DNA of 64,000 bases, from NCBI RefSeq assembly GCF_011761235.1, contig NZ_JAAOYW010000004.1, positions 1-64,000 of the forward strand, given 5' to 3'. Position 1 is the stretch's first letter; every line of letters starts with the position of its first letter. This document shows, piece after piece, positions 1 to 64,000 of the stretch. A program made the position numbers and the translations under genes. Under the pieces are notes generated by a model that was given only the letters and a program-made list of their open reading frames with translations, was not told where the DNA came from and did no database searches. The stretch comes from Frigoribacterium faeni. Its GTDB lineage: Bacteria > Actinomycetota > Actinomycetes > Actinomycetales > Microbacteriaceae.

Positions 1-95
1 ACGCGGCCGCGCTGCTGAACCAGACCTTCAACACCGACGCCGTCCAGGACGAGATGCTCGTCGGCGTCGCGAAGATCACCGTCGCCACCGAGTAG
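1..95 (+). CDS. C-terminal end of an unidentified protein (5' partial)
   Basis: The window opens inside a gene. Reading from base 3 gives about 30 residues ending ITVATE, then TAG at 93-95. The tail reads LNQTFNTDAVQDEMLVGVAK. It has no anchor or membrane segment, so it looks like the end of a soluble or secreted domain. Too little is present to name a family. A strong hairpin follows at 143-176. Confidence 0.55.
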   Translation, partial: AAALLNQTFNTDAVQDEMLVGVAKITVATE

Positions 96-142
96 TCCTC
101 GCTGACGGCCCCGTCGGGCCCCACCACCTCGACGTTCCCGGT

Positions 143-176
143 AGAGCCCCGTCCCGCAGCTGCGGGGCGGGGCTCT
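143..176 (+). terminator. Intrinsic terminator-like palindrome
   Basis: The 17-base arms AGAGCCCCGTCCCGCAG (143-159) and CTGCGGGGCGGGGCTCT (160-176) are complementary except for one G-U pair. The palindrome lies about 50 bases past the stop of the partial gene. It has no T tract, as is usual for terminators at this GC. Confidence 0.6.
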
Positions 177-227
177 CCGCGTTGCCGGGGCAGGGCTCCC
201 GGGTGACCGGGGCGGGGTCTGCGGGTG

Positions 228-400
228 GGCGACCCGTCCTCGTCGGCCGGCCCGCGCCTCCTCGTGGTCCCGGCCCGCGCCTCCTCGTGGTCCCGGCCCA
301 CGCCTCCGCGTGCTCGTGACCAGCGCCTCCTCGTGGTCCCGGCCCGCGCCTCCGAGTGGTCCCCATCGGCGCCTCCGCGCGCCCCCGCCAGCACGACGCG
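228..400 (+). repeat. Imperfect tandem repeat, unit about 23 bp
   Basis: Units resembling CGCGCCTCCTCGTGGTCCCG recur at about 254, 276, 321 and 343, with diverged copies between and after them. The repeat lies in non-coding sequence between two convergent transcription units. Confidence 0.6.
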
Positions 401-668
401 ACCACTCGGGCCGACGACGACCTCCTCCCCCGCAGCCGAGGACGAGGAGGAGCGGGTCGGCAGGCACCAGGAACTCCCGACCCGCGCCTCCTGCGCCGGG
501 CACTCGGCAGCTCGCACGATCCAGGAACGGCGGGCCCCAGGTTCCTGAACCGTGCACGGATCAGGACGCCGCCCACCCCTCTCGCGCGGATCAGGACCGA
601 TGTTCCTGAACGAGGGAGGAAGAGAGAGACACACACGGCGGCGGGCGAGGCGCAGAGGGCCGGACGCA

Positions 669-704
669 GAGAGGCCCTCCCCGGCGAACCGGGGAGGGCC
701 TCTC
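669..704 (-). terminator. Terminator of the osmoprotectant operon
   Basis: A perfect 16-bp stem, GAGAGGCCCTCCCCGG (669-684) with its complement (689-704), closes a CGAA tetraloop. It lies 15 bases past the stop of the substrate-binding gene, so it probably ends the 4275 to 719 transcript. Confidence 0.75.
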
Positions 705-718
705 GTGCTGCGCGACGA

Positions 719-1639
719 CTAGAGCAGGTCGTACTCCGTCAGGAACGCGGTGGCGACGGACGCCGAGTCCTTCTTGTCGACCTGCACCATGGCGAGGTAC
801 TCGGTGAGGTTCTCGGTGGTGAGCGCCTCCGAGACGCCGTTCAGCGCCTCCTCGACGGTGTCGCTGGACTTGTCCTCGCGGATGATCGGCACGATGTTCT
901 CCGACAGGAACAGGTTCTTCGTGTCGTCGAGGGTGACGAGGTCGTTCGTCGTGATCGCCGAGTCGGTCGAGAAGAGGTTCGCGACCTCGACGTCGCCGTT
1001 CTCGAGCGCCGCGAGCGTCAGGGGGCCGCCGGCGTCGAGGGGGACGAACTCCTTGAACGTGAGGCCGTAGACCGACTCGAGGCCGACGACGCCCTGCTGG
1101 CGCTCGGCGAACTCGGGGCCGCCGGCGAGGCGCAGCTCGCCCGCGACGGGCTCGAGGTCCTCGATGGTCGAGAGGCCGTACTGGTCGGCGGTCGCGCGGG
1201 TGACGGTGAGCGTGTCCTTGTCCTCGGCCTCGGACTGCGGCAGCGAGACGATGCCCTCGGGCAGCACGTCCTGCAGCGCGTCGTAGACGTCGTCGGGCGA
1301 GGTGACGCCCTCGTCGACGCCGTCGGTCGAGAGCGCGGCGAGCAGGGCGCCGTTGTACTCGGGCAGCAGGTCGATCGAGCCGTCGTCGAGGGCCTTGAGG
1401 TACACCTCGCGGGCGCCGATGTTGAAGGTCCGCTTGACCGTGACGCCCTTCGCCTCGAGCGCCTGCGCGTAGATCTCGCCGAGCAGCTCGCTCTCGGGGA
1501 AGTTCGCCGAGCCGATCGCGATGGTGTCCGAGTCGGTCGACGAGCCGCCTCCGGTGCTGGCGGTCGGGTCGGAGCAGGCGGACAGCGCGAGCACGCCGAC
1601 GCCGATGACGCCCAGGGCGCCGAACAGGGTCTTCTTCAT
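719..1639 (-). CDS. Glycine betaine/choline-type ABC transporter substrate-binding lipoprotein
   Basis: This 306-residue secreted lipoprotein should capture quaternary amines or a similar osmolyte outside the membrane and deliver them to the permeases encoded upstream. Residues 1-22 form a lipoprotein signal with lipobox LSAC (Cys22), followed by a Ser/Thr/Gly linker. The mature part has the OpuAC/QAT-family pattern: IGSANFPESELLGEIYAQAL near the start, then a domain with LLPEYNGALLAAL and LRLAGGPEFAERQQG. Length is normal for the family. It is the last gene of a minus-strand operon, 124 bases past the second permease, and is followed by a terminator hairpin. The exact ligand (betaine, choline, carnitine) cannot be read from the sequence. 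Confidence 0.9.
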   Translation of the reverse strand: MKKTLFGALGVIGVGVLALSACSDPTASTGGGSSTDSDTIAIGSANFPESELLGEIYAQALEAKGVTVKRTFNIGAREVYLKALDDGSIDLLPEYNGALLAALSTDGVDEGVTSPDDVYDALQDVLPEGIVSLPQSEAEDKDTLTVTRATADQYGLSTIEDLEPVAGELRLAGGPEFAERQQGVVGLESVYGLTFKEFVPLDAGGPLTLAALENGDVEVANLFSTDSAITTNDLVTLDDTKNLFLSENIVPIIREDKSSDTVEEALNGVSEALTTENLTEYLAMVQVDKKDSASVATAFLTEYDLL

Positions 1640-1763
1640 GGGAGGTGGCCTTCGATCTCGTGCACCTGACGGAGGATCCGACCGGTGCGGGTGTGCGGTG
1701 TGGGGTGACCCTGGAGGTGCAGGTCGGGTCGAGGAGGCGCGGGCCGGGAGGCGCGCACCGGGT

Positions 1764-2570
1764 TCAGGAGGACGCGCGGTCGCGTGCCGAGAGGGCGGCG
1801 CCGTCGCCGGGGGCGAGGGCGGCGCTGTCGGTGTCGCCGTCGCCGGCCGCGAGCGCGTCGCGGTCGCCGGCCGCGAGGGCCGTGCCGACGCGACGCCGCG
1901 GGATGCGCCCGGTCAGCCCGGGCGACACGACCAGCCGCTGCGCGCCGGCGGCGAGCAGGTCGAGCACGATCGCGAGCGCGGCCACGACGACGGCCCCCGC
2001 GACGACGCGGCCGTAGTCGTTGAGCGACAGCCCGTCGATGAGCAGCCGGCCGAGGCCGCCGATGCCGACGTACGCGGCCACCGTCGAGGTGGCGACGACC
2101 TGCAGCAGGGCGTTGCGCAGGCCCGACGAGATGAGGGGCAGCGCGATCGGCACCTCGACCTTGAAGAGCACCTGCAGCGGCCGCATCCCCATGCCGCGGG
2201 CGGCGTCGATCGCGGCGGGGTCGACCGCCCGGATGCCGGCGTAGGTCGTGGTGAGGATCGGCGGGATCGCCAGCACGACGAGCGCGATCAGCACCGGGCC
2301 GAAGCCGAGGCCCATGATCACGACGAGCAGGATGATGAGGCCGAGCGTCGGCAGCGACCGACCCGCGTTCGCCGCGTTGATGGCGATGAACGACCCCTTG
2401 CCGGTGTGGCCGATGTACAGCCCGAGCGGCAGGGCGACGGCCGCCGCGACGACGAGCGCCTGCACCGTGTACCAGAGGTGCGTGACGATCAGCGAAGGGA
2501 TCGAGGCGCGCACGCCGCCGCCCTGCCAGTTGGCGGGGTCGAGCAGGTAGCCGAGCAGTCCGTCGCTCAT
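1764..2570 (-). CDS. Osmoprotectant ABC transporter permease (second subunit)
   Basis: This 268-residue integral membrane permease belongs to the OpuCB/ProW (BPD_transp_1) family. It has five to six hydrophobic segments and a coupling region with GMGMRPLQVLFKVEVPIALP, the EAA-type loop that docks on the ATPase. Its ATG overlaps the stop of the upstream permease (ATGA), indicating translational coupling. The last 45 residues or so are a low-complexity tail with repeated ALAAGD units, unusual for the family and probably disordered. The family is clear; the ligand is inferred from the neighbours. Confidence 0.9.
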   Translation of the reverse strand: MSDGLLGYLLDPANWQGGGVRASIPSLIVTHLWYTVQALVVAAAVALPLGLYIGHTGKGSFIAINAANAGRSLPTLGLIILLVVIMGLGFGPVLIALVVLAIPPILTTTYAGIRAVDPAAIDAARGMGMRPLQVLFKVEVPIALPLISSGLRNALLQVVATSTVAAYVGIGGLGRLLIDGLSLNDYGRVVAGAVVVAALAIVLDLLAAGAQRLVVSPGLTGRIPRRRVGTALAAGDRDALAAGDGDTDSAALAPGDGAALSARDRASS

Positions 2571-3220
2571 GCGGCGATCCTCCCGGCCGCGCGGGTCCAG
2601 GGCGTCACGCGCCGCTGGATCAGCACGATGACGCCGTCGCAGACCGCCGCGAGCAGCACCGAGAGCACGATGCCGACGACGATCGGCGGCGCGTAGTCGA
2701 GCTGCTGGCCCCGGGTGAAGAGGGCGCCGAGGCCGCCGACGCCGATGAGGGCGCCGACGCTGACGAGGCTGACGTTGGCGACGGTCGCGACGCGCAGCCC
2801 CGCGAGCATGACCGGCAGGGCGATCGGCAGCTCGACCGAGACCAGGCGCCGGAGGCGGCGGTAGCCCATCGCGGACGCGGCCTCGGTCACGAGGGGGTCG
2901 ACCGACTTGAGCCCGTCGGCCACCACCCGCACGAGCAGCGCGACCGTGTAGACCGTGAGCGCGATGATGATGTTGAGCGGCGACAGGATGCGGATGCCGA
3001 CGATGGTCGGCACGAGCACGATCAGCGCGATCGAGGGCACCGCGTAGAGGATGCCGCTGAGGTTGAGCAGCGGGTGGTAGAGGAACCCGAAGCGCACCGC
3101 GAGGTAGCCGATCGGCAGCGACACGACGATGCCGATCAGCACCGGCACGAGCGCGAGCACCACGTGCTGCGAGAGGGCGGCCTCGATGACCGCGACGTTG
3201 TTCTGCAGGTACTGGATCAC
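2567..3220 (-). CDS. Osmoprotectant ABC transporter permease (first subunit)
   Basis: This is a 217-residue permease of the same family as its neighbour, starting at GTG (3218-3220) with VIQYLQNN. That start overlaps the stop of the ATPase gene (GTGA). A longer open frame runs upstream through the ATPase gene, but only this part looks like protein of the family. It has about five membrane segments and the coupling motif AMGYRRLRRLVSVELPIALP. Pairs of different permeases are typical of OpuC-type importers. Confidence 0.9.
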   Translation of the reverse strand: MIQYLQNNVAVIEAALSQHVVLALVPVLIGIVVSLPIGYLAVRFGFLYHPLLNLSGILYAVPSIALIVLVPTIVGIRILSPLNIIIALTVYTVALLVRVVADGLKSVDPLVTEAASAMGYRRLRRLVSVELPIALPVMLAGLRVATVANVSLVSVGALIGVGGLGALFTRGQQLDYAPPIVVGIVLSVLLAAVCDGVIVLIQRRVTPWTRAAGRIAA

Positions 3221-4275
3221 GCCGGGTCGACCTCCCGTCGACGGCGGGCCCCCAGCTGCTGCATGAGGGCGGTGTGCCGGATCACCCCGTCGGCGACGCC
3301 GTGCTCGTCGACGCGGACGACGACGCCGACCGGCGACGTGATCGCGAGGTCGGTCACGAGGCGCAGCGAGTCCGTGACCTGGAACGCGCCTCCTGTGGGG
3401 GTCGGGGAGGCGGTCGACCCGAGACCGGGACCGGTCCAGCCGAGCGGGCGCCCGGCCTCGTCGAGCACGAGCTGCTCGGGCCCGGCGGCGACCTCGGAGA
3501 GCGGGGCGACGTCGAGGCCCGCGGCCGAGTCGAACGAGAGGCTGCGGAACCCGCGGTCGCGGCCCACGAAGCCCGCGACGAAGTCGTCGGCCGGCGAGGC
3601 GAGCAGCTCGCGGGGCGTGGCGAACTGGGCGAGCCGGCCGCCCTCCTGGAACACCGCGACGTTGTCGCCGAGCTTGATGGCCTCGTCGATGTCGTGGGTG
3701 ACCATGGCGATCGTCTTGCCGAGGTCGCGCTGCAGGCGCAGGAACTCGGCCTGCAGCCCCTCGCGCACGATCGGGTCGACGGCGCTGAACGGCTCGTCCA
3801 TGATCATCACCGGCGGGTCGGCGGCGAGCGCGCGGGCGACGCCGACGCGCTGCTGCTGGCCGCCCGAGAGCTGCACGGGGTAACGGTCGGCGAGCGACGC
3901 GGTCAGGCCGACGCGCTCCATCAGCTCGACGGCGGTGGCGCGCGCCTTCTTCTTGCTCGTGCCCACGAGGGCCGGCACCGTCATGATGTTCTCGACGATG
4001 GTGCGGTGCGGGAACAGGCCCGCCGCCTGGATGACGTAGCCGATGCCGCGGCGCAGCAGCGCCTCGTCCTGGCCGGCGACGTCGACGCCGTCGATCAGCA
4101 CCCGCCCGGTGGTCGGCGTGACCATCCGGTTGATCATGCGCAGCGACGTGGTCTTGCCGCAGCCGGAGGGGCCGACGAGCACGGTCAGCTCGCCCGTGGG
4201 CAGCTCCATGTCGAGCCGCTCGACGGCGACGGTGCCGTCCGGATAGACCTTGCTGACGCCCTCGAACGTGATCAT
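3217..4275 (-). CDS. Osmoprotectant ABC transporter ATP-binding protein
   Basis: This 352-residue ATPase drives the quaternary-amine importer. Walker A GPSGCGKT is at about 35-42, signature LSGGQQQR at 136-143, Walker B VMIMDEP just after 155, and switch histidine VTHD near 190. The C-terminal 120 residues end in a CBS-like region (VTDSLRLVTDLAITSPVGVV), which in ProV/OpuA proteins senses ionic strength. It is poorly conserved here. The ATG at 4275 is chosen because GAGGAG lies just upstream and MITFEGVSKVYPDG is the normal family start; the frame stays open to 4446. First gene of a four-gene operon. Confidence 0.92.
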   Translation of the reverse strand: MITFEGVSKVYPDGTVAVERLDMELPTGELTVLVGPSGCGKTTSLRMINRMVTPTTGRVLIDGVDVAGQDEALLRRGIGYVIQAAGLFPHRTIVENIMTVPALVGTSKKKARATAVELMERVGLTASLADRYPVQLSGGQQQRVGVARALAADPPVMIMDEPFSAVDPIVREGLQAEFLRLQRDLGKTIAMVTHDIDEAIKLGDNVAVFQEGGRLAQFATPRELLASPADDFVAGFVGRDRGFRSLSFDSAAGLDVAPLSEVAAGPEQLVLDEAGRPLGWTGPGLGSTASPTPTGGAFQVTDSLRLVTDLAITSPVGVVVRVDEHGVADGVIRHTALMQQLGARRRREVDPA

Positions 4276-4407
4276 GGGTGTTCTCCTCGCCTGTCGGAAC
4301 CGTGGTGGCCGGGTGATCGACATGACCGGTAGAACAGCCATTCGCCGTCCATTGTCCCCGATCCGACGCCTCCTCGCCCTCATCGAGTCGTGATCGTGAT
4401 GCGGGGC

Positions 4408-4428
4408 GTGCCCCGTTCGGGGGGGCAC
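4408..4428. promoter_or_regulatory. Hairpin upstream of first Ltp paralogue
   Basis: The arms GTGCCCC (4408-4414) and GGGGCAC (4422-4428) close a 7-base loop, GTTCGGG. A nearly identical element lies at 5518-5536 before the paralogous gene, which suggests shared control. It may be an operator, or a short relative of the REP palindrome described elsewhere in this window. Confidence 0.5.
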
Positions 4429-4521
4429 GGGAAGTCCTGGGAGCACGATTCGACGCCGACGCCCCCCTCGTCACCCGGACGGGGACACGTAAGACATCCT
4501 CGTTTCTGTCAAGATCCTGAG

Positions 4522-5340
4522 ATGACCACACCCGAACCGCCTCTCGGCGGGCAGCAGCACCCTCAGCCTCCCTACCAGACCGACGCCCCCACGCAGGCGT
4601 ACCCGCCCGCCGCCACCGGCACGCTTCCTCCGCAACAGCCCGGTCAGCCATTCCCGAAGAAGCCGGCAGGACTCGCGATCGCCGCACTCGTCGTCGGGAT
4701 CGCGGCGTTCCTCACGGGCCTCGTGCCGGTCCTCGGTGCGATCATCGGCATCGTGGCGGTCGTGCTCGGCATCATCGCCCTGCGCAAGCAGCAGTCGAAG
4801 GGGATGTCCATCGCCGGGATCGCACTCGGCGGCGTCGCGGTCATCTCGTCGATCGTCGCCGCCGTCGGCCTCGGCGCCGCCGTGAGCAGCCTCCCCGACG
4901 CCGCGCCCGTCGCCGCTGTCACCGAGAGTTCGGCGCCGTCCGAGCCCGTCGCCGAGGACCCTTCAGCAGCAGCGGCACCCGCACCCGCACCCGAGGAGCC
5001 CGCCGTCGAGGCAGCCCCCGAAGAGCCTGCCGTGCCCGCGGACTACGCGACGGCCCTCATCAAGGCGGGGATGTACTCGGAGACGATGTACATGAGCAAG
5101 GCAGGCCTCTACGACCAGCTCACGAGCGAGTACGGCGAGAAGTACTCCCCGGAGGCCGCCCAGTACGCGGTCGACACCCTCCAGGCGGACTACAACGCGA
5201 ACGCACTGGCGAAGGCCAAGACGTACCGCGACACCATGGCGATGTCGCCTGAGGCCATCCGCGACCAGCTGACGAGCGAGTACGGCGAGCAGTTCACGCC
5301 CGAGGAAGCCGAGTACGCGATCGCCAACCTGAACAACTGA
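4522..5340 (+). CDS. DUF4190-type membrane protein with C-terminal Ltp repeats
   Basis: This 272-residue protein starts with a 50-residue Pro/Gln-rich cytoplasmic segment. Two membrane segments follow at about 52-115 (IAALVVGIAAFLTGLVPVLG and a GGVAVISSIVAAVGLGAAV helix), as in DUF4190 proteins. A long Ala/Pro/Glu linker leads to two Ltp-type repeats of about 48 residues, each built on YxxQLTSEYGExxxxEEAxYA. Ltp repeats (PF07553) are named after a streptococcal phage superinfection-exclusion lipoprotein and are common in actinobacterial surface proteins of unknown role. The repeats should lie outside the cell. ATG 4522 is preferred because upstream sequence is not protein-like. The next gene is a paralogue. 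Confidence 0.85.
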   Translation: MTTPEPPLGGQQHPQPPYQTDAPTQAYPPAATGTLPPQQPGQPFPKKPAGLAIAALVVGIAAFLTGLVPVLGAIIGIVAVVLGIIALRKQQSKGMSIAGIALGGVAVISSIVAAVGLGAAVSSLPDAAPVAAVTESSAPSEPVAEDPSAAAAPAPAPEEPAVEAAPEEPAVPADYATALIKAGMYSETMYMSKAGLYDQLTSEYGEKYSPEAAQYAVDTLQADYNANALAKAKTYRDTMAMSPEAIRDQLTSEYGEQFTPEEAEYAIANLNN

Positions 5341-5366
5341 TCGACACGACACACGCCTCGTCAGGA

Positions 5367-5392
5367 GGGCCTCGCCGACCTCGGCGAGGCCC
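5367..5392 (+). terminator. Terminator after first Ltp paralogue
   Basis: GGGCCTCGCCGA (5367-5378) pairs with TCGGCGAGGCCC (5381-5392), about 25 bases after the stop, followed by CTTCGG. Confidence 0.65.
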
Positions 5393-5517
5393 TTCGGCGC
5401 TCAGGCCGACCTCGGCGACTCGGCGACGACGGCGAGAGGGCGACAGCCGTCCTTCGTGAGCCGCTGGAAGACCATCACTGACCACTCGTCCCGGTGGGGC
5501 GAGCCTGCTGGGCTCGC

Positions 5518-5536
5518 GTGCCCCATTCGGGGGCAT
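5518..5536. promoter_or_regulatory. Hairpin upstream of second Ltp paralogue
   Basis: GTGCCCC (5518-5524), loop ATTCG, GGGGCAT (5530-5536). It shares the core TGCCCC-N-TTCGGGG with the element at 4408-4428, and lies 34 bases before the start codon. Confidence 0.5.
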
Positions 5537-5569
5537 ACCGACCCGTCTGGGGGCTGGCAGGCTCAGGTG

Positions 5570-6352
5570 ATGAGCACATCGAGTCCGCTGGGGGGCGGGC
5601 CGCACGAGCCCCAGCCCCCTCACGCCCACCAGCCCGGCCCCTACGGCAACACCGCGACCACCACGACCACGGCAGGCGGCGCCCCCGGGGCGAGCACGCC
5701 CAAGAGCCTCGCGCTCGCCGCCCTGATCGTCGGCATCGTCGCGTTCCTGACCGGCCTCGTCCCCGTCTTCGGCGCGATCGTCGGCATCGCCGCGATCGTC
5801 CTCGCGGCGCTGGCGCTGCGAAAGCGGCAGCCGAAGGCCCTGGCCGTGACGGGTCTCGCGCTCGGCGCGGTCGCCGTCGTCGCGTCGATCCTCGTCACGG
5901 CGGGCATCGGCGCCGTCCTCGGCGGCGCGGCCGACGAGCCGATCGCCGCGGTCACCCCGACCCCGGACGAGGAGGCGGCAGCCCCGTCGACGACGCCCGA
6001 CGCGTCCCCTGCGCCCTCCGTCTCGCCCTCCGCCTCAGCCCCGGCCGACTCGGACGTCCCGCCCGAGTACGCCGCCGCGCTCGAGGTGGCCGAGACGCGC
6101 GCCGTCTCGCTCCGCAGCAGCAAGGCCGTCACCTACGCCGCGATCATCAGCAGCGGCGCCTCGGCCGAGGCCGCCGACTACGCGATCGAGGCCGTCGGGG
6201 TCGACTGGAAGGAGAACGCCCTCCTCAAGGCGAAGCAGTACCGGGACGGCGGGATGCCCGTCGAGACCATCCACGACCAGCTCACCAGCGAATACGGCGA
6301 GGCGTACACGGTCGAGGAGGCCGACTACGCGATGGCCGCCCTCGACGGCTGA
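5570..6352 (+). CDS. DUF4190-type membrane protein with Ltp repeats (paralogue)
   Basis: This 260-residue paralogue of the preceding gene has the same plan: a short disordered N-terminus, two membrane helices at about 42-112 (LIVGIVAFLTGLVPVFGAIV), a Pro/Ala/Ser linker, and two C-terminal Ltp-type repeats. The second repeat (IHDQLTSEYGEAYTVEEADY) is intact. The first has lost the QLTSEYGE core and reads AIISSGASAEAADYAIE, so the copies have diverged after duplication. The start is ATG 5570. A hairpin at about 6391-6428 follows. Confidence 0.85.
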   Translation: MSTSSPLGGGPHEPQPPHAHQPGPYGNTATTTTTAGGAPGASTPKSLALAALIVGIVAFLTGLVPVFGAIVGIAAIVLAALALRKRQPKALAVTGLALGAVAVVASILVTAGIGAVLGGAADEPIAAVTPTPDEEAAAPSTTPDASPAPSVSPSASAPADSDVPPEYAAALEVAETRAVSLRSSKAVTYAAIISSGASAEAADYAIEAVGVDWKENALLKAKQYRDGGMPVETIHDQLTSEYGEAYTVEEADYAMAALDG

Positions 6353-6390
6353 GCCCTCTCCTCCCTCCCGGCGAGGCTGACGAGCCGACG

Positions 6391-6428
6391 CGAACGGCTG
6401 TTCCCCGCCCCGGGAACGGCCTTTCGCG
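6391..6428 (+). terminator. Terminator-like hairpin
   Basis: GCGAACGGCTGTTCCC pairs imperfectly with GGGAACGGCCTTTCGC across CGCCCC. It lies about 40 bases past the second Ltp paralogue. Confidence 0.55.
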
Positions 6429-6510
6429 TCGTCTCACGGACGGCGGGCGAGCCTGCGGGAGGCGAGGCGCGCCTCCTCGGCTCGCAGCCCGGCCCGGCCA
6501 GACTCGGTCC

Positions 6511-6957
6511 ATGGACGACCGCGAGACCGACGACCGCATCCTCAAGGCCCTGGCAGCCGTCACGGGCGAGCAGCGTCGCGCCCTGGAGCAGGCGCGCGAC
6601 GCCGTGGCGCCGCGAGAGGCGTCCTTCGGCGAGTGGCACGGCGGCCAGCGCGGGGCGAACGGCCAGATCCGCATGCCGTGGGCGACCTCCGGGCCGGAGC
6701 TGACCCTCGCCGTCGAGGCGGCGGAGGCGGCGGGCCTGCTGGTCCCGTTCCCGTGGACCACGTGGGAGCGGGGCCGCGCCTACCTCTCCGACCCGGCCAC
6801 CTGGCCGGGCATGACTCCCGTCGACGGGGTCAAGACGTTCGTGACGGCCCTGCGGGCGAACCGCTTCTCGGAGGGCGTGCTGCTCGAGGCGGCCGACGAC
6901 GGCGTCCTCCACCGGGCCCTCGAGGCCGTGCTCGAGGGCTGCCCCGACCTGGCCTGA
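6511..6957 (+). CDS. DUF6508-like hypothetical protein
   Basis: This 148-residue soluble protein has no signal or membrane segment. The pattern IRMPWATSGPELTLAVEA followed by LLVPFPWTTWERG resembles DUF6508 proteins of actinobacteria, whose role is unknown. ATG 6511 is used; the frame is open further upstream, but that part is a shadow of the Ltp gene. It stands alone and is closed by a long hairpin at 6972-7026. Confidence 0.7.
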   Translation: MDDRETDDRILKALAAVTGEQRRALEQARDAVAPREASFGEWHGGQRGANGQIRMPWATSGPELTLAVEAAEAAGLLVPFPWTTWERGRAYLSDPATWPGMTPVDGVKTFVTALRANRFSEGVLLEAADDGVLHRALEAVLEGCPDLA

Positions 6958-6971
6958 CCGGGCCCCGTGCC

Positions 6972-7026
6972 GAGAGGCCCCGGATCGACCCTGGGCGAGG
7001 CCCCGAGGGTCGATCCGGGGCCTCTC
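6972..7026 (+). terminator. Long-stem terminator
   Basis: Perfect 21-base arms GAGAGGCCCCGGATCGACCCT (6972-6992) and the complement (7006-7026) flank a 13-base loop. It starts 15 bases after the stop at 6957. Confidence 0.75.
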
Positions 7027-7079
7027 GCCGGCCGACACCCGTCGGGCAGCGCGGCGGCGCCGGGCGTAGCGTCCAGGCC

Positions 7080-8123
7080 ATGAAGGCACTCCAGTACACG
7101 AAGATCGGCCAGCACCCCGAGGTCGTCGAGATCGAGAAGCCGACCCCGGGGCCCGGCCAGGTGCTGCTGCGGGTGACCGCCGCGGGCGTCTGCCACAGCG
7201 ACGAGTTCGTCATGGGCCTCAGCGAGGAGGACTACACGGCGGGCGGCTACCCCCTGCCCCTCACGCTCGGCCACGAGGGAGCGGGCGTCGTCGACGAGCT
7301 GGGCGAGGGCGTCGAGCACCTGCAGGTCGGCGACGCGGTCGCCGTCTACGGGCCGTGGGGCTGCGGCCGCTGCCGGCCCTGCTCGCAGGGCAAGGAGAAC
7401 TACTGCGTCAACGCCGCCGCCGAGGGCATCAAGCCTCCCGGGCTCGGTGCGCCCGGCTCCATGGCCGAGTACATGATCGTCGACGACCCGCGCCACCTCG
7501 TGCCGCTCGGCGACCTCGACCCGGTCGAGAACGTGTCGCTCACCGACGCGGGCCTCACGCCGTACCACGCGATCAAGACGTCGCTGCCGAAGCTCGGCGC
7601 CGGCACCTTCGCCGTCGTCATCGGCACGGGCGGGCTCGGGCACGTCGGCATCCAGATCCTCAAGGCGCTCTCGGGCGCGCAGGTCATCGCCCTCGACGTC
7701 AGCGACGAGAAGCTCGAGCTGGCCACCCACGTCGGCGCCGACCACGTGCTGATCAGCGACGGGGACGCCGCCGACGGCATCCGCGAGCTCACCGGCGGAC
7801 TCGGCGCGGACGCCGTCTTCGACTTCGTGGGCGCCGCGCCCACGATCGCCCTCGCCACGTCGGTCGCCGCCACGGAGGCGGACGTCACCATCGTGGGGAT
7901 CGGCGGCGGCACCGCGCAGGTCGGCTTCGGCTCCATCGCGTACGACGCCGCCGTCCGGGTGCCGTACTGGGGCAGCCGCTCCGAGCTGATCGAGGTGCTC
8001 GAGCTGGCGCGCGCCGGCCGCGTGTCGGTCGAGACGCAGCGCTACTCGCTCGACGACGGCCCGAAGGCGTACGAGGCGCTCGCCGCCGGGACCGTCCGGG
8101 GCCGCGCGGTCATCGTCCCGTAG
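7080..8123 (+). CDS. Zinc-dependent NAD(P) alcohol dehydrogenase
   Basis: This 347-residue medium-chain dehydrogenase oxidises an alcohol or reduces an aldehyde. The catalytic zinc site is GVCHSDEF (Cys near residue 38) and the GHEGAG loop. The structural zinc loop is CGRCRPCSQGKENYC. The Rossmann nucleotide site is VIGTGGLGHVGIQIL, followed by an acidic residue (ALDVSDEK), which favours NAD+. Length is normal. The substrate cannot be assigned. The gene is monocistronic: a terminator precedes it and two REP palindromes follow it. Confidence 0.9.
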   Translation: MKALQYTKIGQHPEVVEIEKPTPGPGQVLLRVTAAGVCHSDEFVMGLSEEDYTAGGYPLPLTLGHEGAGVVDELGEGVEHLQVGDAVAVYGPWGCGRCRPCSQGKENYCVNAAAEGIKPPGLGAPGSMAEYMIVDDPRHLVPLGDLDPVENVSLTDAGLTPYHAIKTSLPKLGAGTFAVVIGTGGLGHVGIQILKALSGAQVIALDVSDEKLELATHVGADHVLISDGDAADGIRELTGGLGADAVFDFVGAAPTIALATSVAATEADVTIVGIGGGTAQVGFGSIAYDAAVRVPYWGSRSELIEVLELARAGRVSVETQRYSLDDGPKAYEALAAGTVRGRAVIVP

Positions 8124-8183
8124 CGCGCGTCGAGTCGGCGGGCTCGCGGGCTCGCGGTGCTCGCGGTGCTCGCGGTGCTCGAC

Positions 8184-8237
8184 GAGTTGCCCCGGATGGT
8201 CGCCCCCGAGTCGGCGAGGCAGCCATCCGGGGCAACT
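8184..8237. repeat. REP-like palindrome, copy A
   Basis: The perfect 15-base arms AGTTGCCCCGGATGG (8185-8199) and CCATCCGGGGCAACT (8223-8237) flank a 23-base loop. It starts about 60 bases after the dehydrogenase stop. Copy B is almost identical over 53 bases. Confidence 0.8.
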
Positions 8238-8304
8238 AGGCAGGCTCGGGTCGAGTCGACGAGCTCGTGGTGCTTGGCGGGCTCGTGATGCTCGCGGGCT
8301 CGAC

Positions 8305-8357
8305 GAGTTGCCCCCGATGGTCGCCCCCGAGTCGGCGAGGCAGCCATCCGGGGCAAC
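8305..8357. repeat. REP-like palindrome, copy B
   Basis: GTTGCCCCCGATGG (8307-8320) pairs with CCATCCGGGGCAAC (8344-8357), with one mismatch. The loop sequence is the same as in copy A, so one of the two arose by local duplication. Confidence 0.8.
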
Positions 8358-8596
8358 CCGTCACTTCGTCGAGCGCGAGCGCGCGCGGACGGTCCGCGAG
8401 CGCGCCGCTCCGTCGTTCGGCTGAGCAGCGGACGCCGCCCGCGGCACGGCGGCTCATCCCTCCGGACCGAACCGGGCGTCGCAGGGAGGGGACCGGCCCG
8501 GACGGCTCGACCCGCGCCTCCTCGGGCTCGTAGCGTCCGGAGGGTCGGCACCGCGACGCACCGTCGCACCCCGCCGGCCCGACCGAGGAGCACCTC

Positions 8597-9373
8597 ATGG
8601 ACCACGACCGCACCACCCCCGACGCCCGCATCGCCGGGCACGCCGGCTCGACCCCCCACAGCACGCCCGGCACCGGCCGCGGTGCCTCGTTCCGTCGCGC
8701 CGGCGTCGTCGCCGTCGTCGCCTGTGCCGTGACCGGCTCGGCTCTCGGGCTGGGCGCGGCGGGCGCCTTCGCGACCGACGCCGCCGCTCCCTCGTCCGAG
8801 CAGGTCGCCGCCGACGCCGCCGCACAGGCGGCCGGTGCGTCGGAGGGCACCGCCGCCGCGCCGAAGATCACCTACGACGCCGCCGACCTCGCCGCCTTCG
8901 CCGCCTCGCCGTACGCGGACGACGCGCTGAACCTCGCCGTCGTCTGGGGCACGCCCGACCTCGTCACGGCGCAGGGCAAGGCGGGTGCCGCGATCGCGGC
9001 GGGCACGCCGCTGCCGTTCGGCCCCGACGACGCACCCGGCGCCTCGTACACGGACGACCAGCGGCTCGAGGCGTTCTTCCTCGCCGGGTCGAGCTGGCCG
9101 CAGGCCCTCGGGCTGGCCGTCGCGTGGGGCGAGCCCAGCATCTACACGGTGAAGACGACGATCGGCGGCACGCTCCTGGCGCACGAGCAGGTTCCGGCCG
9201 CGCCCGCGACGTTCACCGAGGACCAGCAGGTGGCCGCGTTCTCCGCCGGCGGCTACACCGAGGCGAACGCGGTCCAGCTCGCGGAGACGTGGCAGAGCGG
9301 CTCGGTGCGCGAGGCCCAGGCCCGGGCCGGTGCCGCCCTGCTCGCCGGCGAGACGCTGCCGGTCACCCCCTGA
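8597..9373 (+). CDS. Secreted protein with three tandem ~50-residue repeats
   Basis: This 258-residue protein has a membrane-spanning signal at about 36-58 (AGVVAVVACAVTGSALGLGA). The exported part contains three related repeats, at about 94-145, 149-200 and 203-255. Each reads roughly [YF]-x-x-[DE]-[QL]-x-x-A-F, an A-L/V-x-L-A-x-x-W segment, then A-x-x-x-A-G-x-x-L-[LI]-A-x-x-x-x-[LV]-P. I do not recognise the family. Such Ala/Trp repeats may form a helical, cell-wall-facing array. It ends 8 bases before the amidoligase-like gene, so the two are probably co-transcribed. ATG 8597 follows GAGGAGCACCTC. Confidence 0.75.
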   Translation: MDHDRTTPDARIAGHAGSTPHSTPGTGRGASFRRAGVVAVVACAVTGSALGLGAAGAFATDAAAPSSEQVAADAAAQAAGASEGTAAAPKITYDAADLAAFAASPYADDALNLAVVWGTPDLVTAQGKAGAAIAAGTPLPFGPDDAPGASYTDDQRLEAFFLAGSSWPQALGLAVAWGEPSIYTVKTTIGGTLLAHEQVPAAPATFTEDQQVAAFSAGGYTEANAVQLAETWQSGSVREAQARAGAALLAGETLPVTP

Positions 9374-9381
9374 GCCGCGCC

Positions 9382-10656
9382 GTGACGACGCCGGCCCCCG
9401 CCGCCCAGGCGGTTCCAGGCCCTGCCGCCGAAGCGTCACCCGGCCCCGCAGCCGGGGCCGCACCCGGCCCCGCCGTCCAAGCCGCACCGGGCCCCGCCGC
9501 CGAGGCGCCCCTGCGGCGCCGCATCGGCGTCGAGATCGAGCTGCTCGCCCCGGCCGGCGTCGATCGCGGCGTGCTCGCCCGCCGGGTCGCCCTCGCCTCG
9601 GGCGGGGCGGCCCGGCGGGTGTTCCACACCGACTCCGAGCCCTCGCTCGTGCCGGGCATGGGCCACTTCTGGCACCTCACGCCCGCGTGGGAGGTGACCG
9701 GTGCCGACGGCGCGCCCGTCGCCTCCTTCGTGGACGACGTCACCCTCGTCGACGACCTGCGCCGCGAGCACGAGGAGGCGCGGGCCGGCCGGGCAGCGAC
9801 CGCGACCGCTCCCGGTGCCCGCGGCCCGCACCTCCCCCCGCCGTCCCGCGACCTGTGGCGGGTGCTGTCGGACGACCCCCGCCTCCTGCGCCTCGTGGGC
9901 GACCACGGCGACGCTGACGGCCCCTTCTCGCGGGCGCTCGACGCGGCCGCGCGGGTCTTCGGCACCGACGTCGAGGTCGTCGGCGGCGTCCGGCGCCTGC
10001 GCGACCGCTCGGGGGCCAGCATCGCGATGGCCGCCCCGCTCGCCCCGGGCCGCGAACGGCCCTGCGAGATCGTGACGGCTCCCTTGACGGTCGACCACGA
10101 GGCCGCGCTGGAGGCGCTGCTCCGGCCGGCGCGCGAGCTCGGGTTCACCGTCCCCGTCGAGGCCGCCGTGCACCTGCACGTCGACGGGGCGCCGTTCCGG
10201 TCGGCGCACGCGTTCGCCAACCTGGTGCGCTTGTCCGGCCACTGGCGCGCGGCGCTGCACGTGCTGCTCGAGACGAACCCGGCCTGCACCCGGCTGGCGC
10301 CGCTGCCGCCCGCGCTGCTCGCCCTGGTCGAGTCCGAGGCGGCGGACGCGACGACCCGAGGAGGCGCCTCCCCCGCCCGGCGCTGGCACCGCCTCCAGCA
10401 GGCCGCGGCCGGCACCGGCCTCGTGAAGTACATGGACGTGAACCTCACCGCGCTGCTGACCGACAGCCCGGTGCGCGACACGGTCGAGGTGCGGATCCTG
10501 CCCGGCTCGCTCTCCGCCTCGGCGATCACCGGGCGTGCACGGATCGTCGAGGGGCTGCTCGACCGGTGCCTCGAGGAGGCGCCCCTCCCGCTCCCGACGA
10601 CCCCGGACGACCCTGCGCGGGCCGCGTCCGAGCTGAGGCGGCTCGCGGGGATGTGA
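9382..10656 (+). CDS. Amidoligase-family protein (PF12224-like)
   Basis: This 424-residue predicted cytoplasmic enzyme begins after a Pro/Ala linker with RRRIGVEIELLAP, the opening strand of amidoligase/glutamine-synthetase-like folds in which glutamates bind Mg-ATP. Later signposts are HTDSEPSLVPG, CEIVTAPLTVDHEAALEALL, EAAVHLHVDGAPF and VEVRILPGSLS. Together they match Amidoligase_2 proteins, thought to form amide bonds on peptides or other amines. The GTG start at 9382 lies 8 bases past the previous stop; the frame upstream of it is a shadow. The partner substrate is unknown. Co-transcription with a secreted repeat protein is notable. Confidence 0.75.
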   Translation: MTTPAPAAQAVPGPAAEASPGPAAGAAPGPAVQAAPGPAAEAPLRRRIGVEIELLAPAGVDRGVLARRVALASGGAARRVFHTDSEPSLVPGMGHFWHLTPAWEVTGADGAPVASFVDDVTLVDDLRREHEEARAGRAATATAPGARGPHLPPPSRDLWRVLSDDPRLLRLVGDHGDADGPFSRALDAAARVFGTDVEVVGGVRRLRDRSGASIAMAAPLAPGRERPCEIVTAPLTVDHEAALEALLRPARELGFTVPVEAAVHLHVDGAPFRSAHAFANLVRLSGHWRAALHVLLETNPACTRLAPLPPALLALVESEAADATTRGGASPARRWHRLQQAAAGTGLVKYMDVNLTALLTDSPVRDTVEVRILPGSLSASAITGRARIVEGLLDRCLEEAPLPLPTTPDDPARAASELRRLAGM

Positions 10657-10708
10657 CGGGCGACCGGCCCGGGCCGGGCCGACCGGACCCGGGCCGGGCC
10701 GGCCTGCG

Positions 10709-11404
10709 CTAGAACGCCTCGATCGCGCTCGTCGTGAGCTGCTGGAGGTCCGTGTTCGCGCACGCCTCGAAGCTCGCGCCCGAGGCGGCCACGAAGATCG
10801 AGCGGACCGACCCGGGCGGGTAGACGCGGAAGCCGTCCGTCGCGGTGGGCCGGCAGGTCGCGGCGTCGTAGCCCCCGGTCTGGACGATCCTGACCAGCGC
10901 CTGCACCTCGCCGCCGGGGGCGACGCTCTGGGTCTCGTGGGGCGTCCCGCGGTCGAGCGCGGCGGAGGCGCCGATCTGGGTGCCGTCGCCGCCTCCCACG
11001 AACGAGACTCCCGGCCAGCCCTGCAGGGTGCAGGTGCGGTCGCCGGTGTTCGCGAAGATGAACGCGATGCCGTAGCTGCCGGCTGCACCACCGCCTCCGT
11101 CCGCGATCTCGGCGCTCAGCTCGTCGACCGTGCAGCGGGCCGACGCGTCGCCCGTGGCGCCGTCGCCGAGGTCGCCCCCGCCGCCCGAGGCGCCGTCCGG
11201 CCCCGGGGTCGCGCTCGGCTCGGCCGGGGCCGACGGGCTGGTCGCGCCCGCCGTGGCGGAGGCGGTCGGGGAGGGCGAGGCGGGTGCGGCGGGTGCGGAT
11301 GCGCTCGTCGTCGTGCCCGGATCGCCGGAGGTGCAGCCCGAGACGAGCAGGCCGAGCGACGCCGCGAGCACGAGGGGCAGGAGGACGGGGGCGGTTCTGG
11401 TCAT
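10709..11404 (-). CDS. DUF4232 lipoprotein
   Basis: This 231-residue lipoprotein has the signal LVLAASLGLLVSGC (lipobox VSGC, Cys at about 24). A linker of roughly 60 residues of Ser/Ala/Pro/Thr follows, then a C-terminal DUF4232 domain with CTVDELSAEIADGGG, FANTGDRTCTLQGWPGVSFV and VQTGGYDAATCRPT. The cysteines probably form disulphides outside the cell. The role is unknown; the family is common in actinobacteria. It is convergent with the amidoligase gene and divergent from the two-component system. Confidence 0.85.
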   Translation of the reverse strand: MTRTAPVLLPLVLAASLGLLVSGCTSGDPGTTTSASAPAAPASPSPTASATAGATSPSAPAEPSATPGPDGASGGGGDLGDGATGDASARCTVDELSAEIADGGGGAAGSYGIAFIFANTGDRTCTLQGWPGVSFVGGGDGTQIGASAALDRGTPHETQSVAPGGEVQALVRIVQTGGYDAATCRPTATDGFRVYPPGSVRSIFVAASGASFEACANTDLQQLTTSAIEAF

Positions 11405-11482
11405 GTCCCCGATCGTGCACTCGCTGCAAGGACGCGGTTCATCCTCATGGCCGAGAAACGCGCCCCGGGCCGGAGCTAGCGT

Positions 11483-12877
11483 GTGGACGTGCAGACAGCA
11501 GACGTGCAGGCCCCGGCAGCGCAGGCCCCGACGGCGCGGACCGCGGCAGCCCGGACCGCCGCGGCCCAGGCCCAGGCCGTGGCGTCGCAGGCCGCGGCCC
11601 CGGCGGACCGCCGCGGGTCGTCGCCGATCGCCCGCCTCCGCGCCGTCTCGCCGTTCCGCGACCTCGGCCCGGGCCTCCGCCGCGTGCTCCTCCTCGGGCT
11701 CGGCGTCGCCGCCTACCTGACGGCCCTGACCGTGGCCCTGCAGTTCGACTGGTACCCGCGCAGCATCCCGGGCTACGTCGTCCTCGGCCTCACGGCGCTC
11801 GTGGCGGCGGCGACCACGCGGCGGTTCCCGCTCACGTCCCTCACCGTCGTGTCGGCCGTCACCGCGGTCACCGCCTTCGGCCTCGTGCCGGAGGGCTACG
11901 GCGTCCGCGCGCCCGAGCTGCTCGTGCCGCTCGCGGTCACGGTCTTCATCGCGGTGTCGAACGGGTGCCCGGCGTTCGCGCCGTCCGCCTCCTTCGCGGT
12001 GCTGGCGGTGCTCGCGGTCATCCCGTGGCCGGTGGTCGTGGCGTCCTGGCAGATCGGCGGCTCCGTGGTCGACGCGTTCGACTGGGCGGTCTTCTACGAC
12101 CGCTCGACGCAGCTGGGCTACCTCGTGGGCTGTGCGCTCGTCATCGCCGCCGCGCTCGCCCTGCAGCGCCAGCGCCGCGCCACGGCACAGCTCGCGGCCC
12201 GCAACCGCGAGCTCGTCGCCCTGCGCGCCGAGGAGGCCGTCCGGATCGCCGAGCGCGAGCGCACCCGCATGGCCCGCGACGTCCACGACGAGGTCGCGCA
12301 CCACGTCGCCGCGCTCGTGATCGGCGCCCAGGCCGCGATCCGCGTCGCCGACCAGCACCCCGACCGGCTCGTCGCCGCGCTCGACGACGTGGTGGTCGGG
12401 GGCAAGGACGTGCTGACCCGCATCCGCAGCGTCGTGCGCGTGCTGAAGGCCGCGCCGGTCGGGCCGGTCGCCGACGCGTCGGGCGACCTCGACGTCGAGC
12501 TGGACGCGATGGCCGGCAGGCTGCGGGCCATCGGCTACCGCGTCGACTGCACGGTGCTGGTGCACGGCCAGCTGCCCGCTGCGCAGCGCGTCGCCGTGCT
12601 CGGCGTGGTGCAGGAGTGCCTCACGAACACGATGCTGCACTCGTCCGCCGAGGAGGTGCGGGTCGCGATCACGGAGGGGCCCACGGCCTGGCAAGTGGTC
12701 GTCACCGACCCCGGCCCCGCGGCCGAGCGGTTCCCGGACGTGCCGCGCGGCGGCGCCGGCATCGCGAACATGCGCGAGCGGATCGTCGGCCTCGGCGGCG
12801 TGCTCGTCACGGGGCACGACGCGGCCGGGACGGGCTGGGCCGTCCGGGCCGAGCTGCCCCGCGGGGGCGTGTCGTGA
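11483..12877 (+). CDS. Sensor histidine kinase, NarL/DesK type
   Basis: This 464-residue membrane kinase should pass a signal to the response regulator encoded by the next gene. After an Ala-rich start, about five hydrophobic segments lie between residues 65 and 225. The HisKA_3 motif RMARDVHDEVAHHVA carries the phospho-accepting His268. The ATPase domain shows ECLTNTMLHS (N box) and GGAGIANMRERIVGLGG (G box). The start is GTG 11483. Its stop overlaps the regulator start (GTGA). The signal sensed is unknown. Confidence 0.92.
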   Translation: MDVQTADVQAPAAQAPTARTAAARTAAAQAQAVASQAAAPADRRGSSPIARLRAVSPFRDLGPGLRRVLLLGLGVAAYLTALTVALQFDWYPRSIPGYVVLGLTALVAAATTRRFPLTSLTVVSAVTAVTAFGLVPEGYGVRAPELLVPLAVTVFIAVSNGCPAFAPSASFAVLAVLAVIPWPVVVASWQIGGSVVDAFDWAVFYDRSTQLGYLVGCALVIAAALALQRQRRATAQLAARNRELVALRAEEAVRIAERERTRMARDVHDEVAHHVAALVIGAQAAIRVADQHPDRLVAALDDVVVGGKDVLTRIRSVVRVLKAAPVGPVADASGDLDVELDAMAGRLRAIGYRVDCTVLVHGQLPAAQRVAVLGVVQECLTNTMLHSSAEEVRVAITEGPTAWQVVVTDPGPAAERFPDVPRGGAGIANMRERIVGLGGVLVTGHDAAGTGWAVRAELPRGGVS

Positions 12878-13626
12878 CGCTGCGGGTCCTCGTCGTCGAC
12901 GACCAGGCCATCGCCCGTGCCGGCATCGCGACGATGCTCGACGCCGAGGACGACCTCGTCGTCGTGGGCCAGAGCCGGGACGGCGAGGACGCGGTGCGCG
13001 ACGCCCTCGAGCTCCGGCCGGACGTCGTCGTCATGGACATCCGGATGCCCCGCCTCGACGGGATCGCGGCGACCCGGCGCATCGTCGCCGAGCCGTCCAC
13101 GGCCGTCGTGCTCATCACGACGTTCGACGACGACGAGCACCTGTTCGACGGCATCGCCGCGGGCGCGTCGGGGTTCCTGCTCAAGGACTCGGGGCCCGAC
13201 CTCATGGCCGCGGCCGTCCGCTCGGCGGCCCGCGGCGACTCGCTCATCGACCCGGCGATGACGCGGGCGCTGATCGAGCAGACCGTCGCGACGGAGGCGG
13301 TGCGCGGCTCGGCGGACTCGCCCGCCTCGGCGGGGACGCGCGCCTCCCCCTCGCGACCGGACGCCGCCCGCCCGGTGCCGCCGCTCCTCCGTGCCGCGCT
13401 CGACGGCTTGAGCGACCGCGAGCTCGACGTGCTCGACGGGGTCGCGCGGGGCCTCAGCAACGTCGACATCGCCCAGGAGCTCTACCTCAGCATCGCGACC
13501 GTCAAGACGCACATCTCGAACCTGCTCGCGAAGACCGGCACCCGCACGCGCGTGCAGGCCGCCGTCTTCGCGTACGAGTCGGGCTTCGCGCGGGCGGGCG
13601 GCGACGCAGGAGGCGCCGAGCGCTGA
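12874..13626 (+). CDS. LuxR/NarL-family response regulator
   Basis: This 250-residue regulator is paired with the upstream kinase. The receiver domain has acidic Asp9-Asp10, phosphorylation site Asp55 in VVVMDIRMPRLDG, and Lys in FLLKDSG. A Ser/Ala/Arg/Pro linker leads to the LuxR DNA-binding domain LSDRELDVLDGVARGLSNVD with VKTHISNLLAKTGTRTR. The GTG start at 12874 overlaps the kinase stop. Confidence 0.92.
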   Translation: MTLRVLVVDDQAIARAGIATMLDAEDDLVVVGQSRDGEDAVRDALELRPDVVVMDIRMPRLDGIAATRRIVAEPSTAVVLITTFDDDEHLFDGIAAGASGFLLKDSGPDLMAAAVRSAARGDSLIDPAMTRALIEQTVATEAVRGSADSPASAGTRASPSRPDAARPVPPLLRAALDGLSDRELDVLDGVARGLSNVDIAQELYLSIATVKTHISNLLAKTGTRTRVQAAVFAYESGFARAGGDAGGAER

Positions 13627-13733
13627 CCCGGGACGCGCGCCGTCCTGCGCGTCGCGGCCGTCGCCTCCTCCCGCGCGTCGCGTCGCGTCGCGCCGGGTCG
13701 CGCCGCCTCGCGTCGCGCCCCGGTTCTCGACGA

Positions 13734-13782
13734 GTTGCCCCGGATGGTCGCCGCGACGACCCGACGGCGACCATCCGGGGCA
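13734..13782. repeat. REP-like palindrome, copy C
   Basis: The perfect 18-base arms TGCCCCGGATGGTCGCCG (13736-13753) and the complement (13765-13782) flank an 11-base loop. It is preceded by GAGT as in the other copies and lies about 110 bases past the response regulator stop. Confidence 0.8.
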
Positions 13783-13814
13783 CGTCGTGTCCCCTCGGGC
13801 AGGCGTGCGGGGCG

Positions 13815-13905
13815 TGCCGGGCGGGGCGTCGGCGGCGTCGGCGGCGGCGGCGGCGGCGGCGTCGGCGTCGGGGTCGGCGGCGGCGTCGGCGGCGTCGGGC
13901 AGACT
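13815..13905 (+). repeat. GGC/GTC low-complexity run
   Basis: About 90 bases made almost only of GGC and GTC triplets lie directly before the hydrolase start, probably prone to slippage. An in-frame reading would give a Gly/Val-only extension, which I do not accept as coding. Confidence 0.6.
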
Positions 13906-13911
13906 GCCGTC

Positions 13912-14643
13912 ATGCAGCTGCACACGACCACGACGGGCGACGGCGAGCGACACGTGGGGCTGGTGCACGGCCTCGGCGGCGACGGGGCCACCTGGCAGCC
14001 GCTCGTCGACCGGATGCTGGCGACGGGCCGGTGCACGGTGACGACGGTCGACCTGCGCGGGCACGGGCAGAGCCCGCGGGCGTCGTCGTACCGCCTCGAC
14101 GAGTTCGCGGCCGACGTGGCCGAGGCCCTGCCGACCGGGCTGCACGGCGTCGTGGGGCACTCCCTCGGCGGGGCGGTGCTCGTCCGTGCCGTGGAGCACC
14201 TGCGGCCCCGGCGTGCCGTCTACCTCGACCCGGGGTTCCACCTCGCGCTGCCGACCACCGGTCTCGCCGGGCGGCTGTTCTGGGCGGTGCCGCCGCTGAC
14301 GCTCGGCGTCGCGGGGCTGGCCCAGGCCCGCAAGGGCAAGGAGGTGCGGGCCGGGTACGACGCGGCCACGACCGCCCTGCTCGACGGCGCCCGCGAGCGC
14401 TTCGACTCGCGGATGGCGATCGGGGTGCTGCGGGACGTGGCCCACTCGCCCGTCGAGGTGGCGCCTCCTGCGGTCCCGTCGACGATCGTGCTCTCGGACG
14501 ACAGTCCCGCCGTGCTGCCCGACCCCGTCGCCCGGTCGCTCGAGGCCGTCGGCTGGGAGGTGCGCCGCCTGGCCGGCGTGCACCACGACATGCACCTCGA
14601 GGCGCCCGACCGCGTGTCCGAGCTGGTCGCCGCCCTGATCTGA
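13912..14643 (+). CDS. Alpha/beta hydrolase
   Basis: This 243-residue cytosolic hydrolase has an oxyanion-type loop VHGLGGDGATW near residue 19, TVDLRGHGQSP, nucleophile elbow VGHSLGGAV (Ser near 85) and a C-terminal HHDMHLE carrying the likely catalytic His. The substrate is unknown. ATG 13912 begins MQLHTTTTGDG. The frame stays open upstream through a REP palindrome and a GGC/GTC run, but that part is not protein-like. Confidence 0.85.
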   Translation: MQLHTTTTGDGERHVGLVHGLGGDGATWQPLVDRMLATGRCTVTTVDLRGHGQSPRASSYRLDEFAADVAEALPTGLHGVVGHSLGGAVLVRAVEHLRPRRAVYLDPGFHLALPTTGLAGRLFWAVPPLTLGVAGLAQARKGKEVRAGYDAATTALLDGARERFDSRMAIGVLRDVAHSPVEVAPPAVPSTIVLSDDSPAVLPDPVARSLEAVGWEVRRLAGVHHDMHLEAPDRVSELVAALI

Positions 14644-14847
14644 CTGCCGGGGCCGCTGGTCGGCCCGCCCTGCGCCCTGCCCGGACGGCGGACGGGCGGG
14701 TCCGTCGTGCCCGGGCTGTCGCCGCGGCCCGGCCTGGACGGACTCGCCCGCCCCGGCACGAGGAGGCGGCGAGCAGACGATCCGGTTCGGATGACTTCCG
14801 CAGGTGCTCCCGGGGATCTGCACATCGGGGGCCAGCACGATGGGCGC

Positions 14848-15909
14848 ATGCCCGACTTCAAGCGCCTCCTGGGTGCCGCCGCGAAAGCGCTCGGCGACTC
14901 GAACTCCTCCTCGTCCTCCCGCACCGGCCAGCCGCCGAGGCAGGGCTCCGGCTCGGGCACCGGCTCGGGCTCCGGCTCCGGCACCGACTGGCGGGACCTC
15001 GTCCGCACGGCCGCCGACAAGCTGACCGGCGACGGCAGCCAGCACGGAGGCGGCGGCCAGCAGCAGGGACACGGCCAGCAGGCCTGGGGCCAGGGCCAGC
15101 AGCAGGGCCACGACCAGCAGGGCTGGGGCCAGGGCCACGGCCAGCAGCAGGGCGGCCACGACCCCCGCCAACAGCGCCCGGCGTCGCAGCAGCAGCCCGG
15201 CGGCCCCTCGGGCGCCGGCGCCCCGCGCGCGACCGAGGCCGACCGCGTCGCCCTCGGCAAGTACGACTACCTGCTCCGAACCGCCGAGCCCGAGCAGCTC
15301 GAGCAGGTGCACCGCGACGCCTTCGCGCGTCTCACCCCGCAGCAGCGCGAGCTCGTCCAGGCCCGCCTCGTCGAGGAGCTGCCCGCCCACGAGCAGCCCC
15401 GCAGCGGCGGCACCGACGACCTCGCCCGGGCGGCCACCCGCGGCGAGACCGCGCACCCCGGCCTCATGCAGCGCGTCTTCGGCGGCCACGGCCGCCCCGG
15501 TTCGGGCGCGGCGGGCACCGCGTCCGGCGGGCGCCCCGGCTCGCGGGCCGGCACCTTCGCGGCGGGCGCCGCGGCCGGTGCGGGCGTGGCCGCGCTCGGC
15601 GGCCTGGCCCTGGCGGTCGCGGGCGGCGCGGCCGTGAGCAGCGTGGCGGGCCCGCTCCTCTCCGGCGCGCTCGCGGACGGCGTCGACTTCGGCGGGCTCG
15701 CCGAGAACTTCGGCCTCGAGGGCATCGCGGGCCTCTCCGAGGGCCTCGGCGGCCTGACCGAGGGCGTCGACGGCGTCGCGCAGGCCGGCGAGGACCACCT
15801 CACCGGTCTCGGCGAGCAGGTCGGCGGTCTCGGCGAGCAGGTCGGCGGTCTCGGCGACGGGTTCCAGATCCCCGGGCTCGGCGATCTCGGCGGCCTCTTC
15901 GACCGCTGA
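14848..15909 (+). CDS. Gln/Gly-rich protein with conserved KYDYLLRTA motif
   Basis: This 353-residue protein starts with a short helix (MPDFKRLLGAAAKALG), then a low-complexity Ser/Gly and Gln/Gly/His segment (about 20-125). A conserved helical patch LGKYDYLLRTAEPEQLEQVH runs to LTPQQRELVQARL, and a hydrophobic Gly/Ala stretch at about 237-275 could be a membrane hairpin. The C-terminus has Gly/Leu repeats (GLGEQVGGL twice). Similar actinobacterial proteins are sometimes annotated as cation-transporting ATPase, but no ATPase motif is present. The first half is likely disordered. Confidence 0.6.
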   Translation: MPDFKRLLGAAAKALGDSNSSSSSRTGQPPRQGSGSGTGSGSGSGTDWRDLVRTAADKLTGDGSQHGGGGQQQGHGQQAWGQGQQQGHDQQGWGQGHGQQQGGHDPRQQRPASQQQPGGPSGAGAPRATEADRVALGKYDYLLRTAEPEQLEQVHRDAFARLTPQQRELVQARLVEELPAHEQPRSGGTDDLARAATRGETAHPGLMQRVFGGHGRPGSGAAGTASGGRPGSRAGTFAAGAAAGAGVAALGGLALAVAGGAAVSSVAGPLLSGALADGVDFGGLAENFGLEGIAGLSEGLGGLTEGVDGVAQAGEDHLTGLGEQVGGLGEQVGGLGDGFQIPGLGDLGGLFDR

Positions 15910-16019
15910 GCCGAGCGGCGCCCAGGCCGCACGGCCACCGGCGTCTGCGCGGATTCCGAGCCTGCCGGGAGCATGATCCTCGAGGAGGCGCCACCCGGCC
16001 GCCCCCAGAGAGGAACGCC

Positions 16020-16571
16020 ATGACCGACATCACCGGCAACGACCCCTTCCACCGCCTCCCCGAGGTGCCGAGCTTCACCGTGACGAGCAGCACGGTCGAG
16101 GACGGCGCGCCCTTCGCGCAGCAGCAGTACTCGGGGGCCTTCGGCGTCCCCGGCGGGCAGGACGTCTCGCCGCAGCTCTCGTGGTCGGGCGCGCCCGAGG
16201 GCACGAAGAGCTACGCCGTCACGGTCTACGACCCCGACGCCCCGACGCAGTCGGGCTTCTGGCACTGGGCCGTCGCGAACGTCCCCGCCTCGGTGACCTC
16301 GCTGCCCGAGGGCGCGGGCGACGCGTCCGGCGCACAGCTGCCCGAGGGCGCGTACCAGCTGCCGAACGACTCGCGGGCTCCCTCGTTCATCGGCGCCGCG
16401 CCTCCTGCGGGCCACGGTCCGCACCGCTACTTCGTGACGGTCCACGCGCTCGACGTCGAGGACATCGAGGTGCCCGCCGACGGCACGCCGGCGTACCTCG
16501 CCTTCACGATGGCGTCGCACATCCTCGGGCGCGCGACGCTCGTCGCGACGGGCGAGATCCCCGCCGCCTGA
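16020..16571 (+). CDS. YbhB/YbcL-family PEBP protein
   Basis: This 183-residue member of the phosphatidylethanolamine-binding/Raf-kinase-inhibitor-like family has the signature DVSPQLSWSGAPEGTKSYAV, then VYDPDAPTQSGFWHWAVANV, then GPHRYFVTVHALDV. These form the anion pocket. The bacterial role is unclear. ATG 16020 follows AGAGAGGAACGCC, a good ribosome site. It appears monocistronic, with REP copy D about 65 bases after the stop. Confidence 0.88.
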   Translation: MTDITGNDPFHRLPEVPSFTVTSSTVEDGAPFAQQQYSGAFGVPGGQDVSPQLSWSGAPEGTKSYAVTVYDPDAPTQSGFWHWAVANVPASVTSLPEGAGDASGAQLPEGAYQLPNDSRAPSFIGAAPPAGHGPHRYFVTVHALDVEDIEVPADGTPAYLAFTMASHILGRATLVATGEIPAA

Positions 16572-16637
16572 CGCACCGCGCCCCGCTCGCGCTGCTCGCG
16601 CGCCCCGCTCGCGGGTACGAGCGCTCGCGCGCATGAT

Positions 16638-16694
16638 CGAGTTGCCCCGAACGGCCGCCCCCGACCTCGTCGGGCGGCCGTTCGGGGCAACTCG
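16638..16694. repeat. REP-like palindrome, copy D
   Basis: The best copy. The 23-base arms at 16638-16660 and 16672-16694 are perfectly complementary (CGAGTTGCCCCGAACGGCCG at the left edge) with an 11-base loop. Confidence 0.85.
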
Positions 16695-16809
16695 TCCTCC
16701 TAGGGCACGCGCCGAGTGCGTGCATATGGTTTCGCTGTGAAGTCTTTTCATGGTGAAGCTAGTGTGACGTCATGAGGCCGAGACGCGCCTCCTCGACGGA
16801 AGGCACCCC

Positions 16810-18054
16810 ATGACGACCTCGCACTCCCCCGCCGCCGACGGCCGAGCGGCCGGCACCGGCCGCCGCGTGCTCGTGACCGGCGCGAGCATCGCCGGCCCCG
16901 CACTCGCCTGGGGCCTCGCGAAGTCCGGCTTCGACGTCGTGCTGCTCGAGCGCTCGGCCGAGCCCCGCGAGACCGGCCAGAACATCGACGTGCGCGGACT
17001 CGGCCGCGAGGTGCTCGTGCGCATGGGAGTCGAGGAGGCGGTGCTTGCGAACACGACCGGCGAGGACGGCACGCGCTTCGTCGACGAGACCGGCCGCCCC
17101 TACGCCGTGTTCCCCAAGGAGCACGGGCAGGACGGCCCCACCGCCGAGGTCGAGATCCTCCGCGGACGGATGGCCGGCATCCTCGTCGACGTCGTCCCGG
17201 CCGAGGTCGAGCGCCGCTTCGGCGACTTCGTCGTGGGCGCCGAGCAGGACGCGACCGGCGTCGACGTCACCTTCGACAGCGGCGCCGAGGAGCGCTTCGA
17301 CCTGTTCCTGGTGGCCGAGGGGCGCAGCTCGCGCACCCGCCGCCTCCTCTTCGCCGACGAGACCGAGCTGCGCGACTTCGGCGTCAGCATCGCCTACGGT
17401 ACCGTCGACCGCCGGCCCGACGACGTCGACACCTGGGACTGGTACACCGCCACCCGCGGCCGCGTCGCGTCGGTGCGGCCCGACGACGTCGGCACGATCC
17501 GCGCGAGCATGTCGTTCGAGTCCGAGCCGATGGGCTTCGAGGGCCTCCCGACGGAGGTGCAGCTCCAGCTGCTGAGGGAGCGCTTCCGAGGCGCGGGCTG
17601 GCAGACGGAGCGGATCCTCGACGGCTTCGCCGCCCGGCCCGACGAGTTCTACACGCAGCGGATGGAGCAGGTCGTGATGTCGACCTGGAGCCGCGGCCGC
17701 ATCGCGCTCGTCGGCGACGCCGCCTGGGGCTCGGGGCCCACCGGCATGGGCACGACGCTGTCGCTGGTGGGGGCGCACATCCTCGTCGGCGAGCTCGCGG
17801 CCTCGCCCGACCGGCCCCGGCAGGCCTTCGCCCGCTACGAGCAGCAGATGCGCCGGTACGCCGACAGCGCCCAGGGGCTGCCGCGCGGCGGGGCCCGGCT
17901 GATGCACCCGTCGTCGGAGGCCGGGGTGAGGGCGATCCGGACGATGCACCGGGTGACCGCGTCGCGGCCGGTGCGGCGGTTCTTCCAGGCGAACCTGCTG
18001 ACGAGCGAGAAGCACGTGCCCGTGCTCGCCGAGTACCCGCAGCTGCGTGCGTAG
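16810..18054 (+). CDS. FAD-dependent monooxygenase (PHBH/TetX-like)
   Basis: This 414-residue flavin hydroxylase has the FAD dinucleotide site VLVTGASIAGPALAWGLAKS near residue 19, ending in an acidic LLER. It has the NAD(P)H-related GRSSRTRR segment and the second FAD motif GRIALVGDAAWGSGPTGMGT near 300. Such enzymes insert oxygen into aromatic or antibiotic-like molecules; the substrate is unknown. The ribosome site is GGAAGG at 16799-16804. The next gene is a MarR regulator in the same direction, a common pairing for inducible detoxification. Confidence 0.9.
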   Translation: MTTSHSPAADGRAAGTGRRVLVTGASIAGPALAWGLAKSGFDVVLLERSAEPRETGQNIDVRGLGREVLVRMGVEEAVLANTTGEDGTRFVDETGRPYAVFPKEHGQDGPTAEVEILRGRMAGILVDVVPAEVERRFGDFVVGAEQDATGVDVTFDSGAEERFDLFLVAEGRSSRTRRLLFADETELRDFGVSIAYGTVDRRPDDVDTWDWYTATRGRVASVRPDDVGTIRASMSFESEPMGFEGLPTEVQLQLLRERFRGAGWQTERILDGFAARPDEFYTQRMEQVVMSTWSRGRIALVGDAAWGSGPTGMGTTLSLVGAHILVGELAASPDRPRQAFARYEQQMRRYADSAQGLPRGGARLMHPSSEAGVRAIRTMHRVTASRPVRRFFQANLLTSEKHVPVLAEYPQLRA

Positions 18055-18067
18055 GGCGGCGGGGCAG

Positions 18068-18181
18068 GGTCGGCGCGGGGTCGTGGCCCGGGTCGGCGGC
18101 GGGACCGCGGCCCGGGTCGAGGCCGGCGGCGGGACCGCGGCCTGGGTCGGACGCGGGACCGGGCCCCGGGTCGGCGGTGGG
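18068..18181 (+). repeat. GC-rich tandem repeat between monooxygenase and marR
   Basis: Four imperfect copies of a unit of about 24-28 bases, containing GGGACCGCGGCC and GGGTCGGCGG, fill the space between the two genes. Confidence 0.6.
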
Positions 18182-18192
18182 AGGATCGACCC

Positions 18193-18660
18193 ATGACGAC
18201 GCCGAGGACGCAGGTGCTGGAGGCGCTGCGGCACTACGCCGTGACCTACCAGGAGTCGGCGCACCAGCTCGCCCGCCGCATGGACCTGCCGACCGTCGAC
18301 GGCACGGCCCTCGGCGAGGTGATCTGGGCCGAGCGCGAGGGCGTGCCGCTGTCGCCCGCCAGGCTCTCGCCGCGCATCGGCCTCACCTCCGGGGCGACGA
18401 ACGCCCTGCTCAACCGGCTCGAGGCGCAGGGCCTGGTCGCCCGCAGCCGCGAGAGCAGCGACCGCCGCGTCGTGACGCTGCGCGCGACCGCGCTGGCGCA
18501 CGAGCGCATCGACCCGTTCCTCCGTCGCGGGGCAGCCGCGCTCGAGGTCGCCCTCGACGAGTACGACGACGCGGAGCTCGAGACGGTGCGCGGGTTCCTC
18601 GTGCGGCTCGCGGGCGTCCTGCCGGACGCCTCCGACGGTCCGGTGACCACCGCCTCCTGA
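18193..18660 (+). CDS. MarR-family transcriptional regulator
   Basis: This 155-residue winged-helix repressor-type protein has the recognition region LSPARLSPRIGLTSGATNAL and wing RSRESSDRRVVTLRAT, both typical of MarR. The N- and C-terminal helices would form the dimer. It probably controls the upstream monooxygenase, but no convincing palindrome was pinned down. Confidence 0.88.
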   Translation: MTTPRTQVLEALRHYAVTYQESAHQLARRMDLPTVDGTALGEVIWAEREGVPLSPARLSPRIGLTSGATNALLNRLEAQGLVARSRESSDRRVVTLRATALAHERIDPFLRRGAAALEVALDEYDDAELETVRGFLVRLAGVLPDASDGPVTTAS

Positions 18661-18717
18661 GCTCGAGGGCGCGTCCGCGCGTCGGCACTTGTCCGCAGGC
18701 GGGGAGCCGCGGCGCGG

Positions 18718-19131
18718 TCAGGCCTCGATCAGCGACGGACGGTCGTCGACGACCTGCTCGAGCCCGCCCACCGGCACGATGCGCTTGGTGAACAGGCCGG
18801 CCCGGCGGTAGCGCTGAGCGAAGACGACCCCGTGGGCGGACCCGGACTCGTGCACCTCGAGGAACACGGCCTCGGACCGCCCGTCGGCGCCCGTGTAGTA
18901 GCCGTCCCACACGATCACCGCGCTCTGCAGGCCGACCACGGACGACACGACCTGGTAGGTCTGCTCGAGCGCGTCCTCGAGCCGTTCGGCCATGCAGCGC
19001 TGCAGCTTGCGCTCGCGCCCGTCGTCGGTCAGGGCGAAGGGGAGCATCGCGCCGCGGGGCGGGATGGACGCGACGGCGTGCTCCCGGGCGACGGGGAGGA
19101 GGGCGGAGGTCGAGCCGGGAACGTGATCCAT
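18718..19131 (-). CDS. Conserved hypothetical protein
   Basis: This is a 137-residue soluble protein without signal or membrane segment. The central part (ERKLQRCMAERLEDALEQTYQVV then VGLQSAVIVWDGYYT) is followed by alternating strands, VFLEVHESGSAHGVVFAQRY and FTKRIVPVGGLEQV. I do not recognise the family. Base composition matches the core genome. Two REP copies lie upstream of its start. Confidence 0.65.
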   Translation of the reverse strand: MDHVPGSTSALLPVAREHAVASIPPRGAMLPFALTDDGRERKLQRCMAERLEDALEQTYQVVSSVVGLQSAVIVWDGYYTGADGRSEAVFLEVHESGSAHGVVFAQRYRRAGLFTKRIVPVGGLEQVVDDRPSLIEA

Positions 19132-19208
19132 GCTCGGAGGCTACGAAGGGCCGGGCGGGGAGCGCCATGCCCACAACAGGGGTGCGTGGGTGCGCCCGCG
19201 CGCTTCGT

Positions 19209-19265
19209 CGAGTTGCCCCGAACGGTCGCCTCCGACCCCGCCGAGCAGCCTTCCGGGGCAAGTCG
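19209..19265. repeat. REP-like palindrome, copy E (degenerate)
   Basis: The left arm CGAGTTGCCCCGAACGG (19209-19225) is intact. The right arm has drifted (CCTTCCGGGGCAAGTCG), leaving about 8 perfect pairs: TTGCCCCG 19213-19220 with CGGGGCAA 19254-19261. Confidence 0.7.
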
Positions 19266-19303
19266 TCCCCTCGGGCACGTGGGCGTGCGCGAGCGCATGT
19301 CAG

Positions 19304-19360
19304 CGAGTTGCCCCGAACGGTCGGCCCCGACCCCGGCGATCGACCGTTCGGGGCAACTCG
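19304..19360. repeat. REP-like palindrome, copy F
   Basis: The perfect 20-base arms CGAGTTGCCCCGAACGGTCG (19304-19323) and the complement (19341-19360) flank a 17-base loop. It is adjacent to copy E in the same orientation. Confidence 0.85.
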
Positions 19361-19387
19361 TCTCCTGGGGCGACGGGGCGGACGCTC

Positions 19388-20005
19388 CTAGGGGGCGAGG
19401 CGCGGGGCGCGCTCGAGGGTCAGCCACTCCTCGTCGCGGACGTAGCCGAGCGACTCGCCCGCCCGGATGATCGCCGGGTTCTCGGACGAGCCTCCGGTGC
19501 GGAACCGTCGCACCCCCTCCTCGACCAGGGCGAGCACGGACGCGGCCTTCACGGCGGTGCCGAGCCCCCGCCCGCGGTGCCCGCGACGGACGACCGTGAC
19601 GTCGGTCTCGGCGGGGGCGTCGCCGGTGTCGGCGGCGGCGGCCACGAGGTCGACGACCGTCACCGCGAGCAGCTCGCCGCCCTCGGACAGGGCGCCCCAC
19701 GCACGACGCACGGGCGTCGGGGTCGCCGCCGCCCGGTCGAAGGGCTCGTGCTGCGTGGCCGCGCCGCCCGGGTAGTCGCCGGCGGTTGCGCCGTCGAGCT
19801 CGAGGACCGCGTCGACGTCACCGGCGGTCAGCTCCCGCACGACGAGCTCGGGGCCGACCCGTCGCACGAGGTCGAGCAGGCGGTCGCGGTCGACGCTCGC
19901 GGCGTCGAGCCGGGCGCCGAAGGAGCGGGCCGTCACCTGCCACCCCTCGCCGAGCAGCACCGGGACGTCGGGCGACCCCGCGGGCAGGACGATCGGCTGC
20001 AGCAC
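19388..20005 (-). CDS. GNAT-family N-acetyltransferase
   Basis: This 205-residue acetyl-CoA-dependent acyltransferase has the pyrophosphate-binding loop V-V-R-R-G-H-R-G-R-G-L-G-T-A, followed by VKAASVLALVEEG and a conserved Asn-rich strand FRTGGSSENPAIIRAGESLG. The N-terminal half is less typical and may be a degenerate second GNAT domain. The substrate is unknown. Confidence 0.85.
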   Translation of the reverse strand: MLQPIVLPAGSPDVPVLLGEGWQVTARSFGARLDAASVDRDRLLDLVRRVGPELVVRELTAGDVDAVLELDGATAGDYPGGAATQHEPFDRAAATPTPVRRAWGALSEGGELLAVTVVDLVAAAADTGDAPAETDVTVVRRGHRGRGLGTAVKAASVLALVEEGVRRFRTGGSSENPAIIRAGESLGYVRDEEWLTLERAPRLAP

Positions 20006-20017
20006 GGGCCGATCTTG

Positions 20018-20434
20018 TCATGCGTCGGCGGACGACCCGCCCTGCGACGTCGGCGCGGGCGCCTGCTCGCCCCGCTCCTCCTGCGACCCGCCCTGCTCGC
20101 GGTCCGCCCCCGCGTGCCCGGAGCCCAGCAGCTTGAGCCCCATCACGCTGCCGACGATGCCCGCGAGCAGCAGCACGCGCACCACGGTCACGGCCTCGCC
20201 GCCGGTGAGCATGCTCCAGCTCACGGTGAAGGCCGCGCCGAGCCCGGCCCAGATCGCGTAGGCCGTGCTGATCGGCACGTGCCGGGTGACCCAGCCGAGC
20301 GTCGCCATCGAGGCGACGAGGCCCAGGACGAAGACGACGGAGGGGCCCAGCACCGTCAGCCCGTCGCTCCGACCCAGCGCGGTCGCCCAGACCGCCTCGA
20401 GCGCGGCGCTGACGACGAGCACGAGCCACGGCAT
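20018..20434 (-). CDS. SMR-family multidrug efflux subunit (with C-terminal tail)
   Basis: This 138-residue four-helix proton-coupled exporter has the essential membrane glutamate Glu13 (ALEAVWATALG). The SMR signature AYAIWAGLGAAFTV and the last helix ending GLKLL are intact. A polar tail of about 33 residues (Gln/Glu/Gly-rich) follows, unusual for SMR and probably cytoplasmic. The start overlaps the stop of the next SMR gene by one base (TGATG). Such pairs usually form asymmetric heterodimers. Confidence 0.9.
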   Translation of the reverse strand: MPWLVLVVSAALEAVWATALGRSDGLTVLGPSVVFVLGLVASMATLGWVTRHVPISTAYAIWAGLGAAFTVSWSMLTGGEAVTVVRVLLLAGIVGSVMGLKLLGSGHAGADREQGGSQEERGEQAPAPTSQGGSSADA

Positions 20435-20748
20435 CAGCTGACCACCTTGAGGCCGACGACGCAGCCGATCAGCACGGCGAGCAGCAGGGCCCGGGCCACG
20501 GTCAGCACCTCCTGGCCGCGGACGACCGCGACCACGACCGTCAGCACGGCGCCGATGCCGACCCACACGGCGTAGGCCGTGCCGACCGGCAGGTCGCCCA
20601 TCGCCAGCGCGAGGCCGACCATGCTCAGCACGAGCGCGACGACGAAGAGCGCCGTCGGCCCCTTCTTCGTGAAGTTCTGCGACGCGCCGAGCGCCGAGGC
20701 CCAGACGGCCTCGAGCATCCCGGCGACCACCAGCAGCACCCAGGCCAT
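20434..20748 (-). CDS. SMR-family multidrug efflux subunit
   Basis: This is the 104-residue partner of the adjacent SMR protein. Glu13 (MLEAVWASALG) and signature AYAVWVGIGAVLTVV are present, with four helices and no tail. ATG 20748 is chosen because MAWVLL is the family start. It is transcribed away from the TetR gene, across an operator region with two palindromes. Confidence 0.9.
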   Translation of the reverse strand: MAWVLLVVAGMLEAVWASALGASQNFTKKGPTALFVVALVLSMVGLALAMGDLPVGTAYAVWVGIGAVLTVVVAVVRGQEVLTVARALLLAVLIGCVVGLKVVS

Positions 20749-20823
20749 GACCGACTCCTCGTCCGCACGACGTCGGTCCCGCGCCCGGCCCTGTGGGCGG
20801 GACGAGCAGGAGGCGACGGGTTG

Positions 20824-20874
20824 TCGCACGATCGTGCGAGATCAGTTCTAGCACGTTCTCGCACAGTCGTGCCA
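20824..20874. promoter_or_regulatory. Two TetR-type operator palindromes
   Basis: TCGCACGATCGTGCGA (20824-20839) is a perfect 16-bp palindrome. TCGCACAGTCGTGCCA (20859-20874) is a near copy. Both lie between the divergent SMR genes and the tetR gene and probably bind the regulator starting at 20885. Confidence 0.75.
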
Positions 20875-20884
20875 GGATGATCGG

Positions 20885-21481
20885 GTGCCTCGCAGCCTCG
20901 ATCTCGACGACCGCCGCCGCACCGTCTCCGAGGCGGCGTGGCGGGTGCTCGTGCGCGACGGGGCCGCCGAACTCTCGGTGCGCAAGGTGGCCGCCGAGGC
21001 CGGGCTGCCCCCCTCCTCCCTGCGCTACGCGTTCCCGACCCAGGCGAGCGTGCGCGATGCGGCGGTGGCGCTGCTCGTGTCTCGGCTGCGCGAGCGCGTC
21101 GACCGCGCCGCGCGCTCTGCCGGCGGACGCGACGGCGCCCGCGCCGTGCTGCTCGAGCTGCTGCCCCTCGACGACGAGCGCCGCGTCGAGATGCAGGTCA
21201 CCGTCTCGTTCGTCGCCCTCGCCCTGACCGACCCGTCGCTGCGGGCGGCGCACGAGCGGACCCACGAGGCCGTCCGCGAGGTCTGCGCGCAGGCGCTCGC
21301 TCACCTCGGCGCGGGCGTCCGCCCCGGCGTCGCGGGCGACGCCGTCGCTCGCACCGACGTCGAGCTCACCCACGCGGTGGTGGACGGCCTGGCCCTGCAC
21401 CTGCTCGCACAGGCTCCCGGGACCGACGCCTCCTGGGCCGTCGCCGCCCTTGACGCGCACCTCGACGCATTGACGCGCTGA
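20885..21481 (+). CDS. TetR-family regulator of the SMR pump
   Basis: This 198-residue repressor has the N-terminal helix-turn-helix ELSVRKVAAEAGLPPSSLRY followed by AFPTQASVRDAAVALL. The rest is a helical ligand domain that would bind the pump substrate. The start is GTG 20885. Position and the palindromes between it and the SMR genes support local control. Confidence 0.88.
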   Translation: MPRSLDLDDRRRTVSEAAWRVLVRDGAAELSVRKVAAEAGLPPSSLRYAFPTQASVRDAAVALLVSRLRERVDRAARSAGGRDGARAVLLELLPLDDERRVEMQVTVSFVALALTDPSLRAAHERTHEAVREVCAQALAHLGAGVRPGVAGDAVARTDVELTHAVVDGLALHLLAQAPGTDASWAVAALDAHLDALTR

Positions 21482-21638
21482 CGCGGCGACGCCGAGCCGC
21501 ACCGCACCGCACCGCGTCGCGCCGCCGAGCAGCCTGGCCGGATCGAGCCGAGGTGAACATCAGGTGACGTTTGCGTGAACTGCAACCTTGTGATCAGCTA
21601 TGAGTTCGCCCACACCGACGTGGTCGAGGAAGGCCGAG

Positions 21639-23063
21639 ATGACCACCGATCACCGCACCCCCACCGAGACGTCGCCGCGACGAGGGCTGACCGCCTTCCT
21701 CGCGGCCCCGCCGCCCGCTCCCCGACTCGACGACGCGACCGTGGCGCGTCGCTACCCGCGCCTCCGCCTCCAGGTCTTCGTCGGCATCTTCATCGGGTAC
21801 GCGGCCTACTACCTGATCCGCAACAACGTGCCGCTCGTCTCGACGATCCTCAAGGACGAGAACGGCTTCAGCACCGTCGGCCTCGGGGTCATCACCAACG
21901 GCGTGCTGCTCGCCTACGGGTTCAGCAAGTTCCTCAGCGCCATCGTGAGCGACAAGAGCAGCGCGCGCTTCTTCCTGCCGATCGGGCTCGCCCTGTCGGC
22001 CCTCGCGAACCTGTTCATCGCGTTCGTGCCCGCGGTCGGCGCCTCCGTGGCGTTCTTCGCCGTCGTGATGATCGTCAACGGCTTCTTCCAGGGCATGGGG
22101 TGGCCGCCCAGCGGCCGCACGCTCGTGCACTGGTTCTCGACGTCCGAGCGCGGCGGCAAGACCGCGATCTGGAACGTCGCGCACAACGTGGGAGGCGCGG
22201 GTGCCGGAGGTCTCGCCGGTGTCGCGCTCGCGTCGTTCGGCACCTGGCAGAGCGTGTTCTGGTTCCCCGCGATCGTCTGCCTCGTCATCGCCGTCGTGGC
22301 CCTGGTGCTGCTGCGCGACACCCCCGAGTCCGAGGGCCTGCCCCCCATCGAGGAGCACCGGCACGACCCGGCCCCCGTCGAGACCGACGCCGCCGACGAG
22401 GGCGCCTCGACCTGGTCGACGATCCGCCGCTACGTGCTCACGAACCGCACGATGGTGAACCTCGCCCTGGCCAACGTGTTCGTCTACACGCTGCGCTACG
22501 GGGTGCTCGTCTGGGCGCCCGTGTACCTGTCCGAGGTGCGCGGCGCGAGCCTCGGCGAGGGCATCGCCGGGTTCTCGTTGTTCGAGCTCGCGGGCATCCC
22601 CGGCACGCTGCTCTGCGGCTACGTCAGCGACAAGGTGTTCCGGGGCCGCCGCTCCCCCACGGGCATCCTCTTCATGACCGCCGTCGGCGTCGCCGTCGCC
22701 GTGTACTGGCTGTCGCCGGCCGAGGGCCCGTTGTGGGTCTCGCTCGCGATGCTGGTCGCCATCGGTGGCCTCATCTACGGCCCGGTCATGCTGATCGGCC
22801 TGCAGGCCCTCGACCTGAGCCCGCGCTCGGTCGCCGGCACCGCCGCGGGGTTCACGGGGCTGTTCGGCTACGTGCTCGGCGCGACCCTCGCCTCCACCGG
22901 CATCGGCCTGGCCGTGCACGCCTTCGGGTGGGACGTCACCTTCGTGCTGATCCTCGCCTGCGTGGTGCTCGCGATCGTGCTGCTGGCGGTCGTCGGCCGT
23001 GACGAGCGCGCGCTGAACGAGCGCAAGCGCGCCCGCGACGCGACGGAGGCGGAGGCCCGCTAG
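21639..23063 (+). CDS. MFS organophosphate:phosphate antiporter-like permease (GlpT/UhpT type)
   Basis: This 474-residue twelve-helix carrier resembles glycerol-3-phosphate/hexose-phosphate transporters. The N-terminal signature is RLQVFVGIFIGYAAYYLIRN and the central motif NGFFQGMGWPPSGRTLVHWF. The conserved arginines that bind phosphate are present. ATG 21639 is preferred over the ATG at 21600 because GAGGAAGG lies 5 bases before it. It is closed by a bidirectional terminator shared with the convergent dehydrogenase. The substrate is uncertain. Confidence 0.88.
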   Translation: MTTDHRTPTETSPRRGLTAFLAAPPPAPRLDDATVARRYPRLRLQVFVGIFIGYAAYYLIRNNVPLVSTILKDENGFSTVGLGVITNGVLLAYGFSKFLSAIVSDKSSARFFLPIGLALSALANLFIAFVPAVGASVAFFAVVMIVNGFFQGMGWPPSGRTLVHWFSTSERGGKTAIWNVAHNVGGAGAGGLAGVALASFGTWQSVFWFPAIVCLVIAVVALVLLRDTPESEGLPPIEEHRHDPAPVETDAADEGASTWSTIRRYVLTNRTMVNLALANVFVYTLRYGVLVWAPVYLSEVRGASLGEGIAGFSLFELAGIPGTLLCGYVSDKVFRGRRSPTGILFMTAVGVAVAVYWLSPAEGPLWVSLAMLVAIGGLIYGPVMLIGLQALDLSPRSVAGTAAGFTGLFGYVLGATLASTGIGLAVHAFGWDVTFVLILACVVLAIVLLAVVGRDERALNERKRARDATEAEAR

Positions 23064-23116
23064 CCGGGACCGCTCCGGCCCGAGCACCACCGAGCAGCCC
23101 CGGCACCCCCGGGCAG

Positions 23117-23155
23117 CACGGACGCCCCCGCACCGAGCGTGCGGGGGCGTCCGTG
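23117..23155. terminator. Bidirectional terminator
   Basis: Perfect 17-bp stem CACGGACGCCCCCGCAC (23117-23133), loop CGAGC, complement (23139-23155), between two convergent genes. Confidence 0.8.
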
Positions 23156-23193
23156 TGAGACAGGGCGCGCGGTCGGCGCGGACCTGCGGCGAC

Positions 23194-24240
23194 CTACGCG
23201 AACGTGGCCGCGTCGATGACGAAGCGGTAGCGCACGTCCGACTTCAGCACGCGGTCGTAGGCCTCGTTGATCTGGTCGGCCGAGATGAGCTCGGTCTCGG
23301 GCAGGATGCCGTGCTCGGCGCAGAAGTCGAGCATCTCCTGGGTCTCGCGGATGCCGCCGATGGCCGAGCCGGCCCAGCTACGACGTGCGGGGATCAGGGC
23401 GAAGGCGGGCACCTCCAGCGGCTCCGACGGGGCCCCGACGTTGACGAGCGTGCCGTCGACGGCGAGCAGGCCCAGGTAGGCGCCCATGTCGACCTTGGCC
23501 GACACGGTGTTGACGATCAGGTCGAACGAGTTCGCCAGGTCGGTGAAGGTCTGCTCGTCGCTGGTCGCGTAGTGCGCCTTCGCGCCGAAGCGCAGCGAGT
23601 CCTCCTCCTTCGAGGTGGTCTGCGACAGCACGGTCACGTCGGCGCCGAGCGCCGCGGCGATCTTCACGCCCATGTGGCCGAGGCCGCCCATGCCGACGAT
23701 GGCGACCTTGGTGCCTTCGGTGACGCCCCAGTGGTGCAGCGGCGAGTAGAGCGTGATGCCGGCGCAGAGCAGGGGCGCGACCTTGTCGTAGTCGAGCGAC
23801 TCGGGCACGCGCAGCACGAAGTCCTCGGTCACGACGACGGCCTGCGAGTAGCCGCCCTGCGTGATCGTGCCGTCGGCCGGGTCGACGCTCGTGTAGGTGC
23901 CGGTGTTGCCCTTCGCGCAGTACTGCTCGTCGCCGCGCTGGCAGTACTCGCACTCGCCGCACGAGTTCACCATGCAGCCGACGCCGACGCGGTCGCCGAC
24001 GGAGAACTTCGAGACCTCGGAGCCGACCTCCGAGACGGTGCCGACAATCTCGTGGCCGACGACCTGCGGGTACTGGATCTCGCCCCACTCGCCGCGGACC
24101 GTGTGGATGTCGCTGTGGCAGATGCCGGCGTAGGCGATGTCGATCATGACGTCCTTCGGGCCGACGTCGCGGCGCTCGATGGTCGTCGGGACGAGGGGCT
24201 CGGTGGCGGACGGTGCCGCGTAGGCGTTGACGGTGCGCAT
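23194..24240 (-). CDS. NADP-dependent alcohol dehydrogenase, YahK/cinnamyl-alcohol type
   Basis: This 348-residue zinc dehydrogenase has catalytic-site [27 protein letters not shown], the structural zinc loop [15 protein letters not shown] and the cofactor site [15 protein letters not shown]. The C-terminal [20 protein letters not shown] is typical of YahK-like aldehyde reductases. ATG 24240 has AGGAG upstream; the open extension to 24327 is not protein-like. Monocistronic. Confidence 0.92.
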
Positions 24241-24658
24241 GGAGTGCTCCTGTGGTGGGGTGTCGGTGTGTGTCGCCGAGAGGGGCGGAGGAGGCGCGGG
24301 TCGGCCCGGTCGAGCCGCCAGCGGCACGAGGGCACGACACGTCTCGGGCGCTCAGGCCCCGGCGCCGAGATCGACGCTACCCCCGCGCCTCCCGCGACGC
24401 GCCTCCCTCGGGGGGGTCCTGTCGCCCCCTCCCTCCCTGCCCCGCGGCGTGTGACGCGGGGCGGGCGCCCGAGCAACGGTCATGTGACGCGTCGCGGGCC
24501 CCCGAGGGCCGTACGCCCCCGCGACGTGACACCTGACACCCGCTCACGCCACGAGCTGCCCCGCGCCGCTCACGCCACGCGCGACCCCGCGACACGAGGA
24601 GGCGGTGGGCAGGTCCCGACGACCTGCCCACCGCCTCCTCGTGTCGGCCCGACCGCCG
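24241..24658. other. Gene-free interval upstream of the dehydrogenase
   Basis: No gene is seen. It holds the dehydrogenase leader and a GC-rich stretch with words such as TGTGACGCG and CATGTGACGCG near 24450-24490. A very strong terminator follows at 24590-24646. Confidence 0.55.
24590..24646 (-). terminator. 26-bp stem terminator
   Basis: CGACACGAGGAGGCGGTGGG and six further bases (24590-24615) pair perfectly with 24621-24646 around the loop CCGAC. It lies 13 bases past the stop of the winged-helix regulator gene. Confidence 0.85.
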
Positions 24659-24955
24659 CTACTGCGGCGCGAGGCTCTGCAGGAACGCGAAGTGCCCGCG
24701 CAGCGCCTTCGACCCCGTCGGGGTGAGCTCGACCCAGGTTCGGGCCTGGCCACGGGGCCGCTGCACCCGGCGGAGCTCGACGTAGCCGGCGTCCGTGAGG
24801 GTGCGGAGGTGCTTGCTGAGGGTGGCGTCCGAGACGTCGAGCCCCTCGCGGAGGACGCCGAACTCCACCTCGCCGCCCCGCGCGAGCATGGCGCAGATCT
24901 GCAGCCGCTGGGGAGCGTGGACGACGGCGTCGAAGACGGGTTCCGGGGCGGTCAC
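24659..24955 (-). CDS. Winged-helix regulator (PF13601/ArsR-like)
   Basis: This 98-residue single-domain DNA-binding protein has AVVHAPQRLQICAMLA, recognition helix region DVSDATLSKHLRTLTDAGYV and wing RRVQRPRGQARTWVELT. It matches small regulators often co-transcribed with a membrane protein. The start is GTG 24955, 7 bases after the stop of the upstream gene. It probably binds the palindromes before the operon at 25471-25495. Confidence 0.85.
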   Translation of the reverse strand: MTAPEPVFDAVVHAPQRLQICAMLARGGEVEFGVLREGLDVSDATLSKHLRTLTDAGYVELRRVQRPRGQARTWVELTPTGSKALRGHFAFLQSLAPQ

Positions 24956-24962
24956 GGGGCGG

Positions 24963-25463
24963 TCACCGTGCGCCGCCGCCGGGCAGTCCGGCGGCGAGGT
25001 CGGCGCCGAGGCGGCCGCGGGCGGCGGCGTCGGCGAGGGGGCCGAGGGCCATGGTGACGGCACCCGCCACGCCGGCGGCGACGCCGACCTGCCAGAGGGG
25101 CTCGTCCTGGGCGATCACGACGAAGGCCATGCCGGCGACGGCGACCACCAGGGCGACGATCGACCACGGGGCGCCGAGCGTGAGGAACCTCCACCGCTCG
25201 GGGTTCGCCCGGGCCACGCCGACGTCGCGGACGCGGCGGCGGGCCAGGGCGATGAGACCGAGGACGCCGAGCAGCATCCACGCGGAGCTGTCGGGGGCGC
25301 CGAGGCCGTAGACGACGGCGGCGATGCAGAGGCCGCGGAGCACGTGCACCCACCAGGGCGAGCGGACGCGGGCGGCCATGCGGGCCTGCGCGTCGTTCGC
25401 GACCTGGAACGCGGCGACGGGGTCGACGGGCTGGGACGGGTTGTCGTTCGAATGGCTTTCCAT
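24963..25463 (-). CDS. Membrane protein co-transcribed with winged-helix regulator
   Basis: This 166-residue protein has four predicted membrane segments (about 43-58, 61-74, 95-116 and 120-141) and a polar N-terminus. No enzyme motif is seen. Small winged-helix regulators are often encoded beside such integral membrane proteins of unknown role. First gene of a two-gene operon. Confidence 0.75.
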   Translation of the reverse strand: MESHSNDNPSQPVDPVAAFQVANDAQARMAARVRSPWWVHVLRGLCIAAVVYGLGAPDSSAWMLLGVLGLIALARRRVRDVGVARANPERWRFLTLGAPWSIVALVVAVAGMAFVVIAQDEPLWQVGVAAGVAGAVTMALGPLADAAARGRLGADLAAGLPGGGAR

Positions 25464-25470
25464 GTCGGCA

Positions 25471-25500
25471 ACACTAAGTGTTTCCGAAACGGAAAGTCAA
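25471..25500 (-). promoter_or_regulatory. Promoter with overlapping palindromic operator
   Basis: On the minus strand, TTGACT (25495-25500) and TTAGTG (25472-25477) are spaced by 17 bases. The spacer contains the palindrome TTTCCGAAACGGAAA (25481-25495), and ACACTAAGTGT (25471-25481) covers the -10. This layout suits repression by the regulator encoded in the operon. Confidence 0.7.
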
Positions 25501-25567
25501 CCCCTCTCGATGCGCAGGAGGCGCCTCCTCGTCTCGCAGGCCCGTCGCGTCGGACGACGGGCCGCCC

Positions 25568-26341
25568 TCAGCTCGTCTCGTCGAGCAGCCGTGCGAGCTC
25601 GGGCCACAGGCTGCCCGCCCACAACTCGTGCACGCGCCGCCACGACCACAGCTGCCCGTCGAGGCGGGCGCTGCCGACGGCCGGCTCGGGCTCCGGGAAC
25701 GGCACGAACGCACAGTCGCCCCGCTCGCGCACGAGCCTCTCGGACTCGGCGTTGAGCCGACCGATCTGGGTGCGCACGAGCCCGCGGGCCCAGCGCGACG
25801 TGAGGCGCAGCCGGTCGATCGGCGGGATGCCCGCGACCAGCACGGGGCTGAGAACGCTGCCCGGGTGCCGCGCCCCGTCGAGCACGCGGTCGAGGTCGCG
25901 GCGCCACGCGGCAGCCGACGTCATGAGCAGCACGTCGCTGAACCCGAGCGCGACGACCACCGCGTCGACGTCGCCGAGGCGGGCGGTCGACTCGTCCGCG
26001 GCCTCGCGCACCGTCAGCACCGTGGCCGAGCCCTCGACCCAGGCGAACGGCCGTCCTCTGGCGGTGCCGACCGCGGCGGCGACCCGGCTGAGCGTGCCGA
26101 GGTGCTCCTCGAGCACGCCGAACCGGCCGGCGTCGGCGTTGCCGACCCAGGCGACGCGGTCGGCGGTGACGTCGACCGGGGCCGCAGGAGGCGCGGCGGA
26201 GGCAGGCGGGAACGTCCCCTTCCGCACCGCCCGCCGGAACAGGGCCAGCCGGATCCGCAGCGCCGGACGCAGGGCCGTCCACACGAGGTCGCGGAGCTGC
26301 AGCCCCGCCGCTCGTGCCGGGGTCGCCAGGGGGTCGGTCAT
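25568..26341 (-). CDS. SGNH/GDSL-like hydrolase
   Basis: This 257-residue protein has central VAWVGNADAGRFGVLEEHLG, then VDAVVVALGFSDVLLMTSA (block-III-like) and a conserved C-terminal Trp-rich helix (LWSWRRVHELWAGSLWPELA). This resembles SGNH-fold proteins, although the catalytic GDS serine motif is not clear, so activity is uncertain. The start ATG 26341 has an excellent GGAGGAGGAGG upstream. Monocistronic. Confidence 0.6.
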   Translation of the reverse strand: MTDPLATPARAAGLQLRDLVWTALRPALRIRLALFRRAVRKGTFPPASAAPPAAPVDVTADRVAWVGNADAGRFGVLEEHLGTLSRVAAAVGTARGRPFAWVEGSATVLTVREAADESTARLGDVDAVVVALGFSDVLLMTSAAAWRRDLDRVLDGARHPGSVLSPVLVAGIPPIDRLRLTSRWARGLVRTQIGRLNAESERLVRERGDCAFVPFPEPEPAVGSARLDGQLWSWRRVHELWAGSLWPELARLLDETS

Positions 26342-26448
26342 GTCCCCTCCTCCTCCTTCTGCCGTCCCGACCCTATGCCCGCGGCGACGCGCCCCGAGCG
26401 GCGGGCCCCGCCGAGCGCCCGCGCGGCCCGCGGCGGCGACGGCAGCGG

Positions 26449-26505
26449 CGAGTTGCCCCGAACGGCCACGTGCGCGCCGCGCGGGCAGCCATTCGGGGCA
26501 ACTCG
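26449..26505. repeat. REP-like palindrome, copy G
   Basis: CGAGTTGCCCCGAACGGC (26449-26466) pairs with GCCATTCGGGGCAACTCG (26488-26505), with a single G-U pair. Confidence 0.8.
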
Positions 26506-26566
26506 GTCGCTCGGCGCACGCGCACACGGGCACGCACACGCGCACGCCCGCGCCCGCGCCCACGCC

Positions 26567-28798
26567 TCACTCGAAGCGCGTCGAGGCGACCGCCGTGCTC
26601 CGCCGCACCGTGCCGAAGGTCGCCGTGACCGACACGACCGCCAGGAGCGAGGCCGCCGCGAGGGTCGCCACGTACGACCAGTCGGGCCAGCCGACGCGAC
26701 GGTCGCCGCCGCTCAGGCCGGTGATGATCGTCCAGGCCACGACGAAGCCGAGCACGACGGCGGCGAGGGTGACGGCGAGGAGCGGGACGGCCGCCTCCTT
26801 CACGACGATCGAGCGCAGGGTGCGCACCGGCATGCCGACGAGGCGGAGCAGGCCGAAGGTCCGCCGTCGGTCGAGGACTCCGGCGACCGTCGCGACCGTG
26901 AGCGAGGCCGACGCGACCAGGGTCGCGATCGCCATGCCGACGTTCGCCATCGCGGCGAAGCTCGCGGCCGTGCTGTCCGAGGTGTCGATCACCTGCTCGG
27001 CCCGGGTCGAGGGGTAGCCGAGGACGGGCAGGTCCGACGTCTCGAGAGCCGTGCGGGCCCGGTCGACCGCCGCGGACGAGCCGTCCGTCAGCACGAGCAG
27101 CTGTGTGGGCACGGCCGCGTCCCGCACCGAGGGGTCGACGGCCTCGACCTGGTCGACGACGCCGCGCAGCACGGTCACGACCTGCGCGCCGGAGGGCACG
27201 GCGACGCCGATCGCCTCGGCGTCGGCGGCGTCGAGCACGAGGGTGCCGTCGAGGTCGTCGACGATCGCGCCCGCGACGACGACCCTCGTCACCCCGGCGA
27301 CGTCGGCCAGGCCGGCCACCTCCGAGCGCATCTCGGCGATGGTGAGACCAGGCACGGACGCCCCGCCCGAGCCGTCCTCGCTCCCGTCCCCGAGCCCCGG
27401 GTCCACCCCGACCTGCACGACGCTGCGGTCCAGCGCCGTGAGCTCGACGTCGGGCCCGCCCGCGAAGGCCGTCGTGGCGGCGACCGCGAAGACGGACACC
27501 ATGAACACGGCGATGACGAGCCCGCTGACCGACCGGAACGTCGCCCGCGGCGTCCGTGCGATGCGGCTCAGGGCGACCATGCCGGAGGCGCTGCGAGCGT
27601 GCCGCAGGGCGACGCGGCTGACCAGCAGGGTCGCCCACGGCCCGGCGAGCACCAGCCCGACGCTCGTGACGACGAACCCGCCGACGAGCAGCAGGTCGAG
27701 CCCCGGCACCGCGACTCCGGCGAGCCCGGCGACGGAGATCCCGAGCAGGGCGGCGAGCCCGACCGCGAGCACGAGGAGCCGCGTGGCTCGGGGCCGCTGC
27801 TCGGCCGTCTCGCGCGCCGTGCTGAGCGGGCCGCGGTCGGACCGCGTCGCACGCCGCACCGCGACCGCGACCGAGGCGGCGGTCGCCACCACGACCGCCA
27901 GGCCGGCGACGAGCGGCGAGGTCACGAGGTCCGAGGCGAAGAGCCGCCCGTCGTCGATGCGCAGCTGCGCCGCGAGGGGCACGAGGAGGCGCGCGAGACC
28001 CGTGCCCACCAGCGCGCCCCCGAGGGCGGTCGCCCCCGTCTCGACCGCGGCGATCCGTACCGTGTCGCCCCTCGTCGCCCCCATCAGCCGGAGGGTCGTC
28101 CAGCGTTCGCGCCGCTGGGCCGCGCCGAGGTCGGTGACGATGCCGACGAGCAGCAGCACGGGGAACAGGATCGCGACGCTGCCGACGAGCGCGACGACCT
28201 GGTAGTTCGAGTTGCCGCCGTAGGGCCGCCCCGTGAACGACCGGACCACCGCGGCGTCGGACGTCTCGGCGAGCTCGTCACGGGACGCCCCCGTGACCGC
28301 GACCAGCGCGTCGGGGCTGCCCAGCGCCTCCGTGCCCACGGTGCCGGCCACCGTGCCGAACCGGTCGCCGAGCTGGTCGGCGGGGAGGGCCGCGACGAGC
28401 TCGGCCAGCGCCGGCGAGAGCCACGTGGTGCCCGGTGCGGGCACGGCGCCCACGCCGGGGACGGGACCGACCGGGCTCGTCGCGCCTGCCGCCTCCTCGG
28501 CGGGCCCGGCGAGGTCGATCCGGGTGACGACCTGCCCGCGGACGAGGTCGCGGCCCGTCGCGGCGAGCACGGCGTCGGCGGGGACGTCGCCCGGGTCGCC
28601 GACGTAGGTGAGGCCCGCGTCGCCTGCCCCGAACTGCGTCCAGGCGGTGCGCTCCTCCCGCTCGCCGAGGGCGTGGTAGGCGCCCAGCAGGAGCAGGAAC
28701 AGGGAGACCCCGACCGCCACCCCGGCCACCATGCCCAGCAGGCGGCCCCGGTCGCGGCGCGTCCCCAGCGCGAGCCGGGCGGCGGTCGACCACCTCAC
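26567..28798 (-). CDS. FtsX-like ABC transporter permease
   Basis: This 743-residue MacB/FtsX-type permease has an N-terminal membrane helix (LLGMVAGVAVGVSLFLLLLG), a large extracytoplasmic domain, a central block of helices and a second extracytoplasmic domain. The C-terminal FtsX core is ASLTVATVAGVLDRRRTFGL with LLRLVGMPVRTLRSIV. Such permeases usually move peptides or lipids or transmit force rather than import nutrients. GTG 28798 overlaps the stop of the ATPase gene (GTGA). Last gene of a padR-ABC-permease operon. Confidence 0.9.
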   Translation of the reverse strand: MRWSTAARLALGTRRDRGRLLGMVAGVAVGVSLFLLLLGAYHALGEREERTAWTQFGAGDAGLTYVGDPGDVPADAVLAATGRDLVRGQVVTRIDLAGPAEEAAGATSPVGPVPGVGAVPAPGTTWLSPALAELVAALPADQLGDRFGTVAGTVGTEALGSPDALVAVTGASRDELAETSDAAVVRSFTGRPYGGNSNYQVVALVGSVAILFPVLLLVGIVTDLGAAQRRERWTTLRLMGATRGDTVRIAAVETGATALGGALVGTGLARLLVPLAAQLRIDDGRLFASDLVTSPLVAGLAVVVATAASVAVAVRRATRSDRGPLSTARETAEQRPRATRLLVLAVGLAALLGISVAGLAGVAVPGLDLLLVGGFVVTSVGLVLAGPWATLLVSRVALRHARSASGMVALSRIARTPRATFRSVSGLVIAVFMVSVFAVAATTAFAGGPDVELTALDRSVVQVGVDPGLGDGSEDGSGGASVPGLTIAEMRSEVAGLADVAGVTRVVVAGAIVDDLDGTLVLDAADAEAIGVAVPSGAQVVTVLRGVVDQVEAVDPSVRDAAVPTQLLVLTDGSSAAVDRARTALETSDLPVLGYPSTRAEQVIDTSDSTAASFAAMANVGMAIATLVASASLTVATVAGVLDRRRTFGLLRLVGMPVRTLRSIVVKEAAVPLLAVTLAAVVLGFVVAWTIITGLSGGDRRVGWPDWSYVATLAAASLLAVVSVTATFGTVRRSTAVASTRFE

Positions 28799-29556
28799 GA
28801 CGACACCGCGCCGGAGGTGCGGACGGCCCCCGTCCCGCCGCTCAGCCTGCCGTCGCGCACGACCACCTCGCGGTCGGCGTGCGCGGCCGTGCGGGCGTCG
28901 TGGGTCACCAGCACGACCGTGGTGCCGGTGTCGCGCGCGAGGTCGGTCAGCACGGTCATGACCCCCTCGGCCGCGTACGAGTCGAGCGAGCCGGTCGGCT
29001 CGTCGGCGAACACGACCCGGGGGCCGGACACGAGGGCGCGCGCGATGGCGACCCGCTGCGACTGGCCGCCCGAGAGCTCGCCCGGCACCGTGTCGGCGAG
29101 CTCGGCGACGCCCAGCCGGCCGAGCCAGGACCGCGCCTGCCGACGGGCCCGTCGCCGGCCCTCGCCCGCGAGCATGAGCGGCAGCGACACGTTGTCGAGC
29201 GCCGTCAGGTCGGGCAGCAGCTGCCCGAACTGGAACACGAAGCCGAACTCGGCGAGGCGCAGGCGGGCTCTCTCGGGCTCGGAGAGCTCGCTGACGACGA
29301 CGTCGCCGAGGGCGACCGTGCCGCGGTCGGGGCGCACGACCCCCGCGAGCGCGTGCAGCAGCGTCGACTTGCCCGAGCCGGACGGCCCCATCACGGCGAG
29401 CACCTCGCCGGCGACGACGTCGAGGTCGACGCCGCGCAGGGCCGGGGTCGGCCCGAACGACACGTGCACGTCGCGGGCACGGAGGACGACGGTGTCGGCC
29501 GCACCGCCGGGCGCCTCCGACCCGGCGCCGGCCGGCTCGAGGTCGGCGCGGGTCAC
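28795..29556 (-). CDS. MacB/LolD-type ABC ATP-binding protein
   Basis: This 253-residue ATPase partners the FtsX-like permease. Walker A is GPSGSGKST, signature LSGGQSQR, Walker B VVFADEPTGSLDS and switch VTHDARTA. The ADEPTGSLD box is typical of the MacB/LolD class. The GTG start at 29556 overlaps the stop of padR (GTGA), so three genes are translationally coupled. Confidence 0.92.
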   Translation of the reverse strand: MTRADLEPAGAGSEAPGGAADTVVLRARDVHVSFGPTPALRGVDLDVVAGEVLAVMGPSGSGKSTLLHALAGVVRPDRGTVALGDVVVSELSEPERARLRLAEFGFVFQFGQLLPDLTALDNVSLPLMLAGEGRRRARRQARSWLGRLGVAELADTVPGELSGGQSQRVAIARALVSGPRVVFADEPTGSLDSYAAEGVMTVLTDLARDTGTTVVLVTHDARTAAHADREVVVRDGRLSGGTGAVRTSGAVSS

Positions 29557-30080
29557 GGGAACCTCACCGCCGACCGCAGCTCGGCCAGGCGCGCCGCCGT
29601 GAGGTCGATCCAGCGCAGGTCGGCCTCGATGTGGAACAGGGCGTGGTCGTGCAGCAGCACGTCGACGAGGTCGGCGCCGCGCTTGGCGCGGGTGTGCTCG
29701 CGCATGCGGTCCATGTGCTCGGACCGCTGGGCGTCGAGCAGGCTCTCGGCGTCGTCGTCGAGCAGCAGGGCGATGACGGTCTTGGCGAAGAGGTTGCTCT
29801 GGAGCGCCTCGGACGGGACGTCGGGCGTGTGCATCCACCGCCGGAGCACCTCCCTGCCCTCGCCCGTGACCTCGTACCGCTTGCGGTCGGGCCCGCCGCC
29901 GCTCTCCTCGCCGAGGGTGCGGATGAGCCCGTCGCGGATCATCCGGGCGAGCGTCGAGTACACCTGCCCGTAGGCCAGCGGCTTGCGACGGCCGAAGTGC
30001 CGGTCGTAGTCGTGCTTGAGGTCGTAGCCGTAGGTCGGCTCGACGCTGAGCAGCCCCAGGAGGGCACGTGAGTTGTCCAC
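29553..30080 (-). CDS. PadR-family regulator
   Basis: This 175-residue repressor-type protein begins VDNSRALLGLLSVEPTYGYD, then YGQVYSTLARMIRDGLIRTL (PadR winged helix) and a C-terminal helical dimer domain. It probably senses the substrate of the ABC exporter encoded downstream. GTG 30080 is preferred over GTG 30095. A good -10 (TATAGT, 30087-30092) lies exactly 6 bases before it, implying a leaderless message, and the shorter start fits the family. Confidence 0.88.
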   Translation of the reverse strand: MDNSRALLGLLSVEPTYGYDLKHDYDRHFGRRKPLAYGQVYSTLARMIRDGLIRTLGEESGGGPDRKRYEVTGEGREVLRRWMHTPDVPSEALQSNLFAKTVIALLLDDDAESLLDAQRSEHMDRMREHTRAKRGADLVDVLLHDHALFHIEADLRWIDLTAARLAELRSAVRFP

Positions 30081-30108
30081 GTGCCAACTATACACTCAGT
30101 ATCTAGTG
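30081..30108 (-). promoter_or_regulatory. padR promoter with operator-like dyad
   Basis: The minus-strand -10 TATAGT (30087-30092) sits 6 bases before the GTG start. It is part of the dyad ACTATA-N8-TATCTAGT (30087-30107). An autoregulatory site is likely. Confidence 0.5.
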
Positions 30109-30800
30109 GCCTCGCCGGCCGTGCGCGGCGACTCGCCCCGGACGGCGACCCCGACGGTTCCTGCCCAGCCGTCTGGGGCTGATGGTCCGTTCCGGGACGC
30201 GACGACCGCCTCCTGCGCCCGCACGTCGCGAGGGGGCGTCCCGACCCGGGACGGCCGCACCCCGAGGAGGCGCGCGACCAGCCCCACGAGCCGCCACAGC
30301 ACCGCGCCCAGCAGGGCTCCCGAGGTGTTCGCGAGCACGTCGTCGACGTCGGTCGACCGGTTGCCCCCGACGGTCTCGTGCAGGACGAGCTGCAGCAGCT
30401 CGACCGAGACGCTCGCCACCAGGGCGATCGCCGTGACCCGGGCGACCCCGCGGAGGCGCCCCCGCCCCGTGACCACCCGGCCCGTCAGGAAGGCCCCGAG
30501 GGGCACCGTCATGACGATGTTGAGCCAGAACGAGCGGAGGTGCACCGAGCCCAGCGGCTCGAGGTTGACGGAGTCGCGCCACGACGTCTGCCAGACCGGC
30601 TCGAGCCCCGTCACGAACGGGAAGAACGTGATCGCGACGAGCGCGCCGAGGTACGCGACGAACGAGGTGCGCCACAGCGTCGTCGTCAGGTCGGCGCCGG
30701 CACGACGACAGGCGAGGCCGACCAGCACGACGGCGACGATCGTCGCCGGCACGACCGACGCGACGGCCGGCACCACGAGGGGCGGGGATGCGGGGTCCAT
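30096..30800 (-). CDS. VanZ-like membrane protein
   Basis: This 234-residue VanZ-family protein has five hydrophobic segments and the family blocks NLEPLGSVHLRSFWLNIVMT, PLGAFLTGRVV and VELLQLVLHETVGGNRSTDV, then DDVLANTSGALLG. VanZ proteins influence glycopeptide tolerance in some bacteria; the general role is unknown. The last 25 residues or so are encoded by a degenerate REP palindrome (30135-30179) and are not part of the family. ATG 30800 is preferred to GTG 30806 from the spacing to GGAAGGA. Confidence 0.85.
   Translation of the reverse strand: MDPASPPLVVPAVASVVPATIVAVVLVGLACRRAGADLTTTLWRTSFVAYLGALVAITFFPFVTGLEPVWQTSWRDSVNLEPLGSVHLRSFWLNIVMTVPLGAFLTGRVVTGRGRLRGVARVTAIALVASVSVELLQLVLHETVGGNRSTDVDDVLANTSGALLGAVLWRLVGLVARLLGVRPSRVGTPPRDVRAQEAVVASRNGPSAPDGWAGTVGVAVRGESPRTAGEATRY
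30135..30179. repeat. REP-like palindrome, copy H (degenerate, inside vanZ-like 3' end)
   Basis: GCCCCGGACGGC (30135-30146) pairs with GCCGTCTGGGGC (30168-30179), with one mismatch. The outer arms have decayed. It lies within the C-terminal codons of the VanZ-like gene. Confidence 0.6.
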
Positions 30801-30956
30801 GGTCACCTGTCCTTCCGCCGCCAGTCTCGCGGGCGGGCCCCGCCTGCCGCGTCGCCCTCAGGGCTGAATCGTCGAGGGCCTGAGCCGACCCGCTCCTCCT
30901 CCGGGCCCGTCCCCCCGCGCCCGACGACGCCGCCCCGTGCCCCGCGTCGGGAGTGT

Positions 30957-30975
30957 CTAGTCTGTTCGTACGGAC
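30957..30975 (+). promoter_or_regulatory. Candidate promoter -10 and GntR operator (copy 1)
   Basis: The -10-like TAGTCT (30957-30962) is followed at once by GTTCGTACGGAC (30964-30975). Similar 12-mers occur at 36969 and 37055 at the other end of the sugar locus, which points to a site for the GntR regulator encoded just downstream. Confidence 0.6.
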
Positions 30976-31006
30976 CGCTCGACACACGACGACGATGGGG
31001 GCACGG

Positions 31007-31756
31007 ATGCAGCAGATAGAACGGGAGTCGCCGACTCCGTACTACGAGCAGCTCTACCGGATCCTCCGCGGGCAGGTCGAGTCGGGCGAGTTCCCCGTCG
31101 ACGAACGCCTGCCGAGCGAGCTCGAGCTGTGCCGCGACTTCGGCCTCTCACGGGCGACGGTGCGGCAGACGCTGCAGAAGCTCGAGACCGACGGCTGGGC
31201 GCGTCGCGTGATGCGCCGCGGCGTCTTCGCCGCCCGCCCCGCGGAGTCGACGGGCTGGTTCGTGCAGGACTCGCAGGGGTTCCTCGAGTCGCAGGTGCGG
31301 CAGGGGCAGCGGGGCATCACCACCGAGGTCGTGAGCGCGGGCACGGTCGCCCCGCCCGAGCACGTGGCCCAGGCGCTGCAGGTCGCGCCCGGCGACGAGG
31401 TCTTCGCCCTCGAGCGCGTCCGCTCCCGCGACGGCCGGGTCGCGATGTTCAGCACGAACTGGTTCCCGGCCGCGGTCGGTGAGACGATCTCCGCCGCGGG
31501 CGACGTGCTCGACGGCACCGGCTCGGTGAACCAGACCCTCCGCGAGAACGGGTGGGTGACGGCGGGGGCGCGACGGGTCGTCGAGGCCCTGCGCGCCGGC
31601 CCGCACGTCGCGGCGGCGCTCGGCGTCGCCGACGACGAGCCGGCGCTCCGCGTGCGCTCGTCGTCGTGGGGCGCCGACGGCGTCCGGTTCGACTACTACG
31701 AGACCTGGGTCCTCACGGACGTCATCCCGCTCGAGGTCAACGTCACCGCGAGCTGA
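31007..31756 (+). CDS. GntR-family regulator (HutC/UTRA subfamily) of the sugar locus
   Basis: This 249-residue regulator has an N-terminal winged helix (RILRGQVESGEFPVDERLPS then LCRDFGLSRATVRQTLQKLE) and a C-terminal UTRA ligand domain (from about 85), with VFALERVRSRDGRVAMFSTN and a conserved YYETWVLTDVIPLEV end. It likely responds to a sugar or sugar phosphate from the neighbouring pathway. ATG 31007 is used; ATG 30995 is possible. Its 3' end overlaps the convergent FGGY kinase gene by 14 bases. Confidence 0.88.
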   Translation: MQQIERESPTPYYEQLYRILRGQVESGEFPVDERLPSELELCRDFGLSRATVRQTLQKLETDGWARRVMRRGVFAARPAESTGWFVQDSQGFLESQVRQGQRGITTEVVSAGTVAPPEHVAQALQVAPGDEVFALERVRSRDGRVAMFSTNWFPAAVGETISAAGDVLDGTGSVNQTLRENGWVTAGARRVVEALRAGPHVAAALGVADDEPALRVRSSSWGADGVRFDYYETWVLTDVIPLEVNVTAS

Positions 31757-33092
31757 CCACGCCGCCCCCGGCGAGCGCCCGCGCCGGGTCGACGCGCCAG
31801 CCGAGGGCCCGTGCGGCCAGCATCGCCGCGCCGACCGCGGTCACCTCGGGCTCGCCGACGACCGCGACGGGCCCCGCGTGCGTCGCCTCCTTCAGCCCGA
31901 GCCACCCGGGCGACCGCGTCCACCCGCCGGCCAGGCTCACCGCCCCCGTCGCCTCGAGCGCCCCGGCCCGGCGCACGGCCTCGACCGAGCGCCGACCCGC
32001 CTCGGCGAGCGCGACGAGCACCGCCGACGCGCGCAGCGCGGGGTCGCGGGGGGCGTCGTCGGCCCACGAGGGCTGGCCGCCTCCCCTGCCGCCGGGCACG
32101 AACCAGGCCGTCCCGGGCTCGGCGACCACCGCCTCCGTGCCCTGGAGCACGTCGCGGACGTGTCGGCGGACGTCGGCGTCGCGGGTCGCCCACTCGACGT
32201 TGCGGGCGAGCTCGTCGACGCGCAGCAGGGTGGTGCCGGTCGACAGGATGCCGGGGGCGAGGTCGACGTGCTCGCGTCGCGTCGCGACGACGAGCGGCGT
32301 CGTGGCCACGACGACCTCGGCGGTGCCCATCGAGTCGAGCACGGTGCCGGGCGCGGCCTCGTGCACGCCCCACCCGCCGACCGGGTGGTCGTGGCCGCCG
32401 ACGACGACGACCGCGTCGGCGGCGACCACGCCCGCCTCGCGCAGGCGTCGCGACGCCAGCGGGCCCACGACGCCGCCGGTCGGGAGCACCTCCGGCAGCA
32501 GCCCCGACGAGCCGAGCGCGAGGGCCACGCGGTCGTCGGCCCAGGCCCGGTCGGCCGACGACCACGCCCCGGTGCGGGAGGCGAGGGTCTCGCTGAGGAA
32601 CGGCCGCCCGGTCCAGCGCACGGAGGCGAGGTCGGTCAGCGACGACCACCGGTGCGCGTCGGCCGGCGCCGTCCGGGCGCGCGACCACGCCCACCCCACG
32701 AGGGCGAGGACGGGGCCGGTCTGGGCGTCGAAGCGGTCGTCGTCGAGGAGGTGCGGGCGCAGCGAGCGGAACAGGTCCTGTCGACGAGGGTCGAACCAGG
32801 GCAGCGCGGTGGTCAGGGGGCGCAGCTCCGCGTCGAGCAGCACGCCGTCCTCGCCCACGCCGGCCGCGCACACGGCGACGACCTGCAGCTCGGCGCCGCA
32901 GAGCTGCTCGACGAGCCCCTCGAGGGCGTCGACGAGGTCGTCGGCGTCGATGTCCGCGCCCGGGGCCGTGCGGGGCGTCGGGCAGGCGACCCGGGACACC
33001 ACCTGGCCCGAGTCGACGAGGGCGACGAGCTTGGTGTTGGTGCTGCCCACGTCGATGCCGCAGACGACGGGGCGCCGTGTGCCGTGGCTCAT
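31743..33092 (-). CDS. FGGY-family carbohydrate kinase (third copy)
   Basis: This 449-residue sugar kinase has the N-terminal phosphate loop CGIDVGSTNTKLVALVDSGQ. It also has a middle GWAWSRAR/RWSSLTDLAS segment, VVVGGHDHPVGGWG, and the adenosine-binding SLAGGWTRSPGWLGLKEATH. It would phosphorylate a ketose or polyol with ATP. It is shorter than the two neighbouring kinases and diverged from them, so it probably has another substrate. It is the distal gene of a four-gene minus-strand unit. Confidence 0.85.
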   Translation of the reverse strand: MSHGTRRPVVCGIDVGSTNTKLVALVDSGQVVSRVACPTPRTAPGADIDADDLVDALEGLVEQLCGAELQVVAVCAAGVGEDGVLLDAELRPLTTALPWFDPRRQDLFRSLRPHLLDDDRFDAQTGPVLALVGWAWSRARTAPADAHRWSSLTDLASVRWTGRPFLSETLASRTGAWSSADRAWADDRVALALGSSGLLPEVLPTGGVVGPLASRRLREAGVVAADAVVVVGGHDHPVGGWGVHEAAPGTVLDSMGTAEVVVATTPLVVATRREHVDLAPGILSTGTTLLRVDELARNVEWATRDADVRRHVRDVLQGTEAVVAEPGTAWFVPGGRGGGQPSWADDAPRDPALRASAVLVALAEAGRRSVEAVRRAGALEATGAVSLAGGWTRSPGWLGLKEATHAGPVAVVGEPEVTAVGAAMLAARALGWRVDPARALAGGGVVSSR

Positions 33093-33149
33093 GCGCGCCT
33101 CCTCGTCCTCGCCGCTGCTGGATCATACGGCGAGCGGCGAGGGACGAGG

Positions 33150-34592
33150 TCAGAGCGCCCGGGCGACCGCCTTCGCGAGCGGGTAGCCGAGGGCGGCCTT
33201 GGCCGACTCGTGCTGGTCGAGCACCTGGGGCTGCGGGGGCACGGACGGCAGGTCGACGACGTGCGCCGGCCAGCTCGGGAACGCCCCGGTGAGCGCCGAG
33301 GCCGCCTGCATCGACGCCCCCTTGGCGACGTACTCGTCGGGGGTGGGCACGGCGACCGGCACCGACGAGAGCTGCGCGAGCACGACCTGCACCGCCTCGC
33401 TCTCGGCGGCGCCGCCGATCAGCAGCAGCCGTCGGGGCTCGAGCCCGCAGGCGCGCAGGTTGTCGAGCATGGTCAGCTGCCCGGCGAGGGTGCCCTCGAC
33501 CACGGCGCGGGCGAGGTTCTCCCGGGTCAGGTTGGTGAGGGTCACCCCGTGCAGCGAGCCCCGCGCGTCGGGCAGGTCGGGGGTGCGCTCGCCCTCGAAG
33601 TACGGCAGCAGGGCCAGCCCGCCCGCCCCGGGCTCGGCACGGAGCGCCAGGTCCGACAGCTCGGCGTGGCCGCAGCCGAGCAGGCGCGTGCCGACGCCGA
33701 AGTTGCGGGCCGCGTTCAGGGTCGCGACGAGCGGCAGGTGGTCGCCGGTCGCGTCGGCGTAGCTGCAGACGAAGCCGTCGTGGTCCTCGACCGGGTCGGC
33801 CGACCGCAGGTAGACCACGCCCGAGGTGCCGAGCGAGAGCACGGCGTCGCCCTCGGCCAGCCCGAGCGCGAGCGCGGCGGCCGCGTTGTCGCCGCTGCCC
33901 ACGCCGACGGGGATGCCGGCGGGGACGCCCGGCAGGCCGCGGCGGGTCGTCCCGGCCCGCCCGAGCGGGTCGAGCACCCGGGGCAGCACCACCCGGCGGC
34001 CGAAGGCGTGCTCGAGCAGCTCGAGGTCGTACTCGCCCGTGGCGCCCGACCAGTAGGCCGTGCCGCTCGCCTCCGAGCGGTCGGTGACGAGGCCGTCGAA
34101 GAGCGCGCCGTCGCCGCGGCCGGTGAGGCGCCAGGTGAGCCAGTCGTGCACGATCGCGACGGCGGCCACGCGCCGGGCGGCCTCGGGGTGCTCGTCCCGA
34201 AGCCAGCGCAGCTTGGGCGCCGTGTCCGAGAGGGTGAGCGGCAGGCCGGTGCGGCGGATCCACTCGCCGCGGCCCAGCTCGTCGTTGAGGGCGACCATGG
34301 CGCCGTGCGATCCGGTGTCGTTCCACAGCGGCGACGGGCAGACCACCTCGCCGTCCGTGCCGAGGAACACGGGCGTGTGCTGCTGCCCGCTGACCGAGAC
34401 GGCCGAGACGTCGGCCAGGCCGCCCGCCCGGGCCACGGCGACGAGCAGCGCCTGCCACCAGGCCTCGGGGTCGACGATCGTGCCGTCGGGGTGCGGGGCC
34501 CGGCCCTCGCGCACCCGCTGCCCCGTCGCGAGGTCGCTGACGACGACCTTGCAGGCCTGGGTGGACGAGTCGATGCCGGCGACGAGGGTCAC
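33150..34592 (-). CDS. xylB: Xylulokinase-like FGGY kinase
   Basis: This 480-residue kinase begins LVAGIDSSTQACKVVVSDLA. It has the xylulokinase-type VSVSGQQHTPVFL, LWNDTGSHGAMVALNDELG, a GSGDNAAAALALGLA active-site region with the likely catalytic Asp, and SLGTSGVVYLRS. It should make xylulose 5-phosphate or phosphorylate a related ketose. GTG 34592 overlaps the stop of the upstream kinase (GTGA). The substrate is inferred from family resemblance. Confidence 0.82.
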   Translation of the reverse strand: MTLVAGIDSSTQACKVVVSDLATGQRVREGRAPHPDGTIVDPEAWWQALLVAVARAGGLADVSAVSVSGQQHTPVFLGTDGEVVCPSPLWNDTGSHGAMVALNDELGRGEWIRRTGLPLTLSDTAPKLRWLRDEHPEAARRVAAVAIVHDWLTWRLTGRGDGALFDGLVTDRSEASGTAYWSGATGEYDLELLEHAFGRRVVLPRVLDPLGRAGTTRRGLPGVPAGIPVGVGSGDNAAAALALGLAEGDAVLSLGTSGVVYLRSADPVEDHDGFVCSYADATGDHLPLVATLNAARNFGVGTRLLGCGHAELSDLALRAEPGAGGLALLPYFEGERTPDLPDARGSLHGVTLTNLTRENLARAVVEGTLAGQLTMLDNLRACGLEPRRLLLIGGAAESEAVQVVLAQLSSVPVAVPTPDEYVAKGASMQAASALTGAFPSWPAHVVDLPSVPPQPQVLDQHESAKAALGYPLAKAVARAL

Positions 34593-36037
34593 AGCGCCGC
34601 TCCCGCCACGAGGTGCTCCCACCGCGGGCGCACGCGCTCGCGCCACAGGGCGAGGGCCCGGTGCCGCTCGGGGTCGGGCACGACCTCGACCGGGTCGCAG
34701 GCCTCCCAGCTCGACGGCTGCCCCGAGGCCAGCGCCTGCGCCCCGCGCGAGACGACCTCGGCCGAGCGCGCGACGCTCAGCGGCCGGCCGAGCAGGTCGG
34801 CCTTGAGCTGGTTCCAGAGCGGGTTCCGGCTGGCGGGCCCGATGACCTTGACGCGCTCGGGGGTCGACCGGAAGAGCTCGAGCACGTCGGCGAACTGCAG
34901 CACCATGCCGAGGAAGCAGCCGAGCACGACGTCGTCCGCCGAGGTGTCGCCGCGCAGGCCCGAGATCGCGCCCGTGGCGGTCGTGTCCTTGCGCGGCGGG
35001 GGGCTGCCGCGGAACCAGGGCAGCACGAGCGGCACCCGGTCGAGGTCGACGCCCCCGGCAGTCCAGCGCCGGTGCGCGGCGGCGACGGCGGTCGTGAGCC
35101 CGGCCGGGTCGAGCCCGAGCAGCGCCTGCAGGGTCTCGAAGGCCGCCCCGCCCGTGGGGATCGAGGCGAAGACCGTCGTGTCGTCGCCGACCACGGCGAC
35201 GCCGTTCGCGAGCTTCGCGAGGCGGGCGTGGTCGTCGCGCAGCGGCGCCTCGCGCAGCATCAGCAGGCCCTCGGTCGTGCCGGTCGAGTTGAGCAGCTCG
35301 CCGCGCCGCAGGTCGGCCCCGACGGCTCCGACCATGTGGTCGTGGCCGGCCACGTGCACGCGCACCTCGGGCCGCAGCCCCGTCTCGCGGACGAAGTCCG
35401 GGCTGACCGCGACGCCGTCGGAGGCCGCCCGCAGCTCGGGGAACACCGTCGGGTCCACGCCGAACAGCCCGCACACCTCGTCCGACCAGGCCCGCGAGTC
35501 GAGGTCGAGGGCCATCGTCCGGCTGGCCAGGGAGGGCTCGGACCACAGCGCACCCGTCATGCGGGCGGCGAGCAGCTCGGACACGTTCAGCCACCGCACC
35601 TCCTCGGGGTCGACGTCCGACCGGTCGAGCAGCCAGGCGACCTTCGAGATGCCGTAGGAGGCGCTGGTCGGCAACCCGGTGACCGCGAAGACCCGGCGGC
35701 GTGCGGAGTCGTCGAGGGCCGCGACGGCGGGGGCGCCGCGCTGGTCGTGCCAGAGGACGACGGGCGAGGCGAGGGAGCCGTCGGGGCGGACGAGCCCGCC
35801 GCTCTCGCCGACGCCGGTCACGGCGACCCGCTCGACGGCGGCGCGCCCCTCGGGGCCGAGCTCGTCGACGAACCCGGTCACCATGCGCCAGAGCACGGCG
35901 ACGTCGTAGACCTCGCCGGCGTCGTCGCGCTGCGTCGGCGTGGGGTGCCGGACGACCTCGAGCGCCTCGCCGTCGGCGCCCAGCCGGCTGATCTTGACGC
36001 TGGTGGTCCCCACGTCGATCGTCATCGTCGAGAGCAC
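34589..36037 (-). CDS. FGGY-family carbohydrate kinase (first copy)
   Basis: This 482-residue kinase begins TIDVGTTSVKISRLGADGEA. It has VTGVGESGGLV, VVLWHDQRGAPAVAALDD, VHVAGHDHMVGAVG and GPASRNPLWNQLKADLLGRP (adenosine site). It resembles gluconate- or tetritol-type kinases as much as xylulokinases, so the substrate is open. GTG 36037 has AGGAGG five bases upstream. It follows the aldolase gene by 13 bases. Confidence 0.85.
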   Translation of the reverse strand: MLSTMTIDVGTTSVKISRLGADGEALEVVRHPTPTQRDDAGEVYDVAVLWRMVTGFVDELGPEGRAAVERVAVTGVGESGGLVRPDGSLASPVVLWHDQRGAPAVAALDDSARRRVFAVTGLPTSASYGISKVAWLLDRSDVDPEEVRWLNVSELLAARMTGALWSEPSLASRTMALDLDSRAWSDEVCGLFGVDPTVFPELRAASDGVAVSPDFVRETGLRPEVRVHVAGHDHMVGAVGADLRRGELLNSTGTTEGLLMLREAPLRDDHARLAKLANGVAVVGDDTTVFASIPTGGAAFETLQALLGLDPAGLTTAVAAAHRRWTAGGVDLDRVPLVLPWFRGSPPPRKDTTATGAISGLRGDTSADDVVLGCFLGMVLQFADVLELFRSTPERVKVIGPASRNPLWNQLKADLLGRPLSVARSAEVVSRGAQALASGQPSSWEACDPVEVVPDPERHRALALWRERVRPRWEHLVAGAAL

Positions 36038-36050
36038 GACGGCCTCCTGC

Positions 36051-36887
36051 CTACGCCGCCGGGTTCAGCACGCGGATGCGGCGCTCGACGACGTCGCGGA
36101 TCGAGACCACCGCCTCCTTCGACACCCTGATCAGCGACGCCTCGTCGTTGTTCGCGGTCCACGCCTCGCCGAAGGTGCGGATCATCGCGTTGCGGAGGTC
36201 GCTGGCGACGTTCACCTTGACGACGCCGAACTCGGCAAGGCGGCCGAGCTGCTCGGAGGGCAGCCCGGAGCCGCCGTGGACGACGAGGGGCACGCTGCTG
36301 GCGTCGCGCACGTCGGCGAGCAGGTCGAAGTCGATGCGGGCGTGCGGGGCGACGCCGTGGACGTTGCCGACCGAGACGGCGAGCATGTCGACGCCGACGG
36401 CCTCGACGAAGCCCGGCACCTGGGCGGGGTCGGTCGTGGCGGCGTGCTCCGGCCCGATGTCGTCCTCCTTGCCGCCGATGCTGCCGAGCTCGGCCTCGAG
36501 GGCGATGTGCGCCGGCGTCATGGCCCTGGCCGCGGTCGACGTGGCGACGTTCTGCTCGTACGAGGCCTCGGAGTCGTCGATCATGATCGACGTGAAGCGC
36601 GCCGCGAGCGCCGCCTCGACCGCCTCGAGGGACTTGCCGTGGTCGAGGTGCAGCGCCACGGGCACGCTCGTCGACGCGAGGCGCCGGGCGACCATGTCGT
36701 AGATGTACTCGTAGCCCGACAGCGCGACGTTGGTCGGCGCCACCTGGATGAACGTGGGCACGCCGACCCGCTCGACCGCGTCGATGATGCCCATCGTCGT
36801 CTCGAGGTTGGTCGTGTTGAACGCCCCGGCCACCTGCCTCCGTGCCGTGCATTCGCTGATGACGTCCATGCCGCTGACTAGTGCCAC
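36051..36887 (-). CDS. Class II (zinc) ketose-bisphosphate aldolase
   Basis: This 278-residue aldolase cleaves a ketose 1-phosphate or bisphosphate to glycerone phosphate and an aldehyde. Metal and substrate residues sit in VPVALHLDHGKS, EAELGSIGGKED, VSVGNVHG, VVHGGSGLPSEQ and KVNVASDLR. It is closest to the GatY/KbaY/FbaA group. GTG 36887 is chosen for AAGGAG 8 bases upstream; the open frame to 37145 is non-coding. First gene of a unit with three sugar kinases, divergent from the importer genes. Confidence 0.88.
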   Translation of the reverse strand: MALVSGMDVISECTARRQVAGAFNTTNLETTMGIIDAVERVGVPTFIQVAPTNVALSGYEYIYDMVARRLASTSVPVALHLDHGKSLEAVEAALAARFTSIMIDDSEASYEQNVATSTAARAMTPAHIALEAELGSIGGKEDDIGPEHAATTDPAQVPGFVEAVGVDMLAVSVGNVHGVAPHARIDFDLLADVRDASSVPLVVHGGSGLPSEQLGRLAEFGVVKVNVASDLRNAMIRTFGEAWTANNDEASLIRVSKEAVVSIRDVVERRIRVLNPAA

Positions 36888-36966
36888 GGGTCCGCTCCTT
36901 CGTCGAGTCGTGGGCGGTGGGCCCGCCTGGCGGCACAGTAACGCGCTGCCGTCCGCATTGTCCAGC

Positions 36967-36980
36967 TTGTACGTACAAAC
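36967..36980. promoter_or_regulatory. GntR-type operator (copy 2)
   Basis: GTACGTACAAAC (36969-36980) overlaps the perfect palindrome TTGTACGTACAA (36967-36978). It lies between the divergent aldolase-kinase and importer units. Confidence 0.6.
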
Positions 36981-37022
36981 AGGCATGTAGAAACAGAATC
37001 GGGCCAATTCGCCGCGAACGTC

Positions 37023-37066
37023 TTGCGAGGCCGGGATCAGCGGATGTATGTTCCGTCCGTACAAGC
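37023..37066 (+). promoter_or_regulatory. Candidate importer promoter with GntR operator (copy 3)
   Basis: A possible -35 TTGCGA (37023-37028) and -10 TATGTT (37047-37052) are followed by GTCCGTACAAGC (37055-37066). As at 30957-30975, the 12-mer lies directly after the -10. Confidence 0.55.
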
Positions 37067-37135
37067 CGTACACCAACCCGACGGCGGACCACGCACTCCG
37101 GCACCCGCCTGCTGCTTCAGAGAGGAAGCCTGCAC

Positions 37136-38203
37136 ATGCGATCACGAGCGAAGACCCTCCCCCTGGTCGTGGGGCTCGGCGCCAGCGCCGTCCTGCTCGC
37201 CGGGTGCGCCTCCGGCGACACCGGCACGTCCGGCTCGTCCGACCCGGCCGACATCTCGCTGAGCTACTCGCAGCCCCACACCGACCCGTTCCAGAACGCC
37301 GAGAACGTGGGCTCGATGGAGCGCTTCGCCGAGCTGGGCTACAAGACGATCCCGGCGACCAACGCCGACCGCGACGCCGCCCAGCAGCTCACCGACATCC
37401 AGACGCTGGTCAACAAGGGCGCCCAGGGCCTCGTCATCTCGGTGGGCGACGCGGACGCGATCGTCCCCGCGATCGAGTACGCGAACGACGCGAGCGTGCC
37501 CCTCGTCGCCATCGACGAGGCGCCGGCCTCGGGCGAGGTCGCCATGATCGTGCGCGCCGACAACGTCTCGATGGGCGCGATCGCCTGCGAGCAGCTCGGC
37601 TCGCGGGTCGAGGCGGGCACCACCGTCATCACCCTCGACGGCGACCCCGTCACCTCGAACGGCCGCGACCGCACGAACGGCTTCAACGACTGCATGGCCG
37701 AGAACTACCCCGACGTCGACCTGGTGAACGTCGCGACCGAGTGGGACCCGGCGAAGGCCGCCTCCGGCATCGAGACCGCGATGAACCAGTACGACGACAT
37801 CTCGGGCATCTACAACCAGAGCGACGCGACGTTCTTCCCGACCATCCTCGACACCCTCGACTCGCTGGACGCGCTCGCGCCCGTCGGCGAGGACGGGCAC
37901 ATCGTGCAGGTGTCGGTCGACGCCAGCCCGATGGCCATGACCGCCATCCGCGACGGCTACCTCGACGCCGCCGTGGCCCAGCCGATGACGGACTACATCG
38001 ACTACGGCGTCGACTACCTGACCCGGGCCGTCGCGGGCGAGACCTTCGAGCCCGGCGAGACCGACCACGGCAGCGAGATCGTCGAGCGCAACGGCAACCT
38101 CGTCGACCTGCTGCCCACGCCCGTGGTCACGGCCGAGAACGTCGACGACCCGGAGCTCTGGGGCAACAAGGAGTTCGCCCTCGAGGCGTTCGGCGCGCAG
38201 TAG
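37136..38203 (+). CDS. Sugar ABC transporter substrate-binding lipoprotein
   Basis: This 355-residue periplasmic-binding-protein-like lipoprotein has lipobox LLAGC (Cys24) after a 23-residue signal. The fold is the RbsB/Peripla_BP_4 type: ISLSYSQPHTDPFQNAEN, then DADAIVPAIEYANDASVPLV. The domain-2 start is TTVITLDGDPVTSNGRDRTN and the hinge end DAAVAQPMTDYIDYGVDYLT. It captures a monosaccharide or polyol for the importer encoded by the next two genes. ATG 37136 has AGAGGAAG upstream. The precise sugar is unknown. Confidence 0.9.
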   Translation: MRSRAKTLPLVVGLGASAVLLAGCASGDTGTSGSSDPADISLSYSQPHTDPFQNAENVGSMERFAELGYKTIPATNADRDAAQQLTDIQTLVNKGAQGLVISVGDADAIVPAIEYANDASVPLVAIDEAPASGEVAMIVRADNVSMGAIACEQLGSRVEAGTTVITLDGDPVTSNGRDRTNGFNDCMAENYPDVDLVNVATEWDPAKAASGIETAMNQYDDISGIYNQSDATFFPTILDTLDSLDALAPVGEDGHIVQVSVDASPMAMTAIRDGYLDAAVAQPMTDYIDYGVDYLTRAVAGETFEPGETDHGSEIVERNGNLVDLLPTPVVTAENVDDPELWGNKEFALEAFGAQ

Positions 38204-38254
38204 CCGGCCGCCCCGCACCGACCCCCTGGACAGCACCACCGAGACGGAGACGTC

Positions 38255-39756
<1,502 letters not shown>

Positions 39757-39760
<4 letters not shown>

Positions 39761-40809
39761 CAACCGTGAGCAAGTCCCCCACCACCCGCGCGGCCGCCCC
39801 GACCGGCGGCGGCCCCGACGGACCGAGCACCGGCCAGCGCGTGCTGGGCGGCGTCGTCAAGAACGTCCGCGAGCTGAGCGTGCTGCCCGGCCTGGCCGTC
39901 GTCGTCGTCATCGGCGCCGTGGTCAGCCCGGCGTTCCTGTCGCCGGCGAACCTGACGCTGATCCTGCGCCAGTCGTCGGAGCTCGGCATCGTCGTGATCG
40001 GCCTGACGTTCATCCTGCTCACCGGCAAGCTCGACATCTCGCTCGAGTCGACCGTGGGCCTCGCCCCGATGGTCGCGGCCTGGCTGATGATCCCCGCCGC
40101 GGTCGGCGGGCTCGGCACCGAGATCAGCCCCCTGACGGCCATCGCGATCACCGTCGCCATCGGCCTCCTGATCGGGCTGGTGAACGGCCTGCTCGTCGTC
40201 AAGCTCGGGCTCGACCCGTTCATCGTCACCCTCGCGATGCTCATCCTGCTGCGCGGCGTCACCCTCGGCATCAGCCAGGGCAAGACCCTCGCGGGGCTGC
40301 CCGACGCGTTCCGCTACATCGGCTCGGCCCGGTGGGCGGGCATCCCCGCGGCCATCTGGGTGACGGCGGTGCTCTTCGTGCTGGCCGGGCTCCTCCTGCG
40401 CTACACCTCGTGGGGCCGGGCGCTCTACGCCATCGGCGGCAACCCCGAGGCGGCCAGGGCCGCGGGCATCCGCGTCGACTTCGTCCTCATCACCGCGTTC
40501 GTCGCGGCCAGCGGCCTCGCGGCGTTCGCGGGCCTCATGCTCGCCGGGCGCCTCGCGTCGGTGACGAGCGGCATGGGCGAGAACCTCATCTTCAGCGCGC
40601 TGGCCGCGGCCGTGATCGGCGGCGTGCAGCTGACCGGCGGCCAGGGGCGCATCATCGGGGCGCTCATGGGCGTGCTGCTGCTCGGCACCCTGACCAACGT
40701 GCTGACCCTCGCCGGGGTGCCGACGTTCTGGATCAACGCCGTCTACGGCGCCGTCATCCTCTTCGCCCTGCTCGTCGGCCGCTTCGGCGCCCGCCCGGGC
40801 GTGCGCTGA
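39757..40809 (+). CDS. Sugar ABC transporter permease (RbsC-like)
   Basis: This 350-residue permease has eight to ten helices. Typical BPD_transp_2 landmarks are LTGKLDISLESTVGLAPMVA, VNGLLVVKLGLDPFIVTLA and YAIGGNPEAARAAGIRVD (the coupling loop). The last is AAVIGGVQLTGGQGRIIGAL. ATG 39757 overlaps the ATPase stop. It completes the importer. Confidence 0.92.
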
Positions 40810-40913
40810 GCCGCGCGACGTCGGCAGCTGCCAGCATGAGCACCACCAGCCACACCACCAGCGGTGCCCGGGGCACCACCACCAGCACCACCACCGGAGA
40901 GGAAGGGCACACC

Positions 40914-41474
40914 GTGTCGGAGTTCCGTGACATCAGCTCGAGCGTCGTCGAGGAGCTGGGAGAGGTGTTCCGGCGCGTGCCGCTCGAGAACATCGAGGCC
41001 GCCCTCGACGCCCTGGAGTCGCACCAGCGCATCTTCGTGCTGGGGATCGGCCGCGAGGGCCTCGGCTCGAAGGCGTTCGCGATGCGCCTCACGCACTTCG
41101 GCAAGACCGTGCACTGGGGCTGGGACGACACCACCCCGGCCGTCGAGGCCGGCGACCTCTTCATCATGCCGACCGGCCCGGCGAACATCCCCCACCTGCA
41201 CTACGTCGCCGAGCAGGTCAAGAAGACGGGGGCCACGCTCCTGGTGGCCACGGCCATGCCCGACGGGCCGACGTCGCAGCTGGCCGACATCGTGCTCACG
41301 GTCCCCGCGCGCACCTACGGCGCCGAGGGCGACGTCGTCGACACCGTGCAGCCGATGGGCAGCCTGTTCGAGCAGTCGCTCTGGATCTTCTGGGACGTGC
41401 TCTACCTCATGCTCGTGCGCCGCACCGGTGCCCGTTTCGAGGACCTCGTCGCGCGGCACCGCAACTTCGAGTGA
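40914..41474 (+). CDS. SIS-domain protein, 6-phospho-3-hexuloisomerase-like
   Basis: This 186-residue SIS isomerase is about the usual length for HxlB. Signposts are RIFVLGIGREGLGSKAFAMR, LTHFGKTVHWGWDDTTPAVE, DLFIMPTGPANIPHLHYVAE and TYGAEGDVVDTVQPMGSLFE, the last being HxlB-like. It would interconvert a phosphorylated 3-hexulose and fructose 6-phosphate or a similar pair. No hexulose-phosphate synthase gene is present, so the true substrate may be different. GTG 40914 has GAGAGGAAGG upstream. It is last in the importer operon, 104 bases after the permease. Confidence 0.82.
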   Translation: MSEFRDISSSVVEELGEVFRRVPLENIEAALDALESHQRIFVLGIGREGLGSKAFAMRLTHFGKTVHWGWDDTTPAVEAGDLFIMPTGPANIPHLHYVAEQVKKTGATLLVATAMPDGPTSQLADIVLTVPARTYGAEGDVVDTVQPMGSLFEQSLWIFWDVLYLMLVRRTGARFEDLVARHRNFE

Positions 41475-41571
41475 GGCGGCGGGGCCGCCGGGCCTAGGGG
41501 CCGGCGCGCCTAGGCGGCGGGGCCCATCCCGCCGGGCCTAGGCCGCGGGGCCGGAGCCGGAGCCGCCGGGC

Positions 41572-42081
41572 CTAGGCCCCGCTGACGCCCCGCATGAGCG
41601 CGTGCCGCGTCATCGACCCGGCGAGCTCGGTCAGCGCCGTCGTCACGACCGCGAGGTCGGACCGCTCGGCGACCCCGTCGAAGACCTCGAGGTAGAAGCC
41701 GATCTCGCCGTCGATCAGCTCGACGCCGGCGGGTGCGATCACGAGGAAGCTGCTGCGGCGGTCGGTCGGGTGCGCGGCGCGGTCGAGGAACCCGGCGCGG
41801 GTCATCCGGTCGACGAGGCTCGTGACCGAGCCGGACGAGAGGTCGAGGTACGCCGCGAGGTCGCGGGGCGTCACGTCGGTGCCGCCGTGCACGAAGTAGA
41901 GCGCCCGCAGGTCCGAGACGCCGATGTCGTGGGCGGTCGCGACGATCTTGAGCAGCGCCTCCGCCCGCATCTGCACGGCGCCGAAGGCCTGCATGAACGC
42001 CGCCACGGAGCCGGCGCCGTCGACGCTGGCGGCGGGCGGGGTCGTGTGCCCGGGTCGGGTCGAGAGGGTGGGGGTCGTCAT
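41572..42081 (-). CDS. MarR-family regulator
   Basis: This 169-residue regulator has helices LLKIVATAHDIGVSDLRALY, DNA-binding DVTPRDLAAYLDLSSGSVTS and wing LDRAAHPTDRRSSFLVIAP. ATG 42081 is selected for CAGGAGCG upstream; the frame is open to 42120. It is divergent from the ArsR-MFS operon. The target is unknown. Confidence 0.85.
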   Translation of the reverse strand: MTTPTLSTRPGHTTPPAASVDGAGSVAAFMQAFGAVQMRAEALLKIVATAHDIGVSDLRALYFVHGGTDVTPRDLAAYLDLSSGSVTSLVDRMTRAGFLDRAAHPTDRRSSFLVIAPAGVELIDGEIGFYLEVFDGVAERSDLAVVTTALTELAGSMTRHALMRGVSGA

Positions 42082-42206
42082 GGTTCGCTCCTGCGTCGTG
42101 TGCGGCATCCGTGCCGACACTTAGACTACCGAGAATCTCGACGATCGAACCACCCCCGTTGCGGTGTCAGCACTGTGGGGGACCTCCCTCGCGATCGCGT
42201 GGCCAG

Positions 42207-42255
42207 TTGCACAACACGTCTTGCGCAACGACCCTTGCGCATCTACCGTGGCCCC
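42207..42255 (+). promoter_or_regulatory. Three 14-bp iterons overlapping a leaderless promoter
   Basis: TTGCACA (42207), TTGCGCA (42221) and TTGCGCA (42235) recur at an exact 14-base period. The -35 TTGCGC (42221-42226) and -10 TACCGT (42244-42249) are spaced by 17 bases. The -10 ends 6 bases before ATG 42256, so the message is probably leaderless. The iterons are likely operators for the ArsR-type protein. Confidence 0.65.
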
Positions 42256-42858
42256 ATGACCCCGCGCGACGACCGCCGCTCCACGCTCACCGACGCCGCC
42301 TCGATGCGCGTGCTCGCCCACCCGACGCGGCTGCGCCTCCTCGCCCTGCTCCGCGAGCGCGGTCCGCAGACCGCGGCGCAGCTCGGCGACGTCGTCGACG
42401 AGGCGCCGGGCACGGTCAGCTACCACCTGTCGAAGCTCGCCTCGAGCGACCTCATCCAGGCGGCCGAGCCGCAGAGCGCCGACCGTCGCGAGCGCTGGTG
42501 GCAGGCCACCGCTCCCCTGACCTCGTGGGAGCCGGCCGACCTGCTCGACGACCCCGACCGCCTCGCGGCGTCGACGGCCCTCGAGAAGTCGATCGCGCAG
42601 GAGGGAGCGGCGCGCTACGGCGACTACGTCGACACGAGGGCGAGCCTGCCGCGCGAGTGGGTCGCGGCCGCGGCCAGCGGCGACCGCAGCATCCGCCTCA
42701 CCGTCGACGAGCTCGCCGCCCTGCGCGCCGAGCTCGAGGCCGTCGTCGAGCGCTGGGTCGAGGTCGGCGCCGCCCACGACCCGGCCGACGACGACGGGGC
42801 CGAGTCGGTCCTGCTCGCCTACCAGGCCTACCGGCGCCCCGGAGGCGCGGGCGCGTGA
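42256..42858 (+). CDS. ArsR-type (HTH_20) transcriptional regulator
   Basis: This 200-residue regulator has the N-terminal winged helix ASMRVLAHPTRLRLLALLRE, then AQLGDVVDEAPGTVSYHLSK and SADRRERWWQATAPLTSWEP. A long helical C-terminus (Glu/Ala-rich) is typical of this subgroup, which often accompanies an MFS exporter. Its stop overlaps the exporter start (GTGA). It probably acts at the 14-bp iterons directly upstream. Confidence 0.9.
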   Translation: MTPRDDRRSTLTDAASMRVLAHPTRLRLLALLRERGPQTAAQLGDVVDEAPGTVSYHLSKLASSDLIQAAEPQSADRRERWWQATAPLTSWEPADLLDDPDRLAASTALEKSIAQEGAARYGDYVDTRASLPREWVAAAASGDRSIRLTVDELAALRAELEAVVERWVEVGAAHDPADDDGAESVLLAYQAYRRPGGAGA

Positions 42859-44225
42859 CCGAGGACGCCCCCGCTCCCGACGCGGTCGCGTCCCCGGCGC
42901 CCGACCCGTCCGCGAGCTCGACAGGGACGGGCGCCTCGGCCCCGCCCGAGACGTCCGGCCGCGCCGCGCGCACCGCTCTCTCGGCCCTCGTCGCCGCCCA
43001 CGCGATCTCGCAGACCGGCAACGTCGTGACCGCCTTCGCGGTGCCGTTCTCCGTGCTGGCGCTCGGCGGCTCGGGCGTCGAGATCGGCGTCGCGGCGGCC
43101 TTCGCCACGGCCCCGGTGATCATCGGCGGCCCGCTCGGCGGCGTGGTCGTCGACCGGGTCGGACACCGTCGTGCCGCGATCGTGGCGGACGTCGTGAGCG
43201 GCGCCTCCGTCCTAGCGATGCCCGTGCTGGCGCTGACGGTCGGCCTGCCGTTCTGGGCCCTGCTGACGCTGCTCTTCGTGGGCGGGCTGCTCGACGCCCC
43301 CGGCCAGACAGCCCGACGTGTCATGCTGCCCGGGCTGACCGAGCGCGCGGGGGTGCGCATCGAGCGGAGCGTCGGCCTGATCGACGGCTCCGAACGGCTC
43401 GCGAAGCTGCTCGGGGCGTCGCTGGCCGGGCTGCTCGTGGCCGCCGTCGGGCCCGTGCCGTCGTTGTTCGTCAACGCGGCGACGTTCGCCGTGTCGGCCG
43501 CGCTGACCTGGCTCTTCGTCCCTGCGCCCGCTCCGGTGCGCGACGGAGCGCCCCCCGCCGACCGCACCGACCCTGCCGACGCGGCCCGCGCCTCCTGGTG
43601 GTCCGACCTCGTCGAGGGAGCCCGCTTCGTCGCCCGCGACCCGCTGATGCGCCTGATCGTCGGGCTCGTGATGATCACGAACCTGCTCGACGCGGCCCGC
43701 GGCTCGACCCTGTTGCCCCTCTATGCGAACGACCGACTAGGAGGCGCCGCCGCCCTGGGTCTGCTGGTCGCGACCATGGGCGGCTGCGCCCTCGTCGGCA
43801 ACGTCGCGTTCGGCTTCGTCGCGCACCGGGTGCCGCGCAGGGTCACCTTCGCGGTCTGCTTCACGCTCGCCGGCGGGCCGGCGAGCGTCGCCTACGCGCT
43901 CGGGGCTACCCTGCCCGTGCTGGTCGGCACGACGGCGCTGGCGGGGCTCGCGGCGGGGGCGCTCAACCCGATCCTCGGCACGGTCGAGCTCGAGCGGACC
44001 CCCGAGCACATGCGCGGCCGCGTCTTCGGGCTGATCAACGCCGGGGCGTGGGCCGGCATCCCGGCCGGGGCGCTGCTCGGCGGGCTCGCGGCCGACACGA
44101 TCGGGCTGGGCGTCGCCTTCGGCGCCGTCGCCGTGGTCTACACGGCCGTGACGCTGGTCCCGCTGACGGGCGGGTCGTGGCGCCTGATGGAGCGGGCGGA
44201 CGAGCTCAGGCGCCGGTCGGCGTGA
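42855..44225 (+). CDS. MFS exporter (DHA3-like)
   Basis: This 456-residue twelve-helix exporter starts at GTG 42855, with about 38 disordered N-terminal residues (Ala/Pro/Ser). Typical blocks are AHAISQTGNVVTAFAVPFSV, GGVVVDRVGHRRAAIVADVV (motif A) and MRGRVFGLINAGAWAGIPAG. It probably exports a drug or metabolite that inactivates the co-encoded ArsR-type repressor. Its 3' end overlaps a convergent gene by 20 bases. Confidence 0.9.
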   Translation: MTEDAPAPDAVASPAPDPSASSTGTGASAPPETSGRAARTALSALVAAHAISQTGNVVTAFAVPFSVLALGGSGVEIGVAAAFATAPVIIGGPLGGVVVDRVGHRRAAIVADVVSGASVLAMPVLALTVGLPFWALLTLLFVGGLLDAPGQTARRVMLPGLTERAGVRIERSVGLIDGSERLAKLLGASLAGLLVAAVGPVPSLFVNAATFAVSAALTWLFVPAPAPVRDGAPPADRTDPADAARASWWSDLVEGARFVARDPLMRLIVGLVMITNLLDAARGSTLLPLYANDRLGGAAALGLLVATMGGCALVGNVAFGFVAHRVPRRVTFAVCFTLAGGPASVAYALGATLPVLVGTTALAGLAAGALNPILGTVELERTPEHMRGRVFGLINAGAWAGIPAGALLGGLAADTIGLGVAFGAVAVVYTAVTLVPLTGGSWRLMERADELRRRSA

Positions 44226-44724
44226 GCGGTGCCGCCCGTCCGGTGACGAGCTCGAACAGGGCGGCGAGCCCTCCGGCCAGCAGAGCGACGGTGAGAGCGA
44301 TCAGCCCCCACTCGCTCGTATCCCCGCCGGCGGCAACGGCCACGACGAGTGCGCACCCGCCCCCGGCGCAGAGACCGGTGGCGACCACGACGAGAGGCAC
44401 CCTGAGGAGGTGGCGCTCGGCCCCCGAGAGGCAGTGCACGCCCAGGGCCACGGCACCGGTCACGCAGCCGTGGACGATGCCCAGCGGGAGGCTGAACGGG
44501 ATGACGAACATGACGACCACGAACGAGACGTCGCGACCGGCGCCGGGCCACTCCCCGGTCGCGGTGTCGTTCCAGGCCGGCCCGACGACGAGGAGGAGGG
44601 TGAGCAGCACGGCCACGACCGCGCCGACGCCTCCGCCGAGCCCGACGACCGCGAACCCGAACGCCGCCCCGCGGCGGTTCTGCGCCTGAGGGCGCCCCGT
44701 CACGACAGGTGACGTCGCAGTCAT
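44206..44724 (-). CDS. Hypothetical four-to-five-helix membrane protein
   Basis: This 172-residue integral membrane protein has hydrophobic segments at about 21-47, 67-93, 106-130 and 137-160. No motif is recognised. It overlaps the convergent MFS gene by 20 bases. It is the last gene with core-like composition before the island. Confidence 0.65.
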   Translation of the reverse strand: MTATSPVVTGRPQAQNRRGAAFGFAVVGLGGGVGAVVAVLLTLLLVVGPAWNDTATGEWPGAGRDVSFVVVMFVIPFSLPLGIVHGCVTGAVALGVHCLSGAERHLLRVPLVVVATGLCAGGGCALVVAVAAGGDTSEWGLIALTVALLAGGLAALFELVTGRAAPLTPTGA

Positions 44725-44901
44725 CCGTGCCCCCGATCAGTCGCGCCCCTCAGCCGGAGTCTGGCGAGGACAGCTGCGCTCTGACAGTCCCCGTCAGGGG
44801 CACAGCCCCGTGTCCTGGAGACCACCTGGCCAGCCTGCAGCGAAGTCGATGCGCCCGCAGGGAGAACGGCGGCCTGTCCGCTCAGCTGTCGGCCGGCGTG
44901 A
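44725..44901. other. Left edge of the accessory island
   Basis: No gene is seen. Composition becomes more mixed after about 44760 and continues into gene remnants. No tRNA or direct-repeat attachment site was found at this edge. Confidence 0.45.
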
Positions 44902-45039
44902 CTGTTACAGGGGGATGCCAGCCACGAGCAGTTCACCGGCAACACCGGCGGCGGCGACCGCCTCACCGCCGCCGGTGCCATGCCGTCCCCGCAGACGCTG
45001 ACCTACGACGCCGCGAATCAGATCACCGCAGCTGGGTAG
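44902..45039 (+). pseudogene. Fragment of an Rhs/YD-repeat protein
   Basis: A short open stretch ends GDRLTAAGAMPSPQTLTYDA then ANQITAAG and TAG (45037-45039). LTYDAANQI is the typical core of YD repeats in Rhs and wall-associated toxin proteins. There is no start and no room for the rest of such a gene, so this is a relic of recombination. Confidence 0.6.
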
Positions 45040-45178
45040 GCCCGGAGGCGCCGAGAACTACACAGCGAACCTGACTTCGGCGTTCACGATGCGCTGTGAA
45101 TCGATCCGAGCCCCTGGGAAGACCAGGGAGCGAGCGTCCATCAGACGATGGGTCACGTTCGTGGCGGTGCGGGTTTTG

Positions 45179-45349
45179 CTAGCCGGCGACGTCCATGGTC
45201 GTGAGCTTCGCGCGGCGGCGGCGGGCCAGGGCCGTCAGGGTGGTGCCGAGCAGCGGGACGGCAGCGCCGATACCGATCGCTTCGGCGCCGTCGCTACCCG
45301 TGCACGCCAGGCCCGAGGGAGTTGCGACCGGAACGGTCCGTTGTTGATC
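45179..45349 (-). pseudogene. Remnant of a LAxTG-anchored surface protein
   Basis: Read on the minus strand, the frame gives TVPVATPSGLACTGSDGAEA, then a hydrophobic stretch IGIGAAVPLLGTTLTALA, then RRRRAKLTTMDVAG and a stop (45179-45181). This is a complete sortase sorting signal (LACTG, helix, Arg tail) like that of the intact surface protein at 57976. Everything upstream is gone. The upstream frame closes at about 45350 and is fused to foreign sequence. Confidence 0.7.
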
Positions 45350-45878
45350 TCAGATGCTCTGACAGAGACGCTGAGCCCGACGAGTCGCCCCGGCTCAAGC
45401 GAAGCGCCAAGCCGTAGATCAAGCCCAGCGGGCTCTCGAACCACTTCGGCTCGACGAGCAGCGCCGGCTGATTGTTTCGAAAGTCAGCTCGCGCTCCACG
45501 CCTGATGACTCGCTGCAGATGAGGGAGTGCCGTTTCCAAGCTGAGCCAATACCAGGCTTGCAGTTCATCGATCAGCCTGAGTTGCCACGAAGTGAAAGGT
45601 GACGCATCCCAACCTGGACTTGGCAGGTGCTCAGCTGACCCGTGACTTGCATTCCACCAGATGGGATACGGAAGCACTCTCTCGAGATGCACTTCCATCA
45701 AGTGGGCCTCGAACCAAGTACCTGCAGCGAGGACACGTTCGGCTACTTCTTCGGCCTGGACAGGCAGGTCGATACCCGACCGCTCCACGTATGCGGCAGC
45801 GTTGACCTGCAACGCATCGACCTGCCTCTGAAATAGCTCTCGTGCATCGACCTTCGAGAGCTCTGAGGTGAAGATCAC
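45294..45878 (-). CDS. Unknown protein, truncated paralogue of the next gene
   Basis: This 194-residue soluble protein starts at GTG 45878 with MIFTSELSKVDARELFQRQV. It is homologous to residues 1 to about 165 of the neighbouring protein; both carry SPFTSxQLxLxD, AWYWLxxExALP, RVxR and SPLxLxYGxxLRL. It lacks the neighbour's C-terminal domain. Its last 15 residues or so run into the LAxTG remnant in another frame, so the 3' end has probably been lost by recombination. The family is not recognised. Confidence 0.6.
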   Translation of the reverse strand: MIFTSELSKVDARELFQRQVDALQVNAAAYVERSGIDLPVQAEEVAERVLAAGTWFEAHLMEVHLERVLPYPIWWNASHGSAEHLPSPGWDASPFTSWQLRLIDELQAWYWLSLETALPHLQRVIRRGARADFRNNQPALLVEPKWFESPLGLIYGLALRLSRGDSSGSASLSEHLRSTTDRSGRNSLGPGVHG

Positions 45879-45921
45879 CAGCTCACGCTACCCAGAGCGC
45901 ACGAAGCACGAGGCTCAGGGG

Positions 45922-46974
45922 TCACATCTCTGCCGCGGAATCCGGCTCTTCGTTCACTGCTTTCATCAACTGTGGGATCAGAGGCTCCAGGGCGTTCGAC
46001 ACACTCCGAGCAAGAGACCCGCCACGAGGGCTGCCCTCGACGAACCAGCTCTCGGCGCCTTCCCGCACAGCCGACTGGACTCCCCGCACACCGAGCAGTG
46101 CCCGCGTCACGGTGTCCTCCAGAACGGCTTCGAGCTCACCGCCGCGGATGTACTCCGCGACGGCGACGTCTACCTGCCACCGACCATCCTCGGGATCGCT
46201 CGACCAGACGACGTCGACACACCGGAAGTCGTCATCGCTATTGATGTGCCAGGACACTTCCCGGATGCCGTCGTGACGCTCGCTCTGCTTCGTGATCTTC
46301 CCCATGCTTCGACTTTCCTCAGCCGGAGGCGCTGCCGCCTCATCGAGATCGACAGATCCTGTTGATCGGATCTCGTCAGGGGTTGAGGCAATGTCTTCCC
46401 GTTGGCGATCGGATGTTCCCACCGTCAGATTCTTCTCGAACGCCTCAACGATGTAGTTGACGTCCTCGTCTCGCCCGTCCAGGAGGCGGAGTCCCCATCC
46501 GTAGACGAGTATCAACGGGCTTGCATATCGCGCCGGAGCAATCTCCAGGTTCGGCTCCTTGTTGCGCCAATTTCTCTGACTCTCTTTTCGGACTACTCGC
46601 TTTGCCGCGGGGAGCGCAGCCTCGACAGCGAGCCAGTACCACGCGGAGAACTGGTCGACCAACTCCAACTGCGGTGATGTGAACGGGGACCTGCCCCGTT
46701 CGGCTTCGGGCAGCACTTCCGCCGTCGGCGCGTTGGGGTCCCACCACACTGGCAGCGGCGCGGGCCGCTCCTTTACTCCGGTGACGAGATGGTGCATGAA
46801 CCAGGATGCGGCCGCAGCGACCTGTGACCGGCGCACATCGAGCGAGTCGGAAGCCTTCGGCATGCTGATCTCGGCGCGCTGCGCGTAGGCCCTGGCGTTT
46901 GGCTCAAGCGTCGCGGTGTAAGCGTCGAACAGCTCTTGCGCCTCGCTCTTGGACAGCAGCATCGACGCAATCAT
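45922..46974 (-). CDS. Unknown two-domain protein of the accessory island
   Basis: This 350-residue soluble protein starts at ATG 46974 (MIASMLLSKSEAQELFDAYT, matching the start of the paralogue). Domain 1 (about 1-170) shares SPFTSPQLELVDQFSAWYWL and the following ExALP, RN and SPLILVYGWGLRLL segments with the paralogue. A charged linker follows. Domain 2 (about 240-335) has DGIREVSWHINSDDDFRCVD, then VDVVWSSDPEDGRWQVDV and a helical end. No catalytic motif is recognised. Lower GC than the core. It follows the small gene at 46979 by four bases. Confidence 0.65.
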   Translation of the reverse strand: MIASMLLSKSEAQELFDAYTATLEPNARAYAQRAEISMPKASDSLDVRRSQVAAAASWFMHHLVTGVKERPAPLPVWWDPNAPTAEVLPEAERGRSPFTSPQLELVDQFSAWYWLAVEAALPAAKRVVRKESQRNWRNKEPNLEIAPARYASPLILVYGWGLRLLDGRDEDVNYIVEAFEKNLTVGTSDRQREDIASTPDEIRSTGSVDLDEAAAPPAEESRSMGKITKQSERHDGIREVSWHINSDDDFRCVDVVWSSDPEDGRWQVDVAVAEYIRGGELEAVLEDTVTRALLGVRGVQSAVREGAESWFVEGSPRGGSLARSVSNALEPLIPQLMKAVNEEPDSAAEM

Positions 46975-46978
46975 GTCG

Positions 46979-47164
46979 TCAAGGTACCCAGGTCGTGTAG
47001 CCGATGCCTTGGCGCTCCAATCGGTCGAGGAGCGCAGGGTCAGGACCAAGTGAGTTGTTGGAGTGTGTGAAGAAGTGCCACTCGACGGACTCGACACCGG
47101 AGGTTCGGTCTTGGTTGGTTTCCAAGAAGCCTGCAGACCGGTCGCCCGGTAGACGGTCGTTCAT
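46979..47164 (-). CDS. Small hypothetical protein upstream of the two-domain protein
   Basis: This is a 61-residue protein with VESVEWHFFTHSNNSLGPDP then ALLDRLERQGIGYTTWVP. It looks like an alpha/beta unit and is vaguely RraB-like, but too short to name. Its first codons lie inside an 18-bp array element (47142-47159). It ends four bases before the next gene, so co-translation is likely. Confidence 0.45.
   Translation of the reverse strand: MNDRLPGDRSAGFLETNQDRTSGVESVEWHFFTHSNNSLGPDPALLDRLERQGIGYTTWVP
47142..47159 (+). repeat. 18-bp array element, outlying copy E0
   Basis: TCGCCCGGTAGACGGTCG matches the element family of the array (49485-54711) in the same orientation. It lies 128 bases before the serine recombinase gene. 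Confidence 0.6.
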
Positions 47165-47286
47165 CGGGACACCTTCGCGAGCCCGTCTTGGTGGGCTGGG
47201 GTCAAGTAGCGCCTGGCCTGCGGATTCGCGTATGCCTGTCCCGCAAAAAAGCCCGGTGACGGGGGCCTAAACGCTACAGTCATCGG

Positions 47287-47856
47287 ATGCTCATCGGCTA
47301 CGCCCGCGTCTCGACCTCGGGACAAGATCTCGCAGCACAACGTGACGGTCTCGCAGCACTCGGTGTTGACGAGCAACACGTGCATGTTGACCACGGCCTG
47401 TCGGGCACAACTCGAGCCCGGCCAGGCCTTCGCGAGGCAGTAGCCGCGTGCCGTGCCGGCGACGTCTTGGTCGTCACAAAGCTCGACCGTCTCGCCCGCT
47501 CCCTGCGGGACGCGACCGACATCGCCGACGAGCTCACGAAGAAGGGCGTCGCGCTCAACCTCGGCGGAGCGGTCTACGACCCCACCGACCCCGTCGGCCG
47601 GCTGCTCTTCAACGTCCTCGGCATGGTGGCCGAGTTCGAAGCTGACCTCATCCGAGCCCGCACCCGGGAGGGCATGGCAATCGCGAAGGCCGCCGGCAAG
47701 CTTCGCGGTCGCAAGCCCAAGCTCACTGCCTCGCAGGAGAAGCACCTCGTCCAGCTGCACCGCACCGGTGCCCACACCACGAGCGACATCGCCGAGTTGT
47801 TCGGCGTCGCTCGTTCGACGGTCTACAGGGCCATTCAGCGAGCCGATCAGCAGTGA
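47287..47856 (+). CDS. Small serine recombinase (resolvase/invertase)
   Basis: This 189-residue site-specific recombinase has the catalytic motif GYARVSTSGQDLAAQRD (nucleophile Ser9), then VTKLDRLARSLRDATDIADE and FNVLGMVAEFEADLIRARTR. The C-terminal helix-turn-helix is TTSDIAELFGVARSTVYRAI. Length and domains are complete, so it may be active. It stands beside an element copy and upstream of the cassette-like array. Similar proteins serve Tn3-type resolution or DNA inversion. Confidence 0.9.
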   Translation: MLIGYARVSTSGQDLAAQRDGLAALGVDEQHVHVDHGLSGTTRARPGLREAVAACRAGDVLVVTKLDRLARSLRDATDIADELTKKGVALNLGGAVYDPTDPVGRLLFNVLGMVAEFEADLIRARTREGMAIAKAAGKLRGRKPKLTASQEKHLVQLHRTGAHTTSDIAELFGVARSTVYRAIQRADQQ

Positions 47857-47894
47857 CCTAGAGGAGAGGACGGCGCGCCCTTAGGGCCGGCGGC

Positions 47895-48107
47895 TCAGTG
47901 GTGATCGGTGCCCTTGGAAGAGCCGGCCTTCCGCACCGCCACGAGGGAACCAATTGCGAGGACGAACATTGCGATGGCCAGGGCGCCGAACAGGAGCCGT
48001 CCGGTTAACCGAACAGGAGCCGTCCGGTTAAGTCGGGTGCCCGAAACAGAAGGACAACGGCAAGGACCACCTCCTGGCTCGCGGACGAGGCCGGCGCGTT
48101 CCGACAT
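47895..48107 (-). pseudogene. Small membrane protein with 23-bp duplication at its 5' end
   Basis: The C-terminal 35 residues (TGRLLFGALAIAMFVLAIGS and on) form one clear membrane helix and a basic tail. Upstream, a 23-bp unit is duplicated exactly (47986-48008 and 48009-48031). This shifts the frame between the two copies, so the N-terminal 30 residues read from ATG 48107 are not protein-like. The gene may be broken or start at a later codon. Confidence 0.4.
47986..48031. repeat. Perfect 23-bp tandem duplication
   Basis: Two adjacent identical copies, beginning CCGAACAGGAGCCGTCCGGT and ending TAA, with no spacer. The unit is not a multiple of three. Confidence 0.9.
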
Positions 48108-48289
48108 ATCTCACGATCCTGGGGATGCGAAGGAAGGCTCTGGTCCGTTGAGCTGATCGGCCGCAGGGTGGGCTGTGGTCATCTCAGGGGTGGAGGTCTC
48201 GTCATCCTCGAGTCCCGTCTTGTGTGTCGGAACGATCACGGGACCCTCGGAGGCCGAGCACGCGCCTCCCTGATCCGTACGGTTGAGAC

Positions 48290-48997
48290 ATGAGAACTTC
48301 TTGGGCGATCAGCGCCGCAGCAGCCGTGGCCGTGTCGATGACGGCAGTGCTCGCGGGGTGCACGTCGACCGAGGCGCCCGCGGCCGAATCGACGGCAAGC
48401 GACCCGCAGGCGACCTCGTCACCTGCACTGGAATCCGGCTCCGACGCACTCGCCGGCGTCGACTCGATCGTGGTGTCCTCTGCCGGACTGTCCCTCCGTG
48501 ACGCCGACTCCGAGGTCGCCTCGATCGATCTTGTCGGAACCACGCTCGACGACGCCCTCGAGACCCTGACCCAGGTGTTGGGTGCGCCGCGATCCAGCGA
48601 TGTCGAGGCGGGGTCCTGTGTGAGTGCGCAGACCGCCTGGGCCTGGGGTGACAACACGGTCATCGGCACCGCCGACGCCCTCACCGATGAGGGCACGCTG
48701 ACGTTCGGAACGAACCAGACGTCCGTCGAGACCGCTGACGGTCGCACGGTCCGCATCGAGACACCCACCGGCGCCGCTGTCGGCGATCCCGTCGCGCCCA
48801 TTGCCGACGGTCTGGACGCCAGCGTGAAGGACACCTTCGACACTGTGCCCGAGGAGGAGCGCCTCTCGGTCGTCTACGACCTCGCCCGAAGCGACCAGGT
48901 GGACGGCGAGTGGAACCCCTACGGGGCCTCCGTCTACAGCGAGAAGGGCGTCATCGAGGCGATCCGAGGCCCGGGGCACATCAAGAGCACCTGCTAG
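48290..48997 (+). CDS. Hypothetical lipoprotein
   Basis: This 235-residue lipoprotein has a 23-residue signal and lipobox VLAGC (Cys24), then a Ser/Ala/Thr/Glu-rich linker. The folded part (about 60-235) has SIDLVGTTLDDALETLTQVL, TAWAWGDNTVIGTADALTDE and a C-terminal Cys. Segments such as GTTLDDALETLTQVLGAP resemble extracytoplasmic sensing or binding domains, but I do not recognise the family. Composition is intermediate between island and core. Confidence 0.75.
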   Translation: MRTSWAISAAAAVAVSMTAVLAGCTSTEAPAAESTASDPQATSSPALESGSDALAGVDSIVVSSAGLSLRDADSEVASIDLVGTTLDDALETLTQVLGAPRSSDVEAGSCVSAQTAWAWGDNTVIGTADALTDEGTLTFGTNQTSVETADGRTVRIETPTGAAVGDPVAPIADGLDASVKDTFDTVPEEERLSVVYDLARSDQVDGEWNPYGASVYSEKGVIEAIRGPGHIKSTC

Positions 48998-49143
48998 GCG
49001 ACTCAGAACGGTAGGGGGCCTGCCGGTCGATGGACGGGTCATCGGATCTCGCCTGAGGCCACGAATCGTCTCGAGACAGCGTCGAACGACGTGCTGAGCG
49101 TCTCAGAAAGGGATGGTTCAACAGGACGTGACAGGCTGCGGTG

Positions 49144-49482
49144 ATGACTGACTCACCTGTTGCTCGGACAACTCTGATGGATCAGAACCTCGGCGGCGTC
49201 ACCAGCGTCTCGCACGTGGAGGTGCGCCGAATCTCGATTGCGCCCACGACGACCGGCGGTGCGCACACGCATAACGGGCCGGTTTTCGGAACGATTGAGA
49301 GCGGCTCCGTCACTTTCCAGATCGGCACGGGCGCGGAGATCGTCTTGCGGGCTGGTGACGTCTTCTACGAGCCGGCCGGGGTCGTGGTCTCGAAGTTCGA
49401 TACTGGTGGTGAGCCCGTGGTGTTCCTCGGCTACTTCCTCCTCGACGATGGCGCCGTTCCTGAGATCGAGTTCACCTCGTAG
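49144..49482 (+). CDS. Cupin-domain protein
   Basis: This 112-residue single cupin has metal motif 1 APTTTGGAHTHNGPVFGTIE and motif 2 AGDVFYEPAGVVVSKFD. It is a small beta-barrel protein that may bind a metal and a small ligand. ATG 49144 is preferred to GTG 49141, with little to separate them. Its stop is 2 bases before the first array element. Confidence 0.8.
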   Translation: MTDSPVARTTLMDQNLGGVTSVSHVEVRRISIAPTTTGGAHTHNGPVFGTIESGSVTFQIGTGAEIVLRAGDVFYEPAGVVVSKFDTGGEPVVFLGYFLLDDGAVPEIEFTS

Positions 49483-49484
49483 GA

Positions 49485-49502
49485 CTGTCCGGTAGGGGAT
49501 CC
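49485..49502 (+). repeat. Array element E1
   Basis: CTGTCCGGTAGGGGATCC. It lies directly after the cupin gene and before the cassette-like gene at 49526. It opens the array of eleven same-orientation elements. Confidence 0.75.
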
Positions 49503-49525
49503 TCTTCCGTTCCGATGACGGCGGC

Positions 49526-49933
49526 TCAGGCGGCCCGTCCTCGTCGGATCAAGGCAGCTTTGACGACACCGATGACGAGGAGCAGGCCTAGGGCTGCTGG
49601 GCCGTAGGTGAGCCAGGTGAGAATCCATGCATCAGCTGCTCCTCGAGCGGTCTCGATGACTGACGCAGTCATATAGGTGCACTCGCGACCCAACGGCCAG
49701 GCGGAGAAGGAACCGGAGACAAGCTGTGTCTCGATCGAGGAGTGGTCAAGGTACGGACCCTCGACGGCGCATTTGTAGGTCGCGCCCTTGTAGACGTAGA
49801 GCAGCCGGGCGGCAAGAAAGAGCGTTCCTGACGCGGCGAGGAGCACGACACCAACGAAGCCCTGCACGCGGTAGGACGTGAAAAGAGGGCGCATATACCT
49901 ACTCAAGAGGCAATGTGTGCGAGGCACATCCAT
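49526..49933 (-). CDS. Two-helix membrane protein, cassette paralogue 1
   Basis: This 135-residue protein has two membrane helices at about 20-45 (GFVGVVLLAASGTLFLAARL) and 105-128. Between them is an outside loop with two conserved Cys (YKCAVEGPY and RECTY), probably a disulphide. The start ATG 49933 (MDVPRTH) is fixed by alignment with the paralogue at 53228 (MDVPNGH). The two proteins share most residues, including YKGATYKCAVEGPYL and SGSFSAWPL. Function unknown. It lies alone between elements E1 and E2, pointing against them. Confidence 0.75.
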   Translation of the reverse strand: MDVPRTHCLLSRYMRPLFTSYRVQGFVGVVLLAASGTLFLAARLLYVYKGATYKCAVEGPYLDHSSIETQLVSGSFSAWPLGRECTYMTASVIETARGAADAWILTWLTYGPAALGLLLVIGVVKAALIRRGRAA

Positions 49934-49966
49934 CGGGCGGGCGACTCGATGAGATGCAGCCCGCGC

Positions 49967-49984
49967 CGTTCCGATAGACGATCG
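49967..49984 (+). repeat. Array element E2
   Basis: CGTTCCGATAGACGATCG, between the start of the gene at 49526 and the gene at 50058. Confidence 0.75.
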
Positions 49985-50057
49985 CTGTTCTGTTTCCTGC
50001 GTGAGGCAAACAGAGCCCAACGAGCGCTCTGGCCGGTTTGCCTTCTAGATTTGAGTC

Positions 50058-50534
50058 GTGTCCATCCTCGGAAGTTCTCCCTCTCGCGACGTCGAGAAAC
50101 GAACGACTTGGGTTCTCAGTTCGCACCCTGCCATTGGCCAGGTCGAGGGCGTGTCCGTGTGCGTCGAGCGCGTCGAGCTCACTGCGGAGCGCGTGTGGCT
50201 TCACGCGCGCGCCGTGTCGAACACGGTCACTGAGGAGCTCACCGCTGACTACTGGACTGCCAGCCGAGCATGGCGTGAGGTCGTAGGACACCGCGGGTGG
50301 GACGCAGCTGGCGAGCCACCAGCGGAGCCGGGATTGATGCTGCAACAGGTCGACGTAATGCTGAGCGATGCGAAAAGTCGCCCCGTGCCGGGAAGAACCG
50401 TGTCGGTTGGTGGCACCGGCACCGAATGGGTCATCTCGTGGTCGTGGCCGTTCCAGGCGGGAGACGAGCTGGCGTTCCTAGCTAGTTCCCCAGACGGTCG
50501 ATCGACAACACTCTGCGTAGACATTCGGCGCTAG
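50058..50534 (+). CDS. Hypothetical cassette protein
   Basis: This 158-residue soluble protein starts at GTG 50058. It is rich in beta strands: VEGVSVCVERVELTAERVWL, then VDVMLSDAKSRPVPGRTVSV and GTEWVISWSWPFQAGDELAF. It looks like an Ig-like or beta-sandwich fold. I do not recognise the family. It lies alone between E2 and E3. Confidence 0.6.
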   Translation: MSILGSSPSRDVEKRTTWVLSSHPAIGQVEGVSVCVERVELTAERVWLHARAVSNTVTEELTADYWTASRAWREVVGHRGWDAAGEPPAEPGLMLQQVDVMLSDAKSRPVPGRTVSVGGTGTEWVISWSWPFQAGDELAFLASSPDGRSTTLCVDIRR

Positions 50535-50552
50535 CTGTTCTCACCTTCAGGC

Positions 50553-50570
50553 GGTCCCGATAAGGGATCG
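50553..50570 (+). repeat. Array element E3
   Basis: GGTCCCGATAAGGGATCG, 18 bases past the preceding stop and 30 before the next start. Confidence 0.75.
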
Positions 50571-50600
50571 GCCACCGGGGCGACCTCGTAGGGTCGTTGC

Positions 50601-51176
50601 ATGGATCAGGGCGAAGTCGTCGAGCATGTCGCCCTCAGGGCTCGGTCGGCGGGCCGCCCGATTGTGGTCGGTATCTCGGGCTTCTGCGGGTCGGGGAAGT
50701 CCACGCTTGCGCGTCGCATGGTCGAGGCTCTGCTTGGCGCCGTGAGGATGCGCGGTGACGACTTTCTCGATCCTGCACGCTCTCACCTCCGCTCGGCGGA
50801 CTGGGACGGAGTGGATCGGCAACGTCTCGTTTCGAGTGTCTTGGAGCCCTTCCGCGGCGAGCAGCAGGGCGAATTCCAACGGTATGACTGGGCGGTAGGG
50901 GCCCTTGGCGCTCCGGAGCCGGTTCCTCGCGCCGAGATCCTCGTCGTCGATCTCATCGGCCTTTTCCACCCTGAGGCCTTGCCTTCCCTCGACGTCACGG
51001 TCTGGTGCGATGTCGAGCTCGACGTCGCCGTCAGCCGCGGCATGGCCCGCGACAGGGAACTAGGCCGACGCCACGAGGTGCTGTGGACCGACGTCTGGGC
51101 TCTGAACGAACGCGACTTCGCCCAGGAATTCATGCCGCGAGAGCACGCAGAGACGCTGTACGCATCGTCTCAGTAG
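50601..51176 (+). CDS. Uridine-kinase-like P-loop protein (cassette copy)
   Basis: This 191-residue kinase-like protein has Walker A GISGFCGSGKSTLARRMVEA, acceptor-side motif RMRGDDFLDPARSHLRSADW, QRYDWAVGALG and a Walker-B-like ILVVDLIGLFHPEALPSLDV. It would phosphorylate a nucleoside or other small molecule. It is a clear paralogue of the gene at 55550-56158 (shared AVRMRGDDFLDP, RSADWDGVDR and VVDxIGLFHPEALP). Its stop TAG lies inside element E4. Confidence 0.8.
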   Translation: MDQGEVVEHVALRARSAGRPIVVGISGFCGSGKSTLARRMVEALLGAVRMRGDDFLDPARSHLRSADWDGVDRQRLVSSVLEPFRGEQQGEFQRYDWAVGALGAPEPVPRAEILVVDLIGLFHPEALPSLDVTVWCDVELDVAVSRGMARDRELGRRHEVLWTDVWALNERDFAQEFMPREHAETLYASSQ

Positions 51177-51183
51177 GGGATCG
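51166..51183 (+). repeat. Array element E4
   Basis: CGTCTCAGTAGGGGATCG. It contains the stop codon of the kinase-like cassette gene. Confidence 0.7.
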
Positions 51184-51236
51184 GCTTTTGAACCGGTCAG
51201 AACCCGTGAATGGAACAGAAGTGGCACTCTTGGGCC

Positions 51237-51452
51237 ATGACTCCCAACGGCGACGTCAGTCCGGCTAAAGCTCAACTTAGAAGGGCGTTCATCGGTATGG
51301 CCGTGGGCGTCGTCCTCATCGTTGCTTTCCTTGTGGTCAGTGCTGTGACGAACCGGCTTGGCCTAATAGGGGTGGGCGTCGGGGTGGTGTTCGTTGCTCT
51401 GAATGCCGGTCGAGCCATCTGGGTGATGAAGCGACGCGAGGGAAAGAACTAG
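51237..51452 (+). CDS. Small two-helix membrane protein (cassette)
   Basis: This 71-residue protein has two helices (GMAVGVVLIVAFLVVSAV and GVGVGVVFVALNAGRAIWVM) and a basic end. Function unknown. It is the only gene between E4 and E5. Confidence 0.6.
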   Translation: MTPNGDVSPAKAQLRRAFIGMAVGVVLIVAFLVVSAVTNRLGLIGVGVGVVFVALNAGRAIWVMKRREGKN

Positions 51453-51497
51453 TGCTCTGCTCTAGCCGGGGCCATGGCATTCGTTCAAGTGCACGGG

Positions 51498-51515
51498 CCG
51501 TCCGATAGGGGATCG
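51498..51515 (+). repeat. Array element E5
   Basis: CCGTCCGATAGGGGATCG. Confidence 0.78.
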
Positions 51516-51618
51516 GTAGGCGGGGAGAGGAGAGGCGGGCACCGGTCCCCGGTTGGGGGATTTCATGACAAGCCCTCATCGTATTGAATGCTGTCCTGGC
51601 TTGACGATGGGGTGCGGC

Positions 51619-52149
51619 ATGAGTGACGACGGTTTTACGGAGCTATCGGCAGTGGCGAGTGGGCTGGCGGACATGTACCGTCCAAGTCCCGCTTGGCGAG
51701 GTAGCCCATTTAAGTGGGTGCAATCACTTCCGCCAGGGCGGCGCGGAGCCGTTGGGCGCCAGCTATTCCAGCAGTGGGCACGTAACCAGGGTCTGCAGGC
51801 TGAGACACACACATCGCCAGACCGGCAAATCTTTGTGGTCGCAAACGGCGCTCAAGTACAGGTCAAGCTTTCGACCCTTTGGCGGAACGGGTTCTATCGC
51901 TTTCAGCAGATCCGAGATCGAGATTTCGACTTCTGTCTATTCCTCGGGCTGTCTCCGCAGTCCGTGCATGCGTGGCTTGTCCCAAAGGAAGTCCTCGATG
52001 TGCATGTGATCGGGCACCTCGGGCAGCACACAGGAGCCGGCGCAAGCGAAACGGCTTGGGTGACGGTCTACCCCGAGGAAGTGCCAGGGTGGCTCGAGCC
52101 ATTTGGTGATTCACTCGAGCGGGTTCGTTCGATGCTTGTTTCGGACTAG
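51619..52149 (+). CDS. PD-(D/E)xK-like nuclease, possible restriction or defence protein (cassette)
   Basis: This 176-residue protein has VGRQLFQQWARNQGL, THTSPDRQIFVVANGAQVQV and the diagnostic VKLSTLWRNGFYRFQQIRDR, then DFDFCLFLGLSPQSVHAWLV and PKEVL. In related proteins this segment reads E-[IV]-K-x-STLW and forms the PD-(D/E)xK nuclease core. Here Gln replaces the usual acidic residue before VK, so activity is uncertain. No methyltransferase gene is adjacent. The start is taken as ATG 51619; ATG 51565 and 51607 are possible. It lies alone between E5 and E6. Confidence 0.6.
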   Translation: MSDDGFTELSAVASGLADMYRPSPAWRGSPFKWVQSLPPGRRGAVGRQLFQQWARNQGLQAETHTSPDRQIFVVANGAQVQVKLSTLWRNGFYRFQQIRDRDFDFCLFLGLSPQSVHAWLVPKEVLDVHVIGHLGQHTGAGASETAWVTVYPEEVPGWLEPFGDSLERVRSMLVSD

Positions 52150-52195
52150 GTGGACGAAGCAAGCACGCTCATTCAGCGTCGTCCGCTTCTTCAGG

Positions 52196-52213
52196 GTGCC
52201 CGATAGACGATCG
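52196..52213 (+). repeat. Array element E6
   Basis: GTGCCCGATAGACGATCG. Confidence 0.78.
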
Positions 52214-52261
52214 TGGTCTGGGACGGCCGTCCGCGGCACGGTCGACGTGAAAGCATGAGTC

Positions 52262-52453
52262 ATGACGTCAGATAACGCGCCCAGAGACGGTCGGACAACG
52301 TGGCGAGTCATGCTCGTCGTTGCGCTGGTCATCGCTGCTACGTCGGTCATCTTGATTGCCGTCGACCCTCACCAGGTGGGCATGTACTTCACGCTGATCG
52401 GCATGCTCTGCCTGATCTGGGTGAGCATCAGGAATCTGCGGCGACTCAAGTAG
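52262..52453 (+). CDS. Small two-helix membrane protein (cassette)
   Basis: This 63-residue protein has a polar start (MTSDNAPRDGRTTWR) and two helices (VMLVVALVIAATSVILIAV and MYFTLIGMLCLIWVSI), then a basic end. Function unknown. It is alone between E6 and E7; the latter starts 6 bases after its stop. Confidence 0.6.
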   Translation: MTSDNAPRDGRTTWRVMLVVALVIAATSVILIAVDPHQVGMYFTLIGMLCLIWVSIRNLRRLK

Positions 52454-52459
52454 GTCGCT

Positions 52460-52477
52460 GCGCCCGATAGACGATGG
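52460..52477 (+). repeat. Array element E7
   Basis: GCGCCCGATAGACGATGG. Confidence 0.75.
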
Positions 52478-52502
52478 TCTTCTGGGCGTTGGCCCTAGCG
52501 TG

Positions 52503-52835
52503 TCAACGCGTCACAAGGAGCGACAGGGCCACGACGAGTGCAACCACCCCGACGAAACCCGCGGTGACCAAGAGGCGGACCTTGAACCGGGCCCAGGGCA
52601 GAGCCACGAAAGCTGCGGCCACAACGGCTGTTCCGATCCCCATGCTCTTGGCTGCCTGAGCCACCCCCTCGGCAACCTGCGCCTCTGACTCACAGCCGGT
52701 GTCGGCCGTGCCGCACCACCCGATGAAGCCCGGAATCGCGGTGAAAGTGAGTGTGCCCACGGCGAGGAGACTCATCCAGGCCACATGCGCGACCGCGAGA
52801 GTCGCTCGGCTCGGCCGTTGCTCCTCAGCTGACAT
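52503..52835 (-). CDS. Three-helix membrane protein (cassette)
   Basis: This 110-residue protein has helices at about 15-38, 62-80 and 87-108, and two Cys in the outside loop (GWCGTADTGCESEAQ). ATG 52835 is chosen for GAGGAG upstream. Function unknown. It points against the elements that flank it. Confidence 0.65.
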   Translation of the reverse strand: MSAEEQRPSRATLAVAHVAWMSLLAVGTLTFTAIPGFIGWCGTADTGCESEAQVAEGVAQAAKSMGIGTAVVAAAFVALPWARFKVRLLVTAGFVGVVALVVALSLLVTR

Positions 52836-52902
52836 GACACTCCTCGGCAACAGGTTACGAAGCTGATTGGTCTGGTGCGCTCCCCAGTGAAGGGGGTGAA
52901 TC

Positions 52903-52920
52903 GTGCCCGGTAGGGGATCC
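52903..52920 (+). repeat. Array element E8
   Basis: GTGCCCGGTAGGGGATCC. Confidence 0.78.
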
Positions 52921-52970
52921 CGACGCGGGCACACGGGCTGCAGCCGAGGGAGCGCGAGCAGGTAGAAGGA

Positions 52971-53165
52971 TCAACCAGCTCGCTCTCGCAAGATTCGGTC
53001 AACGATTTCTTGGTCGAGCTCGATCCGCCGCTGACGATCCGCGTACTCAGCTCGAGGGTCGCTTTTGCGGTCCCAGATCTCCCACGTGCGCTTGAGCTGC
53101 CGGGCGCGCGCCTTCAAATCGTCGGTACTGAGCTGGACTAGGTCCTCGTAGGTCTCACCGGTCAT
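52971..53165 (-). CDS. Small charged helical protein (cassette)
   Basis: This 64-residue, highly charged protein is probably one long helix or a helical hairpin: LVQLSTDDLKARARQLKRTW, then EYADRQRRIELDQEIVDRIL. It could be a coiled-coil partner or antitoxin-like protein, but no partner gene is adjacent. Alone between E8 and E9. Confidence 0.55.
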   Translation of the reverse strand: MTGETYEDLVQLSTDDLKARARQLKRTWEIWDRKSDPRAEYADRQRRIELDQEIVDRILRERAG

Positions 53166-53195
53166 GGTTCCGAGACTAAGTGGGGCATCGCGACC

Positions 53196-53213
53196 TGTCG
53201 CGTATGACGATCG
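53196..53213 (+). repeat. Array element E9 (diverged)
   Basis: TGTCGCGTATGACGATCG. The central CGAT is altered, but length and ends are kept. Confidence 0.6.
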
Positions 53214-53227
53214 TCTTCCGTCCGCGT

Positions 53228-53647
53228 TCAGTGGTTCGAATGGCCGCCAGGGCGCGAGGTGCGGACAGTCCTGACTATGGCGATGACGAGGAGCGTTAGA
53301 CCAAGGAGTGCCGGGGCGTAGATGAACCCGGTGAGCAGCCAGGTGTCAGCTGTGCCTCGGGTGGTCTCGATGACGGAGTCAGTGACGTAAGTGCACTCGC
53401 GAGCGAGCGGCCAGGCGGAGAAGGAACCCGCAACTAGGTGGGTTTGGAACTGTGAATCTTCGAGATACGGGCCCTCGACGGCGCACTTATATGTCGCGCC
53501 TTTATAGACGTAAAGCAGTCGGACAGCGAGGAGGAGTGCTCCCGACGCGGCGATGAGCGCGGCGCCGGCCAGCCCCTGGAAGGGATAGGACATGAACAAG
53601 CGGCGCATCGACCTAGCTAAGGGCCCATGGCCGTTAGGCACATCCAC
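53228..53647 (-). CDS. Two-helix membrane protein, cassette paralogue 2
   Basis: This 139-residue paralogue of the gene at 49526 has the same layout. It has helix LAGAALIAASGALLLAVRLL, loop YKGATYKCAVEGPYLEDSQF with two conserved Cys, and second helix near 103-126. The start is GTG 53647 (aligned with ATG 49933). The DNA upstream is also related to that of the paralogue, up to and including the array element. Confidence 0.75.
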   Translation of the reverse strand: MDVPNGHGPLARSMRRLFMSYPFQGLAGAALIAASGALLLAVRLLYVYKGATYKCAVEGPYLEDSQFQTHLVAGSFSAWPLARECTYVTDSVIETTRGTADTWLLTGFIYAPALLGLTLLVIAIVRTVRTSRPGGHSNH

Positions 53648-53680
53648 CGCGAGAGCGACTCAAGGGAAGCAGCCCATGCC

Positions 53681-53698
53681 GTGCTGATAAGGGATGCG
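53681..53698 (+). repeat. Array element E10
   Basis: GTGCTGATAAGGGATGCG. Upstream of paralogue 2, at a position matching E2 upstream of paralogue 1. Confidence 0.65.
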
Positions 53699-53766
53699 CC
53701 CGCGGACTGAGGGGCGATCAGAACTCATCGCGCTGAGTCCTCCGTGCGGGCCTGTATGCTCCGACC

Positions 53767-54609
53767 GTGCAACCAGAGACGGTGCTTCTCCACGATGCGA
53801 CGAGACCGAGCTGGGCGGGGTTGGGGCCGCGGCCGATCCGGGCGCGTGTCTGGCCGAGCCGCCGAGAGGGGCCGGCTGCGACGGTCTTGTTGTCCCACGG
53901 CACCGGCGGCGCCGGGGAGGACCTCGATTGGCTGGCCGCGCCGTTGAACGAGGCAGGCTACCTCGTCGCTTCTGTCGACCATCACGGCAACAGCTACAAC
54001 GACGAGTACCTCGTCGAGGGCTTCACCCTGGTGTCTGAGCGGCCGAGAGACATCAGCTACCTTCTGGACCACGTCCAGAGCCAGTACGACGTTGACGAGC
54101 GCCGGATCGGCAGCGCCGGCTTCTCCCTCGGGGGCTACACCGTCGCCGCTCTGCTCGGTGCGGAGATCGACGCTCGGGTCATGAGCGCCCTCTTCGTCGG
54201 ACACGTCCGTGCCCCGCACGTGCCCGAGTTCCCGGACCTCATGGAGGCATTGCGCGCGAAGTACTCGATGGAGCAACTCGAGCTCCTGGCCCGGTCCGCT
54301 GCGAGTCCCGTCCGCGATCCTCGCGTGCGCGTCGGAGCCCTCTTCGCACCCGGCATAGCAGAGGTCCTCACGCCTGAGTCCCTGAGGATGATCGAGGCGC
54401 CCGTGCTCGTGCGCTGGGGTGACGTCGACGACATCACGCCCCCTTCGGAGAACGCACGCGTGTACGCCGATCTCATGCCTCGAGCGGAGGCTTCCAGCGT
54501 GGGCCCGACCGCGGGCCACTACATCTTTCTCGGTGACCGAGATGATCCTTCCCACGTCCGGGACGCCGCCGCCGCGGACACTGTCGACTTCTTCGCCCGC
54601 CACCTCTGA
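53767..54609 (+). CDS. Dienelactone-hydrolase-like alpha/beta hydrolase (cassette)
   Basis: This 280-residue hydrolase has VLLSHGTGGAGEDLDWLAAP (oxyanion loop), SVDHHGNSYNDEY, nucleophile elbow IGSAGFSLGGYTVAALLGAE, acid region LVRWGDVDDITPP and final His near GPTAGHYIF. It has no signal peptide, so it is cytoplasmic. The substrate is unknown. GTG 53767 starts the gene. It is the largest cassette gene, between E10 and E11. Its GC is higher than that of its neighbours. Confidence 0.8.
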   Translation: MQPETVLLHDATRPSWAGLGPRPIRARVWPSRREGPAATVLLSHGTGGAGEDLDWLAAPLNEAGYLVASVDHHGNSYNDEYLVEGFTLVSERPRDISYLLDHVQSQYDVDERRIGSAGFSLGGYTVAALLGAEIDARVMSALFVGHVRAPHVPEFPDLMEALRAKYSMEQLELLARSAASPVRDPRVRVGALFAPGIAEVLTPESLRMIEAPVLVRWGDVDDITPPSENARVYADLMPRAEASSVGPTAGHYIFLGDRDDPSHVRDAAAADTVDFFARHL

Positions 54610-54693
54610 TCAAGACCAAAGAGAAGGCAGGGCGCTGAGCGGCACATCGGCCCCCTTCACCGTCCTGGAAACGGCTAAAGGACGGAGGCAGCA

Positions 54694-54711
54694 GTGTCCG
54701 ATAAGGGATCG
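54694..54711 (+). repeat. Array element E11
   Basis: GTGTCCGATAAGGGATCG. Last copy seen, 179 bases before the SdpI-like gene. Confidence 0.78.
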
Positions 54712-54889
54712 CCAGTCGGGCCAGGGACCGCCGCCCGCCCGCCGGGCTCTCACTCGGACGGCGATCGCGAAGGGGAGGCCGGTCGAGCACGGGGTGTCGA
54801 CGCCCCGAGTGCTGCTCTCTGCAGGGTGTGCAACGGTAGAGGTGGGACCCCGCAGACCTCTCGGCCAGGGGTGCCGGAAGGAACACATC

Positions 54890-55240
54890 ATGACCGTCTT
54901 CGTAGCTGTTGCCTTGTCCGTTCTCGCGTTCGTCATCGCCCGTCTCGCCGGACGGGGAACCGTCGGGGCCAACGGGCTGGTGGGCATTCGCACGCCGGCG
55001 TTGCGGTCCTCAGACGCGGCATGGAGAGCAGGGCATCGAGCCGCCGTGCCCGTCCTGGCCGCTCTGACCATCATCTCGGCCACGGCGGGAGCCGCCATCC
55101 TCGCCACCACGTGGGGCATGGGCTCTGACGTCACGAACATGGCCGGGCTGTGGGTCATCGGCCTTGTCGTCGCCGGAATGGTCCTCGCAGCGATGCGTGC
55201 CGACTCAGTCGCGGCCACCACAGACCCTGGGACGCGCTGA
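54890..55240 (+). CDS. SdpI/YfhL-family membrane protein
   Basis: This 116-residue membrane protein has the family signature GANGLVGIRTPALRSSDAAW followed by RAGHRAA, and three helices. In Bacillus subtilis SdpI gives immunity to the SdpC toxin; most homologues are uncharacterised. ATG 54890 has GGAAGGA upstream. It follows E11, but no element is visible after it. Confidence 0.82.
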   Translation: MTVFVAVALSVLAFVIARLAGRGTVGANGLVGIRTPALRSSDAAWRAGHRAAVPVLAALTIISATAGAAILATTWGMGSDVTNMAGLWVIGLVVAGMVLAAMRADSVAATTDPGTR

Positions 55241-55282
55241 CGGAGAGGTCAGCTGAGGGCCCCCTTGACTCGCGGCGACTGG

Positions 55283-55504
55283 TCACGGCACCGGGATGGG
55301 GGTGATCCAGTGATCGGTCCCCACCGAGACATCCAGGCGGACGCTGAGAGGGTCCTCCCTTGACGGCAATGGGATGCTCCCGCTGCTGGTGACGTCACGT
55401 GTGCAGTCGCCCGAGCAGAACGTGCCGAGAGTGATCGTGAACTCGCCGGCGGAGCAGGCGACGCAGAAGCGCAGTCGTGTCGAGGACGGGTCGGGCCTGG
55501 CCAC
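55283..55504 (-). CDS. Small Cys-rich hypothetical protein
   Basis: This 73-residue protein (GTG 55504) has RFCVACSAGEFTITLGTFCS then GDCTRDVTSS, with four cysteines in CxxC-x13-CxxxC spacing that could bind zinc. The second half is beta-rich (PLSVRLDVSVGTDHWITP). Family unknown. It sits at the right edge of the island. Confidence 0.5.
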   Translation of the reverse strand: MARPDPSSTRLRFCVACSAGEFTITLGTFCSGDCTRDVTSSGSIPLPSREDPLSVRLDVSVGTDHWITPIPVP

Positions 55505-55549
55505 GTCGAAGGTGGCCGCACCGGTGCCGTGTTCGTGCAGCGACGGGGG

Positions 55550-56158
55550 CTACGCCGCCTCTCCCCCGCCGGGCTGCACGTCGGCGCCGAACAGCACCGA
55601 GGCCTGCTCCCGCGGGGCGAACAGTCGCTCGAAGTCGCGCTCGTTGGGCACCCAGATGTCGCGCCACAAGTCCTCGTGCGAGCGCCCGAGCCGTCGGTCC
55701 CGGGCGATGCCGCGCTCGGTCGCCGTGTCGAGGTCGACGTCGCACCACACCGCGACGTCGACCGCGGGCAGAGCCTCCGGGTGGAACAGCCCGATCACGT
55801 CGACGACGAGCACCTCGGCGCGGGGCAGGCGCTCCGACGGACCGAGGGCCCGGGCGGACCAGTCGTACCGGCGGAACTCCCCTGCCTGCCCATCGCGGAA
55901 CGGCACCAGGACGGTCGAGACGAGCCGCGCCCGGTCGACGCCGTCCCAGTCGCTCGACCGCCGGTGCGACCGGACCGGGTCGAGGAAGTCGTCGCCACGC
56001 ATCCTCACCGCGCTCGGCAGCACCTCGACGAGGCCGCGGGCCAGCGTCGACTTGCCCGATCCGCCGTAGCCCGAGATCCCGACGACGACCGGACCAGCGG
56101 CCTCGGCCGCCCGCGCGGCGATGAGGTCGGCGAGACCGGCGAGATCCGTGCGCTCCAT
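55550..56158 (-). CDS. Uridine-kinase-like P-loop protein (core copy)
   Basis: This 202-residue kinase-like protein has Walker A GISGYGGSGKSTLARGLVEV, RMRGDDFLDPVRSHRRSSDW, RRYDWSARALG and VLVVDVIGLFHPEALPAVDV. It would phosphorylate a small molecule, possibly a nucleoside. Its GC and codon use match the core. It is the paralogue of the cassette gene at 50601; the C-termini differ. Likely monocistronic. Confidence 0.8.
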   Translation of the reverse strand: MERTDLAGLADLIAARAAEAAGPVVVGISGYGGSGKSTLARGLVEVLPSAVRMRGDDFLDPVRSHRRSSDWDGVDRARLVSTVLVPFRDGQAGEFRRYDWSARALGPSERLPRAEVLVVDVIGLFHPEALPAVDVAVWCDVDLDTATERGIARDRRLGRSHEDLWRDIWVPNERDFERLFAPREQASVLFGADVQPGGGEAA

Positions 56159-56526
56159 CCGACGAACCTACGAGAGCACCAGCACCACCGGCACCAGCAC
56201 CAGGACACGTACCCACGCGCGCGGCCCCGCACCCGAGATCCCGACCACCACCCTCTCGACCTGCCCTGCCTCCACCCTGTAGCGTCCAGGCAGAACGGTC
56301 CCCGAGGCGAGACCCGGTCGACGCCCCGCGCGGCGGCCCCGACTCCCTCATCGACGAGCACGCCCCGACCTGGTCGGGCCCGCTCCCGCACCCCCAGGAT
56401 CCATGGCCACGCAGAGCTGAGTCGGCGCCTCGAGCGCCGACCCCCGACGCGAGCAGCACGCTCGCCTCCTCTGCCTGCCCGGCCCGCGCCTTCTCGTGGG
56501 TCGACGACCCCCAAGGACCTGTCCCC
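56159..56526. other. Gene-free interval
   Basis: No convincing gene or strong hairpin is seen. Short AGCACCAGCACC-type repeats lie at 56174-56200. The remainder is the leader of the MFS gene at 56527. Confidence 0.5.
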
Positions 56527-57795
56527 GTGCGCTTCCTCCCTGCCCGTTCCCGGGCCTCGCTCGCGAGCCTCCGCGAGCACCGACCCGTCACCGTCGCCGT
56601 CCTCGTCGACACGATCGGCGCGGGCCTGACCCTGCCGCTGACGATCGTGTACTTCACCGTCACCACCGACGTGCCGCTCGCCGTGCTCGGCACCCTCGCC
56701 GCCGTGAGCGCGCTGGTCGCGCTGCCCGTGGGCCTCGTCGGCGGGGTGCTCACCGACCGGTTCGGCGCGAAGGCGTCGATGATCGTCAACAACCTGATGT
56801 CGGCCGCGGGCTTCGCGCTCTACCTCGTCGCCGACGACCCGGCGACGATCGCCGCCGCGATGTTCCTCACGGGTGCGTCCGAGCGCCTCTACTGGACGGC
56901 GTGGACCGCCTACGTGCACGACCTCGCCGCCGGCCGGCCCTTCGAGCGCTGGTTCGCGTTCCTCGAGGCGACCAAGGCCGCCGCGCTCGGGACGGGCGCC
57001 GTCGTCGCGGCCGTCACCCTCGCCCGCGGCGGGGACGGCCTGCGCTGGCTGATCGTCGCCAACGTGGTCTCGAGCATCGTCGCGGCGGTCGTGTTCGCGT
57101 CGCAGCGCACCGGCGGGCGGGCCGCCGCGGCCACGCCGCCGACCCAGACCCCGAAGGAGGCGCCCCACGGCACCCTGCGCGACTTCGCCCTCTCGAGACC
57201 GATGCGCCTCATCACGCTCGGCCAGCTCCTCCTCGGCCCGGCGATGGTCCTGCCCAACGTCGCCCTCAGCGTCTGGTTCGTGCAGCAGTGGGGCATGCCG
57301 GCGACGGTCGCGCCCGTGCAGTTCGCGGTGGCGACGGGCCTCTGCGCGCTCTTGCAGACCTCGGTCACCCGGTGGGTCGCGGGCAGGGACCGGGGCACCC
57401 TCGTCGCGGTCGGCGCCCTGCTGACCGGCGCGACCGCGGTCCCGCTCGCGGTGCTGCCGCCGCAGAGCGGCGTCGCCGCCTGGGCCTGGGTCGTCGCCGT
57501 CGCCGTGGTGCTCGCGGCGGCCGACATGCTGCTCGTGCCCGCCGCGAACGCGGTCATGGCCGAGGCGCCTCACCCGCGTGTGCGGGGTCGTGCGATCGGC
57601 GTGTTCCAGACCGCGAGCTCGGTCGGCACGGCGCTGTTCCCGCTGACGCTCGGCCTGGTCGAGACCGACCGGCCGTGGCTGCTCTGGGTGGTGACCGTCG
57701 TGGTGTTCGTCGGGGCAGCTGGGGCGTGGCGGGCGGCGGTCGCGGCCCTGCCCGACCGGGTCCGCCGGGCGACCGCCGCGGACGTCGACGCGTGA
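56527..57795 (+). CDS. MFS transporter
   Basis: This 422-residue carrier with about twelve helices starts at GTG 56527. Landmarks are VAVLVDTIGAGLTLPLTIVY, LVGGVLTDRFGAKASMIVNN (motif A) and a late RVRGRAIGVFQTASSVGTAL. It is probably an exporter of unknown substrate. No regulator gene is adjacent. Confidence 0.88.
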   Translation: MRFLPARSRASLASLREHRPVTVAVLVDTIGAGLTLPLTIVYFTVTTDVPLAVLGTLAAVSALVALPVGLVGGVLTDRFGAKASMIVNNLMSAAGFALYLVADDPATIAAAMFLTGASERLYWTAWTAYVHDLAAGRPFERWFAFLEATKAAALGTGAVVAAVTLARGGDGLRWLIVANVVSSIVAAVVFASQRTGGRAAAATPPTQTPKEAPHGTLRDFALSRPMRLITLGQLLLGPAMVLPNVALSVWFVQQWGMPATVAPVQFAVATGLCALLQTSVTRWVAGRDRGTLVAVGALLTGATAVPLAVLPPQSGVAAWAWVVAVAVVLAAADMLLVPAANAVMAEAPHPRVRGRAIGVFQTASSVGTALFPLTLGLVETDRPWLLWVVTVVVFVGAAGAWRAAVAALPDRVRRATAADVDA

Positions 57796-57975
57796 GGGCG
57801 GACCGGCCCCTGCACGGGGGGTCGATCTCGTGCATACCGAGCAGTACCCCTGCCCTAGGCTCAGGCTGAGCTCGGTCGTCACCCGTCCCGAGAGACCGAG
57901 CGGCGGCCCATCGGCCGGGTGCCCGGACATCCCCCTCCGCAGCCCCGCTGCCCCGTGAGAACTGGACCCCCGCCC

Positions 57976-59835
57976 ATGTCGCGCCTCCGGACGCCCTCGG
58001 CCTCTGCCCCTGCCCGCTCCCTCCGCGCGGGCCTCGTCGCGACCCTGGCAGCGGTCGCCCTGCTCCCGCTCTCGCTGGGCGTCGGCGCGTCGGCCGCGTC
58101 GGCGGCCGAGGTGACGCGGACCATCAACGTCGGGTCGGTGCCCCTCGACGTCGCCGTGAGCCCCGACGGATCGCGCATCGCCGTCGCGAACTCGGACGAC
58201 GAGACCGTCTCGATCATCGACCGGTCCACCCTCGGCGTGATCGCGACCGTCCCGGTCGGCGACCGTCCGGGTCGCATCGCGTTCTCGCCGGACGGCGGCA
58301 CGGCGTACGCCCTCGTGGGCGAGTTCTCGTCGTCGATCGACGTGATCGACGTGGCGACGAGCCAGGTGGTGGGCTCCATCCCCGGCGTGGGCTTCCTGAC
58401 CCTCGACTTCGCCGTGACGGCCGACGGCAGCACCGCCTGGGTGGCCCAGTTCGGCCGTGGCGGCCTGGTCCGCGTCGACCTCCGGGCGCGAGCCGTGACG
58501 GGGTCCTACCCCGCCGGCAACGCGTTCGTCTCCCTCGTCGTGAGCACGGACGGCTCGACGGTCTTCGCCCGTGAGGCGAACAGCTCGACGGACACGAACG
58601 GCCTGGTGAGGAAGTTCGACACGCGCACGAACACGGTGACCTCGAGCGCTGCCCTGGGCAAGTCGGGCACGCTGGCACTGACGCCGGACGGTTCGGCCCT
58701 GTGGGCGACGTACGGCGAGCCGGCCATCGCGATCCTGGACACGGCCACGAACACCGTCTCGGCGACCTTCCCGGTCGACGGCGTGCCCGACCGCATCGCG
58801 TTCAGCCCGGACGGCGCGACGGCGTACGCCACGATCCCGACCTCGGGGAGCGTGCTGGCGATCGACACCGCGTCGCGGAAGGTCGTCGACACCACCCAGA
58901 TCGGCCAGTACCCCAGCGGGCTCGCCCTCACCCCCGACGACGAGCTCCTCCTGGTCTCGGACGCGTTCGGCAGGTCGGTCTCGGTCGTCGAGCTGCCCGC
59001 CGCACCGGTCTTCACGGCGGCGTCGCCGGCGACCACCGCCACGGTGGGCCAGGCGTACTCGTACGTCTTCGCCGCTTCCGGCGCACCGGACCCCACCTTC
59101 GCCGTCGCCTCCGGCGCCCTGCCCGCCGGGCTCACCCTGACCGACGACGGGACGCTCTCGGGCACCCCGACGACCGCCGGCACGAGCACGTTCACCGTCG
59201 CCGCCGTCAACGGCGTCGCCCCGGCCGCGACGACCGGTCAGATCACCGTGACGGTCGCGCCCGTGGCCGCACCGGCGCCCGCCCCGGCTCCTGCGCCGAC
59301 GCCCGACCGCCTCCCTGCGCCCGCCGTCACGAGCCCGACCCCGGGGCAGGCGGTCACGGGCCCGGTGACCTACCGCGGCACCGGCACCCCGGGCTCGCTC
59401 ATCGCCCTCGTCAGCTACGAGGGCGACACGCCCCCGCAGTCGTCGGGCCCGGTCGAGGAGGCCGTCGCCGCTGCCGACCCGATCCGCGTGGCGGACGACG
59501 GCACCTGGTCGCGCACCCTGACGGTCGCGCCCGGCGGCTACACGACCTTCGCGGTCGAGTTCCTCCGCGACGCCGACGGCACCGTGACGAACAGCTCCCC
59601 GGCCTCCGACCCGGTCTCGTACACCGTCACCGCGGCGGCGGCCCCTGCCGTCGCCGCACCGACCGCGCCCGTCGCCTCGGGCGCCTCCTCGGGCCCGTCC
59701 GCCACGAGGCTCGCCTCCACCGGATCCGACACGGCGGGGCTCGTCGCCGAACTCGGCGCCCTGCTCGCCGCCGCGGGCACCGCCCTCACCGTCGCGTCCC
59801 GCCGGCGCCGCGCGGCGATCACCGCCCGCGACTAG
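57976..59835 (+). CDS. LAxTG-anchored beta-propeller surface protein
   Basis: This 619-residue exported protein has a signal peptide (about 1-40, ending ASAASAAE). It then has a seven-bladed YVTN-type propeller (about 41-345) with repeated IAFSPDG or VSPDG motifs such as PDRIAFSPDGATAYATIPTS. A putative Ig domain follows (FTAASPATTATVGQAYSYVF and GTLSGTPTTAGTSTFTV), then a Pro/Ala linker, a second beta domain (about 450-555), and the sorting signal LASTG with helix and RRRR tail. LAxTG signals are used by class E sortases in high-GC actinobacteria. A terminator follows at 59847. Confidence 0.88.
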   Translation: MSRLRTPSASAPARSLRAGLVATLAAVALLPLSLGVGASAASAAEVTRTINVGSVPLDVAVSPDGSRIAVANSDDETVSIIDRSTLGVIATVPVGDRPGRIAFSPDGGTAYALVGEFSSSIDVIDVATSQVVGSIPGVGFLTLDFAVTADGSTAWVAQFGRGGLVRVDLRARAVTGSYPAGNAFVSLVVSTDGSTVFAREANSSTDTNGLVRKFDTRTNTVTSSAALGKSGTLALTPDGSALWATYGEPAIAILDTATNTVSATFPVDGVPDRIAFSPDGATAYATIPTSGSVLAIDTASRKVVDTTQIGQYPSGLALTPDDELLLVSDAFGRSVSVVELPAAPVFTAASPATTATVGQAYSYVFAASGAPDPTFAVASGALPAGLTLTDDGTLSGTPTTAGTSTFTVAAVNGVAPAATTGQITVTVAPVAAPAPAPAPAPTPDRLPAPAVTSPTPGQAVTGPVTYRGTGTPGSLIALVSYEGDTPPQSSGPVEEAVAAADPIRVADDGTWSRTLTVAPGGYTTFAVEFLRDADGTVTNSSPASDPVSYTVTAAAAPAVAAPTAPVASGASSGPSATRLASTGSDTAGLVAELGALLAAAGTALTVASRRRRAAITARD

Positions 59836-59846
59836 GCACGACCGCC

Positions 59847-59882
59847 CGGAGCCCCCTGCGTCGCCCGACGCGGGGGGCTCCG
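59847..59882 (+). terminator. Terminator of the surface-protein gene
   Basis: CGGAGCCCCCTGCGTCG (59847-59863) and CGACGCGGGGGGCTCCG (59866-59882) pair with one G-U, 11 bases past the stop. Confidence 0.75.
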
Positions 59883-60072
59883 TCGTGCGCTCGGGTGCGC
59901 GAGACCGCAGCCGCCGGCACGACCGGAGCGCCGCCTCCTCGAAGGATCCTCAGCGATCTCGCCGGTGACCCGGCTACTGTCGCCGAACGGCAACACGCGT
60001 CGCCCAGAGGCGGCGCCGGCCGACACCCGCAGCACCCGCGACACCCGACATCGACGGCAAAGGAGCCAGCTC

Positions 60073-60816
60073 ATGGACAGACTCACGAACAAGATCGCCC
60101 TGATCAGCGGAGGCGCACGAGGCATGGGCGCCTCGCACGCCCGCGCGATCGTGGCCGAGGGAGGCAAGGTCGTCGTCGGCGACCTGCTCGACGACGAGGG
60201 CCGCGCGCTGGCCGCCGAGCTCGGCGACGCCGCCCGCTACGTCCACCTCGACGTGACCTCGCCCGACGACTGGGCCGCGGCCGTGCAGACCGCGGTCAGC
60301 GAGTTCGGCGGCCTCAACGTGCTCGTCAACAACGCCGGCATCGTCAACTTCGGCCGGCTGGGCACGTACACGCTCGACCAGTGGAACACCATCCTCGGCA
60401 TCAACGTCACGGGCGCCTTCATCGGCATCACGGCAGCCAAGGAGGCGATGGTCGCGTCGGCCCCGTCGTCGATCGTCAACATCTCCTCCACCGCAGGGCT
60501 CCAGGGCACCACGGCGCTGCACGGCTACGTGGCGTCGAAGTTCGCGATCCGCGGCCTGACGAAGTCGGTCGCGCTCGAGCTCGGCAGCGAGAAGGTGCGC
60601 GCGAACTCGGTGCACCCGGGCGTCATCCGCACGCCGATGACCGACGGCCTCGAGCTCGGCGACCAGCTCGGCGCCCTGCACCGCATCGGCGAGCCCGAGG
60701 AGGTGTCGGCCCTCGTCGTCTACCTGGCCAGCGACGAGTCCAGCTTCCAGACCGGCGCCGAGTTCGTCATCGACGGCGGCGAGCTCGCGGGCGAGAGCGA
60801 CAGCGTCAGCGAGTGA
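60073..60816 (+). CDS. Short-chain dehydrogenase/reductase
   Basis: This 247-residue classical SDR has cofactor site ALISGGARGMGASHARAIVA, VVGDLLDDE (the Asp selects NAD), NNAGIVNFGRLG and catalytic Ser-Tyr-Lys in NISSTAGLQGTTALHGYVAS-K. The C-terminus ends SFQTGAEFVIDGGELAG. It is closest to 3-alpha/20-beta-hydroxysteroid-dehydrogenase-like enzymes. The substrate is unknown. ATG 60073 follows AAGGAGCCAGCTC. Confidence 0.9.
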   Translation: MDRLTNKIALISGGARGMGASHARAIVAEGGKVVVGDLLDDEGRALAAELGDAARYVHLDVTSPDDWAAAVQTAVSEFGGLNVLVNNAGIVNFGRLGTYTLDQWNTILGINVTGAFIGITAAKEAMVASAPSSIVNISSTAGLQGTTALHGYVASKFAIRGLTKSVALELGSEKVRANSVHPGVIRTPMTDGLELGDQLGALHRIGEPEEVSALVVYLASDESSFQTGAEFVIDGGELAGESDSVSE

Positions 60817-60917
60817 CCCCGCGCCGGGCCGTGCCCATCGGCCCGGCCCGGCCTCGGTCGGCGGCCCCACGGCCGGGCGGACCAAGGCGACCTGAGACCC
60901 CGAGCTAGCCTGACCGC

Positions 60918-61403
60918 ATGGACGCGGACGACTGGGAGGAGCGCGTCGCCGCGCTCTGGGCCGACGACGAGATCGACGCCGAGCAGCGGCTGGCGCTGAT
61001 GCGACCCCTGGCCGAGGCGGCACCGCACCCCGCGCTCGGGGCGTTCGAGCTCGGCGGGGCGCACGACTCGGCCGGGCACGAGGCCGAGGCCGACGTCCAC
61101 TACGCGGCCGCGACGGAGGCGGGACTCGCCACCGCAGATCCGGCCCGGGCCGCCCAGATGACGGTGCAGCACGCCTCCACGCTGCGGAACCTCGGCCGGA
61201 TCGACGACGCCATCGTGATGCTGCGCGACGCCCCCGAGCACCCGGCCACGGGCGCGGCGCCGAGGGTCTTCCTCGCGCTGGCCCTGCACAGCGCCGGCCG
61301 CGCCGACGAGGCCCTGCGGGTCGCGATCGAGGCCGTCGAGCCGACGCTCCCCCGGTACCACCGCTCGGTCCGCGCCTACGCGGCCGCCCTCACCGGCGAC
61401 TGA
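60918..61403 (+). CDS. Tetratricopeptide-repeat protein
   Basis: This 161-residue soluble all-helical protein has HPALGAFELGGAHDSAGHEA, QMTVQHASTLRNLGRIDDAI and RVFLALALHSAGRADEALRV, each with the Leu/Gly/Ala spacing of TPR helices. It is probably a protein-protein adaptor. It belongs to a small family of actinobacterial TPR proteins without known function. Confidence 0.8.
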   Translation: MDADDWEERVAALWADDEIDAEQRLALMRPLAEAAPHPALGAFELGGAHDSAGHEAEADVHYAAATEAGLATADPARAAQMTVQHASTLRNLGRIDDAIVMLRDAPEHPATGAAPRVFLALALHSAGRADEALRVAIEAVEPTLPRYHRSVRAYAAALTGD

Positions 61404-61539
61404 GGCGCCGGCCCGTCGCGCACCGCGCCTCGCGCCCAGCAAGCACACCGCGCCTCGGCGACGCATCTCCCCCTGTCGTGCGACGACCCTGCCCCCTCCG
61501 ACGGATGCGGCGGCACGCCCCCTCGGGCCAGCATGAGAC

Positions 61540-62310
61540 ATGCCGTTCACGCCCAGCCACGCGATCGTCGCCCTGCCCTTCGTCCGGACCCCGCTGCCCT
61601 GGGGCGCCGTCGCCGTCGGCTCGATGGCTCCGGACGTGCCGCTCTTCTTCCCCCTCGGCCCGAGCTACCAGCAGACCCACGAGTTCCCGAGCCTTCTCGT
61701 CGTGTCGGTGCCGGTGGGCCTGCTGCTCTACCTGATCTGGAGGCGCTTGCTGCGGCCCGCCATGTCGACCCTGCTCCCCCGGGTGGTCGCGTCGCGCCTC
61801 CCTGCCTCCTGGGCCGCCGGGGCGACGGGCTCCGCACGGCGGCTGCCCTGGGTGGTGCTCGCGGTCGCCCTCGGCGTCGGCTCGCACGTGGCCTGGGACC
61901 TCTTCACGCACCACGGCCGGTTCGGCAGCACGCTCATCCCGGCCCTGGCCGACCAGTGGGGGCCGATCGCCGGCACGCAGTGGCTGCAGTACCTGTCGTC
62001 CGTCGGCGGCCTCGCGGTGCTCGCGGTCGCGGCGACCCGGCACCTGCTTCGGACGCCCGCCCTGGCACCGGCGCCGCCCTCGCGCATCCGCAGCGTGTTC
62101 TGGGTGCTCGTGGGCGCCTCCCTCGTGGCCGGCCTCGTCGGGGCCGTGCTCGTGCACGGGCTGCTGCCCGGCTCCGCCGACACGGCGAAGGCGTTCACGT
62201 TCGTCGCGGGCACCCTCGCCGGGGCGCTCATCCTGCTGCTGACGGCCGCGGCATCCGTCGTCGTGCTGCTCGTGCGGCGGCGCGCCGCCGGCCGCGTCAC
62301 GACGCGGTGA
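61540..62310 (+). CDS. DUF4184-family membrane protein
   Basis: This 256-residue protein begins with the family start MPFTPSHAIVALPFVRTPLP followed by VGSMAPDVPLFFPLG. It has about six helices, and GSHVAWDLFTHHGRFGSTLI resembles metal-dependent membrane hydrolases of the YdjM type, with a His-x3-Asp pair. Function unknown. The 3' end overlaps the convergent tetR gene by 14 bases. Confidence 0.78.
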   Translation: MPFTPSHAIVALPFVRTPLPWGAVAVGSMAPDVPLFFPLGPSYQQTHEFPSLLVVSVPVGLLLYLIWRRLLRPAMSTLLPRVVASRLPASWAAGATGSARRLPWVVLAVALGVGSHVAWDLFTHHGRFGSTLIPALADQWGPIAGTQWLQYLSSVGGLAVLAVAATRHLLRTPALAPAPPSRIRSVFWVLVGASLVAGLVGAVLVHGLLPGSADTAKAFTFVAGTLAGALILLLTAAASVVVLLVRRRAAGRVTTR

Positions 62311-62899
62311 TCACCCGCGCCGCGAGCTCCGAGCCGAGCATCGTGTCCATCGCCGAGTCGACGAGGTGTTCCCCGTGCGGGCGCTCGATGCGCCCGGACG
62401 CGACGAGCGCGGCGATCCCCTGCATGGTCGCCGCGAAGAGCATCTTGAAGGTGACCCGGGGCCCGTCCTCCGCCTCGTCTCCCGGTGCCGGCCCCAGCGC
62501 CCCGTCGAGCGTCCCGAAGAGGACGCCCGCCGCCTCCTGCACCCCCTGCGACTGCTGGGTCACCTTGGTCTCGAACATGAGGTCCATGAGCGCGGCGTCG
62601 TCGACGGCGAAGTCGACGTAGGCGTGGGCGACCCGGCGGAGGCGGTCCGGGAGGGGGCCGCCGGCGTCGAGCGCCCGACGGACCGCGGCCGTGAGGCGCT
62701 CGAAGCCGAGCTGCGCGAGCGCGTCGAGCAGGGCCTGCCGGTCGACGAAGTGGCTGCGCGGGGCGCCGTGGCTGACGCCGGCCCGCCGCGCGAGGTCGCG
62801 GAGAGACAGCCCGGCCACGCCGGACTCCCGCACGACCGCGGTCGCCTCGTCGAGCAGCACGGCCCGCAGGTTCCCGTGGTGGAACGGTCGTTGCGTCAT
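62297..62899 (-). CDS. TetR-family regulator
   Basis: This 200-residue regulator has the helix-turn-helix LSLRDLARRAGVSHGAPRSH, then FVDRQALLDALAQLGFERL and a helical ligand domain. The WHG-type opening FHHGNLRAVLLDEA is common. ATG 62899 lies 6 bases after a -10-like TAGGAT (62906-62911, minus strand), so its message may be leaderless. It likely controls itself and the divergent gene at 62962. Confidence 0.9.
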   Translation of the reverse strand: MTQRPFHHGNLRAVLLDEATAVVRESGVAGLSLRDLARRAGVSHGAPRSHFVDRQALLDALAQLGFERLTAAVRRALDAGGPLPDRLRRVAHAYVDFAVDDAALMDLMFETKVTQQSQGVQEAAGVLFGTLDGALGPAPGDEAEDGPRVTFKMLFAATMQGIAALVASGRIERPHGEHLVDSAMDTMLGSELAARVITAS

Positions 62900-62905
62900 C
62901 GCCCC

Positions 62906-62955
62906 ATCCTAGACGGCGACTAGGCATTGCCTATTTTCTAGACACCGCCTACATT
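62906..62955. promoter_or_regulatory. Divergent leaderless promoters with TetR operator
   Basis: Plus strand: -35 TTGCCT (62927-62932), 17 bases, -10 TACATT (62950-62955), then 6 bases to ATG 62962. The palindrome TAGGCATTGCCTA (62921-62933) covers the -35. Related words TAGACGGCG and TAGACACCG flank it. Minus strand: -10 TAGGAT (62906-62911), 6 bases before the TetR ATG. Confidence 0.7.
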
Positions 62956-62961
62956 GGCCTC

Positions 62962-63618
62962 ATGACAACTCTTCCTTCCCTCCTGGTGTTCGGCGCCACG
63001 GGGCAGACCGGCCAGCACTTCACGCGACTCGCGCTCGAGGCGGGGCACAGCGTCCGGGCCCTCGCCCGGACGCCGAGCAAGCTCGCGATCACGCACGACG
63101 ACCTCGACGTCGTGCAGGGCTCGATGGACCAGGTCGACGACACCGCCCTCGACGCCCTGCTCGAGGGGGTCGACGCGGTCGCGATGATGGTCGGCGACGT
63201 CGCGGCGCAGAGCACGCGCAAGGTCAACACCGAGTTCGTCCGACAGCTCGTGCCGGCCATGCGCCGCAGCGGCACCCGCCGCCTGCTCTACCAGGCGGGC
63301 GGCCTGAGCGCCGCCCCGGGCACCCGCCTGCCGCTGCCGCTGAGGGCCGTGCGGAGCACCGTCGCGCGCAGCTACATCGGCCAGCACGAGGACAACGAGG
63401 CCGTGATGCGCTACCTCGACGACGACGCCCGTGACGTCGAGTGGATGGTGCACCGAGCCGGCATCGGCGCCGACGGCCCCTCGAAGGGCGAGCTGCGCCG
63501 CTCCCGGTCCTGGATCAGCATCGGCACCTTCGTCGACTGCGCCGCGTACGACCTGCGGATGCTGGGCGACGACACCGCGGTGCACACCTGGGACGGCTCG
63601 CGATACCGGCGGGCGTGA
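62962..63618 (+). CDS. NAD(P)-binding (NmrA/SDR-like) protein
   Basis: This 218-residue atypical SDR has cofactor loop LLVFGATGQTGQHFTRLALE, ALARTPSKL (the Arg favours NADP) and RRLLYQAGGLSAAPGTRLPL. It has no clear catalytic Tyr-Lys pair, as in NmrA-like sensors or isomerase-like reductases. It is divergent from tetR and probably repressed by it. Confidence 0.82.
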   Translation: MTTLPSLLVFGATGQTGQHFTRLALEAGHSVRALARTPSKLAITHDDLDVVQGSMDQVDDTALDALLEGVDAVAMMVGDVAAQSTRKVNTEFVRQLVPAMRRSGTRRLLYQAGGLSAAPGTRLPLPLRAVRSTVARSYIGQHEDNEAVMRYLDDDARDVEWMVHRAGIGADGPSKGELRRSRSWISIGTFVDCAAYDLRMLGDDTAVHTWDGSRYRRA

Positions 63619-63634
63619 CCGTCGGGCAGGCCCC

Positions 63635-63664
63635 GCGGCCGCCCCTTGGTCGAGAGGCGGCCGC
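63635..63664. terminator. Terminator-like hairpin
   Basis: GCGGCCGCC (63635-63643) and GGCGGCCGC (63656-63664), 17 bases past the stop at 63618. Confidence 0.55.
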
Positions 63665-63713
63665 CCCCTAGAGTCGACGCGAGACGCACAGGTCTCGTCG
63701 GAGGGGGAGAACG

Positions 63714-64000
63714 ATGACACCGCGAATCACGTCCGCGACGACCAAGGTCGGCATCGTCCTGGTGGCGGTCATCGTCAGCTTCGGCGTCGGCCTGGGGGTC
63801 GCGCTCCTCGCCGGCCAGGCAGCGGGCACGGCGGTGCTCCTGGCCGTGACGGTCGCCACGGTCGTGTTCTGCGGTCGCACCTTCCGCGCCGCGGGCGAGC
63901 CGATCCGCCCGGCCCGACCCGCGTGGAAGCTGACCGGCGGCGCCACCTCGAGCGTCGTGCTGACGGCGTTCTTCGTCTGGCAGGCGCTCGGCGACGTCGT
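63714..64000 (+). CDS. Membrane protein, 3' partial
   Basis: ATG 63714 follows GGAGGGGGAGAACG, a strong ribosome site. The visible 95 residues contain two helices (VGIVLVAVIVSFGVGLGVAL and AAGTAVLLAVTVATVVFCG) and the start of a third (SSVVLTAFFVWQALGDV). No family is recognised. The gene runs off the window. Confidence 0.65.
   Translation, partial: MTPRITSATTKVGIVLVAVIVSFGVGLGVALLAGQAAGTAVLLAVTVATVVFCGRTFRAAGEPIRPARPAWKLTGGATSSVVLTAFFVWQALGDV

Follow-up and report, generated by a model that had tools for sequence, protein, structure and literature searches.

A probable integron-like gene-cassette system of a small serine recombinase in Frigoribacterium

Genes and sites at the locus

The DNA considered here (the window) is a stretch of 64,000 nucleotides from Frigoribacterium faeni, in which a recombinase gene stands between a short dyad and an array of similar dyads. 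The gene (47287..47856, + strand) encodes a small serine recombinase of 189 aa, and its N-terminus, MLIGYARVS, carries Ser9. Pfam reports a Resolvase domain (PF00239, 2.8e-41) and HTH_7 (PF02796, 5.1e-11), so the protein has both marks of a small serine recombinase, a catalytic domain with the nucleophilic serine and a C-terminal HTH_7. Among solved structures, phmmer ranks Gin invertase (3.9e-32) and gamma-delta resolvase as the nearest. A previous reading made from the nucleotide sequence alone (the sequence-only reading) had described a complete serine recombinase gene with the catalytic Ser9 intact, and the open reading frame agrees with that description.

The same reading had placed a copy of the array element, E0, at 47142-47159, where it is indeed found. 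This 18-mer corresponds to the left two thirds of a longer dyad, 26 bp on the + strand at 47144-47169, GCCCGGTAGACG-GT-CGTTCATCGGGA, with a GT core at 47156-47157. Crossover sites of small serine recombinases (hix, gix, res site I) are built in this way, from two 12-bp half-sites that flank a 2-bp core. Taken alone, the 18-mer has 2 matches when up to 3 mismatches are allowed (0.51 expected), which is not significant; the significance of E0 comes from genome comparison, not from this count. In 35 Frigoribacterium copies E0 lies at position -131 from the recombinase start, and all 35, matched by offset, have the core GT, whereas the arrays have AT. The right half is essentially invariant across these copies and conservation ends at E0; the left half fits the consensus yet varies from genome to genome. 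The spacer between E0 and the gene (47170..47286, + strand) is conserved across copies, and these 117 bp may serve as a promoter and as an accessory region like that of res.

Downstream of the gene, about nine good sites span 49487-54721, all on the + strand and in the same direction as the recombinase. The array element is an E0-type dyad with the core AT; its left half, GCCCGATAG(A/G)(C/G)G, is strong, and its right half is weaker, CG...CGG being the commonest form. The dyad model places sites 1 to 3 at 49487..49512 (core 49499-49500), 49969..49994 (core 49981-49982) and 50555..50580 (core 50567-50568), sites 5 to 8 at 51500..51525 (core 51512-51513), 52198..52223 (core 52210-52211), 52462..52487 (core 52474-52475) and 52905..52930 (core 52917-52918), and the last clear site at 54696..54721 (core 54708-54709). 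Site 4 (51168..51193, core AT 51180-51181) is weaker, and in other genomes both of the neighbouring cassettes end there; the AT site at 53682..53707 (core 53694-53695) is degenerate. Another degenerate AT site on the + strand (49101..49126, core 49113-49114) starts the cupin cassette, and homologous cassettes align from 49112. It takes the place of a weak element-like sequence noted in the sequence-only reading at 49004-49021, which the dyad model does not support.

The genes named next all lie on the + strand. The cupin gene (49141..49482, in cassette 49113-49498) is 88% identical to cassettes of two other genomes (L111 and L116), and a P-loop kinase-like gene (50601..51176, in a cassette of about 50567-51180) is 95% identical to an array cassette of genome G015. 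The gene at 51553..52149 resembles the PADLOC model of a type II restriction enzyme (E 3.6e-49) and is 97.5% identical to a cassette of locus L138; a methylase is not evident within its cassette. A further cassette gene (53767..54609) was recognized with Pfam as an alpha/beta hydrolase. Two kinds of gene occur as pairs in or beside the array: P-loop kinases at 50601-51176 and 55550-56158, with ~74% DNA identity, and small membrane proteins at 49526-49894 and 53228-53584. Four of the cassettes (50567-51180, 51180-51512, 51512-52210 and 52474-52917) match cassettes of four other genomes, a different one in each case, at 95, 97, 97.5 and 90% identity, whereas a chromosomal neighbour gene of the window reaches only ~74-84% identity across the genus.

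Recombinase and array are contained in a 16.7-kb island (44198-60912), the edges of which are joined directly in three relatives. These edges, at ~44.2 and ~60.9 kb, were considered as dyad sites and are not. The 3' end of the recombinase gene was likewise considered as an attachment site, given that its HTH codons resemble an inverted element, and was rejected: conservation is coding-like up to the last codons, with no dyad step. The DNA right after the stop codon varies between copies and contains no recognizable site. In L075, L076 and L089, repeated DNA of ~0.9 kb or longer begins ~40 bp past the stop; it has ~90% copies elsewhere and is likely an insertion sequence. At L083:8228-10030 (G000:C2) a second, 5'-truncated copy of the recombinase starts at a degenerate AT site ~600 bp past the intact copy.

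Association of the sites with the recombinase

For comparison across the genus, we used 38 recombinase loci from 16 Frigoribacterium genomes, all of which contain near-identical copies of the recombinase, mostly several each. Sites were sought with a half-site consensus, GCCCGATAGACG, and reversed sequences served as the control. This model finds 418 sites over all loci against 8 in the controls, and a 15-base site pattern has 9-41 matches per genome and 0 in the controls. Over the 38 loci, site density is 0.68/kb on the 3' side of the recombinase and 0.02/kb upstream, a 34-fold difference. Among 291 clearly oriented sites, 252 point along the recombinase and 39 the opposite way, and at least three sites occur within 9.5 kb at 31 of the 38 loci.

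Whether recombinase and element arrays co-occur across genomes was a check suggested in the sequence-only reading, and the arrays do track the recombinase through the genus. The genome of the window has a second array (L081, G000:C1:1169005-1177819) with no recombinase or E0 remnant nearby; that genome has three recombinase copies elsewhere. In G019, which belongs to another genus, an array begins with E0, the spacer and what is left of the recombinase gene, its first 14-15 codons. Arrays of this kind, with no intact recombinase adjacent, would have counted against the link had they been regular, as the sequence-only reading had stated; they are few and explainable.

In other genera, an E0-like dyad is found at -115 to -155 in 46 of 57 homologues (control windows, 3 of 221), with GT, AT, GA or AA as the core. 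Some of the relatives sit on plasmids. Our first model, with the array to the left of E0 as at attI, fails in Frigoribacterium, where the arrays are 3' of the gene; an upstream layout does occur in Arthrobacter-type loci and on the Curtobacterium plasmid D35. Dyad arrays lie upstream of E0 in Arthrobacter, Pseudarthrobacter and Cryobacterium loci, and D35 has about ten cassettes there, including annotated GNAT, nucleotidyltransferase and desaturase genes. In four Cryobacterium loci (L163, L160, L161 and L196) the E0 core is GA, sites to the left have AA, and sites to the right of the gene have TT or TC; it is as if the GA/AA pair repeated the G-to-A difference between platform and array in Frigoribacterium. 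Both the anatomy of the sites and the linkage between arrays and recombinase can be shown from genome comparison.

The recombinase could instead be that of an ordinary Tn3-type transposon with a res site of its own, its nearness to the array being accidental. It is resolvase-like, and E0 with the conserved 117 bp resembles the layout of res, in which the crossover site is distal and the accessory region lies by the gene. However, arrays stand beside the recombinase at the 31 loci counted above, and a Tn3 transposase (PF01526, DDE_Tnp_Tn3) is found in 0 of the 16 genus genomes; the Tn3-type unit that the sequence-only reading had named as its alternative is therefore not seen in the genus. We give this explanation very little probability.

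Cassette exchange at the 2-bp core

Across the genus loci, 286 cassettes were delimited in silico, with a median length of 666 bp. A single convincing open reading frame is present in 229 of the 266 cassettes of up to 2.5 kb, and 105 of these genes read with the array and 124 against it. To locate the exchange points, we compared homologous cassette pairs, 80 that differ in the left neighbour and 65 that differ in the right one. Identity steps from ~25-40% to ~90% across the core: at the left junction it is 37/42% at positions -3/-2 and ~91% from +2 onward, and at the right junction it is 90% at +2 and 32% at +4. From these flanking positions, the exchange overlap is at most ~4 bp. The estimated overlap fits serine recombinases, unlike the 6-8 bp of tyrosine recombinases. 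Three breaks of homology in the Arthrobacter clade lie no more than one base from an AT core. Genome comparison is enough to show that the cassettes are horizontally shared and exchanged at the 2-bp core, and E0 itself is, on the same basis, an imperfect dyad with exchange at its 2-bp core, as is typical of sites for small serine recombinases.

Sites that are short, repeated, palindromic and intergenic could also be passive repeats (REP-like sequences, terminators or regulator sites), with the mosaic arising by homologous recombination between them. The breakpoints, however, fall at the central dinucleotide rather than being spread over the repeat, and sites of 26 bp with only partly matching sequences would be poor substrates for homologous recombination. 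It is also difficult to reconcile passive repeats with the comparison of G013 and G015 below, where flanks are 100% identical and inserts wholly different. We disfavour this explanation as improbable.

Another possibility is that a different enzyme (a second serine recombinase, XerCD or some other tyrosine recombinase) exchanges the cassettes, and that the adjacent recombinase is only the resolvase of its host element. Relatives of the recombinase do occur on plasmids, where multimer resolution is an established role of such enzymes, and tyrosine recombinases are present, none above the IntI cut-off. Another serine recombinase family, 40-44% identical, is found near some loci (for example, L090:7179-7793). 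It is missing from some genus genomes, though, whereas the family of the window recombinase is in all 16; the short overlap around a 2-bp core excludes the usual tyrosine overlaps; and a dyad of the same type as the array sites, E0, is fixed at -131 of the recombinase in the genus and lies nearby in other genera. We consider a different acting enzyme unlikely.

E0 also behaves as a boundary of exchange. Between genomes G013 and G015, identity is 100% for 500 bp to the left of an outer GT core and for 600 bp to the right of the E0 core, yet the inserts between the two GT cores are unrelated, 4750 bp long in G013 and 802 bp in G015. G014 has the 802-bp insert too, next to another left flank. Thus, GT-core cassettes have been swapped at E0, which is to say that a platform site by the recombinase, of the type known from integrons, is a place of cassette exchange here, with GT-core cassettes. 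The G013 insert (L090:3809-8558) encodes a CAP12/Pycsar TIR-domain protein, one protein each of the DUF4238 and DUF805 families, and a second serine recombinase, from a different subfamily.

Larger blocks share this boundary. The E0 core is the starting point of a block, 99-100% identical over 8.9 kb or more, that three species have in common while the DNA to its left is unrelated; the blocks of L075 and L076 diverge later, at an AT site at +15.2 kb. A GT-type right end of the movable block was sought and not found, the breaks being at AT sites only. A search for an exact empty E0 target, using the left flanks of L076 and L074 as probes, also found none; relatives lacking the recombinase have diverged at the junction. 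All inserts seen at E0 have GT cores, and no AT cassette was caught entering there. With GT at E0 and AT in the array, direct exchange between E0 and an array site would leave a core mismatch.

Proposed mechanism and known systems

From these comparisons, we consider it probable that the locus is an integron-like gene-cassette system run by the small serine recombinase. The hypothesis of the sequence-only reading, a serine recombinase with its own site linked to an element array in the manner of an integron, gains support from the arrays, from E0 as an exchange boundary and from the dyads at homologues in many genera. The integron analogy itself holds in part: there is a platform-type site by the recombinase, with a different enzyme class as had been foreseen, and the AT array in Frigoribacterium lies 3' of the gene and not beyond E0.

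In the proposed mechanism, the recombinase, a relative of Gin/Hin invertases and gamma-delta resolvase, would recognize the 26-bp dyad as 12-bp half-sites around a 2-bp core, and the adjacent recombinase is presumably the acting enzyme. Serine recombinases make a double-strand cut at the core, rotate and rejoin; in this case, the half-sites would be bound, both strands cut at the 2-bp core, and the ends rotated and rejoined. E0 would serve as the platform site, its right half constant and its left half contributed by whatever DNA has joined. The cassette unit would consist of a core and right half, one gene, and a left half, exchanged precisely core to core (perhaps as a circle), and the outcome would be tandem arrays of mostly single genes in either transcription direction. 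Which sites recombine would be decided by a match of the core dinucleotide. Since rejoining needs matching cores, GT should pair with GT and AT with AT, and core matching would thus provide two channels, GT at the platform for E0 cassettes and whole-block movement, and AT in the array. Whole blocks of recombinase plus array would begin at E0, and AT-core cassettes would build the long arrays. Accessory sites like those of res may lie in the conserved 117-bp spacer. The second serine recombinase family, where it lies near a locus, could contribute.

As proposed, the system works in an integron-like way without being an integron. Like integrons, it combines a recombinase gene and an adjacent platform site with tandem, promiscuous, mostly single-gene cassettes between recombination sites, and recombinase-less arrays occur in both. 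Unlike integrons, which depend on a tyrosine enzyme (IntI) and long folded attC sites, it has a serine enzyme and 26-bp double-strand dyads with a 2-bp core; its cassette genes take both orientations (105 and 124), there are several platforms per genome, and the side of the array relative to the recombinase varies by genus. No IntI-type integrase (TIGR02249) scores above the cut-off in any of the 16 genus genomes, and the junctions are 26-bp dyads with AT or GT cores rather than attC sites, that is, long imperfect hairpins with a conserved GTT core.

Other systems share some of these parts. Invertases with several crossover sites (Hin, Gin, Min and Mpi) have the same enzyme family, 12-2-12 dyad and 2-bp core, but they flip fixed segments of one locus, whereas here the exchange at the cores involves different genes and crosses loci and species. 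Tn3/gamma-delta resolvase-res systems and plasmid multimer resolvases also have an upstream crossover dyad with a conserved stretch before the gene, and plasmid-borne relatives; unlike in Tn3/gamma-delta, the genus has no transposase, and many stand-alone crossover sites delimit cassettes. In pdif modules, XerCD sites flank gene modules of plasmids, with chromosomal tyrosine recombinases, a 6-bp spacer and no dedicated adjacent recombinase. Short dyad recombination sites bound gene modules in both systems, but here a dedicated recombinase adjoins, and in place of dif-like XerC/XerD sites with a 6-bp spacer there are 2-bp-core sites whose exchange overlap does not exceed ~4 bp. In the open-access literature, with preprints and most subscription papers outside the scope of the search, we found no earlier description of a serine-recombinase cassette array.

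We lean towards a broader view, that this is an independently evolved equivalent of integron gene capture, widespread in chromosomes and plasmids of Actinomycetota, in which the core acts as an address: GT for the platform and AT for the array, with a GA/AA pair in Cryobacterium. Integrons are the textbook platform for single-gene cassettes and depend on a tyrosine integrase; if the present proposal is true, the cassette-capture way of life would have evolved twice, once on a serine recombinase. A 189-aa enzyme, a 26-bp site and a core-dinucleotide code would make up a compact system. Classical integrons are rare in actinobacteria, which would have in this system a route of their own for sharing efflux pumps, acetyltransferases, restriction enzymes and defence effectors.
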